64,000 nt of DNA from Branchiostoma floridae (taxonomy: Eukaryota > Chordata > Leptocardii > Amphioxiformes > Branchiostomatidae): the NCBI RefSeq assembly GCF_000003815.2, contig NC_049980.1, positions 24,299,808 to 24,363,807 on the forward strand, in the 5' to 3' direction. The number at the start of each line of letters is the position of its first letter. Positions within the stretch are counted from its first letter, which is position 1. The translations under genes and the position numbers were made by a program. The notes beneath the pieces were generated by a model. It did no database searches. It was not told the DNA's origin and was given only the letters and a program-made list of their open reading frames with translations. Positions 1 through 64,000 of this stretch are shown in pieces.

Positions 1-1
1 A

Positions 2-928
2 AAATTGGTACCAGAACATTCAGAAGGCTATGCCTCTCAGGACACAAGAACGCATCCTGGACTTCTAATGACAGTATGTGATCTGGTAAAAACTGTACTC
101 TTGGTTCCTGTCCATATGGTGGCATTCATTGTTTGGAGGGTAGGGCAGTTTTTGTGCTGGTGTCTGGACAATTTCATGGCTTCCCCTGTCTTTGTGTACA
201 AGACTTTGCAGTGGATCAAGTGGTTTGGAGCAACTGTTATTTCTGTGCTAATCAAAAGTGTTGCACTTTTGGTATCACTGATATATGTTCTCATTGCCTT
301 TGTTTTGTATACAGTTTACTCAGCAGTTGCCTTTGTGTTCAGCACACTGTGGATGCTGCTATATGGAATGTGTTCCATCATAATGATACCTATCCACATC
401 CTTATCCTGTCCTCTCCCCTGCTGTTCATGTACCTTATCAACCAACCAGATGCTAACCACATCGTGCGCTGGCTGCAGGAAACAGCACGCAGTGTACAAA
501 CATTTATCAGAGACATGTTTGTAGAATACCAGTCCAGACAGCAGCCGTTACCAAACCCGTCAGTGCAGGCCTCACCCCTTGGGTTCACCGCATACCCGAC
601 TGTGAGTTCAGCACCAAGGACAGAGGTACCGGCAGATGCTGAGGGGTGGGAGTTTCACGAACACCTGCTGCAGCCTCGCAGGAGTGGCAGGCTGAGTAGC
701 CTGCGGAGACATTTCTTCATAGAGGACACAGAGAATGACAACTCCTGTGTGGTGTGTCTGGATCGCCCAGCGAACATGACGCTGAGGCCGTGTGGCCACC
801 GGTGCGTCTGTAGAAGGTGCGCGTGGAGGATCCTGAACCCCAGGGTTGGAGAGGATGGGGGGAAATGTCCACTGGACAGGCAGCCAATCTTTGTGGCCGT
901 GCCTGACCGCATTTGTGTGATTATGTAG
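2..928 (+). CDS. Membrane-anchored RING-finger protein (putative E3 ubiquitin ligase), 5'-partial
   Basis: The reading frame is open from the window edge to TAG at 926-928. The first ATG is at 68, but it has a poor start context (C at -3), so the exon may continue upstream. The N-terminal half is strongly hydrophobic, with about four candidate membrane helices between bases 90 and 450. A roughly 75-residue polar linker follows, then a C-terminal RING (746-905) with Cys-X2-Cys, a Cys-Gly-His core, Cys-X2-Cys and a final Cys-Pro-Leu-Asp. The last zinc ligand is Asp where most RINGs have Cys; Asp in that place is known in the RBX1 type. RING proteins usually recruit E2 enzymes and transfer ubiquitin, and this layout suggests ligase activity at a membrane. 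I do not recognise the subfamily. It converges on ATAD2. Confidence 0.7.
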   Translation, partial: KLVPEHSEGYASQDTRTHPGLLMTVCDLVKTVLLVPVHMVAFIVWRVGQFLCWCLDNFMASPVFVYKTLQWIKWFGATVISVLIKSVALLVSLIYVLIAFVLYTVYSAVAFVFSTLWMLLYGMCSIIMIPIHILILSSPLLFMYLINQPDANHIVRWLQETARSVQTFIRDMFVEYQSRQQPLPNPSVQASPLGFTAYPTVSSAPRTEVPADAEGWEFHEHLLQPRRSGRLSSLRRHFFIEDTENDNSCVVCLDRPANMTLRPCGHRCVCRRCAWRILNPRVGEDGGKCPLDRQPIFVAVPDRICVIM

Positions 929-3540
929 CTTGTATATAAAATGTACTATTTGCAAAATTCACGGCTTGGCCACCTGGATGATATGGCAAAGCATATAGGG
1001 ATGAGGAGATTTGGTCAGTATTGCAGTGTAAAGTATGTCCCAAAATTTGGGATGAAATATCTACATGGTGGATATAATTCAGAAACTGTAAATACTCATG
1101 TTGAAGTAAAAATGGTGTGGATAACTAGAATAAGTCACACATGGCACTGGACTTAGCAGTTGCATTCCTGATTTCTTCTAAGTTTTTGTTTTCTAATATA
1201 AGATATTACCATATTGTTCCAATTTCAATATAATACTGTACTGTTTCAGAGTAATTGATATGTAATTTTTTTATGAAGTGGTTAGTTGTGACTGAATGGA
1301 GTATCCAAAGTATACATACATCATGTCAATTTAATACAAAAAAGATATCTGGATCATACTGCCATGTAGAGCCATCCATTGTTCTTTAACACACAGAAGG
1401 CTGGGCCCCACTCTGGAAAACCAGACTTAGTGACACGGTGTACACAGAAAACGTGTTTTGTATGAGGGTGATAGTTTCTCTGTATGTTCGGTCTGTCAGA
1501 GAAATCAAAAACATGAAAAAACACTTACTCAGATGCAGAAGTAAAAATGGTTTATTTGCATTGAAATCAGCACCATTGTGTAGATAAGAACAAGATCACC
1601 AAGACAAGATGCCTGAGGTAGCTGTACCAAGGAAATAAAGTTCCGTATATCAGACCACTACTAAACTGTGAAATTAAACCCAAGTATTACACTTATGACA
1701 ATTCAGGGTTTCAATATGAAGACAATACATAACAAACCAACAGAAATCAAAAGAAACAAAAGCAATTATTGGAATATTGAACTTTTCCCAACAATACAAG
1801 CAACTTTTATCTCAGAGGTAATTGGTACTAGCTTTAAATTTTACATGGTATGAAAAGGCGCACTGCAATTTTACAAAGCTCTGTACATGTGCAAAATATT
1901 CATCCATTCAAGATCCCAAGGCTTGTGTAGTAAAGCAGTTCAAAACACACACATCCAGTTCATCATTTCACTCCACAAAACATATTGTGCTTAATCACTC
2001 TCACATACACATTCATGACTGTGTAAAGAAAAGAAATAACAAATGTGCAGTGGTTTTATGAAACAAACATATTATGCAGAAGTGGGCACAAATTCATGCA
2101 TGCATGCTGTATATATGTTACGTTGTTCCATGTTCATCAGAATCTATGTAAATACTTCATGGAAAGCACCAGGAATGGATCACAAAATGTATAAAACCCA
2201 CCCAAAGATCCAAACGCAAGTTCATTTAACGCTTCAGATGCTATTTAAAGGTTGCATATTTCTGAAAGTCCATTAACATTCTTTAAAAAAAGAAAGACAT
2301 AATAACAAGAAATGTACAGTCAGTGTTTGAACTTTCTTGCTGCTATTTTTGTACCATACAATGTGTTCATAAAAAATCTAGTGGTAGTGTTGTCGGGAAG
2401 TTAATAAAAACCCTATATAGATCCAAAGGTTCTGATATTTTGCTGTTGAATCACTTTTCAATATAACAATAGTTATGGTCCTCGTGGGCCATATCAATGA
2501 TCTTTATAATGTCCAGCATAATATTTCGTATAATTTACCATTCTTGTCCATAACAAAATATGCTATACTGGACCTGGCATACAGAATATACTGTGAGTTG
2601 TATAGCAGTATCTGCAAAACTGTGGCACCTGTGAGATGGCTTAGGCGCAGGTTATCATTTCTACATGTCATGAAGAGAAACAGTCAAATAACAGCAGCAC
2701 CCATTTTGTAATTTTAGTTAAGGTTTCCTTGTGTAGCCATGATGTGATATGCTTATCACGTATACTTCCAGGACAAGACCATGGAAAATGTGTTCTGTTC
2801 TATCAAGACTAGTTCATTATTACAAAGGTACAACTATAATGGATATACATGTACCAATTACTCATTGGAATACAAGATGTGAAAAATAAGTACTAGCATA
2901 TTTTCTTGAAAATGAGTACAGAGCCTGTTTGGCTGGTTGATATAAAGAGCCCTCCCAATGCAGTTAGTTACTGCTTTAGAGCTCCTTAACAAATATCAAC
3001 AAATTGAGGTATTACTGTGGACATACCATAGCTCACATGAACGCTTTACAATCATGCAAATCACCCTCATACAATAGTTGCTACAGACTTCAAATAATTA
3101 TCTATAGTTCATTCTTACCTACAGGAATGTGCCAAGTTTGCACCATAAGATACTTTGTTTTTACATTTTGAACAGTTTAGATACAGTATGATCTGGACCA
3201 AGCCAACTTTAAGTCCTTTTAAATATGCCCTCTGTTCTTCTTTTGCTTGTCTGTTCCAGCCAAAAATTTAATGTGCAAAAGAAATAGATCTGAACCTGTG
3301 TAGGGGAACAATTGAGACGCATTCCAATCATAGGTCTTGGGTGACATGTCTTCTTTTTATTTGCAGACATAACAGTTTTTAAGTTAGGTTCAGAATAAGT
3401 CTTTTTTTTCCAGTTCATCAAACAAGTTTTCTGTGCTAAGAATGCTGCTGTCACATTTGTTTCACCTTGATGCATCCACTTCACCCCCACTGTTGGCTTA
3501 TCCTTGCATCCAAACTGTTATACCACAGAACTCTCTTTTG
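929..3540. other. Convergent 3' UTR / intergenic stretch between the RING gene and ATAD2
   Basis: AT-rich sequence without a supported coding exon. A plus-strand AATAAA at 1634-1639 could end the RING-gene transcript. Minus-strand poly(A) signals (TTTATT on the plus strand) lie at 3356-3361, about 180 nt past the ATAD2 stop, and at 1551-1556. If the distal one is used, the two 3' ends overlap. No repeat with clear termini was seen. Confidence 0.45.
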
Positions 3541-6500
3541 CTATGTACACTTGGTGACTGGCACACCACAGAATCTTTGGACTTCCATCTTTAGATCCTG
3601 CAATGGAAACAAATGAATCCGTCAGTAAATAACAACACAGGGCTCGAAATACCACCTGCATATGCAGGTTAGTGCAAGTAAAATTGGAGCTGTGCAGGTA
3701 TTTCTGATGTCTACCTGCACCTAACCTGCACTGGTCCATGTACTACTAGGTTTTATACATATTAAATATCCTGTGGTGTCGGTGCATGTGGATTGTTATT
3801 AGCTGCATTGACTGTTACCATCTATTAAATATAACATATGGTTCCTGAACAATTTTGGTATGATCCGTACTTCCTAAATTCAGAGTGGTGCAGGTAAAAT
3901 TTGCCTGGTGCAGGTAATTTGCAATGCCACCTGCACCAATACAGGTATGCAGAAAAAAGTAATTCAAGCCCTGCAACATCACAGTGAATAGAACAAATGA
4001 AGGATCTGACTTGTAGCTTCTTTTCTATCTTGTAGTTTGATATCAAAACAGCTGAAGATCATATAGTCTATAGGTGATGGAAGACATCTATCAGCAGTCT
4101 ATGATTAAAGCATACACCTACCTGAAGTAGCTGTGTCCTGTCGTACACTTTCCTGTACTGGTATATACACCTGGCGATCACACTGTACAGCCTCTCTAGT
4201 CTCTCCACACTGTACCCACCCGTCAGCTGCACCTGATAAACAGTACAAGTACATTGTACATCCAAGCAAAACTTCAAACTCAATACTTAAATAACAAAAG
4301 CACTCATAGCAAGCTTCTGGAATCAAAAACCTGGAAAAAGTTGGGACCAGTCTAACAAACGTGCAAACATCTGTCTGATATCTACATCAACAGGATGTGA
4401 TTTATGGAACTTCAAGTCAATGCCTATTGCAAAGATGGACGACTCACTGTTTCTTCCAACAGTGCCCCAAGTCCCTCCTTGTCCACGACAAAGTCTGGGG
4501 TCGGCTCCTCTAGGACCTGCAGCACCTTCTCCACCTTCTGTACGGGCAGGCTGGAGGTCTGGGACCTCGTCACTCGAGGCGTCACGATAAAATCTGTAAC
4601 AGAAACATCTGAGCATAAGAATGACTGAAAACAGCATAGTGGGCATAGCATAAACATAGCAGAAAGGGGACCTCGAAATCTTTTGTTCATCAAATCAGGA
4701 TAACACTGACCTTTCTCATCTTCCTCCTTTTCATCGTTTTCTTCTTCACCATCTTGAAGGGAAACAGAACACTCAGGTTCTAAGGTTGGTGGTTCATCTG
4801 AGGTAGGCTTGGATTGGTTGGCTTCTATTGCTGAAGTAGTTGATTGGCCTTGTTCCACTGTGAGTGGTTCTGATTGGTCAGCCTCTCCCAGGAGGGCTGG
4901 TGGTTGGTCGTGTGTGTCTGAAGGCTGTGATTGGTCGTGTGTGTCTGAAGGCTGTGATTGGTTGATTGCGTCTGAAGGCTGTGATTGGTCCATCTCTACT
5001 TCTGTCGACTCCAGACTGAGCATGGAGGAATTCTGTGAGTCTTCATTATCATCTTGATGGTTTACATCATGGGAGGCAAGACTGGGACCACTTCTTATGC
5101 TCTCCTTGTCACTGTCTCTGTCTTCTTCTGTCTGGTCATCTCCATTCTGGACATCTCCATTGGGTGTTGGCGTGATGACGGTGTCATTGGAATCTTCGTT
5201 CCCAGCATCTTCCCCCTCTTTGTCCTCGTCATGGTTGATCTTCCGCTTCTTCTTGGAGGAGGCGATGCTGCCCCGCGCCCACGCCGACTTGCGTTTCCTC
5301 TTCTTTCTCGCAGCCGCTGCAGTGCCAGGTGTCTCCATGCCGAGGGTGCGTCTGGCAGCATAGTTGGTTGTTCCTGAGGTGCTCTGGCTCACGTTAGGGG
5401 TTGATGAAGACACAGCTTTTGGCAGAGTGTGAACATAAGCTGGGGCAGTGGTCAGTGGGTTGTTGCCTGAGGAAGTAATACATTAATAATGTAACATTCC
5501 ATCTCAAAACTTTGCATTGATTCCCTCCTTCCCTGCTTAGTATTAAGTATGTGGAATACTAGAGTTTATGCTATAGTCCACCATATGAAAGTCACTATAC
5601 TTTGTGTCATATCAATAAAGCTTCTTTCTACTATTACCTTGAAGAGAGAAATATGTTGTGATTTTTTCCATGGTACAAATGCATAAGTAACCACTAAGTG
5701 TTGAATAAAATCTTTTTTGCAGAGTCAACAGTAATTTCATTTTGTGTCATCTCACCTCGCCTTGCTCTGGATTCCTTGATTTCTTCACAGGTTTTCTCGA
5801 ATTCTGGGTCCAGCTCAGAAGTGACGATGACGTGGGCCATGTCCCGGAGTGCGCAGGCACGGTGGCGAATAGCCTTGTCTGCAATAGAGACAGATATCTC
5901 ATAACAGAAGTGCTATCAGGTATTGCTACATCTGTGCCTTTGCTACTTGGGAGCAATGCATTCCAGGAACATCCTCAGTGGGAAAGCGTAATGTGCAGGA
6001 TGTCAAAAATGATTCATCTGCTCAACTAAAGTCTTTTGGAATATAGCTATTACCACTCCTAGACATTATTCATCTTATCAGAAAAGTTAAGCAACTATGT
6101 GAAACCTACCCTCTGGGTTTGTGTCGGGGTTGTACTCCAGGGCATTGCTGCACACCAGGTTGAGATCCGTCATGAACTCACTGGTGTTCTCATAGCAGTG
6201 CTTGTCAATCTTGGTCATCATGGTGGAGAGGTCCATGGGGGTCTTGATGACTTCCAAGTAGTCAGGCACCTGTGCATGTGATGATCACATGATCAGTGCA
6301 TGTTTAATTAGAACGAGATAGAGACAAAACATTGGATGCCAAATAGGTCACTGAACACAGATGTATTAAGTGTTGCAGTTCCTGTTTTTTTCATGCTTGT
6401 GTCATAGAATCTCACACAGGGGTCTCGCCAGCGTCCGTTTTTCCGTCAATTGACGGAAATTTGCTGCGTCTGACGGAAAAATTTTAAAACCAATCCGTCA

Positions 6501-9500
6501 ACCTTGACGGACAAAAATCCTTGGTGAAAGCTACAGGCGGCTTGGGGACGCCGTCCATGGCCGTAAAAGCCACACACTGTTTGTCTTGCTATTGTTATGA
6601 TTGTTGACAATGTGTGTCTGCGCCCTTTCGCATACGATAATCTCATTAAAACCCGTTTTTCAAGGTCTCAGTTCAGTCCTTCTAATTAATTTTCGCGGTT
6701 TTCGCGACGATTGTAATTGGCTGACAGAAAAAAAAATTTGAGCTGGCTAAAGCCCTGATCTCACACCTCAACTAATTATCACATTTGGCCACAAGAAAAA
6801 CAAAGCTGTTAGAAACCGATCTCAAGATTCTCTACCCAGAAGTAACTACTGTTTCAGATTTCTAATCTCGATTCCTGAAGTTTTGCAGCCTTTGAATTAA
6901 CACCAAGACCCTTAACCAGAATTTTAGCTTTAAGCAAAGCTAAGTTAGCTAACTTTACCTCCTCTATGTTGACCGGATTACAGAAGATCTTGAAGCGCTT
7001 GTCTTGAGCCAGTCTCGTCAGGACGTCGCGCAGGAACAGCCTCAGCTCCCTGAAGATGCTCTCCTCGAACTGGTGAATAGCCTGCAGTTCCTTCTGGGAC
7101 AGCTGGCGGGGCTCGGGCGGGGGAGCAACGGGCAGCGGCTCCAACATGCGGGACACTGGGGAGATTGCATGTGAGCGGATGGAGAGTTATTGACTATTAG
7201 CATTCACCAGTGCACCTCTGCATAAAAACTGATCTACACTCTGGCACCGCTTCAAATTTTTGTGATAAGCCAAGCTCGTTCCACGGCAATTATTGCCCAT
7301 CAAAGTTGACGGTATGGGCAAAATTTTTGTCCAGCATGAGCGGCAAAATTCTGTCAAATGACATGTCGGCTACAACACTTGTTGTTTCATATATCTTCAA
7401 TGATAATGCTTGTCAGAATTGTTTATTACTATCTACTGGGTAAACATAAACAGAAAATGCAGTATTTTTAGCTATGTTAATAAGACAACTCAGTTAACAT
7501 AACTCTTTAAATTATACAAAAGTAGCAGTAACTGACAAGATACACAAAATGTATTTTTGCTGCACCTGCTTGCTTTTTCCTGGGAGGAGGAGTGGTAGCC
7601 TGTTCCAGCAGGAGTTGCTGCAGATATGTTCTTCTCTCATCATTACCAGGGGGCTCCACAACATACAGCTCACCTGACTCTGCCTGGAACAAGTCTTGTA
7701 CCTGGACAAAGGCAGAAACTTTCTTTAAACAAAGCAGTACCCCATCACCCAACTGTAGGGTGGCAGACAGGGAGAAACGCCCCAGCCCTTGATGAGCTGG
7801 TCTCTCTCTCTCTATTTTTCAAACGCCAAGAAATTCAAATTACAAAACCACGACCACCCCTTCCAAACCACTCATCGTGTCGCAGAGTTTTCAACTTAAT
7901 GAAGTAATGCCTAACCGGATGAAGAAAAAGACACAAGCTCCTGATATTAGACACTTTTACAGAAGGAATTACAATCTAAATTCCAGAATTGTTGCACTCG
8001 TTGAAATGTGCTGTGTCACATAAAATTTCTGAGCAGCAAAGTTACCATCTAAGAGTAAGACAGGAGAAGGCAGCAAAAAAAGTTAGACATGTTTACCTGC
8101 TCTGGTAGGCCCATGTGAGGCACTTCACTGGTGGCTAATAGCAACACTGGAGCAGTTGGAGGTACATCACTTAGCAGCGTGAGGAAGGTTGCCCTGAGTG
8201 TGTCACCCACAATGTCCCACCATTGGTCAATGTGGGGGGCGTAGATAACAGAGGGACTTGTGCGACGGGCCTCACGGAATATCTAATGTAAAAAAGCAAA
8301 GAAAGCAAAACATTATTAGTGATATACTATTGTCCTTACCCAGAACTGTAAGGATTAAATCCTTTCAGATTACCAATGATTGATTCATGTATAATTCCAT
8401 TTGGTCAATGTCAAATAGTAACACTAAGTTGTCCTAACCTCAAATCCAGACTGAATAGACCAGAAGACTAGAACACAATTTACATATAAACCAGTTACTG
8501 GAAATCTTGACATCTTTGCAGTGCTTTTTGCAGTCTTTGCTGTGACCATTCTGAAATCATGATACCAGGACTAAGCACTTCCATTATATAACCTCTAAAC
8601 TACAAATTGTTTTCCTGTTCTACCACAAGGAAAAATGAGTGTTTTTAAGCCCCTAACCTGAGCGCAGGACTCCTCAGGAGTCTTGACGCTGACAGCGTAC
8701 AGTGCAGGCAGGTCCATGGTGTACACAGGGAGACTCTCCAGGTGGTGCACCACAGCAGGGGCCAGGTGGGCGGTCTGACCCATGCCAGGCTGGCCGGTGA
8801 TCAGCAGCCGCGGACGGTGGGTCGCTGCACGGTGGCAAGCAGATCTACAAACAGACAAAAATGGATAAAGTTATGGACACCAAAGATTAATCAAGATGAA
8901 AGGTTCTAGTCACTTTTGTAAAAATACCATAAGGTTTGATAAATTAAAATGCCTGTTTGCCAACTTGCAAAAGTCTGGAACTGAACAAATCTGACAATTC
9001 CATCTCAAGTCAATTTTTTGTCCGGCTGACAAATCAAAGAAAATATTTACTAAAAGAGGTAAATTTTTCCAATGAAGCATTAGAAATTGAGAATGCATTT
9101 ATTGACTTACAAGGCAAAGTTGAGGAAACGCCCTGAGTCGTCCTGCTTCCGTCGTCGCCTGTTCTGGGGGGTGTCAAAGATACAGGGCCCTTCATCATCT
9201 GAGTACGAGTCATTGTTCAGGATTTCTGCCACTGGGTCACCATCATCTGTACCACCTGAGACAAACAACGGTTTCAGGGTTATAGTCACTGTGAGGTTGA
9301 CATTTCAACAAAATCACCCAAATCATTGACTACGATGAAGTACTTACGCTATGAGTCTATAACCATACAAATCCATGATTTTTAAATGTGCAACAAATAG
9401 CTCCCTTTGACCCATCCCTGACTGAATCATCTTTGTTCTTGACTGCAGAAGTTCAGAAAGAATGTATTGAATTGAAGTCTGCCTGTTTCAACAGTCCATA

Positions 9501-12500
9501 TCTTACCTGCTGCAGAGCTGGATGCAGCTTGTGCCAGTGCAGGTGGAAAGGACCTCTGTAGCAGACCAAGCATGGAGTCCAGCATGCTCTGCAGAAGCAC
9601 CTGGATTGTCCCACTCAGGGCGTGTCCTGGGGACACCACCGAGCGCTGAGATGCTGGGGTGATGTTCTACAAACACAACAAAAGACCAGAAACAAATGTC
9701 ATCAACAACAGCTGCTGATATTGCTTAAATGTTTTGCTAAACATGTCCTGGGTTGCAAACGCAAGTTGTGTGTATTTTGAAAACGACATTTAAACATAGC
9801 ACTTAAACAACAGAGGAAGCGGCATCTACCTGCATTGCTTGGTGGAAGTCCTTTGCGCTGACATTGATGGAGCTGACATCCAGCTGCAGCTTCTCCTTGG
9901 AGGAGTAGATCTGTGGGTACCTCCTCCGCAGAGCAAACAGGGCAGCCTCAGTACACAGGGACTTCAGGTCCGCCCCACAGTAACCTGGCAAGATTTATAG
10001 TTAGTAAGGTCATATTCTGTTCTTTCAAAAGCTGATCCAATTATTCTAAACTAGAGTTCGGGGACCTCATACCTCCATGAAATATTTATTGCTTTTTTGT
10101 GGATGGTATGTATGTTTATAGTCGGCTGTATTTGAGAGTAATGGTTATAAATGTTATGGGAAAGTAGCGGTGTATTTATTTAATGACACAGAGGATGTCC
10201 ATGATCCATCTGATTAGTAATTATTAAAATGTGACACTTAATTGTGTAATGTGCGTTTAAGAGGTCGACGGCATATGGTAGCGTGGTGTTCCTTAAGCTT
10301 GATGTTTGGCATTTAAAATGTCTAAGGTTGTCAGCATTATTGAGATTCGACTATGTGCCTCAGAGCGGTGTGGTGGAAGGAAGTTGGGAAACTCAGAAAG
10401 AAGAAGGGATGTGGCCAACTTTAGTCAGATGGTGATTTGATTTTCCACCAATATGTTATAACATCAGCTGTTCACACGGTACAAAAACGAGATGCACACT
10501 TTCCTCTGACAGCCCTACACCAGCTGTAAGATGAATACTTGGCGCCAACCCCGTCTGCTAAAAAAGTACCATTCGGACAACTGTCCCTTATCGCAACGAA
10601 ATAAGAACATCTGTTGTGCCAACTGTTACAAATATTTCAAACAGTCCTAAGCAGACATAAATAAAACTACTGGGGGTTCCCCAAACAGCTGTCACCTCAC
10701 TATCTGCTTGCAGCTAAGCCCATTAACAAACACATAAAGCACGATGCTTGTACCAATATATCTCAAATATAGGGGTGATTTTTGATATTATTACATCGAT
10801 TATAACGACAGATACGGCTCCCAAGATCTCATCGATTCGACCTATTATCACACCCCACCAACACAACAAGTATGAAACCACTCCATCCAGCCGTTCTTGA
10901 GTACAGTCAAACCTGTATAAGAAGACCACTCAAGGGACCCAGCAAAAGTGGTCTTCATACATAGGTGGTCTTTATATAGAAAACAACGCGGCGGCAGTAA
11001 AGAAACTGACAAGTCAGAACATCGATAATTTATGCATGAAACGCATTTGTCTTTCTTATTATTTACAAGATATTAAATACGATGTTATATAATGCTAAAA
11101 TTACGTATACTTATGTTATTCTTCGTATTAAAAAGTATTATATTTGTAATGATATTTATAATAGATATATTATAAGAATAATTTGAAAAAGAAAAACGGT
11201 GGTAATTCGTCCGGCTTTTTGCAGCGTGCCGTGCCGGGGCTGGCATAATTTTTTCTCATACCGCGACCCTAATGTGACAACAAATATTCTGTAACTGAGG
11301 TATCAAGCAGCTGCACGCCGGCACATCGACGAACATTTCTACCCAAAACGTAATCGCTATGATCAGAAAATGTTGCAGGCTTCTTCTCAAGTTGCGGGAG
11401 TTTTGTTTTTGTGTGACATGAAAAATGCGACATTATTTTCGGGGTATATTTTGGAAACCCACGCTAACTCTCAGCACACTTTACGGCTGCATCGAAACCC
11501 AAAATTACGCTTTAGACACCATAAATTCACATATTAACACATGTTTCCACGAAAAGTTATTTGGATTATGCATTTTCAACTAGGATGGTGCTACGTAATC
11601 GTGGAAAATAGCGTTCTTTTGCGTTTTCAAACGTAAGTCTTTGAAACAAGATGGCGTCGAGCTGGCAGCAAAGTTCCCATGATGCACCGCTCCAACCAAT
11701 CAGAGCGCGAGATCGCCGGGGATTCCCCGGCATTATACATGCAGTTGTTGTTGTTTTGGTGGTTTCAACCAATCAGAGGAGCGTATATCCGACCTGCAGA
11801 CGCCGCGATTCAGAACCGCGCTGTGCAAAATACGTATTTCTCGGGAAGAACAGCGAGTCAGATGTTTTATTATGACAGAAAATGCGTTTTTTTTAGTTTA
11901 TCTTCGAAAAGCCTGGTGAAACTAAACGCTTTCATGTCTGCTCCCTGGATATAATGGCATTTTAGCCTGAGATTCTCATCACGAAGCCACCGAAAATTTG
12001 TAGAGTGAAGTGCCGATCCAGAAGTAATGAGAATGGGAGGGGGCATAATTTGTGGTAATTACGCTCATTTTTCGCCGTGAACATTAAAGTAGCGTGACAA
12101 AATCACATGCCGCGGTCGTTTTGGCAGTGTTTAGGTAACGTGCGGTCGCCTTTAGTGGTGGTCGTGGTCCCGTTGGACAGTGGTCGTCATATACAGAAAT
12201 GTTAATGCTTACGTCTATGGGAAAATTCAAGGGACCGCATTTCGGCGGTCGTAGTGGACAGTGGGTCGTTATGCACAGGTGGTCGGTAGACCAGGTTTGA
12301 CTGTAATCATCTACACAGACAGAGACACATAACAGAAAATATAACCTCCATTCCATGACATTTCATGGAGGTAACAAAGCATTAGACCTATACCAAAAGT
12401 ATGTTTACTCACGGATATAGCGACACAAAATAAGTCTCAGACTTCCTATGCATATGCTGCTAAGTAATTGCATCAATGAACTAAAAGAGCGGTAACTTAC

Positions 12501-15500
12501 CCACACACTTCTCTGCAGCTTCGCTCAGGAAGGCATCACTGAGTCGAGGTGTCCACTCTTTGGTGTGGATTCTTAGAATGCTATGCCGTGCCTGAAAACA
12601 ACAGATGATCACAACTTGTGCTTTGAAGATGACAGAGCTATTAATATACCACATCACACAGTTCAAGTGAATTCCAATAGGCAGACAATAAAATTGTGAT
12701 ATATCTGTGCTGGCTATAAGTTTTAGTTTGGAGGTACCCACCTCTTGATCGGGCAGACCAAAGAGGAACTCCCTGTCAAATCTGCCGGGTCTCCGCAGTG
12801 CAGGGTCAATGGAGTCAATACGGTTGGTTGCCCCGATCACCACGATCTCGCCGCGACTGTCCAGCCCGTCCATGAGGGCCAGCAGGGTGGACACTATAGA
12901 GGAGTGGATCTGGTCCTGTCTGCTGGACCTGACAGGTGCCAGCCCGTCAATCTCGTCAAAGAAGATGATAGAAGGCCGCATGGTGTATGCCTGAGGAGGG
13001 ACAAGATATTTTTTTCAATGCTATATCATATGGTACACACAGAGATTCTTAAAAAATGTACTGCTTACAGATAGTTTGGTTTATCCTACCATAAAAAACA
13101 AACAAGTGTATTGTACCAGAATCACAACTACTCAAGCCATTTAAAGGGACATATTTGATCATACAATTACGTTTATCAACCACATGAGTGGGAATACTAT
13201 GAAGACGATGACGTGGATAATATATCAAGGTTCAGTCTTACCTGGTCGAACAGAAGCCTGAGCTGCCTTTCTGACTCACCCACCCACTTGCTGAGGCAGT
13301 CTGCACCCTTCCTCATGAAGAATGCCACCCGCTTGTCACCCTGGCTGCACTCGTTGGCCAGGGCTCTGAGCGATAGATATGATAAGGGGAAACTTGTTTC
13401 AAAATGTCTTTAAAAGTACTGCGCTTGGGAATTACAACACGAAGTCTGTATACTGCATTTTTATAAACAAGATAATATGCAGCTTAGCCTTTTGACTGTA
13501 GGACATTCTGAAGGTTTGACTGGCAATATTCATTTTAGCTTCAAATGTACTGTTAGCTCTTACCTTGCCACCAGTGTTTTGCCTGTCCCTGGAGGCCCAT
13601 AGAACAGACAGCCACGAGGCGGGGTGATGTTGAAACGTTGGAAGACTTCGGGATAGAGGAGGGGGAAGATGACCATTTCCTTCAGGGACTGTATGTGTTT
13701 ACCCAGGCCACCTACACTGTCAAATGTTACCTGTGGAATACAGATAGGCACATTACTATGAACCATGGGCATACAACAAAATTGCAACTACAAGGGATAA
13801 GTGATTCAGGACGTGTAGCAGCCAAGGAGAGGAAAATTTCATAAGCTTAGGGACAACGGTAAGAATCATTTCTTAAGCAATGACAGTTTCAGATGACTGC
13901 TTTGTGATACTCACAGATCGATCAATGTTCATGGGATCCACATCTGCCAAGCTGGATCCGATCTTGGTCCGATCACGGATCACTCCACTGGCCACATCAT
14001 CAGGCAGCATGTTCATGGGGAGACATCTGAGGAACACAGAATCAGCAGTTTAGAAGGGGAGGAACAACATATCATTATGTGCTAAACATTGACCAGAATA
14101 CTACTAGAGACGCCTCTAGGTATCAAGCAATATGTAATAGGAGAACTCATTGACAAGTGCAGGCAAAAAAATGCACTTGTAAAGCAAGTTCTTCAAAGAC
14201 CAGTCATCATAGAATAGTATAGCAGTGTACTATCAGGACAGGAGTCTATCATAACACTAGCTATGTGCCACACCTTATCCTGGCCCTGGCCATGCTCTTA
14301 GCCTTCCTGCGCTCAAACTTCTCTTCATCATCTGACCCAGACGAGCTGGTGGAGCTGCTACGATGGAATGTATGGCGACGTCTCCTGCAAGAGCAACAAG
14401 AAAACACACCCTTTCTTTAGTGATATCTAAGACAGGTGCTGCAGTCAAAGATTTTGACATCTTCAACACTTAGTCTTCAACACGGTAGGAAACAACAGGT
14501 TTGCTGCACTTTGGGCTAACAAATATCTACTTAACAACAATATGGCAGGAATTTTAATTCCATTACTTCACGAATAAGACCAATAGATAGGAAAAAGCCT
14601 TACCTTCTTTGATATGGACTATGAGGGCTACGATGGAGTTTGTTGCTGCGTCTCTTCACTGGCGAGTCAAACATGTCCACGGCTTGCCGCTTCCGACGTA
14701 CAGGCTCATCTACAAACAAGGAAAACAGTGGCATATCATATGTTGCAAATACCCACTCAATGAGGACAATTTTCTGACAGCTTGGAGTTGACTTCATGCT
14801 TAATCAATATTATACAAACTTCAGTGCTGCAGGTCAGCCTAGCACTGAACAGCCTTACTTACCCATTGGCACCTCGAAGCGTTGTGTGATTGGCCTTTTT
14901 TTCCTGAGACTGTATGGGCGAGCTTCTTCTTCCTCCTCCTCTTCTTCCTCCTCATCCTCATCTGATGATGTGTCCTCTGACAAGAACAAATAACAATCCA
15001 TTTATCAGTAAGCAGGGCTCGAAATACTGGGTGCATGTGCACCCAGGTGCACCAAAATTGGAGCTGTGCACCCAAGTATTTTCTGTGGGTGCACAGGGTG
15101 CACCCAAATATCTTCTTGCGTCATGTATGCAAAGATGTCAAAGTATACTAGTATACATCATATTTTTGACATCTAAGTGTTAGAAAGATAATATAAATGT
15201 CTGTCATGGTACTTGTTTAAGAATTTGATAACTTGTTACTAAGTTTCATTATTAGGTTATTACTTAAATTTAAGTGGTGCACCCAAAATTTTTTTGGTGC
15301 ACCCAATTTTTTAAGCTGGGTGCACCAGTGCACCTAATCCCAAAAATGAATTTCGAGCCCTGGTAAGCCTACTTATACATATACCAAAAGTATGCTTTCA
15401 TTATTTCTTCAAAATGTACTTAGGGTGCATGTATTTTTATGAAGCTGCAGGACTTTTGGTGCCTAAATGTAAGGGTGGGTACCAATTTGGCTCATTCAGG

Positions 15501-18070
15501 TCTAGGTCCAGGTTCAGGTACAAGGGATTTTTTTTAACTTTTAGATTTAGCGGTTTCATTCAGTGGTATCATTATCAAGTGAGTGGAGCTTGACTGAATC
15601 ATTATGTTTCTAACTTAGGAAGAAGAGATGCTGTTTAAGGCCTACTCATGTAATCCATAACCTTGAAGCAGACTTAAGTAACATTGATTGAGTACCAAAA
15701 AAAAATGCAAACTGTGAACACTTTTGTTCCACTAAGCTATTCAAGTTGCTGTGCCAAACTCAACCTCTATGCCAAGCCCAAGATACAGAAGGGTCAAAGG
15801 ATCCCACTACCCACCTTCAGTTTCCTCTGCTTCCTCCTCAGACTCCGAGTCCTCCTCCGAATCATCATCATCAGCTTTGACAGGCATCCCGTACATGTCT
15901 CTCTCCACGTGCTTGCGCTCTCGTTTCACTCGGGTGTACATGTCCAGTTTGTCATCCTATCACACACCACAACTCTTATTATTGAGCCCTTTCTTATAAG
16001 AAAGTAGTACTAGCAAAATGTTACTTTTATCAACCTAGACAGGGATTCAGAGCACTTTGCATTAACAACAATACAAGACATTTTCCCCATATTTGAGGTT
16101 AACTCTTCATGGGATATTCCTGACTCACTATAAATGCAGCACAACACTCACCAAGTTGTATGAATACATGTCAAAACAACATTTAAATTGACATCATGCT
16201 GAATATACTACCAAGCTTACTGCTACTGGTTACACAACATCTACCCCCTTTGCATTGTGATTCTATGACCTTACAGACCACAATGTCCAATGGTTCCTCT
16301 GCCCTTACCAACTGTACCTCTGGGAAGCTGGACTTGAGCTGCTCGATCTCAGACCTGGGGTGCCTCTTACCAGACGACTGCTTTCCTGAAGGGAGATCCA
16401 ACCCACCTAAGTCATGGAATAATACTTAAAAAGTTAAACTAAAGCATCGACTTCAAAGGTTAGTAGCATTGCTCTACAAAGCAGGCTAGTGAAGCAGAAG
16501 GTAAACAATTATATAAAAGACAGACACTCAGAAGGGAAAATACTGTTAAAAGAAAAAGGAATATTATTTGAATGGTCAGACTTTCAAAAATTGATGCAAA
16601 CATTCCTTTTGACTTGACCATGAGTAACTTACATTACTTCAACCAAAATTTTGTTGCAGATATAATTTAGCAAAGTCTATATTGCATTGCATCTAAATGT
16701 GGCCTTATGAACAAGTGATTAGCAATGGCTAGTGCACAGTGAGCACACTAACCTGTCAACAGATGTGATGAGATGAGCGAGTCGCTCAGGCTGGAGTAGA
16801 TGCCTCTTCGCTGCCGCGTGGATCGGCGGATGCCACTGCCATCATCCCCGTTCACCATGCCTGGGCTGTGAGTATCATAACCTGGCGACTGGCGAGTCCT
16901 ACGGGTGCTGCGGACTCTTGGTTCTGTGGACAAGATAAATTTTAACTTCAGCTTTTTTCGTAAGCAGTAAAAAAATGTAGGAAATTTTTAATTAAATTAA
17001 AACACATATGGCCCTGGAGCATGTAAGTGGCCCATTATTCATAGAAATATTAGCTGATATTCACATGGAAACAACTAAAGTGATGATATAGCAGTGATTC
17101 CAAAACTATCAAAATGATATGGCCAAACATCACACATTCTTACCTTCGTCCATATCTTCCAACATTTCGTTCTCCACTCGCTGGTGGCGTTCCTTCCTGT
17201 CCCGCGAGTGACGCAGGCGTGGCGGTGAGCTGCAGCTCTCCAGGCTCGCTGACGAGTCCAGGTCCTCTTGGCGTGGGGCCGGCCTCCTTCTGGATCGTGT
17301 GATTGGCATTTCATCCTCCTCACTCTCACTCACGATGACAACACGCTGTTCAGTCAAGCAGAAATCAAACACCATAATAAAAAAACACTTTTCTCCAGAA
17401 ATCTAAAAACTATGCCAAGTGATTTCAAAGAAAAGGATACACATACTGTGAAAATAAAAACGCGAAGTTCTTCTGGCTTCAAAACTATATTGTCTTGTCA
17501 GGAGACTATCAGGGTCTGGGGTCAAAGGTCACACGACCAAAACAATCGATTTCAAACCACTGTCAAGGTCTGCAAATCACCAGTTTGCACTAAGTATTTG
17601 GCTTCACATGCCTTCAAGCACATGCAATACGTACAAAAGAAACAAAACCTCGACACAATGTAATGTAACGACGCTATCACCATAACAAAACAGAGTTTGA
17701 AATTTGCGCGGTCTTCTGCTGTTGTACGGCGGCCGCCATAGCAGGTTGGAAAGCAGACACGTCTCCCTTCATGGAAGGCGTTTTCCAGACTTACCGCCCT
17801 TTTTGCGCCCTCTGCATATGAACTGGTGAATTTTAAAGATCATGTGGTGTTTGATGACGAATACACGACAAGGCCATCTGCCACAGATAACCGCAGACAT
17901 CTGGTCAAGGCTTGCCAAACAAGGGCGGGTTTTTGTTCTGTCTGGTAACAGACGTCACTTACCTCAGTTCGCTGGCGATGTCCGGCTTTTCGTGACCTTC
18001 GGGAGGTCAGTAGTATTGCCTCGGGAGAGTCCTCGTTGCTAGCTCCTGCACTGTGTCTTGTCTGCACCAT
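3541..18070 (-). CDS. ATAD2: ATPase family AAA domain-containing protein 2 (ATAD2/ATAD2B), 26 coding exons, complete
   Basis: Exons in coding order: 18070-17963, 17345-17144, 16923-16753, 16406-16309, 15956-15815, 14976-14863, 14709-14604, 14384-14274, 14026-13915, 13730-13564, 13365-13242, 12990-12742, 12591-12501, 9984-9830, 9666-9507, 9255-9111, 8844-8658, 8282-8097, 7701-7566, 7155-6959, 6269-6110, 5878-5756, 5466-4711, 4593-4448, 4232-4122, 3597-3541. All junctions are GT-AG and in phase, giving 4314 nt (1437 aa; human paralogues are about 1390 and 1458). Seen: acidic N-terminus with an E-run; AAA1 Walker A GPPGTGKT (433-440) and Walker B IIFFDEID (493-500); AAA2 with degenerate Walker A GQPGMGQT (769-776); bromodomain about 950-1070 with SNALEYNP, the acetyl-lysine Asn being about residue 1034. 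The family is a nuclear chromatin AAA+ protein that binds acetylated histone H4 and regulates histone dynamics. Start context is AAAATGG. One ancestral gene equivalent to both vertebrate paralogues is likely. Confidence 0.95.
3638..3973. mobile_element. hAT-type MITE, 5-bp target duplication, in last ATAD2 intron
   Basis: 336 bp bounded by CAGGGCTCGAAAT on the left and the inverted ATTCAAGCCCTG on the right, flanked by the perfect 5-bp duplication CAACA (3633-3637 and 3974-3978). CAGGG termini are typical of hAT elements; a 5-bp duplication fits the hAT5-like branch (inference). There is no coding capacity. The interior near both ends is packed with TGCAGGT / ACCTGCA motifs, unlike the two other elements here with the same termini, which carry GGTGCACC. 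Confidence 0.85.
4809..4995 (-). repeat. In-frame 27-nt minisatellite in ATAD2 exon 23 (QSQPSDTHD repeat)
   Basis: The coding strand repeats a 27-nt unit encoding QSQPSDTHD. There are three close copies around 4910-4990 and more degenerate (N/D/E)QS-P copies out to about 4809. Because the unit is a multiple of three, copy number can change without breaking the frame. It lies in the acidic, Ser/Gln-rich, probably disordered region between the bromodomain and the C-terminal helix region. Confidence 0.75.
6417..6757. mobile_element. hAT-type MITE with 8-bp target duplication, in ATAD2 intron
   Basis: 341 bp starting CAGGGGTCTCGCCAGC and ending in the imperfect inverse (GCTGGCTAAAGCCCTG), flanked by a perfect 8-bp duplication ATCTCACA (6409-6416 and 6758-6765). 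Termini and duplication length are canonical for hAT. The left half carries repeated inverted TCCGTCAA / TTGACGGA motifs. Non-autonomous, no open frame of note. It lies between the two ATAD2 exons that encode most of the bromodomain. Confidence 0.88.
10904..12303. mobile_element. Tigger/pogo-like non-autonomous DNA transposon, 1.4 kb, in ATAD2 intron 13
   Basis: The perfect 12-bp terminal inverted repeat CAGTCAAACCTG begins at 10904 and its inverse ends at 12303, each flanked by TA, the duplication of the Tc1/mariner/pogo superfamily. Inside both ends lie repeated GTGGTC / GGTCG motifs. No transposase frame was found. The interior includes a CpG-richer, promoter-like segment (see separate entry). 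It makes up most of the largest ATAD2 intron (9985-12500). Confidence 0.85.
11648..11800 (+). promoter_or_regulatory. Promoter-like segment inside the Tigger-like element
   Basis: AAGATGGCG (YY1-type) at 11648-11656 and two identical AACCAATCAG boxes (CCAAT/NF-Y type) at about 11694-11703 and 11767-11776 lie in a locally GC- and CpG-richer stretch within an otherwise AT-rich element. The ATG in AAGATGG opens a 74-codon frame that I do not regard as a gene. This could be an internal transposon promoter or captured host DNA. Confidence 0.35.
15013..15362. mobile_element. hAT-type MITE, 5-bp target duplication, in ATAD2 intron 5
   Basis: 350 bp bounded by CAGGGCTCGAAAT and ATTTCGAGCCCTG, with a perfect 5-bp duplication GTAAG (15008-15012, 15363-15367). 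Both sub-ends are dense in GGTGCACC / GGGTGCAC motifs. It is a close relative, in opposite orientation, of the copy at 24983-25311. Confidence 0.88.
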
Positions 18071-18420
18071 TTTTCTTCCGTTCGGGACAGATTCTAGGTG
18101 AAATACCGCGACTCTGAGCCAGAATCTTCATTCTCCGTCCGCCATATTAGGCCTTTTCACTACTTGTCGTTCTGCAGTAGTACACCACCATTGGTACTAT
18201 TTTCTCTTTGTGGGAATCTTTAACTTAAGCCAAATCTTTCGAAACGTGAAACTCAACACCCATATACGGATAAAAGACGTTCTCATTGTAGGTATCGAAT
18301 ATTCTGCATTTTGGTCGTTGATGGTAACTGTTAAATTCACCACCAACCAATATGCGGATTAACATTTTGTGACAGGACGTGATAGGTCTCCTTCCGTAAA
18401 GTTGGCGGGAAACATGTTTG
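18071..18420 (-). promoter_or_regulatory. ATAD2 5' region with E2F-type site
   Basis: GGCGGGAA (E2F consensus, reverse of TTCCCGCC) at 18404-18411 lies about 335 bp upstream of the ATAD2 ATG. A YY1-like CCGCCATATT lies near 18139. Further E2F-like matches occur just inside intron 1: TTTTTGCGCC at 17800-17809 and TTTGCGCG at 17703-17710. Vertebrate ATAD2 is a known E2F target, so these are plausible control sites. The transcription start has not been determined. Confidence 0.4.
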
Positions 18421-20859
18421 AACTGACAATGGTTTAGACAATTTTTATCCAGCCAGACACCTGCAGACCTTAGAGAAAGACACTAATGGGTATCTGAGTA
18501 CGGCTGAATTACCCCGGTGGTAGTCACATATTGTGACATTCGATTCAGTGTCGGTCTTTGCCATGCACTTTGCTTCACAAGTTTGGGAACGAGACCAGAT
18601 CGAATGGACAGCAGGTGCATGTCCCCACACATCACTTTATTTCTACGCATGGTAACCTTACGAAGAAAATCAACTGGGCATTTTAGCTATTACATTCTTC
18701 TGTTATTGGATTCCGTTTTGTCAAATATGAACCACCGTGCAACTAACTATTTGTTCGTAAATAAACCATAACAAGATCATTTGGGAGATACCATATGGCT
18801 TACAAGGATTCGACATATAATTTTCTGTTTTGACATTGAAAACTAAAAGTAACAGCTACTTTACGCATTATTAAGATAATCATAAGATGAAAGTGCTAAA
18901 ACAATATTTGTGCTGTGAAGGATATAGTTCACAAGGGAAATATTTACCCCCCCCCCCTCCTAGCTGAATGGACTGTCCGGGGTAATCGTGTTGTTTTGCC
19001 AGGTGGCTGATGGGAAATGCATTCCAAGAAGCAGGAAGTACAACACCTATCTGTGATAACGGTCCAACATGTTCTCGATGTGCAAGGGTATCGTCAAGTT
19101 TGGACAACGCCAGTGACTACATCTTCAGGTACAAATGTTACTGCAACAAAGCATTTAGGTAAATTCAGGTAAATTATTTACGTTAGTGTTGTGCTATTTT
19201 TTTTTTTTTTTGAGACTATTATAACAGTTGCAGTTAGGCCTTGGGCGGCCCAGGTATGAGGCAAGGATAATGTGCTAGATGTCATTTCCCAGCAAACGTT
19301 ATAACAATCAGACCAAGGAGGTTGCAATCCTTTTCAGAGAGGTCAGAACGCATGTGCGACGACAGGAATTCTAGGTAATATATGTCAAAAGTAAAGTCCT
19401 CATCGAAGAAAACAAAACTGGACATTGTTATGCAAATCAAAACAATGGTGGAGACAAGGACTGTTTTCTTTTATGGGGACTTTACCTTTGACATATTACA
19501 TGTACCTAGATCTAGATTAAGCCCACAGAGATCAGAACGCATGTGTGGCAACAGGAATTTTAGGTAATCTGTCAAAGGTAAAGGCCCTGAAAAAGAAGTC
19601 ATTGTCTCGACCATTGTTTTGATTTGCATAACAACGTCCAGACAGGTTTTGTTTTCTTTTTCGAGGCCTTTACATTTGACATTTTACCTAGAATTCTTGG
19701 CACCGCACACACTTTCTGATCTCTGTGGGAGGGCTTATATGGAGCGGGGTCCTCTTTTCGACTACTTTGTCAAGCTTTTATAGACGTTCTCTCTTTATTA
19801 GGGCGCAGTCACATGTAGGTCGTTCGATCGTCGTACGATTTTGATAATAGGATTTTTACGCAGGCAGTGACAGAGCCAACCACCCACAATGATCCAAGAG
19901 AGCGTTTTGCGCAGCAAGACAGCTGGACATTGTAGGACACATGCATGGCTGTCCTAAAAAATGCCCCAAATTAGGGATCGTAGAACCAACAATGTGACCT
20001 CGCCTTTAAGAAAACCCCATATCTTATTATCTACAGCATCTACCCTGAGATAAATGGCTAGAGTACAGAAGTGTATAGAGTATAGGACAGGAAGGAATGC
20101 TGACAAAAAGGGTCAATATGTTCACCAACAGGCGCAGGCTACATACTAAACTAACATTTCCCCCAGTCTTGCTTGTACTGTTGTAGTGTTATCAAACAGC
20201 GTGTTATGCTTACCCCATATCAAAGTTCAAATTAAATTATTACTATCAGGTGTGAATGTCATATGCGTCTTATGCACTCAATGTTTTGCAAACTTTCCAT
20301 TTCATTAAGGTTAATGGTTTCCTACTACCCTTATATGTCTCACATGCACTCTGAACAAAGTGGCTTTTGAAATGCATGTATTGTTTGCTTTAAGGGAGTG
20401 TTTTGTGTCCTTGGTAACAATTTGTACAACTTGTTTTGACTCACTTAGAGGAAGGGCTTTTCAAAATTTGGTCAAGCATGGAGTGGGCATTCAGTGCCTG
20501 CTATTGATGAATAGGGCTTATGTACTGTCAAGAATCATTAAATTCAAAATAGTAGTGCTCTTTACTTTAGGCTCCTTGTATAGTAGTGTTTCTATTACAT
20601 GTGTTGGAAATGTGGCTAACGTTATATGCTACATCATGTAACATTAGGTTCACATGATGTACTGTATCAGTAACCTACATGTTCAGGATATAACATTACA
20701 TGTACATGTATCTTTGTTTAAAATTAAAGGGTAAAAGCAATTGTCTCAACAAGCAATGATGAACATGAATACATAATAATAATGATTATTCTATCCCTAT
20801 CTTTACTTTCATCAGTACATGTAGTAGTAGTAGTACCTACTGGGAGCCACAGCTGACCA
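18421..20859. other. Intergenic stretch between ATAD2 and the TMEM244-like gene
   Basis: No coding exon supported. It holds a C homopolymer (about 18948-18958), a T-run (about 19199-19211) and the fold-back repeats at 19334-19733. The part just before 20860 should contain the 5' UTR of the downstream gene; a GTA repeat lies at 20820-20835. Confidence 0.5.
19334..19733. repeat. Two adjacent fold-back (inverted-repeat) units
   Basis: The motif set CAGAGA..TCAGAACGCATGTG, CAGGAATT-TAGGTAA, GTCAAA-GTAAAG occurs directly at about 19335 and 19527. It occurs inverted around 19478-19510 and 19660-19730 (CTTTAC-TTTGACAT-TTACCTAGAATT, then TGATCTCTGTGGG). The halves would fold into two successive hairpins of about 180 and 200 bp. 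This looks like a fold-back MITE inserted into or next to a relative. Confidence 0.6.
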
Positions 20860-22224
20860 ATGGGGCTGATCCTGTATGAAATAGAAGATGGAGAAGATGA
20901 CACTGATGGGGGGAAGTGCTGCAATAAGGTCCCAATTGAGGTAATGTTCAGTGTTCTCGTTTCTCTCCCTCCAGAAGATTTTAGTTTGTATTGTACAATA
21001 CAATAAAATGAAAAATGTCACTGAAGGTTTATGCTATCAATTTGGCCATTGCATTAAACGTAAATAACAAATACAAAATTTGTAAAAAAGTAGAAAATTT
21101 TACATGTAAATTTTGTTTCAGACCATCTGTGCCAATTTACTGAAGTGCTTGGTGGTGTTCTATGGAGTTTTCTACATTGCAGCCAGTATCTGTCATGGAG
21201 CATTCAGGTGACCAATGTCCATTGATAACGCTAAATACATTTGAGTAGTTCACACCAACTAGATGACACTAACAGGCTATTTAAGCCAAAGTGAGTTCAT
21301 GGTAATGTTAAATTTATGGCTTCGCAAGCACATGAAATTACAATCATGTTGATTCTTAAAAATAACAGGACACTAATCTCCATGTGTTGATTATTCCAGG
21401 CTGGGAACTTTACAGGCATTCGATCCAAAGATACCCTTTGACTTCGTGGAGCCATTTTCCTGGCAAAGTAGCCGATATCTGGGTAGGTATCAGGGATTAA
21501 TAACGATTTATGATGAAACAGTAAGCTGTGTATGTTTTTATTTTTTATGTTCTTAAGATCTAGAGGAGAGGTCCTTGACAAGCAACTTTGCTTCTTGGCT
21601 AATCCTCTTAAAATGAATGTGAATGATGAAAAAAGCTGTGGTTTCAGATTTTTTTGCATACACCAAAGTTCTAACTTAGATATTGTTCCCCTCTATACAT
21701 TCCAGCCAGACTGATTTCAATGGAGTCTACCTACTTCGTGTGTACCTGGGCCTTTGTAGCCATTGTACAACACTGTGTTTGGGACTATGCCATCACTGTC
21801 ACTTTGGTACACGTCAGCATATGCTGTGCTGTTATGCAAGGCTTCCCTCTGACATGGCAGTGGTGGGTTACACTAGGTGAGTATATTTCTAAGCATGGAA
21901 AGTTTTATTTATCTATTCATATGACAAAGAAATTCCACTTTGATAAGTAGACAAATTTGGCAGTTTCTATATTGTATCATTTGGACCAAGGCCACATTAC
22001 TTCTTTCATTGTAAATAATGGCCATGGCCTTCCCTCTTGTAAATACTGTAGATTTGCCTGTATTGCATATAATTTCTATTGTTATTCTCACTCCGATTTA
22101 TTTGTTGACAGGCTGTGGAGTGCTCTTCATGATTGTGGTAGGAGAGATAGTCCTGTGCTGTATCAGGTGCAAGAGCCAAACGGCGAGGGTAACACCAAAC
22201 TCCAGAAGATCAGGAGTCACATGA
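20860..22224 (+). CDS. TMEM244: TMEM244-like transmembrane protein, 5 exons, 177 aa
   Basis: Exons 20860-20940, 21122-21207, 21400-21482, 21706-21876, 22112-22224; all junctions GT-AG and in phase (534 nt). The start ATG sits in a good context (ACCAATGG) and follows an in-frame TGA. The protein has a short acidic Cys-containing N-terminus, a first helix (about residues 29-50), a loop with PFDF-like residues, helices in exon 4 and one in exon 5, and a basic Ser/Arg tail. The block TYFVC..WDYAIT..HV..FPLT..WW closely matches what I know of vertebrate TMEM244. The human protein is about 128 aa; this one has an additional fourth helix and tail. Molecular function is unknown in the family. Confidence 0.8.
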
Positions 22225-23511
22225 GAAAAGAGATATTCATTATGTTATACCAATGTCCTACCATGCAATGTGTTAACAGAAGCATTTTAGATTTGCCATG
22301 ACAGCTTCCTCTGCCAGGAACCATTAGTAAAAGGCTGTATGTACACATATCAAAGTTCATGAAATTTGTCATGTTACTCTTTCAGTAAGATGTTTCTGAC
22401 ATGGGGCTGTCATCCCACATGTCAACAAAATTGTTGTTGCTACAAATGTCATATGTTGTCAGATAATCCAAAGTGCAATATTAGCAGAGCTGGCAATATA
22501 TAGAAAGGATAAGTGTTCTTGTCTGTTGTTGTAAGGTCTTAAAACCAGTCATGCAAGTGGAAAAAATGCATACTTTCTTTCTTGTGATTTCTTTCTGATA
22601 TGTCTTCCAACCATGTTTTGTACATAGTCAATTCCCATTCCCCTTTACAATTCAAAAGTGGGGAGAGCAAAGTCTGGTGCTAAAAATGTCTCTCATATTT
22701 TGCTCTTGAAAGTTATGCATTGAACCGATATTTCAAAGATATTGTAATCAATGAAGGCATTACCTCCTAATTCTTTATATTGTGTGTAGGATGTCTACTA
22801 GCAGGACTGAAGTATTTGTAGTAAAGGGGCAGTTGTAATGATTTGTATAACATTGCTGTTTAATATAGCCGTGTATGCTAAGTCATATACTAGTATGTGC
22901 ATGCACATAAGCACACCATCTTCAGAGTTCTGATGCTGTAAATAAGAACCACTGCTGCAATACTGTTATTAACAATCATGAGGTTTGTGTCCAGTTAATT
23001 CTAATGTTTTGCTTTCTGTAGATGCAAGTGCCCTGCCAAGTGAGATATAATTATTTTCACAAAGATGGTACATCTTATAGTCAGCGCAATATTCTTTTGC
23101 CTGCATGGAAAGCTTAGTCACAATATGCTGTCAATAACTGTTTCTAATTTAAGCAATTGGATATGCTCAACTGCAGTTGTACTTAAGAATCATAGTCAAT
23201 CTCTCTGACAGACTGTATGACTTGTACATTCACACTTCTGATCATTTAATGAGGCTTCAATCATGTAATACTGACAAACCTTTAGCATGCTGACTCATTT
23301 GTGGTGTGCATTAATATTGAAATGTAAAACGTAAAAGTTATTTCTTACTCCATATAGTTGGTATGTCCAAAACGCCCTTCGGCGTTTAAAATAAACAAAT
23401 TATGACAAAGTATTTTTTGACAGTACAAATGTATGAAATAAATAAAAAAAGGCTAGTTGTACATGTGTAAGGGTCATGCTTTACACTACATTCATGATTG
23501 TGTCACACTTC

Positions 23512-23517
23512 AATAAA
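23512..23517 (+). terminator. Candidate poly(A) signal of the TMEM244-like gene
   Basis: AATAAA about 1.29 kb past the stop. Two more AATAAA hexamers lie near 23438-23448. The intervening 22225-23500 shows no coding exon and is best read as 3' UTR running towards the convergent TRNAU1AP end. Confidence 0.4.
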
Positions 23518-23800
23518 GGTTTTCAACCTGGTCTGAAACCAACATGATAATGTACATACACTAAGAAAGGTACAATACTCATGCTCTGTACTGAAACATG
23601 GGGAAATGAAATATTTGATAAACTAAAGTGAGTCATACCTTAAATTATGCCAAAACACACTAGATACATGTGTAGTTACTCATGATTTAGCTTAGCTCTG
23701 TTTCAGTACAGCCTTTTAACTTCACAACAACCTAAACATTTTTCTGGATTGGGATAGTCAGGTTTAAAAACTAAGAAGAAAGAAATGCTCATCAGTGCTT

Positions 23801-26800
23801 TTACACAGGAATGGGTGATGTGACACTGTCCAGGGGCTGCCACCGTGATGCCTCCATGGCTTCATACAGCTCCTGCAGACAAACAAGAACATAATGTAAG
23901 GTGCAGGCAGTCTGTAAGGTGCACAGGTATATTTTAAAAATACAAGTGGTCCCTTGATAACTTAAACCCCTCCAATGTTGTAACTTTGCATTAGGCTAAC
24001 AATTTTTTGTAGAAGAATACTTTGTTACTCCTCAAATATAATGGGCCTTACTTATATGAAAATGATGTTTAGGTAAAGTTATATTTTATATATACTATAT
24101 ATCATGAGAATGATTGGCAGTGCATACCTCACTTCTATGCATAAACTCCTTGTTCATCTCCTCTATATTAAGTGGTGGGTTGGGGTCTGTAAGGAAGAGA
24201 ATCATGTTAATTGAGTGTGGACTTACAACTATCAACAAGCAATGAGGTTATCAGTTCAGGCCTAAGAGACAACATGTTCACTGAAATACAGGTACTGGTT
24301 AAGATCATGCTTCTCTATCCATGCCTGACCATGCCATTCTTTTCACAAATTAACGTAGCAAGCAAAACCAAACAGACAGCACTTTGGAAAAGGCAACAAA
24401 GTAACCGGCTAGCAATTTTTTGGCTTGTATCAAGTACCTTGATGACTGCTTTTATTTCATTTTTATTTCTTGAAGGGTCATTGAGATTTAAGGACAACAA
24501 GCATGTCCTGAACATGGCAAAATCCCTTTCATAGGCTTTAATGTACATGTCAACATTCATTGATGATTCTCTTACTTCTCAAACACTTTCAAATGTGAAA
24601 TGCAGGGTATCTAATTCTACAAAAACATGCTTTTTGCTCCCCTCATGTCTTAAGTGTAGGGTCATAACTATAAAACCAGCCTTGTAAATCAGAAGAAGGG
24701 TCACTGGGGCTCTTTGCTGTATACAACAAAAACAAGAGAAGTCAAACTTAGTATAGAGAATACAACCACAGATGGATGATATTTCAAGCTGTGGCATTTG
24801 GCAAAAGGTATCTGCTGCATGATTTCACTGTCATGTAGAAATGACAAAACCAAAGCTAATCACTTCTTTTAAACCAAAACCTTTCTTATTGTGGTTCCTC
24901 AAAGTCAGATATGTACAACTTCAAGAAACATAACATCTAATTTTTAAGATAGTACATTTAGTGAATCTCTTGAATACTACCTCAGGGCTCGAAATTCATT
25001 TTGGGGATTAGGTGCACTGGTGCACCCAGCTTAAAAAATTGGGTGCACCAAAAATTTTTTGGGTGCACCACTTAAATTCAAGTACAATGTCAGAAAAACC
25101 AAATAACAAACTTTGTTACATGATATCAAATTCTTAAACAAGTGCCATGACAGACATTTTTATTATCTTTCTAACACTTAGATGCCAAGAATATGATGTA
25201 TACTTTGATATCTTTACATACATAAACCCATGAAAATATTTGGGTGCACGAAAATAATTGGGTGCACAGCTCCAATTTTGGGTGCACATGCACCCAGTAT
25301 TTCGAGCCCTGTACCTTATTTGTATCGAAGTTGTGATATCAAGAAAGAATGTAAAGAAATATTTGCAAATTAATAAATGAACAGAAACTTTATCAAACGT
25401 GCTCACAAACATAGATAGAACACAAAAGACTTCTCACCTTCTACGCTGGACTCTGACTGATTGTTTGTAGGGGTGTTCTCATAGCCTTGGTTCTGGGGAA
25501 AATCAACAGTACAAATTTCAACACACTTTATCTAAACCAACTGATAGTGACACATTACAATTGTGAAACTAAAAATCTAATGTTAATGATTATGAAAACC
25601 TGAGATTTAACATTTTTGTTGTATTCATCTGAAGTGATCATGAGAACGATCCATACATGATACAGATATACATGTAGCATGAACCTTACCCAGGAGATAG
25701 ATACCTATAGCCATTGCATTGGTAGAGTAAATATAAAAGTATAAGAATACAGTTATCTGCAATACCATGTATGTAAAAGAATCCCAGACGTACCTGTGTC
25801 TGTGAATTTGGTGAGTATGATGACGTCCCATACTGGTTATAGTTGTAGTACTGTGATGACTGTGGGTAGTACTGGTTCCAGTAGTTCTGGTACTGTTGGT
25901 AGTACTGGCTGTACTGGTCATACTGTCCTCCTGCACCATGCTGCTGCTGCTGCTGCTGCTGAGTCTTGTCACGACTTAGAGAGAGAGGAAGACATCATTC
26001 TATCAGATATTAACATTTACACAAAATTAAAATATTATCTGATTCAGTTCAAACCAGTAGACAACAACAGTCTATCCTTTTTCATCTTGAAAGAAAAACA
26101 AATGACACAGATGTATACCAGTCTTTGTCCTCAAGCATTTCAAAATCAACTTCTGCCCAAGATTTTGCAAATGAATGCCCTGGTCTGACTATTTGCGCAG
26201 CAGATGTACACTCTATGTCTCACAATGTTCATGTATGTCGCCACTGAAGTTTTCAATACTGAGAACTGTATACATGTTATGTCCTGGTTTTGGCTGTACC
26301 TAAGGGGATAGGGATCACAAAACTACATGCATGCTGAAGGACTCTTCAGTTTGGAATCTAGTCTCTAGTACCCCTTAACAGATGTAGGAGGTCAGCTGTA
26401 TAAAACCAAGTGGGTTGTGATTTCTACAAACACACACAGAATATATAACAAACCTGCAAACTCTACTGCAACTGAAGAGAATATGTCTTACAACCATGAG
26501 AACTTGTGCATTTCATTGTGAAAGGTCATAAGTTGAGAGAAGGCTGATGTACTTACTTCCTGGGCGTGGCAGGGCTGACTCTGAGGGCCTTTCCCCCCAG
26601 CCCCACCGCACCCTGCATCTCAGTCAGGGCTCTCTTCTGCTCATTCTCATCTGTGAACCGCACAAACCCATAGCCTCTACAGGGGGAAACAAGTCTTCAG
26701 TTTATACCAAGTTATCTTTCCCAAGTCCTTGCATGGTAGCCACTATGAATATGTTTTTATGCAAAAAATAAATACTGGTTCTCCTACCTACATAATGTTA

Positions 26801-29800
26801 CTTTGCCTCAATACTTACAACTCATAATCTTTTCCGTATCAAAAAATGTTGAACACTTTCATCATTACAAAAATGTAATTCTTCCCTTTAATCATTTGAA
26901 ACAGTATTTTTAGGACTAATCAATGACAAACAGCAAGATAGAAGGGGGAGAGAGACATGATTAGACACTTGAACAGTGTAAGACCAGAACCAGTCCCACC
27001 TTGAGTTGCCAGCTGCATCCAGTACCACCTTGGCAGCTTTGCAGCTGGAGTATCTCCTGCCAAAGAACTCCTGCAGGGAACCATCATCGATCTCTGGGGT
27101 CAGGTCACCTACAAAGATGGAGTACTCGGGCCTACAGCCGTACAGGGATATAAAAATATACTCATGTCAAGAGTCAACCGATTTGTTAACTGTGGTTGAA
27201 GAACTGGTAACATCTCAATCAACTTAGGGGTCATTTTCTCTGAATTCTGTTTTCTCAAATGAATGAAAGTTTTACATTTACAAAGTTTTTTTTTAGTCAG
27301 ACTTATGATTAAGACATCAAACAAATATACATGTGCATGCTATGAGCCGCTTGGAAGTGTGGTGTCAAGACTAGCAGACTGCTGCCTATCTGTGTCAGGG
27401 ACCCCAGCAGCAGTATAATCAAAATGTACTGGATACTACTAGTCACTACCTGTAGCAACAAGTTGTGACTGTGTCATTTCACATCCTGAACTGAACTTCT
27501 AATCACTGAAATTGTATCAAGCCCTCCCACTTATAATGCTACACTAAAAAGTACAACAAAATGATACATAGGTAATAGCTTCTAAAGCTGGAGAAAACAC
27601 AGATGAACTGAGTGATCTTACGTGACAACATTCTCCCGTCCGTAACTTGCGTAGTTCAGCTTGAAACGTTTGGGCTGTGGGGAATAAACCTTGACATAAG
27701 AACCAAATTTGGACACTGGGTTCACCCTGACATGCTCAACCACATCAGGACTGTACACAAAACTGGCTTCAGTTCTGTTAAGATTGGGAACTGTACCAGC
27801 AACACAGGAGGTGACCTGACTCACACAGGTACTGTCAGCACAATCAGCAGCAATCAGTGAGTCCCCAGCTCCATCATCCTCACCAACTGCCTCGACACTT
27901 TCAGGCAATTCTGCATTGTGAAGTACATGTGCTGTCCCTGACCATGACTCCTCCCAGGGACAGTAACCATGATCAACAAGGCCTTGTGCCTCCTTTAGCT
28001 GAGTTTGGTACATCCCAGTTTTTACCAGACCTTGATGCACAGATTATGATCCACTGCACAGCCACTGATGCAAGTATATTATGTATATGTTGAGGTCTGG
28101 GATAAAAGAAGTCCATTTGCAGCCCAAGATATTTCATGTATAGTGTTTTCCCTAACTTGTTCTACAGGATTTGATGCAATGGCACAGCTGAATATAAAGG
28201 TATTACGACCTAGATGTATACACTACAATCCATGGCTTGACATCCTTTTGTAACATATTCTAAAATTAACAAAAGGAGCTAGCATTTGGAGGGTTGTTTG
28301 ATTCAGGAGGTTTCAAAAATAGATATATTTCCTTACACTTATTGTCTCCAAACATGTGACAAGTTTAAATTATCTAAAATGACATTGTTAACATACTAGT
28401 AGAAAAGTCATAAGCAGTCATCTTTTGTAGAAAAAATTTCTAAGAAGCATCCTCAAAGATTTGACTATTTTGAGTATAACACCAACACCCTTGACGTGGC
28501 ATGTGAAAGAAAAATAGGGTCTTACACGGTAGAATTTCTTTGTCACCTTAATCTGGGTAAATCATGGGATCAGTCATGGACACTGAACCCTGATATCACA
28601 ATGAATCGTAGTTATAGCTTTGTGTTTTGTACAGAAGCACAAGCATGACAAGAATGTGCTTTCCTTCAATAAAAGCCAGAAGCAGAAAAACTTCTTGGTG
28701 CAAATTAGATACTGGACTTTGTTGCACATCAGTGGCAGACAGCACAGGAAGACTCACATGTCCATTAGTCAGCTACAAATTGAACTGTTTGTTTCTTTGT
28801 CATGCACAGACTTTTCAAGAAGACAAATGTTACATCTGATATGAATGGAAAAAACAAACAGTTGAGTGTAGATCTCATAGGACATAGTACACTTTTGTTT
28901 GTGTTTCAGTGTATCCTAAAAAGTTTTTTTTTGAGGGAATTTTCATATATCAGTGTCATTTTAGCTTAATTGAACTTTGGAATCAAAGTTTCAAGCATAT
29001 CTTTTGAGATGTATATCTTAACTATAACTTAAACTGCATAACTTTTGGCAGTCTGTTACAGATGATTCAGTCTGTTTCTCCAGACTTTCAGCTTTGATTG
29101 AATTATGATATAACTTATCTGCATGAAGTAATTCTACCAAATACTACAATAACATGAAGATAGACACCATAATCACCATTACCATTACCAAAGGAGGAAA
29201 TCAGACAGTTTTACCTTTTTTAATTAGCAAAGTCAGCAGCAGTTGAAGTAGACAGAGAAACAAATGAGGAAGAACACCCAGTACACAAATGTCAGACTGT
29301 GCTTACCGTGTAACTACCAGGTAGCTGTTTCCCACTCAGTCTAGTCAGAGCACGTTCTGCCAACTGTTGGTCGCCGAAATCAACAAAGCAGAATCCTGCT
29401 GGCCCTCTACATGCATGTGGGGTGGGGGTTTGGGGTGGGGAACATGAAAAGATGTTACGCGTACGGAGAAGCTTACCGGGTTTGCACCAGGTAAGGGTTT
29501 CCCATTCAGCTTGGTCAGGGCCCGCTCAGCGAGGACCTGGTCACCAAAGTCCACAAAGCAGTAGCCAGCAGGGCCTCTGGAGGAGAGAAGAGGTCAACGG
29601 GACGGCTCCAAGACTTGGTAGCCACTTCAGCTTTTTGTTTCCCAAATTTTGGGGTTTGTTTCTCGGTGTGTTAAGGACCAGTTTACAGCACTGACCAAAA
29701 GCGCATGATAATTTTCATGAAAATGAGGGGTATTACTCATCATGCATGAAATGTTACTGAAGAATGGGCATGCAAAAAGCATATATGAAGACCTCTTCTC

Positions 29801-31353
29801 ACATGTAACATGCAGCACTAGTAGTTGTCATTGTCAGATCACACATTCCCAGCACAATGGTAAAGCCTAACATCTACCAATTGTAAGTAACATTGCAGGA
29901 TTTCATAAAACATCAATTGCAACTTAATTTGTGACATGGATTGTGAGCTCTTTTACAGCTGAGATAATGGAAAATAAAGTGCCTGAGTAATTTTCGACCT
30001 AAAACTGTTATAAACTACATGTATGCAATATACCCAATGTTAATAATTACAATGGTACAAACAACTGTTAAAACTACTGAAATGTATGTACTTGCAAAGC
30101 TGTTAGCTGACACTGACAGCCTCTTAGAACATCAAAATTCATATTTTTCAACAGGCAGCCTACAAACTGTTTAAACTTTAAAGTAATGTGCATGCCCAAA
30201 TGGCACTACATCTCTATCTTTACTAATTGCCAACTATTTATCTTAGCATTCTGCTAACTACCATGTTGCCAAACTTGCCATGCACAAGTGAGCAATTCGT
30301 CTTGCCATGCACCAAAAAGTATCAGCTGACATAACAGAAAAACATGATAATGCTACAGGTGTATGAAATGTTATGGCAAGGGAAATGAAGCCACAACAAA
30401 ATCATAATACTTGTTCACTTTTAATTTCATTAATGATTTTGAATTTGAGTAATTTGAGTTATATTATAAGAAGACTGTAATGGGTGTTTGCTGTCCCAAG
30501 CATGATATCCCACATAGTGACCTGACTAGTACAGAACATTACAGGACTGAGAAGACAGCACAGAGAATACATTTTGAATGTTTTGCAGCAACCTTGAGGC
30601 AACAACACTCACCCTGTTTGTCTGTTCTTGATCAGCTTGACAGAGATGATGGGCTCACCCATGGAGGCAAAGGCATTCATGATGAACGGCTCATCCATGT
30701 ATGGCTCAAGCTACAGATCGAAAAATTAAGCATGTGAAACTGAAAATCTCTTACCACATTTTTAACCAGGTCCCATAATGTGTACATAATCTTTTTTGTG
30801 TCCATCCTATGTTTCATTCTGCACACATGGTAACTTCAATATCATAATTCATTAGGATTTAATTTTTTTACCATGTTTAATGTTGGGCCTCAGAGAATGC
30901 AGGTGGCATATGCGTGCGTGTGCATGATAGCATGTTGCATAATGACCGAAACAATGACATAAAGAAGGGCTTAAATCACTTGTCTAAATCTTTGTTGCGT
31001 TACAAATTACAAAATTGTACCTAACGTTACATGGCCCATCCATAAGGTTGTCATATTTGGCCTCCTGTAGTCTCCAAATGCTCATGAATACAAAAGGAGA
31101 CAAACTGTGTCTCTGAAGCTCGTTTGTGCAGTTAATCAAGTGCTTTAATAGTGGGTGGGGTGTAACAATAAGCTACTGAACTAAGTAAGATGACCTCTTT
31201 TTGTTTGATTTGACACAGCCTAGCCCCCCTCCCACTTGAATCATTTGTTTTTACAGCAGGCAATTATCAAATTTTATCTCTGTGGGAAAACTGGGCACTA
31301 AGAAAACGTTACCCGGTGACCATACTTACATCTCCCATCCACAGACTCGTCAT
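23801..31353 (-). CDS. TRNAU1AP: tRNA selenocysteine 1-associated protein 1 (SECp43), with mutually exclusive exons 3a/3b
   Basis: Exons: 31353-31330, 30710-30613, 29576-29477 (3a) or 29406-29307 (3b), 27674-27622, 27131-27000, 26676-26557, 25974-25794, 25492-25438, 24186-24128, 23872-23801. Phases agree throughout; either isoform is 894 nt (297 aa; human 287). RRM1 has RNP2 LWMGDL (4-9) and RNP1 around PAGYCFVDF (43-51). RRM2 has RNP2 SIFVGDL (96-102) and RNP1 RGYGFVRF (136-143). A Gln/Tyr-rich tail follows, beginning with seven Q (181-187), and the C-terminus matches the SECp43 ending (ELYEAM..WQPLD). The family binds tRNA-Sec and acts with SEPSECS and the selenoprotein synthesis machinery, including 2'-O-methylation of the wobble base. 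It is divergently paired with PAK1IP1. Confidence 0.95.
24983..25311. mobile_element. hAT-type MITE, 5-bp target duplication, in TRNAU1AP intron
   Basis: 329 bp with CAGGGCTCGAAAT / ATTTCGAGCCCTG ends and the perfect duplication TACCT (24978-24982, 25312-25316). It is rich in GGTGCACC motifs. The sequence is the reverse-complement relative of the 15013-15362 copy. Confidence 0.88.
27675..28040 (-). other. In-frame open extension upstream of TRNAU1AP exon 4 (possible alternative exon)
   Basis: Reading upstream of the exon that starts at 27674, the same frame stays open for about 122 codons without a stop. Composition is more GC-rich and protein-like than neighbouring introns (acidic, then Val/Tyr/Pro-rich). 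A phase-0 acceptor within this stretch would insert up to about 120 residues between RRM1 and RRM2. I cannot point to a strong acceptor at its upstream end, so it may be chance. Confidence 0.3.
29307..29406 (-). CDS. TRNAU1AP: TRNAU1AP alternative exon 3b (distal copy)
   Basis: 100 nt, preceded by TAG and followed by GTAAGC, phase 2 in and phase 0 out, exactly like exon 3a. It encodes the RNP1 strand and following helix of RRM1. It differs from 3a by eight substitutions in 33 residues (Y>F in RNP1, then V>Q, K>R, N>S, P>Q, A>S, N>Y, P>T in order) while keeping [19 protein letters not shown]. Many silent differences show it is not a recent duplicate. Confidence 0.85.
29419..29440 (+). promoter_or_regulatory. 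G-quadruplex-type tract in the 70-nt intron between exons 3b and 3a
   Basis: Four G-runs (4, 5, 4 and 4 G) separated by T, TTT and T on the plus strand. On the transcribed (minus) RNA this is a C-rich tract just upstream of the exon 3b acceptor, so it doubles as the polypyrimidine-like tract and could bind poly(C)-binding proteins. Confidence 0.5.
29477..29576 (-). CDS. TRNAU1AP: TRNAU1AP alternative exon 3a (proximal copy)
   Basis: 100 nt between an AG acceptor (after CTCCTCC) and GTAAGC. It encodes [20 protein letters not shown] and onward, ending GANP, which joins the next exon (PKRFKLNY). It resembles the human RRM1 more than 3b does (Y in RNP1, NGKPLPGA). Splicing 3a to 3b would shift frame and reach a stop after eight codons. 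Confidence 0.9.
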
Positions 31354-31669
31354 GATGGCCGTTTTGTCCTCAAATGTGCCTCATAAACTCAAAAGTTTAC
31401 CTCGTGCACGCGGACAGGCGTCCCAAAAAGCATTCAGTTGTGCACATGGAATGATGACGTCATGTGAAATAGTTGATTTTATTAAAATGCTTTACTAAGC
31501 TCACAAAGCTATACTAACGTTCAAAACTTAATCATATTTTCATTTGAACGATAAAATATGTTAGGATTAGACCTCGAAAAGCTTTATCTGGGGTGAAAAT
31601 GTGAAGCACAGCAAGCACACCTTTTGATGACGTCACGAGGAGAGCACATGTCAGACGACAGAACCCAGA
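31354..31669. promoter_or_regulatory. Bidirectional promoter of TRNAU1AP and PAK1IP1 with two CRE palindromes
   Basis: Only 316 bp separate the two ATG codons, which point away from each other. Two perfect TGACGTCA sites (ATF/CREB type) are at 31455-31462 and 31628-31635, the second about 35 bp before the PAK1IP1 ATG. No clear TATA box. One gene serves selenoprotein translation and the other ribosome assembly, so shared growth control is plausible (inference). Confidence 0.7.
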
Positions 31670-34600
31670 ATGGAGGTTGTGGTGGGGTGCTACGAGCAGA
31701 TGTTGCTGGGGTTCCGACTGGTGGAGGGGGGAGAGGTGTGTTGTACAGGCGTCTAGTGGAGAAAGATTATAATGTGTAGAACCCAAAGGATAAGAGTGTT
31801 GGGCCTCTTCCCGTTTGGGAATTCAAGGGATGTTTGTACTTGTAGTCTGAAAGGACGCCCTCCCCTTCTCAGTTTATGCATGTTCAAGCATGCAGCACTT
31901 GCCTCTATCTAGTACTAGTAATAAATAAAACAACTTTGATAGTGCTGTATAGCATGCAGAGTCACTAATGTTGAATTTTTTATCACGACACTCTGGAGAG
32001 TGCATCAGTAATAAACAAAGGTGCATCTGATGATAAGAAAAAATTGTTGACTTTTTAATAGTCATGCTTTTTGCCTTTTCTCTGCTTGTGTTACCTGAAC
32101 TAAATGCATGGAGTTATTATATAAATACTACAGAGACAGGAGAATAAGATTATGAAGTTTCTGAATGCAGTGGTCAACAATACAGATATTGATTAGTATG
32201 TCAGTCATCAACAGATGCACCTTTTCTTAGGAATGTAAGCTGGAGCCAACGTTCACAGATAACTCCCACACCGGCTGTGTGAAGGCGGTTGCCTCAGGTG
32301 GACATGTTCTGGCTTCAGGCAGCACGGATGAAACCATCCACCTCTACAATATGGAGACTAGAACAGAGCTGGGAACCCTGCTGCAACATGATGGTGGGTA
32401 CAGAATTTATCAGCCTAACTCTACTCTACTCTACTCTTTAATCTAAAGAGTAGAAATCTACTCAACTATTTAATTTAAAAAGTACTAGTAGAGTAGAGTT
32501 CTTTTGGCGCAGGTAGGAACGTCCAATTCCAATCAAGCTTCTAGCAGCTCTTCCAAGTTGGTCAGGTCCCTACATGTATCTCTTGGGGAAGAGGCCCAAT
32601 CAGCATCCGATGTTCAGCTAGAGATTGCATCACACCCATGTGTATCATCCAAGGAGATAAAGTGAAGGTGGATGTAACTGCAAAGGCCATTTAGAAAATT
32701 TTACTGTTATATCTGAAAATGCTGAAGACCAGACTTTGCAATTATAATAGTTTGATTTATTTTAAAATCTTCAGGGTGGTCCTTTCAGTTAAGTTAATAG
32801 TATGAACTTCAATCTGCCACCTGACGCTAGATGACATAATAGCCATATAGCAAAAAACTGTAGGTGTAGCTGATGTGAATGTATGGAAACTTAGGTATTA
32901 ACATATGAGCAGGGAGGTTTCTCTGTGCCACACATGATCAGCCATTATTGATAGAGTAGGGTCGGGTAAAGTACATCTCTTTGGCCAAGTTAAAGTCCTT
33001 TTGTTCAACTTTATGCCACTTATCACCTGCATCCTCAATGTTTTTTCCAGGCTCGATCACCTGTCTGCAGTTCTATGACTCGTCTCACATGCTGAGTGGT
33101 GCAGAGGACGGGACCATGTGTGTGTGGCAGACTGGGACATGGGAGTGTCTCAAGTCCATGAGAGGACACAAGTCAGTAACATGACAAAATATTACACTCC
33201 TTGTCCTCCTTTTTCATCCATTGATTCATCCCAAAAGTACTCCTCCAGAAACTTGAATTGCTTTGTAATTTTACCTTTTCGGCAACTTGAGTAGTCTGAG
33301 GTCACTTGGAACAAAAGTAAATGGTTTCGATAATTCTTGTTTGTTGCCGTTAATCAGTAAGGAAAAGTCAACTTTGTAAATATGCTGTTTTCTTGCAGAG
33401 GTGGGATAAATAGCTTATCTGTACATCCATCAGGCAAGCTGGCACTTTCTGTGGGCAAGGACAAAACCATCAGGTGGGTTGTGACATTGCTGAAAATATT
33501 TCGATTTTGGATTTGGAATAGTTATTAACATGTACATTTGTGTATTATACAGTTCTTGATGGTAATTCAAATGTGCTAACATTACGACATATTCTGAAAT
33601 ATTCGCTGTCTCTGTACCTAGAACATGGAATTTAGTGACTGGTCGGCCTGCATACACAACCAACATAAAGCAGGGTCAGTATTCATATCAATATTTTTTG
33701 GAAGAATGTGTTGTTGATTATGAGTAAGCAGTAAGTATATTTTTGGTATATGTAGTTTCAGAGACTGATCAGGACTGCCGTAACAAAGGAGTTCTTTACC
33801 AAACCACGTCATTACAAAATGGGGACTGGCAAAGGGATAAAAACATGCCTTTTAATTGTTTACATTTCTTTTCCTTTCAAGTTTTAAAAGTAGAAGCTGA
33901 ACTTCATTGATTTTTGTGTATGTTTTATAGTTCTATTTGAACCATATTGGTACCAAATGAATGTGTTAATTAGCCAGTGTTGGAGTCTGAACTGCTGATT
34001 TTATTGATCATGTTACCTTTAATTTGCCTAACAGTTGCAGACCTGATCCACTGGTCACCTAAGGGAGACATGTATGCTGTTGTTACTGGCAACAAGATCA
34101 ATGTGTACAGACTTGAGGTAACAGAACACAATGCAAATTGTATTGACACTACTACTGAGACAGCAGTACAGATCTTGCAATAATGATAGAGTAGCTGCAA
34201 TACCTGTAAGAGCAGATAGGTGGTGTTGTCACTACAGCTTCTAGACAGCAAATTTTGACCATTTGACAAGATTAAGTCATAATGGTTTAATGACCCATTT
34301 TGTAATTCATGACATGTGAATATCTTAGCAAAGTTCTTCACATGTCAATCTTGTTTTCATTATTTTGCCTTTTATGTTACAAATTGCAACATAAGAACTC
34401 CTTCTGAAAAGTTCTGGCATGAAGGTACACATGATAAATTGTTAATACATATTAAGTGTACATAATGTTGATGCTGTATTTCTTTGTTATTGCAGACTGC
34501 TGGACTCAAATGTAGTTTGGATGCTGGAAGAAGAGTGCTGACAATGGCGTACATTACAGTAAGTTGTTCTAAAAAAAATGCAAGAGGAATTTAACAATCA

Positions 34601-37600
34601 AGAAATGTAAAGATTTATTGAAAATGTTACGATTTTGCTGTGATCTCTTCGCTGCAAAGTTAAAACCAACACAAAAATGCTTATTCTGTCATCTGCCTGC
34701 CTAACCCCTTGTTTTAATTGAAAACTTAAAACCATGACAAACAATCCATGTATAGTACATGTAAATCCATTTACAGTACGGTAATGTTATTACAGTTCTC
34801 AATTGCAATCACTCCTCTTACTCTTACTCTTAGTTCCAGTTTTACTGTAATAGAAGTTGTTACTTCCTCCCAGTATCTGAGTCAAGTTGGCAGAACCCAG
34901 CCTGATTGGAATAGGGAATGCTGAAAAAGTATTACACTTGCGACCAGAGCACTGACGCATCATTTGTCATCACATTCCTAATCATGATTATAAGTAGTTT
35001 ATAGTCCCAGAGGTCTACATTAAGTGTATTAATGTTCAAGGTTAATAATTCATTTCAGCAGTTCTTATTGGTATGGGAAATACCTCAGAAAAGATGGATG
35101 TACATTGTATTGTAATAAACGTACCGATTTCCTTGCTCTATTTGTTACAGAACTCAGCTCTGGCAGTGGCTGGAGAAGACAGAAATATTCAGATCCTGAA
35201 TGTTGAGACTGGAACATGCACATTTGACTTCTCAGCTCATGAGAACAGGTGGGCTATCTGCTGAATGTACTCCTGACAATCTTCCATGGTCTTTTCAACA
35301 TCTTACAGTTTACCAGATATAACATGTCTGATTCTGGCAAAGGTTAACATTGCAGACATCTCCATATTGGCAGATTAACAGTTGGATTCTGTTATGCTTT
35401 TGGGATCATACAGAATTCTCTTGTACCCTACTCATTTTAAAGTGGACCTTCAAGTCTAGTACATGGTGTAATCAAAGTGTTCTGTCCATTGTTTAGAATC
35501 AAGAGTCTGGTATGTGTTAGAGACCACAGAAGTGATGCAGGAGAAACAGATCTCCTGATGGTCAGCATATCCAGTGATGGCTACATTAAAGTCTGGGCAC
35601 TCAAAACAGATCAGGTGAGTACCTGTATGGTTACCACAAAGTGTTGCTTACATTTTGATGTGGTGTTAATGGCACTTGGTAGAGTTCATTAGGCTGCAAA
35701 TGACTTAGCCCGTCCCTGTGAGTATTGATATGGTGATGAAGTTAGAATATGACTGTAAATTTCCTGACAATATCATCTGTCACAAACTATGTTTTAACCT
35801 TCAACAACCCATGGTTGCCACAGTGCTCAGAATCTGTACTCACACACTTGGTAAGGTAGAATGCTGGAGGTTAACAACAACAAATAGGTCTCTATTTTGC
35901 ATGTATGGTGATGTCATATCTCATAACACTCCATGACAAGTCTGCATGTCCCTGCCAATGTTCCACACATCCTAACTTGTAGTTGGTACGTTCTGCTCAG
36001 TTGTTCCAGTGACCTTCCCTCCACAATAGCATGTAGAAAATTGTGAAATGATGATGAGTTAAGTACTGATATTCTCTTGTGTAGGCATTCCTTTATGGTG
36101 TATCAGTTGGCATTGCTCTTAAGACCTCAGGGTGCATGTGTGTCAAATAAAGTAGGCCATCTCAAATTGGTTTAATGCTAAATATCTGACAAAGGATGTT
36201 AGATTCATGCACATGTCATATTCTCATGAATAAAATGTTCAGGATCAGAGTTTAAGGTTGGGCATTGTCTAAAAGTAGGTCACATTGACCTTGAAGATGG
36301 AAACTAAGTTGTTGAACGTCACAATTTACTGAAATTTTGACAAGGTACATGTACATGGGTGTTATTCATCTTTGAGCTTTTATTTTACCTAGCATATATA
36401 GAGAATTTAGAAGGAAGATGATGGGAAGTAAATTCAATTAGGGCTTTATTTTCTGTATCAATGGGCTATGAAATGAAGTTTTGTGTAGACTAAGAAATAA
36501 CCAGAAGAAATTATCAACAACAAAATACAAAAAATGTATCTTAGTATACTTCATGAGTTGATATAAGTATTTGGCACTGGTAAGCGTCCAAATTTATCTG
36601 CAATTTTGCTGTTTTATTCCTCGAAGGCCAATTCAATATGTTCTAATGGGCTTATTCAGAGCATCAGGATTGTATTCCACTGTTTACATAGCCACCTGTA
36701 GTAGTGAGACATCACTTCAGATGTGGAGGTGACCGTAAAGTGGAACTCTGAAACACAAATGATGATGGCATCCTCCCACCTTGTCTAGCAGCCTTGTGTG
36801 TTGCCACAAGCATTGAACTAGCTGGTAATCATGAGAAGAAATGAAAAATGTTTCACGTGGTACACTCATAGAAAACAATCAGTAAGAATTACTTTTGTTG
36901 ACATTTGTAGTACTATTGAGGTGATTTGTGTGATTGAAAGCAATCCAATATGTTCAATTGGACTTGATAAGTGCACCAGCGGGCCAGCCCATTCTTTGCA
37001 TCGTGAAGTCTGTGCTGGTGCTAAACGTCACTTGAAATCCAAAGATGACCAAGAAAATGGAGCACTGAACCACAAATGATGCTGGCATTCTTCCAGCTAA
37101 TCTTCCAGTCCATGTGTAACAGTCGTCATCATCGTTACATGGCCCCAAATCTACAGCAAAAAGTGTGTCAAACTTGCTTCTCATCAAGACGACCCTCCCA
37201 TGATGGTTGGCATTCATGGTGTTGTTAACAGCATCTTGGGGTCATAATAGAGCTGGGACAAAATGAAGTCACCAGGGAGTAATGATCAACAGTCTGGCTT
37301 ATGAGCATCAACGTTCAGAAAAATGCCAAAGGGTCTTTTCTTCACTTGACATAGAAGCTAAATATCATGTGACAACACTATGAAATGTGATATTTATGGT
37401 AATGTGGCATTTCTCACAGAGGTTTCTAATCGTTGTGGTCTCTAGCTGTTAACAACTTCTACTCTTACTCAGTGATCAAATGTTTTGAATCTGCATGACG
37501 TGCACAATAGTTTACTTTGATAACATGTGCACACTGTATTACATCTTTGCTTGATGAAGAAGCTAAACATGTCACAACACCATGAGATGTGGCATTTATG

Positions 37601-38476
37601 GTAATGTGGCATTTCTCACAGACTGAGTTTTTAATCATTGTGGTCTCCAAGTGTCACTGTTAACAAATTCTACTCTTACTCAGTACTGTTATGAGTTTGC
37701 CTTGATCACATTTATAAGGTGAATCATATGTCTTAATGTGGCCACAAAATAAGGATTCACCCATTACAGAGTATAGTTGTCCCATACAGATGGCACTCTA
37801 ATGGAGGTTTTTCATGTGATAATGAGTAATGTTCAGTTTACTCCAGAGCTGTCCTAAAATTTGAACACCTCTTTCTTGGGCCATAGTCTGCCTAAGAATA
37901 AAGTCATACACTCATAGAAACTTATTCAGAACTTTATCTTCAAAATGACTTCATTGATGGAGGTCATAATGCATTGATTCTCAATGTGGATAAAGGTCTC
38001 TTCTATTTTCCCCAGCTGGAGAAAACACCCACCCTTGTTGCACAGCACAATACCACAGCACGGCTGACAGCCCTGGCTATTGTAACTACTCAGTCTGCAG
38101 AACCAAAACTTTCCACAACAAAAACAGCACAGGAGAAAAGAAAACTTCCAGAAGAAAAAGGTCAGTTCTAGTTTTTCCAGTCGTACCTAGAAATGAATTT
38201 GCATTGGTCATGGTACATGTAGGTACATGTATGTAATGTTTAAGCAAAGTGGGTGAAATCATATTATAGTAGCACATGACTTGGGCTTTACATTCTAGAC
38301 ACTTTTATTGCTCTCTTACATACCGGTATATATATATATATATATGTCTTTGATTGAAAGACAAGTATTTAAGAATTCATATCTTTCCCAACACAGAAGC
38401 AGAGCAGAAGACAGAGAAGAGAAAAAATGTGAAGGAGAAGAAAGGAGGAAAGAAGAAACTTAAGATAAAGAACTAG
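31670..38476 (+). CDS. PAK1IP1: p21-activated protein kinase-interacting protein 1-like (WD40, ribosome biogenesis), 11 exons
   Basis: Exons 31670-31735, 32231-32393, 33051-33171, 33399-33473, 33622-33674, 34035-34117, 34496-34558, 35151-35248, 35497-35614, 38016-38160, 38397-38476; all in phase, 1065 nt, 354 aa (human 392). The N-terminus MEVVVGCYEQMLLGF matches the family. WD40 signatures: LASGSTDETIHLYNMET, LSGAEDGTMCVWQT, HPSGKLALSVGKDKTIRTWN, LAVAGEDRNIQILN, SISSDGYIKVWALK. The tail is Lys/Glu-rich (KEKKGGKKKLK), a likely nucleolar signal. The family (yeast Mak11) works in the nucleolus in 60S subunit assembly; the PAK1-inhibiting role is described in mammals. Confidence 0.95.
32417..32500. 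repeat. Small inverted repeat in PAK1IP1 intron 2
   Basis: AACTCTACTCTACT at 32417-32430 is matched by its inverse AGTAGAGTAGAGTT at 32487-32500, with further CTACT/AGTAG pairs between. A stem of about 14 bp with a roughly 55-nt interior; probably a decayed simple repeat or fold-back. Confidence 0.5.
36640..37110. repeat. Diverged tandem duplication in PAK1IP1 intron 9
   Basis: The series CAAT-CAATATGTTC-A-TGG...GGA..CACTGAA-CACAAATGATG-TGGCAT-CT-CCA occurs at about 36640-36795 and again, diverged, at about 36945-37110. Ancestral unit about 300 bp. No coding frame is shared. Confidence 0.45.
37353..37682. repeat. Second tandem duplication in PAK1IP1 intron 9 (about 205-bp offset)
   Basis: AGAAGCTAAA..CATG, ATTTATGGTAATGTGGCATT, TCTCACAGA, TTGTGGTCTC and TTCTACTCTTACTCAGT recur in order at about 37353-37475 and 37558-37682. 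Confidence 0.6.
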
Positions 38477-38923
38477 AAAACAAATTTCATTTTGATATGT
38501 TTAGGATCTGTTTTTATTTAGTTTTACGAAAAAAACTGTCATAGTCGATACAGGATCATTTGGCCCTTTACCAACTCGACCCAGTGATCTTGGCGAAACA
38601 CAGCATCAACTCAACTATGATTATTGATACAGGGTTAGGGCATTGTCTAGATGAAAAAAAATGTACAAATTGAATTCAATTTAATGACCAACTTTATTAA
38701 TTCTCCAAGTATATCTGTCCATTCAGGATACCAACTGATCCTTCTGCAATATGTATTGAAATTTACACAAAAGATGCATGAATAGGCATTTTATCTGATT
38801 TACATTGTCACTATCTCATATGATATCTTAGCATATCAACCTCAAGCCACATCAATTCATTTTTTGGTTTGCAATTTGAGATTTGACATTAAAAGTACTT
38901 GCCACCAACATACCTGTATTTTA

Positions 38924-39119
38924 TTTTTTTTTAAAACTTTATTCAATATTTCAGAATAATACACAATAGCACATACATGTACATCATTGGAGCACAATGG
39001 AAGATCAAACATTAACATGAGGTATTACAAAACTGGGTGAAAGAGAGGGGTAACAATCATTGATCATTGGTCTATGATCGGATTAACAGGTGTATCTAAA
39101 AGATATCTATCATTGGCAT
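38924..39119 (-). mobile_element. Short retroposed copy (5'-truncated LINE- or SINE-like), 17-bp target duplication
   Basis: The plus strand starts with a T-run followed by TTTATT (a minus-strand AATAAA plus poly(A) tail). The 196-bp insert is flanked by a perfect 17-bp direct repeat AACATACCTGTATTTTA (38907-38923 and 39120-39136). These are the hallmarks of target-primed reverse transcription. It lies in the PAK1IP1 3' UTR or just past it. Confidence 0.8.
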
Positions 39120-39277
39120 AACATACCTGTATTTTACTCAATTATATGTTGCCCCAGTATTACAGTCCGCAACTTGAAACAATCGAAATGCATGTTGCTT
39201 TTATGAACTGAAAGAGGCATGATGGACATCTCTTCCCATACTGACAGGTCCATTTTTAAGACATGCCCTGCAAAAGC

Positions 39278-39283
39278 AATAAA
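39278..39283 (+). terminator. Candidate poly(A) signal of PAK1IP1
   Basis: AATAAA about 0.8 kb after the PAK1IP1 stop, beyond the retroposed insert. No closer canonical plus-strand signal was seen in 38477-39277. Confidence 0.35.
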
Positions 39284-42200
39284 GCTTCCCTATCATTACA
39301 ATCAGCAGGCTTTTTTAACAGAACTCAGCAGTCGGTATGTGGAAGTGTCCCAAGACAGACATGAGTGGAGTCTTAATTAGCTCAGCCAGCTATAATGATA
39401 TCCAAGGGGATTCTTTCTTCCTTTATTTGTGTCAAAATATATTACGCTAACCTCAACAGTATTTTAGCCTGGGGAAAGGGCCACTTTCATCGATTTCAGT
39501 TTTTCTTGAAACAATCCGTCCACAAAAGCCGAGTCTGTTGTATAGTCTCCTATGCTCATCATGCTTTGTATTCCCAATTATTTAGCATTGGCAGAATGTC
39601 ACAGTTGGTATTTTACTTGATATATAAACCACAAGATTATGTTAACCTGTAGTTTAGACAATCATTTGCCTTTGATCAACACAAGAAGAAGGAATGACAC
39701 AAGGGACTGAGGAAAATTACTGCCTGATGACAGTGATAAATTCCTTTTAATTAGATTGGCAAGATGGGAATATTGATTGATATGTGATGGTAGCAAAATG
39801 GGACTACTAGGTCAGTGATAATTACATGTTATGAGCTACAATCAGTGGATAAGATGGAAGAGTAGGTAATGGTAATATCTTATGGCTACATATGAGATAA
39901 ATAATAGAAGACTGGTTAAGATGTAGCATACCATGGATTCTAATACAGGATGGGAAGTGATAGAAATATCATTTACTCATCAGGTCTGCATCTATGTAGC
40001 CGGTACAACCGCCCGCGTAACACACCAGCTTCGCAGGCACGCGGCGCGGCAGCAGCTGGTGATATTACACTGAATGAGCTGTCACACCTAACTTTTACAC
40101 ATTTGCAAATGTTCTTTAAAACTATCCAGGTCAGTAATATCCACAAAGAGAAGGGGAACATAAGGTGCAGTACAGGCTTACAAAGCCATCAATATATTGG
40201 TGAACACAGTCATTATGTAATGCATTATGTAATTCACGCCCGGCATTTGTCTTTTTACTTCACCTCAGGGTACTGATATCGGTGATATTATCTTCAATTT
40301 CAAACTTCCCACCCACCCCCGTAAAAGCAACGCTACAGGTGTGTAGTGTGCGAGAGACACGTAGCCAACGGGTTCGTAATATGAACCTTTGACATGATGC
40401 ATCATAACTTCGTCTTATCTGTGGATTTTTCCGACCGGGTGTTTCCCACGTCTATGAAATAGCTACTGGCTATAAAATATTGACTAATGTTGATAATCTC
40501 ATATCGGGCATAGTTAGAAAGACGGTTTCCCTTTCTGCAACAGATTCTGGTTAAGCCTTTTTGCGTCGATTTGCGTAACTTTTGCTCATTAAGTTACTGT
40601 ATTGTGTGTTTGCCAACCTTTTTGTGATCAATAGGACAAGATAAGTGAATAAGCTCCTGCACCGACCACATCTTAATGTGTCGTGTGGCGGCAGGGCCCT
40701 CAACGGGACGGATTAGTAACCACCGCCGCAAAATCATTCGCAAGCCGAGACCATAAATCGAGCGGGCCCAATTTTCCCATTCGACAGCTTGAATATGTAT
40801 CGAATCCCTGGTGTCCGCTCTCGGCAGTTATTTATGTTGTGAGTTATCTGAAGGTGCGTTCCCACAGCCATCCTACAATCTCATTGCTGGTGCTTCTATG
40901 TGGAGAACCCGGATGTCTGGCATCACGTGTCATCTTTATCGGATCTCCAACAGCTCACGGTGAGCTGATTAACACAGATGTTGCAACTGTTGCGGTAGCC
41001 TCTTCTTCTGGTGTTGGCGACGATCTCAGCTGCATTTATACATTCATTGACTTTTAGAGGTTACTCTTCGAACGGAAGCTTCGGGCAGCTGGACGCTTCT
41101 GCTGAAGCAGTCTCTGGACATCCGCTACCTGCCAGAAGCCGCAACAAGGTGTCTGCTTCCATGGCGGGCTGCACGCACGGAGGTGTTGCTCATTGAAAAG
41201 ATCGTCTCCATCGCCGCTCCGCTTATCAAATCTCAGGTAGACCGGAAGATATTTCTCTGTTCTCTACAGCACTCTGAGATTTCCAGCGTCAGAAATATCG
41301 CAAGATCTCGTGCAAGGTGAGGCAAAACTTTAGAAAATGGCCATCATTGATAGTGGAACTTCTTAGAAAATATCTAGTGTACTTTTATCCCAGCATCCAA
41401 GATTTTGTCAGAGAACAAAGTGTTGGCAATGTTTTCGATACTAAAGCATCTGTCTGTAATAACCACACCGTTATTACACATTGAAGGAAGGAGTGTCGGC
41501 ATGCGTTATGTAAAGTACGGACATGGGCAAGGGGTGCGGTAGAATACTGTGGATGATAGACTCAAATTGTAAAGGCACTATAATGATCTCCAACTCGGAT
41601 GAAACTATGGAAAAAGAATCTTCCCCATCACGTTCTCAGTCAAATATGTTCCTTTCGTTACCTATCCAGTAAGGTTTCAATGTGTTTTCATTGCGCATTG
41701 AGATCACGGCAAATTTGTTCCAGGTGGCACTTCAAGGATTTGTCATATGCACATAGCACACGGTTTTGTAGAAAGTGTGATGGTAGGAATATGGGTACCT
41801 TTGAATGTGGTTGTGAATGAATGTCTAAAGCTTTTACTTTAAGTGCGAAGTGCGGTTATGTCATTGTAGGTTGTGTCACGCTTGTGCTGCGGGGCCTTTA
41901 TTTTTTTTTAGGAACATGGAATTTGTCAGAAGGATCCATATTCAGTGATTTGAGGCGCCAGAATGACCGGATCTGTGCATTTGTTTGAAGTGAAATTGAT
42001 ATACATGTACATGTGCACTCATTCATGATGCATTGCAGTTGTGGAGCAGAGAATGTCTTAGTATCAAAGTCAAAGCGGTGTTCATTTTTCCTTATAGGAA
42101 TAAGGTTCGGCCTTCCCAGAGCATTCAGTTGACATAAAAATGACAGGAAAAGTCTTTATCGTCATCAAATGGTCTACGTATGTATCATAGATCTTAAATC

Positions 42201-44015
42201 ACTATAGGGAGAGAAAACCAAGCGCACAGAAACGTAAAGACACAAAACCTAGATTCACGATCAAAAAGTGCGCCGTACGACTGATCATCCACGAATGGTC
42301 ATCATGACATGAATGGCCATCCTTCGTGGAAAATTCATTGGTACGCGAGTTGATTTTTCTGGCTGGGAGTCACAATTCTCTCGCTACGCTAGCTATTCCA
42401 TTGAGTGACACGGTATCTCTATCTATGGTTATATTGGTATAGGATGATCTGTCGGTCACAGTAGCCGCTAAACGCACAAGGGACGCTGACCATGTTTGTC
42501 GTAATTGCCCCACCTTATTCAGAAAAGAAAAAAAATACAGATATAGCTTATTTCATAATTAGTCAAACATATGTAATAACCTTAATTGTCTGCTCGTTAT
42601 TCATGTCGAATGAGGGATGTTCACTGACGTGGAAAGGGTTCTACATGACATAATTGCACTGTTGGGACATGTGCCAAAGCGGTTGTGTAGTCACGATATG
42701 TTCTATGCTTGAAAGAGTTGTGAAATATGTCGTGCACTTCGCGATAAACATAGAACTTCTGTAGTTTATGCTAGCCATACACGATCTGGCCTAACACCAC
42801 AAATCACTGGTAAAAGTTGTGTTATTAACATTCTTACTTTGAAACAAAAGCACGAAACGTTATCAAATCATAGCCAACAACTAATGCTTCATTAACCACA
42901 CAGGGAAAGCAAATGGTCCCGAAGTCGCAAAAAATTATCACAGTCAAGGTTATATCGTGGTAAAATCGATTTTACCGCTGTGTACAATAACGCAGGGCAC
43001 ACCGGAGGGTGGGGTCATCCGGATCAAATGTAACGTTCCCTGTGGTGGAGTCAGGTGTAGCGGTGTCTTTCTTTGCTTAGAGCATTTCTGGTGACAGCTT
43101 TTGCATCATAAATTGAGATATCGCCATCAAGAGCTAGCTTCAAGAGTCTTGGGTTGCCACGGCAAAAATGTACCAAATTTACATTACAGGAGCAAGCATT
43201 TCAGCATGATGGACCAATTACGTATTTGATTTTCGAAATGAAATGACAGAATTAGCTTATTGTGATATCTGTATTGCTGGTTTTCGTCAGTCTTCATGCA
43301 CGGATTTCCCTGTTGTGCCCCCAGTACTCAATCTGCCCCTCGTAAAGTATTGGTAAGTTTAGTATACTTACTTCCGGTGAGCCTGCCAAGAATTGCCAAA
43401 CCATTGGACCGGATCCAAGCAGGATTTGCCTCCAGCACAACCTAATATAAAACTCCCGCTCAGAGACTATTAACTCGGGCGTTAATGATGCGTTTCCATG
43501 AGCAAGGACATACCTGTTGCTCTAGGGGTACTCCATTTGCTTTTCAAGGCTTCAAACTAATAGAGAGTTGCTATAAATTAGACAGGTTCGGCGCGCAATA
43601 ACCATATTTATTTATGTGTACTAATAAAGCAGTAGTAAGCTATTACGGGTACGTCTGGGTAAGTGCTAACATTAAAATTATGATTTATCTTTGGCTTTCT
43701 TTGGACTTAAGCGTAAATCCTACGTATCCTCATGGTATCCTACGGTTATGTAATCGTGATGGAAACTATTTCACTGATGCTTTACCATGAGATTGCCGAA
43801 GGTAAGGCGAGGATGCATTTGTCTTTCCCATACCGTAACACATCTACAGTACGCCCCTTTAGTTTCAAGATCATGGTCTCTTTGAGCCAAATACCACAAA
43901 GGAGGCGTTAAGATAGGAATGTTTTCCAATTGACGTTAAAAAAGATAAGCAGTGACTTTTTGAAACCACGGGACGCCCATCACTATGCTTGAATTATGAT
44001 CGAAGAACCCGTTAA
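39284..44015. other. Gene-free stretch with a GC-richer candidate 5' exon region
   Basis: No recognisable protein-coding exon. A small CpG-rich patch lies at 40000-40070. The part from about 40680 to 41317 is GC-richer than its surroundings and ends in a good splice donor (GCAAG|GTGAGG at 41317/41318), so it could be a mostly untranslated first exon of a plus-strand gene outside the window. Short ATGs in it give no recognised protein. Confidence 0.3.
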
Positions 44016-44515
44016 AGGTGGGTTTACACCTGCGTATATTTTCAAGTGCGCGTGAGTTCCGCATGAAATTTTGTCAATACGCGGCCGAACGCCCAACATT
44101 TGGAATTTTTTTGGAATAAATTAAATTGTACGTCGAGCCCATCTGGCGTTTGAATTACGACTTCAGCGTTTTCATTTCGCATGAGATGCGTAAGATTGCA
44201 ACTGAAATGCGCAACAAAATTTTCCGTACTGCGAATAGATTCGTATGGGGTACGTATGTTGGGCGTTTTCCGGACGCACACAACGTCTACCGACCGCATG
44301 CCTGACGCACCTGGTGCTAACTGCATTCCAAACGCATTTCAGGTGTGTCAGAGGAACAGTTTGTGTTACATATACTTTTGTTTGCGAGCATTGCCAATAG
44401 AGTATTTTTGTTAGAGGAACCCTTTGTACTACGTATGCCTTTGTTTACAGGCAGTGCAAGTAGAACATTGACAAGTAAACAGTGAAGAGTTTTTTTTATT
44501 CATTTGAGAAGCAGT

Positions 44516-45571
44516 AATGCCTAGGTTACACATAGCCGAATTTGGCTCCCGACTCTCTCCCGACTATGGTTTAGGAGTGATTCGGGAGCTAGTCGGCTGT
44601 AGTCGGCTGGCGTTCGGCTGAGTCGGCTGGCGTTCGGCTGGCGTTCGGCTGAGTCGGCTGGTGTTCGGCTACCTCAGCCGAATGTTTTGAAATGTTCAAC
44701 ACATTCGGCTCTGAACGGCAACTCTGGAATGGGTCGGTTGGTGATCGGCTGGTGTTCGGCACGGTCGGCTAGTGTTCGGTTGGTGTTCGGGAGTAAGTCA
44801 GCAGTCAAATTAAATCTTAACCACGCCATAAACATTGCTGATTTACTCCCAGCTTGTTTCCAACTTACCAATGATTCGCACCAAGACCGTAGACAAATCT
44901 CTGCTAACTCATTTCCAAGCAAAAAAGACTATTGCCAGGACGTAGACGAATCACCCCCGAACTTCACACGACCGCCATCCAGCCCAAAACAAAAAAGAAC
45001 CATAAATGCCTCACTGGAGCTATATGTGATCCAAATTTGATCTCTTGGTGATGTTTACAAAATAGAAGAAAGAATAATCTTGATTAAAAACGAAAATGAG
45101 CACTCTTTTGAAAATCGCTGATTATGTCTATTTCAAGTCGAGAGAGGGTCGGCAATCGGTTGGGGATCAGTCAGGAGTGATTCGGCAGTCTGCAGTTAGA
45201 GGTCGGGATGGTTGGTGATAGGTTAGTCAGCATTTGGGACACAGTCGGGAGTAAGTCATTTACCGGTCGGGAGATGTTCGGGACCTGTTCGGCGCTAAAA
45301 AAAATAGGCGTGGCCTAAACTGGTCAGACTACTCCCGAACTACTGCCGACTTGGGTCGGCTAAGAGTCGGCTAACTTCTATAAGTTATCCTCATTGTTCT
45401 CTGGTTTTATTTATTTTTTGTGTTCCACATGTCCTTTCAGTAATATTGCTCTATGTATGATTGTTACATGTGTATCTTGTATTTGAAAAATCAATAAAAA
45501 GATTGAAAAAAAAAAAAAAAGAGTCGGCTAGTGTTCGGGAGCCAAAGTCGGCTATGTGTAACCTAGGCATA
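44516..45571. mobile_element. Terminal-inverted-repeat element with TCGGCT motif arrays, middle layer
   Basis: Ends (A/T)ATGCCTAGGTTACACATAGCCGA in inverted orientation, flanked by the 7-bp duplication AAGCAGT (44509-44515, 45572-45578), possibly 8 bp with one mismatch. The interior is largely made of AGTCGGCT and GTTCGGCT/GTTCGGGA repeats on both sides. Superfamily uncertain; the duplication length would suit hAT or P-like elements. Confidence 0.8.
45374..45520 (+). mobile_element. Short poly(A)-tailed retroposed insert, inner layer
   Basis: 147 bp ending with AATAAA (45493-45498) and an A-tail, flanked by the direct repeat AAGAGTCGGCTA (45362-45373, 45519-45530). The target lies inside the TCGGCT array of the 44516-45571 element, so it inserted last. 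Confidence 0.8.
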
Positions 45572-46614
45572 AAGCAGTGAAACTGTGTTTTTACAGAAAT
45601 GTGGGCCATCATTTACCTTAAGAAATTATGTGCACTGTTAAGGTTGTGTTTGTTTTCACTTTGTCCTTAATGATTTCCCCTATCATCTTAGTACTTCAAC
45701 TACTATAAAAGTCACACTCATACACACCACAAAACGTATTCAAGATCTTTATCAAACACGTAAATTAAACAATTATGAAACCTTACGCCCTCTTTCAAAG
45801 TTGTATTATGGCTCTATATTGCACCTTTATATCATGTGGTTCTACACACAAAAAAGTGTCATTATCAGCAAATTAAGTCAAATATCTGTTACACAAAATG
45901 GCACGTGTGTCACACAAATTGACCCAGTGCTTGAGCAGGTTCCTCTACATCTTCCCGTCCCTAGAGGCTCTGTTGGGACCAGTTACATTCATGGTGTCTT
46001 GCATGTTGTGACCATCTTTCTATGCCCCCGGTACAAATTCGTCGGTCCTGGCCTGGATCTGCCATCTTGAGATGATTTTTTTTTGTCTGGACTCAGATGC
46101 ACCTTCGTATTTATTCCAACATGATATGGAGTGTGCGTCGATCACGCTATCAGGACGCGTAGTATGCGCAAAGCGATTGCAGAACGCACGGTACTAAATC
46201 GTGATCTATGTGTGCATTCGTTATACGGTCGCTCATGGTGCGTTGTGTCTGCGCTGTAAGAACGCTATGTACTCGCAATACCGCGATATCCGCGTATTAC
46301 TGCGTATAAAGCGCAAACATGTAGCGTCTTCATAGCGCAATCGACCGACGTGGGACCACTGTATTGCGCATCCATAACGTTTTGGGCACCAAACTGCGTA
46401 CGAATGATAGTTTTGTGCATGTCCAAAACTATCAGGCGAACTGGGCGTATATTTTCGTTTGCCTGCGTTCGTGAAACTTTCTAAAAACGATTCAGATGCG
46501 ATAGAGGTGCGACTTGTGCGTGCGGCCGCGTATTGAAGAAATTAGTCAAAATGTCGAAAAATGTCAAAACGGAACTCATGCGGCATGAAAATACACGCAG
46601 GTGTAAACCCACCT

Positions 46615-48551
46615 TAAAGTTGTGTGATAGTATGCATGTATATATGTGTCTTGGTGCAACGTGGAGACTGCTTATCTGAGGATAGTGTTAATACCACTTT
46701 AGGTATCTGCAAGTGGTTTGAAACCCTATTCTAGAAAGATTTTTCCTGCACTTCATGATAGAGCTATCTATCAGGATGGTGCAAAACGCTTTTAACGCAA
46801 ACAGCTGGGTGCCGATCTATGCGCGGATAAAGCTCTCAGGAAAAGCGCCATAGACATGTACAGATCTTTCCACACGAACGGTGCAGCAATTAACGCCGAT
46901 CCTGGTCAAAGACCGAAACAGAAGCAGTTTACAAGAAGTTATTGCTCACATCGATGTGCTGTGACAACAGAGGTACAGGTCAATAAAAGGATTCTGAGGG
47001 CACCGCTGGAAAGGTTTCAATTTAGCCCAGATCGATATAAGAGGAAAAAAGCTCCCCAGCCGTACGGAGAATAAATTGATTGGCTTTAGTGTGTAACAAT
47101 CTCACACTTGGAATTGAGCGAAAGGGGCACAGAAGCAGTTGAAACCCGGCGATGGTTGCTGATCGAGGTAATCCTCGAAATTGAGCTCCTTCTACTGACA
47201 ATGTATGTTTATATTTATACTCAAGCTGTGGCAGTATTGCAGGTAAATGAGGCATGCAGCAAAGCGCTTGGAACGTAGCTTAAAGCAATAAGAGCTATTC
47301 CACACATACAGACATGCACACAGATAATGGGCACAGAGATTGACATAATATCCCGCCGCTGTATTATGTAATAGCGGCACGTATCAATAAAGCGTCTGTC
47401 TACTATATGGACGGAACATTTTTAACATGAGAAGTTAATTTCATTCCTTACAAAATGCAAGTTACACACATCTAGTATCTTTGTTCCTTTTCGTTTTCTT
47501 CATGTTTGAGTGCAATTCACGTTGATTTCCCATCCATGTTTTCTATTTTGCCTTCACAACACTCTGCCAGTCACCCAGCGAACGGGCGGTTACCCCATTT
47601 GAACATAGCGAGAGCTACGCATGGCAGCCTTTCCACGGGGAAGCGCATGTAGGTCGAGCATCGGTCACATTTTATCACTACAAAAGGTTCAGCACCAAAG
47701 ACAGGTCCAGTGATAACCAACCACCGCGCTGTTCCTCGTTCGTTATAGGAATGGTCTCACTAGTAACTGTTTGAAATATATATAATCCCATATCCCTTTT
47801 CGTCAGCTATACATCTTGAATTTTTATGGAAAAAACGGTGTCCATTTGGATTCAAGACGGTTTGCAGGTCCAGTATATCAACTACCAAGTTGTAAGGTAA
47901 TGTGAAATTCAGTTATGAAGTATTGAAGTTATAAAGCATTGAAATCAATGCTTCGGTGACTATGTTACCAAAACTAAGCCCTGGGTCTTACATAATTTTC
48001 AGCGACCTCCAAGGTAGCTGCATGTGCACAGTCTTGAAGCCCAGGTTTCAAATAAGTGGACATATTTGTTTCTCTGACATGATAGATACTAGTATTCTTT
48101 ACATGGAGTTTAAACTACCATACCACCCACGTGACGTGGTGTGTTTTCTGTACTATGAATTCTTGCTTGCAGCTGCTGTAGTTGCTGTACCTGCAAATCG
48201 TACACGGTGAAATGCATTTCTAGGACGGTGTAATCAGCCCGCACTATTATCCAGTGTTAGGAGAGTTGGCAATGCACACGTCTGATATGGATTCTCTGTA
48301 ATAGTTGGGTATCTGCATCATCTACTTAGTCGATACCTTAGATTGGGTGATACGACAAAGTCAATTCAACACATTTATTATCGGAAGTACGTATCCGGAA
48401 GAAATTTGACACTGTAGAATTAGTAACTTTACAGGTAAGTCGTGGTAAGATAGAAAAAAGATAACGTTTGTCGCTCTTCAATGGACTTAAAAGCAGGTCT
48501 GTGATATCCTGATTTAAATAGAAATTTGCATTAGCACCACATGGGGATCAA
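46615..48551. other. Gene-free stretch
   Basis: No coding exon, RNA gene or bounded repeat recognised. Open frames are short and mostly antisense pairs without protein-like composition. Confidence 0.5.
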
Positions 48552-48651
48552 NNNNNNNNNNNNNNNNNNNNNNNNNNNNNNNNNNNNNNNNNNNNNNNNN
48601 NNNNNNNNNNNNNNNNNNNNNNNNNNNNNNNNNNNNNNNNNNNNNNNNNNN
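48552..48651. other. Assembly gap (100 N)
   Basis: Exactly 100 unknown bases, probably a fixed-size placeholder rather than a measured distance. Confidence 0.98.
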
Positions 48652-48821
48652 ATAGAAACAATCAAGACCTGTCCCCGGGCAACATGTGCCTAATGTCATT
48701 ATCAATCCACAAATACCATATGTATATTTACAAAGACCATGCTCTTTCTGCCAATTGATGGAGTCAGGGATAAAAACTCAGCTACTTGTTTTGTGTTTCA
48801 AATGTGGACGAAGCTTAGAGG

Positions 48822-48971
48822 TTATGTGTATGTGTATGTGTATATATGTATGTGTGTGTGCACGTGTGTGTTTGTGTGTGTACGTGTGTGTGTGTGCGTG
48901 TGTGTGTGTGTGCGTGTGCGTTTGTGTGCGTGCGTGTGTGTGTGTGTCTGTGTGTGCAGTTGTGTGTGTAA
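48822..48971. repeat. TG/CA microsatellite
   Basis: About 150 bp of (TG)n with CG, AT and C interruptions. Long open frames in both strands here are artefacts of the dinucleotide repeat. Confidence 0.95.
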
Positions 48972-49267
48972 AAGTTCTGCGCATGATTTCAAGACCCCAT
49001 TTAACAATTAGATGTTTTCTTAAGATAATTGGGAATCGATGGTAATCCTATCTAACTCTCCAAAAAGTGACGTTAAAAAGGGTGGGTCAATTGAATATTT
49101 GGATGCGCTTTCCTGACATATTGAGAATATGTGTCTCAAAGATGCTGAGTTACCGCAACTATAACATTTGTCTTCATTCCCTTGTGGCTGAATTGTATTG
49201 AACAGTCTGATGGTGATTAAAGATCGTTTGGTAATTGTCCTTTCCCAGCTCCCTTTCCGCTCTGTTT

Positions 49268-50380
49268 GGGTCTCACTAAATACCGAAAACAACCGAAAAC
49301 AACCGAAAACAACTTTCACTAAATACCGAAAACAACCGAAAACAACTTTCACTAAATACCGAAAACAACCGAAAACAACTTTCACTAATTACCGAAAACA
49401 ACCGAAAACAACTTTCACTAATTACCGAAAACAACTCGACACAACCATAAACAACAGACAATCATTTCAGTGGGCTACTATTTAATAATTTTGACTTTAT
49501 TTTGGACAGGAGTTAGTCTACGATGGNNNNNNNNNNNNNNNNNNNNNNNNNNNNNNNNNNNNNNNNNNNNNNNNNNNNNNNNNNNNNNNNNNNNNNNNNN
49601 NNNNNNNNNNNNNNNNNNNNNNNNNNNNNNNNNNNNNNNNNNNNNNNNNNNNNNNNNNNNNNNNNNNNNNNNNNNCTCATCAATGGATATCTATATTACT
49701 TGGCATCTTTTGTGCAACTCCAAGCAGAGGTAACGGTAGGAGTGGGGTGTAGTATTGGACACAACAAGAAATAGCAGTCACTGCTATCCCCCGACGAAAT
49801 CTCTGCTTGGAAAAAATGTTTGCTTATTAATTACTGCTGGCAAATTCTGCTGCCTATTTAGCTAATTAGCTAATACTACATTTTTTTCTAGCAACCAAAA
49901 CAATCTAGTATATTTCTTGCTCAATTATAACGCATTTCCGCTGCCATAACAAATCGATTTAAATGGAAAAACCGCAAACGTGTATTACCACAGAGGCCCC
50001 AGATTAAACTAAATGATCAAAATAAAGATTCTGCTTTACACAATAAAACAGCGTGTGATCGATGGAAATGTGTTTTCACCGGCTACATCCCCTTTGCTGA
50101 AAGAATCCTTCCTTCAGAATCACTCCATTCTCTCCTTCGGCCGTGGAGAAAATAATTCAAGGGAGAGTAACCAGTAGATGAAGATAAAATAGACATCGTT
50201 GTTGTTTACGAGTTGTTTTCCGGCTTTTTTCGGGTTCTGATAGGTTGTTCATGATTGCTTTGATATTTTTTAGGTAGCATTGAGTTGTTTTCGGTATTTT
50301 TCGAGTTGTTTTCGGTTGTTTTCGGTATATTTCAAGTTGTTTTCGGTTGTTTTCGGTTGTTTTCGGTATTTAGTGAGACC
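49268..50380. mobile_element. Mutator-like element with 9-bp target duplication and amplified terminal arrays
   Basis: Left end GGGTCTCACTAAATACC, right end the inverse (lacking one G), flanked by a perfect 9-bp duplication GCTCTGTTT (49259-49267, 50381-50389), typical of MuDR-type elements. The left arm (to about 49440) is four to five 33-bp units built from CCGAAAACAA. The right arm (about 50285-50380) is the inverse array of GTTGTTTTCGG. A 149-N gap lies inside, so true length is unknown. Confidence 0.85.
49527..49675. other. Assembly gap (149 N) inside the Mutator-like element
   Basis: Unknown bases. The gap may hide coding sequence or array units of the surrounding element. Confidence 0.98.
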
Positions 50381-50645
50381 GCTCTGTTTGAACTGTTCAT
50401 AAGCTAGGCTACTCTGACTTGATCATATGACTAAAATACACGTGTGTATCAAAGTTCATCTGTTTCCCCAAAACAAATTTGCTACCATACTAAGTCTATG
50501 AAATGAGCAAATATATGCTGAAGGAAGATGTATAAAAGGAATACTACTGTTGTAGTGTATCGAACAGTGTTATGGTGATCGTAAAGCATACGATATTGTC
50601 TTACAATTACTCCATACAGATTAAACTTTTTATGTTTGGTGCAAG

Positions 50646-50681
50646 CAAGGACGTTATATGAGATCTCATATAACGTCCTTG
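50646..50681. repeat. Perfect 36-bp spacerless palindrome
   Basis: CAAGGACGTTATATGAGA followed directly by its exact inverse. The direct repeat TTGGTGCAAG occurs immediately before it (50636-50645) and at its right edge (50679-50688), as if a tiny palindromic piece had been inserted with a 10-bp duplication. Confidence 0.9.
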
Positions 50682-50738
50682 GTGCAAGTGGCGATATGCA
50701 TACTACACAAGATGATAACCCTCGTGGTACAAATTTAA

Positions 50739-51685
50739 CCCTATTCAGACCGGGGGGGGGGGCTTTTGAGGCCCGCGCTAACTTCGATGTCCTATAACGC
50801 CAGAACGGCTTACGCTAAAGCCACCAAATTTAGTGAGTTTTCCTGAAATATTGTTGGCAACAATTTCAAAAAGTTTGACAAATTTTCCATTTTTTCTTGT
50901 TGCCATGGCAACCGTTTGTTGACAGGCAGTTTTGCCAAAAATCACTATTTTTGGTTCTAACAATGTATTTTTCACATTTATTTGCTATATTACTGCGATT
51001 TTATTACATAAATAAAATCTTATATTATTTAGCATATCTTTCATAATTATATATGCATAAATTATGCTAATTTGATGACGTCATCAGCCAAAATCCAAGA
51101 TGGCGGACCGAATGGCCAGATCAAGAATAACACGCTAATTTTCCCTTAAAAGTTGTAACTACCTGGTATTTTTTCATCAAAAACCATCTAAATGAATGAA
51201 TTTAGTCTATTTCCATTGCCCTTTGTGATTATTTGTTGCAAAAAAAGTATTCAAAAAAATTCAAGGTGGTGAATATAATATGGCGGAGCCCAACTCGTAT
51301 CTTATATGTGCATGACGTCATTTTATGACGTCATATTGACGTCATTGATGTTGCTATTGGCAACGCAAGACGTAACAAACATTATTATTATGTTATCTGC
51401 ACTTGTTGTTACATTTATGTAGCATAACTTGAAGTTTTCTGAGAATACCCTTTTTTCATGGGTTTGGCCAATATGATCAAATTGATGACGTCATAATTAC
51501 GTCATCTTACGTTAACGTAACGTCAAACGTCACATACTTGTTAGATATTACGTCAACATTATGTCCTAAAAATTTGGTGGCCTTACGGTACGTCGTTCAA
51601 GAGTTATAGGACTTAGAAGTGGAGGGCCTCAAAAGCCCCCCCCCCCCGGTCCAGGGATGACCAAAAAAGCCCGGTCTGAATAGGG
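50739..51685. mobile_element. piggyBac-like MITE (TTAA target) carrying five CRE palindromes
   Basis: 947 bp with ends CCCTATTCAGACCGG and its inverse, flanked by TTAA (50735-50738, 51686-51689). Next to each end is a G/C homopolymer and GAGGCCC / GGGCCTC. The interior carries TGACGTCA five times (51076, 51313, 51326, 51337, 51486), several TTACGTCA variants, and AAGATGGCGG. CCCT ends with TTAA duplication point to piggyBac; Kolobok is the alternative. Confidence 0.85.
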
Positions 51686-51693
51686 TTAAAACG

Positions 51694-51793
51694 NNNNNNN
51701 NNNNNNNNNNNNNNNNNNNNNNNNNNNNNNNNNNNNNNNNNNNNNNNNNNNNNNNNNNNNNNNNNNNNNNNNNNNNNNNNNNNNNNNNNNNNN
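51694..51793. other. Assembly gap (100 N)
   Basis: Unknown bases between the TTAA element and the right arm of the outer inverted repeat. Confidence 0.98.
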
Positions 51794-51867
51794 CTTATAG
51801 TGATAGACAGCAGGTTGAATCCTATCGATAACATACAATGAACTTAAATTTGTACCACGAGGGTTAT

Positions 51868-53708
51868 GTCTATAACCATAGTTAAGTGCGTAAGATTAAA
51901 ATCATTGGTTGGCCACTTTGTGCGGTTCGTGTTGTGCACGCAATATGTTTGGTACAAGTGATCTTTACCATGTGTATCAGTAAAGGTAAACTAAAAATAT
52001 ATTTCGAGCTCCGTTTGCAAAGTTTGTACATTTGTCAAAGAAGATTTTTAAAAACAAAAATGAAATAATTGTTTGGCTTAGGATGTTCTGTATATTCAGA
52101 CATTTGTTCACCTTTCCCGACCACAACTAGATTTCACACTTGTTCACCATTCCTAAGCACAATTAGATTCCACAATCAAGGATCAGACACTTTGTTGACC
52201 CCTGCGTTTTTTCGTAAGCTGGCATCAGTTTTGAGGTGCCCAGAGGATGGCATCCATATTCACATCAGTTTGGCCTTACCCCACAATTCAGGAGGGAGGG
52301 GGGTGAAACCTGTCCGGCTGATAATCTATGATGCTCTCCAAAGGAACGGAACGGGCTCGTATTTTCTCATCAGATTGCTCAAGAATAGACTAATTGGGTC
52401 CAAGTGAGGCTCTACCGATGATCACGTTCCGCCCCATCAATACTGCACTGAGGCCAATGCAGACTCGTGCCTACCAGGTGCGGTTTGTCTAGTTCATTGT
52501 GCAAACAACAGCTTTTACCTCGAATCGGTTTGAGGTAAATAATAGCCAATGATTAATCTCCATTATAATATCGGCAAATGCATTGAACGATTATTAATTG
52601 CCCAATCATTTGTCTACATCATTTATGCGGATATGTAGGTGGTAGATGGGCATGTCGCTACAAAATCAATACAGCATATTATATCAATCATAGAATCATC
52701 GCTGTATGCATATATGGGACACCACTAGTGTGTGCTCTACATACTAGGAGAATTCCCACTAGTATCGTGTGTAATGTCAGTGCCTGCCAGGCAGGATTGT
52801 CAAAAGTTCCCCCAAAATATTACTCGTATGATTAGACTCTTTAAGCAAATGTGAAACAGCTATTAGGAAGTCATGACGTCATATTTTGGGATATTCGAGA
52901 ATTTGATTTCAAATGCACAATTAAAATAAGTTCAAATTGGACCTGTATGAAAGAATACCTTTCTTGTATAGCTAGCCAAATTCTTCATAGTGCGCATCGA
53001 AGACCCTGAAGGTGTGGCTATCGTTCACTTAAGTCCCCGACGGTCCCAATCAATATTCTCTGAAGAAAAATTGCTCTTGAATTCGATCATGCTCCTTTGT
53101 TTTATGGTAACAAGGTTGGAGGCATTTTTCTGTCTATCTATCGTTGTACCTATCTATTTTGTCGATTTTGTCTATCACAAGTAATGCAATTGTTATACTT
53201 TTTCTTTGTTTGATCGGGTAATTCACTACCAAAGTTCAGCAATGAATTCAGGCAATTTTGCTTTGCGGCATAATCACCCATGTAGCGTGTAATTACAATG
53301 TCCACCGCCCAGTAGCTATCTGTGGATGTATCGATGTAAGACTAGAAAAGGGCTTGGTAAAAACACAACCTTCTTTCTTCAACTTTGCGCACAGGGAAAT
53401 AAATATAAGGACTTGTCCTGTGCTCATTTTAGGAGTGGGGCTTAAATATGGACATACGAACATATGGACATATGGACACTGGTAACATACTGGTTCTTCT
53501 GGCTTATCTTGAGTACGTTTTGCTTATTACGTTCCACAGTACATGACTAGTAGAACAGTGCAAGAGTCTCTAATGGTTTACTATTGTAATATTAGAGTAT
53601 GAGAGACAAACAAGAATAAGAGATATAGTGGTATGAGATAGTGACCATTGTGTATTAACATGTCGAATGTCGGACGCTTCGGTCTTTACCAACTCGTCCT
53701 ATGGCTAA
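51868..53708. other. Gene-free stretch
   Basis: Nothing recognised: no supported exon, RNA gene or bounded repeat. Confidence 0.5.
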
Positions 53709-53913
53709 TGCTGCGGTCACATTTCCAAACCGGGATCCGGCCGGGATGTTTGTGGAAAGGAAAAATGAAATTGTTTATCATATATACATATAGAAAAATT
53801 ATGCTCATGGCTAGATTTTATCATGTTCGATGTGTTTTGTTGTCATTTATTTGTACATTTCGTTGCTGAATGCTGCCTGGCCGGACCCCAGGTTGGGAAA
53901 TGTGACCAAAGCA
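53709..53913. mobile_element. Harbinger-type MITE, 205 bp
   Basis: Imperfect terminal inverted repeats of about 35 bp (left TGCTGCGGTCACATTTCCAA, right inverse TGCTTTGGTCACATTTCCCA), continuing into GGCCGG/CCGGCC, flanked by TAA on both sides (53706-53708, 53914-53916). It is in a different family from the 44016 element despite the same target. Confidence 0.8.
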
Positions 53914-53915
53914 TA

Positions 53916-54028
53916 ATCAGGCTAGTTCGGCCCAACACCATGGTTAAGTAGTTACCGTAACCTAAACCCTAACCTAACCCTGGCTGATTGGACTGGGCCG
54001 ATTTGGCAGAGGGCCGAATCGTCCTGAT
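53916..54028. mobile_element. Probable small inverted-repeat MITE (113 bp)
   Basis: ATCAGG-4-TTCGGCCC at the left and its inverse at the right (14 of 18 positions match). The centre holds CCTAACC-type repeats. It abuts the preceding MITE. No clear target duplication, hence lower confidence. Confidence 0.45.
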
Positions 54029-54099
54029 CCCCCACAAAACGGGACCTATATTAATCGATTACAATGTATTATCGTTATATCGCTGCTCTATTGTTGATC

Positions 54100-54252
54100 A
54101 TGACGCACAGTGATTTCCCTAAGTGCAGTTTGGCGTGTTACAGGTGTCCGGCTCGGCACGGATTGGGCGGGAAGGCGTGACCATACGTCATTCATGACGC
54201 TTCAACATCGCAACCTAGCAGCTTAGCTACTCCGTGGGTCCCGCATCATCAG
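54100..54252 (+). promoter_or_regulatory. Candidate promoter and untranslated 5' exon
   Basis: Locally GC-rich segment with GGGCGGGAAGGCG, a CRE-like half site and a clean splice donor CATCAG|GTGAGC at 54252/54253. No downstream exon recognised in the window, so the supposed gene would lie beyond 64,000. Inference only. Confidence 0.25.
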
Positions 54253-57200
54253 GTGAGCAGCGTCTTTTGTCTTTTGTCTGTCATCTCCGCAATGGTACCA
54301 TGATTACAGTACAGTAACCGTACAAAAATGCTGTAGTTCGATGTGCAACTTCTGTGGAAATGGGTATTTTCAATTGTGGGATTTATGTGAATAGATTCAG
54401 AATATGTCAGTAGTTATTGCCGATTTTGAGATCTATGGATGTTAGGTAGCTTCGACCAGGAAACATAACCATACAGGCAGGCGTTTGAAGAACCTTACAG
54501 AACTGTGGCAGTGAGCATTGACAGAGGTCCTCAGGAAGTCGTTTTGCTTAAGTTTATAGATGTCAAAAATCACACCGTCACTGGATTCTATGGTGATCGG
54601 CTTTTGGGTAACATGCAAAGGTATGCCAGATAATATGGAGCGACAACCGTTTTTGATCCGGTGAATTCCGATATTCTCGAGATAAAATGGGATGGAAAGT
54701 AGATTGAACTATCATGCAGCAATTCTAATTATCACTGCATTATTTTGCTTCGCCATACTCCAGCAAAAATTGATTCAATGAAAGTGGAGCAAGCCTTCCT
54801 CTCTAGCCCACCTGGATGTATACATGTTTTGTTGTACAGGTTGTATATGCTTCCATGGGTGCAATATTTCATGGGGTGGAGAATGTATGCTTACTTGCTA
54901 CCACATCATAGTGATACATCTGTTTGCATACACGAACATAAGCATATAGCTGTTGTGTGCATCCAATGATTACTTGCTTTCGGCGAATCCTCGCCAAAAG
55001 ACATTGAATCCTAACCAAGAAAGGCAGTGTGACACTGAGCTATAGTGTCACTTTGTCACGGCGTGAAGCCAATTACTCTGAATATGTACGCACACACACA
55101 CACAAATTAGGCTGTACTGGAATTTGCCATGACCAAAATCCATTAATGCAGTCCTGTGCGTGTGTGATGATTTACATAACACGCACAATATACTAGTAGA
55201 CTGTAGGCACAGCACAACACCATTAAGAACTGAACTGGGTCAACTTTCTCCCCTTAGAGACAATCTCTTTTGTATGACATTGCAGCCTATTCTTTCTCCT
55301 GGGTGGTTAAGCAACGGATAATTTCTTGGGAATATTCTATCGCTGTAAGACAGTGTACTGTTAAGCTCCTGGTATTTCCATACTGAAAGCTTTTGTCTAT
55401 TGTGTTTTAAGCCAAAGAAAGTCCACGTTCTATGGCACATTAATTACTTTTCAAACAAATCAGTCGTTCATTCTAAAATGTCAACATAAGACCTGTAATG
55501 TCAGCGTAGTTCACCAAGATAAAAGATCCTTCAATTATTCACGAAGTGCATTTTCTTCCTTTTAGTCAGTAATGACTAATGTGAATATATGGTAAGATGG
55601 ACCTCATTATGTCTGTGTTTTAATTACTGGTCGAGTGGTGAGCAATAATGCAATGTAATGTTTGGCGATCTCGACAATCCAATTACAGGACTTCTTTTTC
55701 CACATTTTCTCTCGAACGGCTAATGTGACTTCACAATCAACGTTTTATCTGTTGTAATTCGATTTAAAATCAAAATAAGGTAGTCCTCCACACATTGATT
55801 CAGATATATATTTATGCGTGTATCGAATCTTTACGGACCTAGCTTATTCAAATATACAGCCACCTATAATAAGGTCGCTATGGTCGTGTTTACATCCTAT
55901 TACATGCACATTAAACAGTACTGATGAGTGAGACCATGTTAGATAATTAAAAACCAAATGCAGATTTTAAAAGTACAATCAGCAATGGAAGCCGTTATTT
56001 AGATACGTCCTTTAAGATGTAAAAATGAAATATGGATGGACGCTTGAGATAATATTGATGAAAAATTGATGGCCTGATAAAGTAGTCAATCATAAACAAG
56101 ATCATCGCTATCAGCGTTATAATTAAATTTTAACATTAGATCTTTGCTAATAAATTTTGCAAAGACATATTTATTTGTGGGACCAGGAATGATGGATAAA
56201 TTAAAGTGAAATGGACAGAAACTACATAAAGAAACTGCGAATGATTGTTCAGGCAGTAGATAAAGCAGTTTCAACAGTGTGAACTATTGACCCGTACAAG
56301 CTTAGAAAATTGCACCAACGTTTTCATCCACACAGATATCCCAAGACGCCCCATTCTTTAATTAGCAATTACAATGTTTAATGGGGATTTCGTGATGGAT
56401 GATGTCTGTGTAATTCGTGGTACTAAATGTAGTTTATCTGGAACAGAGGATGAACAGAATCTACTGGTAACACTGCTAATGTTGTTTAGTGCCTTTCAAA
56501 ATGTCTTCAACCATTTTGGTTTGGCGGTTCAACATTATCTTGATGCACAAATAAGATCATGTTGACTAATGTTCTCTATAATGGCTGTCACTAGCAACAT
56601 ACACTGCAACAGCTGTTCTATTGAGCCACCCATTGATTAGTACAAGAACACATAAAACGACTTCGAGAAAAGCCTGATTACACAAAATGTTTTCCAAGCG
56701 CTTGTTTACGAATCGATTAGGACATCCATATGCAAAGATAATGTACTAGAGACTTAAGAATACGTACATCACAAAAAGGAGTTCAATTATTCAAATTACG
56801 GACCAGCTATTCAAATTACCAAAATCGTTAATTCTCTACGGTATACAGTGCAAAATATTCACGGTACCTTAACAGATAACAACCAGTTGCAATTTTTTCT
56901 TAGATCAAGGTAATATTCCTTCGAATGATACAATACTATTTGACAAATGCATGAATCACAGAGAGTATCGCCTACAGCTTAAATAGTTGATGTAACGAGG
57001 TCTCATGGGAGAAATAGTCTTCAGCTCAAATGTTATCCCCACAGGCATGCGGGTAAGCCACAGGGATGCTTCTCCGGAAAATGGGTCAATGGGAATCGAT
57101 GTAGTCATTATTAAAGACGTCGTATAATTTGTTGTAGTAGTAGTAGTAGCCTGGTTTATTTCCATAATGCAGTGACATGGATTGAAAGATTTTTTTGCTG

Positions 57201-58600
57201 AATTGTACAGCTCTGCTGTTACAATAGTTTTGACTGCACAGTCTCATTTGAAACCTATTTGGATCTGAGTTTTACACTATCTTGTTAGAAAAATACTGTG
57301 TGAGTCCCAGCATTGTTTATGACTGCCAAAAATGCTTCTGGCCTCTGAGAATTTAAGATATGATTCAGACGTAAGCACATCTGGTTTACGGTAAGTTTTT
57401 GATGCAATAAAGTGTGGAGATTCAATAGAAACAAATTTCAAAGAAATAATAATGGGGATTGTCTGAAGAAATTTACGGTATATAGGCTTTCGGTTGATAT
57501 GTTTACTGAACTGACCTCTGGGATTTGCCCATATACAATTAAGTATATCCCCTATAATTTCGGATGTACGATGATGATGATGATGATGGTTTTCCTTATA
57601 AAGCAGGACCAGAATAGTAGTTCCCAATCGTGTACGTATGTATGAATACTACTCACCCAACTAACTAGCCTAATGGATAACGCTATCAAAATTACGAGGC
57701 ATTGACCCAAACATAACGATACCTACGTACTGATGCACAGCTAGCAATTCCTTTCTGAGAAATCATACGAACGCTAAACATTGGATATTTGTTCATGTAG
57801 ACTTTTTTTGTAGTCTAGATTTAAAAAACAAACAAATTGGCACTGCCTTGCAAAAAGAAAGTAGGGCAATCAATGTGAATGAAGGGAAATTCACCGTAAT
57901 CATGGCAAATCCTGTATACTACAAGTCGGAAAATTTTGAGCAACTACAAAGACAACAGTGATTACATTCTCGTTAAATTACTGTTGGTTTGAATCTGATC
58001 TATCCCGGAGGGCACATTGAAAATATCCTCAAAGGGAACGTTAGACTTACAAGGAAATTAATCGCTGGAAAGCTTTCAGTCGGAATAGCTAAAATGTGTG
58101 CGTATTTACGTGTCTTATTACACGCTTTACTCCGTGAGCATGAGCATGTGTCCCCCGCACATGTCAGTCAGCAGCGGCAAAATGACACCCATCGGCTGTT
58201 CAATACAGTCCTGAAAAGGTTAACCCCTCCGGCGGATCGACCGGATAGCTGTCCTAAGCCGCGGATCGTTCGGCTGCAACAGGGATGACACAATGATTAT
58301 AAAACATGTGATAGGAAAACATGTAAGGCACCCCGGATAATGTCCGGAGGTATTTATGTTTACAATACTAATGTTGGTAAGCTGAAGTCAGAGAGATACC
58401 ATGCAATTATGTACAATTAGGTCAACATGCATATCAGTATATCTTATCTGCTTTATGACATACAGTTTCGTTATTGCCTCCTACACTCGGCTTGTGATAG
58501 CTATTGATATCTAATAGAAAGGCAGACCTCTGGATACAACGTGATGGATCTGAAACAGTCGATGCCTTTCAGAGCAAACAATCTTGAAAGCATCAGTCAC
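54253..58600. other. Gene-free stretch with simple repeats
   Basis: Only short simple repeats: CA around 55089-55104, TAG around 57134-57153, GAT around 57571-57588. A 99-codon open frame near 58000 begins with TTG, not ATG, and is not recognised. Confidence 0.5.
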
Positions 58601-58639
58601 AATCACGCCAGTGGGTGCGGCAGGGAATCTTGGCGCCAT

Positions 58640-59784
58640 CTTGGCTTTTACATTCTGTCAGGCATAAAAGTTCGAGGTATGTTTGAGGTACGACAAATTG
58701 GTTGAAAGCAAGTGTAAGACGTTGGTCTGCAGCTTTTGTCAACTTGAAGGACTTGGTGTTTCAAAGTCCCTGTTGGAATCCAGATCATTCTGCTGCAGGC
58801 AGCATGTATGGCCATGACTGGTACGTTAGCAGATCTCAGCTGAAGCACCGTCCACAAATTATAGTCAACAAGGCAATCTGTAAGAGAAAAAGTTCAGAGA
58901 GAGTATGACATCCAGGGAGTATGATTGAAAGCGTCACGAAAGTCCGAAAGCACCCAGGCAAAGGTTACGGTATCTGATGGCAAAAGCAATCCATCTGCAC
59001 CGTATATCATTGGCATTGTCGATAACTGAGTGACTATATCGCTTTTTGGGTAGCCAAAGATGGATAGGAGGAAAAACTTTACTTTCAAGTAGAAAGGAGT
59101 TGAAGTTTTGTTCCTTAAGTAATGGATGACAACATGTACTCTGCTGGCGACTGAGTGCTACAGTCAGAGGGCATTTACCTACAAGCGACTGCCGAATGTG
59201 GAAACATCAGTGGAAAAGTTCCTTTCAAGTTGAAGACAAGTAAAATCAAATATGTTTTCAACCAGAAGAATCCAATTTGCCCTTGATTGTACAGTGCGTA
59301 TGGAAAGGACCTGGGGCCGCGGTAAAAAGCACTTGAAAAGACATCAATGCTCTCCCGGTGAGTATTGGGACTCTGCCAAGTACACTGGAGGAGCGGCTTT
59401 TTCCTTCAGCCGTCCAGCAGTCACGGTGTCTGGCTGTGAAGGTTGGGCAGTTACTTCCTAATTGGAGTACCGATTGGATTGATGAAGCAATTGGATCATC
59501 GTCAAGATGTCCAATAATCTTACTCAACTCATACCTCAAGTCATCGCATACCAATGACCATGCTTCAGAGTAATACTGTAACTTTCAACACAAAAAGTAG
59601 ACTTATCCAGCTCTGCTTCAGAATGACTTTAACCAACACGGATAAACTTGACTCGCTGGCTGGGTTGTAACGTATGCAGTTTGCTGTAGTCACGACTCAT
59701 ATGGTTGTCGATGAAGATGCATCTCAGTGTGTTGAAAAGAAAAGGAGCAGTAAAGGAACATTGATAGAAATTGGTATTCTCTAG
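58640..59784 (-). pseudogene. Unrecognised, possibly decayed coding segments
   Basis: Several minus-strand frames here read like protein: 59554-59258 has a Tyr-Ser-Glu-Ala-Trp-Ser-Leu-Val lead-in then an RYELSKIIGHLDDDP run, and 59088-58894 has a GYPKSDIVTQ run. They are separated by stops and lie in different frames. They may be relics of a gene or transposon, or chance. I do not assign a family. Confidence 0.2.
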
Positions 59785-59872
59785 GCAGAGGTTGGGTCGG
59801 GGATAGTAGTGGCCGGGATGAGGAAACGGTAAGAAATCCCGGTCACTAAGTATCTCCCGACCCAACCTCTGC
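59785..59872. ncRNA. 88-nt near-perfect hairpin (miRNA-precursor-like or fold-back MITE)
   Basis: The left arm GCAGAGGTTGGGTCGGG pairs perfectly with the right arm, then GATA, TAGTG and CCGGGAT pair after a one-base bulge, a small asymmetric mismatch and a G-U wobble. The loop is about 15 nt. Size and shape suit a microRNA precursor, but long stem arms also fit a tiny fold-back element. Strand unknown. Confidence 0.4.
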
Positions 59873-60410
59873 ATGTAGAATAAGAAGTCGGTGTTGCAGA
59901 GGCGGTCACCACTAAATCTGCACGCCGCTTCATGTGTCGTTCATAGTGGCTTGGAGATGTAGGACAACTGCATCATAACTGTAACTTTGGCTGTAGTAGC
60001 ATGTGCATATAGATGGGAATTCCACCAGGACGCATATTTCTGGCGTCTAATCGGTGATTCATAACACGTAAGGAATTACTCTCCCTCCAGACTTGCGCTT
60101 GCCTATGGCCGTGTGTTGAAGCTGATTATTCTGGTGTAGGTAAATCAAATCAATGATATGTACCTCGGAGCTCGCGATACTTTTCTGTCGAGTAGGTTCC
60201 AAATCTGTTTGTGTCTTCGTAGTAATGTATCACTTTGTAGACCAATTCTGAGAATATATTGTTCAGAATATCACCTCATTAATCGAAAGGTCCATGATAG
60301 ATGCACGTTTGCAAGTTTTCTGTACATGTCCCAAGTGCTGTAATGCGTTACAGAAATGAAGATACCAAACATTGCCTGGTAAACTGGAATTAAACGTAAC
60401 ATAGATGTGT

Positions 60411-60418
<8 letters not shown>

Positions 60419-60457
<39 letters not shown>
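60419..60457. repeat. TA microsatellite
   Basis: About 39 bp of uninterrupted (TA)n. A shorter TA tract lies at about 38328-38345 in the last PAK1IP1 intron. Confidence 0.95.
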
Positions 60458-60459
<2 letters not shown>

Positions 60460-63400
60460 CCTAAGTGCAGAATAGGTTTTGTTTTATTGAAGCTTGAAAC
60501 TGTGAGCAACTACAAAGACCATCGTTGTTACGTTCCGGTCTAATGAATGACCCATTCGCGGTCCGGTCTCTCCCAGAGGGCGGCATCTCACTTAATTTTG
60601 CCCACAGAAGTGCAGATCGGATTAACTTTGTTTTAAGACCCATAACCCGTGCGGTGCCGGCTCTCTGACCAAATTGTAAGACAAATTTATAGCCGCAATT
60701 CCATTCCATGACCCCTATCCGATTTAATAGGAACTTTAGCCTATATAGTGCCAGAAGAGGTCAGTACAATTTCCATATAGGGTGCACCGAACAAAGACAT
60801 GAAAGATGGATATATATGCTGTATCTAGACAAAACACCCACTGATATGCAGCTGGCCAAATAACCTTATTATCGAAGGGATGTTTTGCGTATAGCACACG
60901 GAGATAAGGTACTTATTAAACACAAGAGGCAAACAAGAAAAGGAGATTGATACAAATGCTGGTCCTCAACAAATTGGTCAGTGCAAAGCAGTAAAGCCAC
61001 TACTAAAACATCTACAAATCACTGGGACCTAGTCCGTGATGGGTTGGAAAGTGCGACAATGGTACCGGACACAGTGTAAAATATCCCATACAAATAGAAG
61101 CAAAAAAAATACATTCAGCAGAAAAGCACGAAAACACTTCACAAAGGTTGACTTCTAAAATTGAAATTTAATTACCTTTACGTACACTTACCACAAAGCC
61201 CAGGTTTGTCAATAGAAAATATACATGATGCATATGTCTGTAGTTCTTTCGTTCCGGAAATGCCGGGGTTCTTTGATTTGAAAAGAGATGTTTCATTGCA
61301 CCGGACTTATAAAACTATCCTAGTATCACTTTCATTACGTAGAGGTCATTGCCTCATTGTCCTCTGTTCACCAATAAAGTTGTGCTCAGATTTTCTTCTC
61401 TCCACCATGACTACATTGACCTAGCTTCCTCTGGTTATCACAGCTGCTCTACCTCATAGGCAGGGTTACATGTTGGGTTGGTTTCCTCTTATACGTATTG
61501 TTTGCTGAGTTTTCCATTGTTGTTGATTGACATGAGTGCAGCTGAGTCCATGATCTCTTGCCCTGGATTTGTCCCACACATGGATTAGAGGGATAGTCGA
61601 AGGCTTTACGGATAAACTCATCAGTGGACGAGGATTACACTAACTGATGAAACCTTTATTGTCCTTTCTTGTCTTGAGTATAATGATTGAGGAAGACATA
61701 AGCTTAAATAAGTAAAAAGCTGATTACATCTAAGGAGGCCATGCTTAACCAGTACTGTAGGTATCCAAATTGACATGAGCAAAACAGCAAAACATTATCT
61801 TAACAAGATTTTAGACGGATAGTCCACATGACAGGTCCCAGATAGATGAAAGCACAGTTTCATTCCTACATGAACATCATTCTGCTCTTTTGTAGCTTCC
61901 ACCACTCCTTACCATCTGATGCACAAAGATACACAGTACAGTAGCTTTGTTGAACTCTTCCAAAGAAAGCCCCCATAGGTCAGGTATAGTCCCAAACGTC
62001 TGCTTGGTATGAGTGAAGTGCGCATCTCAGGTTTGAAGATGAACGGTTTACTCCAAGGACCCGGACTACAGTGATTTATAGATATGGACAGAATAGCCCA
62101 CAGGTAAACTCAGCCATATCTTTCACATTACATCCCGACACGCCTGCTTCTGTAAATAATGCCATGCACGTATGGACGGAATAAACAAACCAGTGCGTCG
62201 GAACTATTAAGTCAGAAATAAAGATGGTAACGGATAAGAAAGAAGTATCTAATGTCTTCCCCTACGACGCGGGCTACAGCTTCCTTAATTGACAAAATAT
62301 TTATTTTACAACAAGCTTTTTTGAATGCACACCACTCTACTGCACCTGGGATGATGCCCACTCATTCCATAGCGCGATGGATGAGTATATGGAACAGTTT
62401 TGACACATTTTTGGCGTTCTGGCCCAGCCTAATTCCAACTTGTCAATATTTCAGAAGACACCGGCTGATTGCATCTTGAAGAACGGCATCTGTCTGTATC
62501 TGTATCTGGTCACGGCAGTTGGAATTATAGACGATAAAAACCTGCATAACCTCAAGCTAGTGATCACACGGCATTCAAACCTCAATTTTGAAAACTTAAG
62601 CCATTGATATAATCAATGAAGGAAACTTCTAACAAGCGTGCATCGCTGTAGTTCTTCTCCGGAACGCTAGATTGTGTTGATTTTGACGCCCCTGCAGTGC
62701 TGTGATGATGTGCACTGCTCTGGTATGGGCAGTTGTTACTGATACCATAGAAGGATTAGTCACTTGTTGGATAGCTCACGTATTGTTGGACAGCTCTTTA
62801 GTCATTACCCCGCGCATGTATTTGACAACTGAATAGTAAAGCACCTTGAAACTTTAAGGTTAATGTCCCAGATGGTGAATTCATCAATCGCGTTACCGGC
62901 TCCACATTTATCATTGTGGTCGCTTCGTATCTTGCTTTTGTCAAGTGAGCTATCTGATAAATGTTTTTCGACATCGTTACAGTCAGCAGTTGTGTGACTG
63001 CTAGATTGTGTTATATGGTAAGGGCAATAGGGTTAACACTGCAAAGGTACCTTTCGAGTTAAACTTCGCCATAGACTGGTGACATACAGCCATCATGCAT
63101 GTGCAAACGAGACAGGGGTGAGTGGCCTCCAGCTCGTAACTGTTGTCCAGACATGCCTACACGTTTATTGGTGCAGAAAATATGGCGGCTGTTGCTAACG
63201 AACTGCACTTTGTGTCTACTGGGGGTAAGGAAACAGGAATAATGGAACTCGAGTGGCTAGAACTGAGCAGAAGGTAAAGTGTTTATTGTACTGTAAAAGT
63301 ACTCTATATGGCTCCCAGGATTTGTCGGCAATTCAAAATGGATTCATCAAAACAAGTTAAGACCAGTATAGGGCGAAGAGGATTGAAGGACCATGACCCC

Positions 63401-64000
63401 TGCATTTAAAGATTGATAGCAAGTAAAACTTCCGATTGTGAACTTAACAGGTTCACGTCCCATTTTCCATAAGGTGGTCCCATTGCAGCTCCGCGTGTAG
63501 GTACAACAGGTACATGATTTTAACTGATTGCCACAGAGTCTTGCTCTGGGAAAACAAGGTGTGTTTTTTCGGTTACTTGAACAATGGGCCTTACCTTTCT
63601 TGATTGACATAATGATAAAGGACATAGTTTTTTTCGATCTGACATCTGAGAGATGAAAATGTTGTGGAACCGGTTTCCAACACGTTCAACTCATTTCTGT
63701 TGTAGTAGAAAGGTGTTTTTGTACCATATCTGTGTGGTAAAAGTATACGCTGTTAAAAATACCAGTGTCTTGATGTGTTTTACTTTAATTTGTTGGATCA
63801 CTTCGGCCGAGATCACTTCGGCCGAAATCTAAAGAAAATAGAGAATCAAAACCTACCAACCCTATTTTTCAGCCAGGACCGTAATTGGACGCACAGCATT
63901 AATTTTCCTAGCCCTTACCATGACTCTAAATGCGCTGCATACCCGTTTTCCAACAACCCGCCGACCCAAGCGGCCTCTGCTACATTTTTCCCATGATTCC
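60458..64000. other. Gene-free right end
   Basis: No exon, RNA gene or bounded transposon recognised. A short direct repeat GATCACTTCGGCCGA occurs twice at about 63797-63827. Confidence 0.5.

Follow-up and report, generated by a model that had tools for sequence, protein, structure and literature searches.

The window analysed here, a stretch of 64,000 nucleotides from the amphioxus Branchiostoma floridae, carries on its minus strand a TRNAU1AP/SECp43 gene in which one exon of RRM1 seems to stand twice in a row. The question raised by this locus is whether the two copies, called 3a and 3b, serve as mutually exclusive exons, and what the two resulting proteins would then do. An earlier note on this DNA had answered that each transcript needs exactly one copy, and that the two proteins would differ in their RNA-contact surfaces, perhaps for different tRNA-Sec forms. 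We re-examine these claims by means of exon anatomy, divergence between the copies, neutral simulation and genome searches, and compare the locus with published systems, which are cited from the available portions of the articles.

The gene and its repeated exon

The gene is a single locus in the genome. Its model was built by hand and is a prediction from the sequence alone; the main path has ten exons (1a, 2, 3a or 3b, and 4-10), runs from 31353 to 23801 and gives a protein of 297 residues (Table 1). This predicted protein has two RRMs and the Trnau1ap C-terminal domain, as members of the TRNAU1AP/SECp43 family do: in a Pfam search PF17654 scores 95.3 bits (cutoff 27) and RRM_1 matches two stretches. 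The best solved matches are 2div and 2dhg, and Nam8 ranks among the best solved relatives.

Table 1. Features of the TRNAU1AP locus, in window coordinates
Feature	Coordinates	Strand	Basis and remarks
Exon 1a, start codon and RNP2 (MTSLWMGD)	31330..31353	-	gene model; CpG observed/expected 0.98 around and upstream
Exon 1b (MTTLWMGH), a further copy of exon 1 preceded by a homologous leader	31031..31054	-	in intron 1; alignment score 23.4
Exon 2, 98 nt, common upstream partner of 3a and 3b	30613..30710	-	gene model
Exon 3a, 100 nt, ancestral-like copy	29477..29576	-	translation, splice sites
Intron between 3a and 3b, 70 nt	29407..29476	-	only yUnAy match: A at +32
C-run CCCCACCCCAAACCCCCACCCC in the 3b pyrimidine tract	29419..29440	-	17 C of 22
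Exon 3b, 100 nt, derived copy	29307..29406	-	translation, splice sites
Exon 4, 53 nt, common downstream partner of 3a and 3b	27622..27674	-	gene model
Exons 5-10: RRM2, Tyr/Gln-rich region, Trnau1ap C-terminal domain, stop	23801..27131	-	gene model, Pfam

The two 100-nt exons were found where the earlier note had placed them, in the same phases: both enter after exon 2 and end at a codon boundary. Each has an AG acceptor and a GTAAGC donor, in line with the good splice sites claimed. Their translations are identical at 25 of the 33 residues and differ at the other eight, and many of the nucleotide changes are silent, with 31 of 100 bases differing (identity 69/100). The frame consequences were also largely as described. 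Joining 3a to 3b shifts the frame and adds eight new residues, with a stop at the ninth codon. Leaving out both copies likewise gives five residues and then a stop, but this part of the claim holds only for skipping of exon 3 by itself, since transcripts that skip exons 2 and 3 (198 nt) or exons 3 and 4 (153 nt) stay in frame. In-frame skipping of exons is reported for the mouse gene (PMC4456167).

The pair thus has the anatomy of mutually exclusive exons: adjacent and internal, equal in length and phase, bounded by GT-AG sites, similar in translation, and non-productive when included together or skipped together. The two exons are read as mutually exclusive, and the view that each transcript takes exactly one copy is borne out at the level of anatomy and frame enforcement. 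The same features support the prediction of two TRNAU1AP protein isoforms.

Exon 1 has a second copy as well. Exon 1b and its leader give an alignment score of 23.4, a value that none of 1000 shuffles and none of 434 control pieces attained. The score of the leader alone, taken without exon 1, is reached by 16 of 300 shuffles, so it is the leader and the exon together that carry the claim. Among the 127,954 octamers in the six frames of the window, only the MTSLWMGD and MTTLWMGH copies match at six or more residues, and the 100-nt stretch around exon 1b occurs once in the genome, which means that it is not a dispersed repeat. The donor of exon 1b, CAT/GTAACG, is weak (rank 74 of 614), and CpG observed/expected is 0.17 here versus 0.98 at exon 1a; both values speak more for a relic than for a first exon in use. 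Read instead as an internal exon that follows the nearest AG, 1b would have 34 nt and shift the frame. Judged by its donor and its CpG content, exon 1b is probably a relic or rarely used. Its use would change RNP2, so that RRM1 would have two versions of each of its RNP motifs.

Several other observations were made in the window. A stop-free stretch of 123 codons at 27675-28043 (-) runs directly into exon 4 in its frame. Runs as long occur in 5 of 2000 shuffles of 450 nt and in 27 of 1000 shuffles of the whole intron, its GC content by codon position is 0.63/0.43/0.39, and its overall GC is 0.49 versus 0.35 in the rest of the intron. It has one copy in the genome, and its translation has no Pfam match above the cutoff and no solved relative. 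It may serve as an optional 5' extension of exon 4, or as a second N-terminus, one without RRM1. Inside intron 3, at 28097 (-), there is a good-looking acceptor, TTCTTTTATCCCAG; joined to exon 3, it gives five codons and then a stop, as read by eye. The gene stands head-to-head with a WD40-repeat gene at 32231-33184 (+), which presumably resembles PAK1IP1, and a CpG-rich promoter region is possibly common to both. A RING-finger stretch lies at 2-928 (+) and an AAA ATPase stretch at 12481-13014 (-). ARAGORN places a 90-base tRNA-Ala (ggc) at 44593-44682 (+); no Rfam family is found in the window at the curated threshold, so this tRNA is probably false.

Selection and polarity of the two copies

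The comparison of dN/dS type that the earlier note had named as a check comes out in favour of two coding exons. By NG86 counts, pS between the copies is 0.75, which is saturated, and pN is 0.17, so that pN/pS is about 0.22; the contrast has a Fisher P of 9e-8, on rounded counts. As silent sites are saturated and replacement sites are not, both 3a and 3b have long been selected as coding sequence. We also simulated a pair in which 3a is fully constrained and 3b evolves neutrally, with 2000 runs per setting. At matched divergence (18.6 third-position differences, compared to the observed 19 of 33), the neutral copy differs on average at 22.5 residues and acquires a stop codon in a fraction of 0.61 of the runs. 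Eight or fewer residue differences were reached in 0 of 2000 runs at this divergence, by which a neutral second copy is rejected, and in 1 of 2000 runs at a lower divergence of 12.7 third-position differences. Coding selection on both copies is thus indicated by the pS/pN contrast and by the simulation. The silent divergence alone would suggest that the pair is old and conserved.

The 270-nt stretch with both exons occurs once in the genome (513,431,437 bases in 431 contigs). The flanks of 3a and 3b have no significant similarity to each other, since 60 and 165 of 300 shuffles score as high. A repeat scan of the whole window gave seven direct-repeat families of at least 50 nt with copies within 5 kb, and the 3a/3b pair is the only one with copies of more than 100 nt. 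Two pairs of 55-nt direct repeats were noted at 37366-37622 and 36737-37108 (+), with spacings of 202 and 317 nt and identities of 91% and 78%. We also looked for a retrocopy that would have frozen one splice form, and none was seen among the ten protein matches in the genome: nine are the exons of this TRNAU1AP gene itself, and the tenth is a 42% match of RRM2 type on another contig.

The solved SECp43 RRM1 (2div) gives the pair a direction. Exon 3a shares 22 of 33 residues with it and exon 3b shares 16; at the eight differing sites, 2div carries the 3a residue six times, the 3b residue never and another residue twice. In the Nam8 alignments, read by eye, the 3a residue is found at four of the eight sites (Tyr5, Lys22, Asn24 and Pro33) and the 3b residue at none. 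Because both relatives side with 3a, we take 3a to keep the old form and 3b to be the derived one, a polarity read from these sequence comparisons.

To see what the derived copy changes, we assume the usual RRM topology, by which exon 3 would encode the RNP1 strand, helix 2 and the loop of RRM1. Under this assumption, the change of Tyr5 to Phe falls at position 3 of RNP1, a stacking residue that stays aromatic, while V14Q, K22R, N24S, P27Q, A31S, N32Y and P33T are placed in helix 2 and the loop between helix 2 and strand 4. With seven of the eight changes there, the change would lie mostly off the canonical RNA face. Different RNA-contact surfaces, as earlier proposed, would hence come down to one conservative Tyr-to-Phe replacement in RNP1, the other seven changes lying elsewhere. 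Both versions are scored as RRM_1 domains, with 42.5 bits for 3a and 40.8 bits for 3b (cutoff 20.7).

Choice between the copies

Splice sites were scored with a frequency table of the human consensus, which was not fitted to this genome. On this scale the donors of 3a (CCG/GTAAGC) and 3b (ACG/GTAAGC) rank 4 and 5 among the 614 GT sites of the gene region. The acceptors differ more. That of 3a has 13 pyrimidines in 15 positions, six of them T, while that of 3b has 10 in 15 (positions -20 to -6) with a single T; it is the T count that is the lowest among the ten acceptors, whereas the pyrimidine total is not the lowest in the gene.

The pyrimidine tract of 3b contains the only 22-mer with at least 17 C on either strand of the window, and this exact 22-mer occurs once in the whole genome. 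Its complement, GGGGTGGGGGTTTGGGGTGGGG at 29419-29440 (+), is on the template strand and is the only stringent G-quadruplex motif in the window, with 0 in 60 first-order Markov windows; a lenient quadruplex pattern is found at two places in the window, compared to eight in the 60 Markov windows. A looser C-run pattern has 1590 forward and 1679 reverse matches genome-wide, many of the listed places being overlapping G homopolymers, so that such C-run and quadruplex motifs are uncommon in the genome and not unique. A template-strand quadruplex could slow the polymerase.

In mammals, C-rich pyrimidine tracts are intrinsically weaker than U-rich ones, and alphaCP/PCBP proteins activate exons that have them (PMC4797308). 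The C-rich and U-poor tract of 3b resembles such PCBP-dependent tracts by sequence. We propose that 3a, with its U/C-rich acceptor, would be the default choice and that 3b, with its C-run and almost no U, would have to be assisted by another factor, most likely one of the poly(C)-binding proteins of the PCBP/hnRNP K type.

The second element that could enforce the choice is the intron between the copies. At 70 nt it compares with 255-1632 nt for the remaining nine introns on the 1a path. In its sole yUnAy match, the A is 31 nt away from the 3a donor and 38 nt away from the acceptor; this branch point is guessed from the motif, and a looser match, GTAAC, is still nearer to the 3a donor. Steric exclusion of exons is known from alpha-tropomyosin, as it is from OGDH. 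A limit of about 50 nt between donor and branch point has been proposed, and the OGDH branch points lie 25-41 nt from the donor (PMC7969005, PMC5740500). A large group of human introns measures 66-85 nt (PMC4463651), so a length of 70 nt alone does not forbid splicing of 3a to 3b. With the candidate branch point about 31 nt from the 3a donor, the intron may nevertheless be too tight for this joining, and mRNAs with both copies or with neither would be removed by nonsense-mediated decay. It is important to note that both the steric limit and the PCBP rule derive from vertebrate cells.

Another option considered was a switch by base pairing, which is not supported: the fold of the whole region has a z-score of -1.33, and 8 of 100 shuffles fold as well. 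There are 28 inverted-repeat pairs in 23500-33000, and two short ones touch exon 3a (17 nt at 82% and 18 nt at 78%). Among the 25 of the 28 pairs that were listed, none touches exon 3b or the 70-nt intron.

Function, rival readings and known systems

What the two isoforms would do depends on what the protein does. In HEK293T cells, human TRNAU1AP binds the introns that follow alternative exons and favours inclusion of these exons, mostly via its C-terminal domain, and it clusters at the 5' splice site downstream of the dependent exons (PMC11389820); a binding motif was not found named in the available text of that article. TRNAU1AP is described as the human reciprocal-best-hit ortholog of Nam8, a U1 snRNP protein (PMC7169965).

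The tandem duplication of an exon in TRNAU1AP, with the copies spliced mutually exclusively to give two predicted proteins that differ in part of RRM1, is in our judgement the probable explanation of the 3a/3b pair. It has to be weighed against a reading in which 3b is mainly a poison switch, the joined 3a-3b mRNA being frame-shifted and destroyed so that the protein limits its own level. The stop that the joining brings in at codon nine would serve this purpose, PRPF39 has a poison exon that human TRNAU1AP drives (PMC11389820), and the authors of the mouse study raise autoregulation of the Secp43 mRNA (PMC4456167). However, a pure poison exon needs no conserved frame, and 3b keeps 25 of 33 residues while its silent sites are saturated; joining should also be inefficient across a 70-nt intron whose candidate branch point is so close to the donor. 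As the main role of 3b the poison switch is therefore quite unlikely, although it may be a secondary one. That 3b is a dying copy and 3a alone is used is very unlikely. All six changes that SECp43 polarises fall on the 3b side and the 3b acceptor is poor in U, but a pN/pS of about 0.22 at saturated pS, the 22.5 residue changes and frequent stops expected of a neutral copy, and two intact splice sites, with the donor ranking fifth, speak against decay. Amphioxus genomes are highly heterozygous, which would favour an artefact of haplotypes. A collapsed haplotype or an assembly error is nevertheless rejected, with practically no probability left to it, by copies that are 69% identical, dissimilar flanks, saturated silent sites and a single occurrence of the stretch in the 513 Mb assembly.

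A different kind of alternative, compatible with exclusive splicing, is that the isoforms discriminate between tRNA-Sec forms, as the earlier note had suggested, or between selenium states. SECp43 is recovered together with tRNA-Sec, and selenoproteins were affected when the protein was knocked down in cultured cells (both as reported in PMC4456167); essential functions in selenocysteine biosynthesis are still credited to TRNAU1AP in PMC7169965. On the other hand, SECp43 is kept in the insects examined, with or without selenoproteins, the exception being A. gambiae, where no good candidate was found and an assembly error is suspected; the authors deduce a function apart from selenoproteins and leave room for one in selenoproteins (PMC2500217). 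Mice without Secp43 exons 3 and 4 keep their selenoproteins and look normal, from which it was concluded that selenoprotein synthesis in hepatocytes and neurons does not require Secp43, with the reservation that the in-frame deletion may leave function (PMC4456167). By frame and position, these mouse exons would be the counterparts of exons 3 and 4 here, and the lack of a phenotype means that differences in RRM1 may matter little. Together with the human splicing data, which fit better (PMC11389820), these observations disfavour the tRNA-Sec reading, to which we attach very little probability.

All in all, two forms of a splicing factor are a better reading of the isoforms than two tRNA-Sec readers. 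TRNAU1AP would act here as a splicing factor of the Nam8/U1 type, and the 3b form would have a changed helix 2 and a changed loop between helix 2 and strand 4 in RRM1. This would alter partner contacts or the fine RNA preference downstream of 5' splice sites, and not the choice of tRNA-Sec. If both isoforms are made, a splicing factor whose role in vertebrates is just emerging exists in two versions in this animal, and the 3a/3b exchange provided by nature would tell which surface of RRM1 is important in the TRNAU1AP/Nam8 family.

A more speculative extension, which is unlikely to be right as a whole, is that of a splicing factor with its own switch, made up of the RRM1 exon pair, the 70-nt intron and the C-run with its quadruplex. 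PCBPs, polymerase pausing and perhaps TRNAU1AP itself would choose between the copies, and the two forms would act on different 5' splice sites. A U-rich self-activation element 3' of the 3b donor was considered and dismissed as not special (30 T in 70 positions, against 16-34 for the other exons). A Nam8-like self-activation would favour U downstream of this donor, and the ordinary U content found there counts against it.

It remains to compare the locus with known systems. We found no report of a duplicated exclusive exon in TRNAU1AP/SECp43 in the open-access literature, although a database may list both exons; PMC4244043 names SECp43 and the words "mutually exclusive", but its available text does not connect the two. 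Human TRNAU1AP and yeast Nam8 (chains 2div and 5zwn) belong to the same family as the gene here, and no mention of a second copy of the exon was found in the available portions of PMC11389820 and PMC7169965; the mouse gene is described with nine exons (PMC4456167). The PCBP/alphaCP-dependent cassette exons share the C-rich acceptor tract, with the dependence shown in mammals and predicted here (PMC4797308). Exons 4a and 4b of OGDH are likewise separated by a short intron, and exclusion is enforced there by branch points that lie less than about 50 nt from the donor upstream; these were mapped by experiment, whereas the branch point in TRNAU1AP is only guessed. OGDH is, however, a metabolic enzyme, and its exons have pyrimidine mega-tracts under PUF60 and TIA-1 rather than a C-run (PMC7969005).

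The closest parallel is the pair of exons 3 and Ab of vertebrate U2AF1, which gives U2AF35a and U2AF35b (PMC5224494). There too, an exon of a splicing factor is duplicated at equal length, 67 nt in the RRM-like UHM, one copy has less favourable splicing signals, the versions differ at seven residues, and inclusion of both or neither leads to stops and nonsense-mediated decay. The U2AF1 differences fall in RNP2, a disordered stretch and helix 2, while those of TRNAU1AP fall in RNP1, helix 2 and the following loop. Exon Ab is repressed via its branch point and pyrimidine tract together with an upstream stem-loop (PMC5224494), whereas here the very short intron is the main candidate. The kind of arrangement is thus known, and TRNAU1AP is another gene that carries the U2AF1-like design. 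If the two isoforms are real, a further intron-recognition factor with a duplicated exclusive RRM exon would join U2AF1, which would suggest that such factors are prone to diversify by exclusive exons. Should the gene also prove to have its own switch, the U2AF1 design would have arisen a second time independently, and at the opposite end of the intron.
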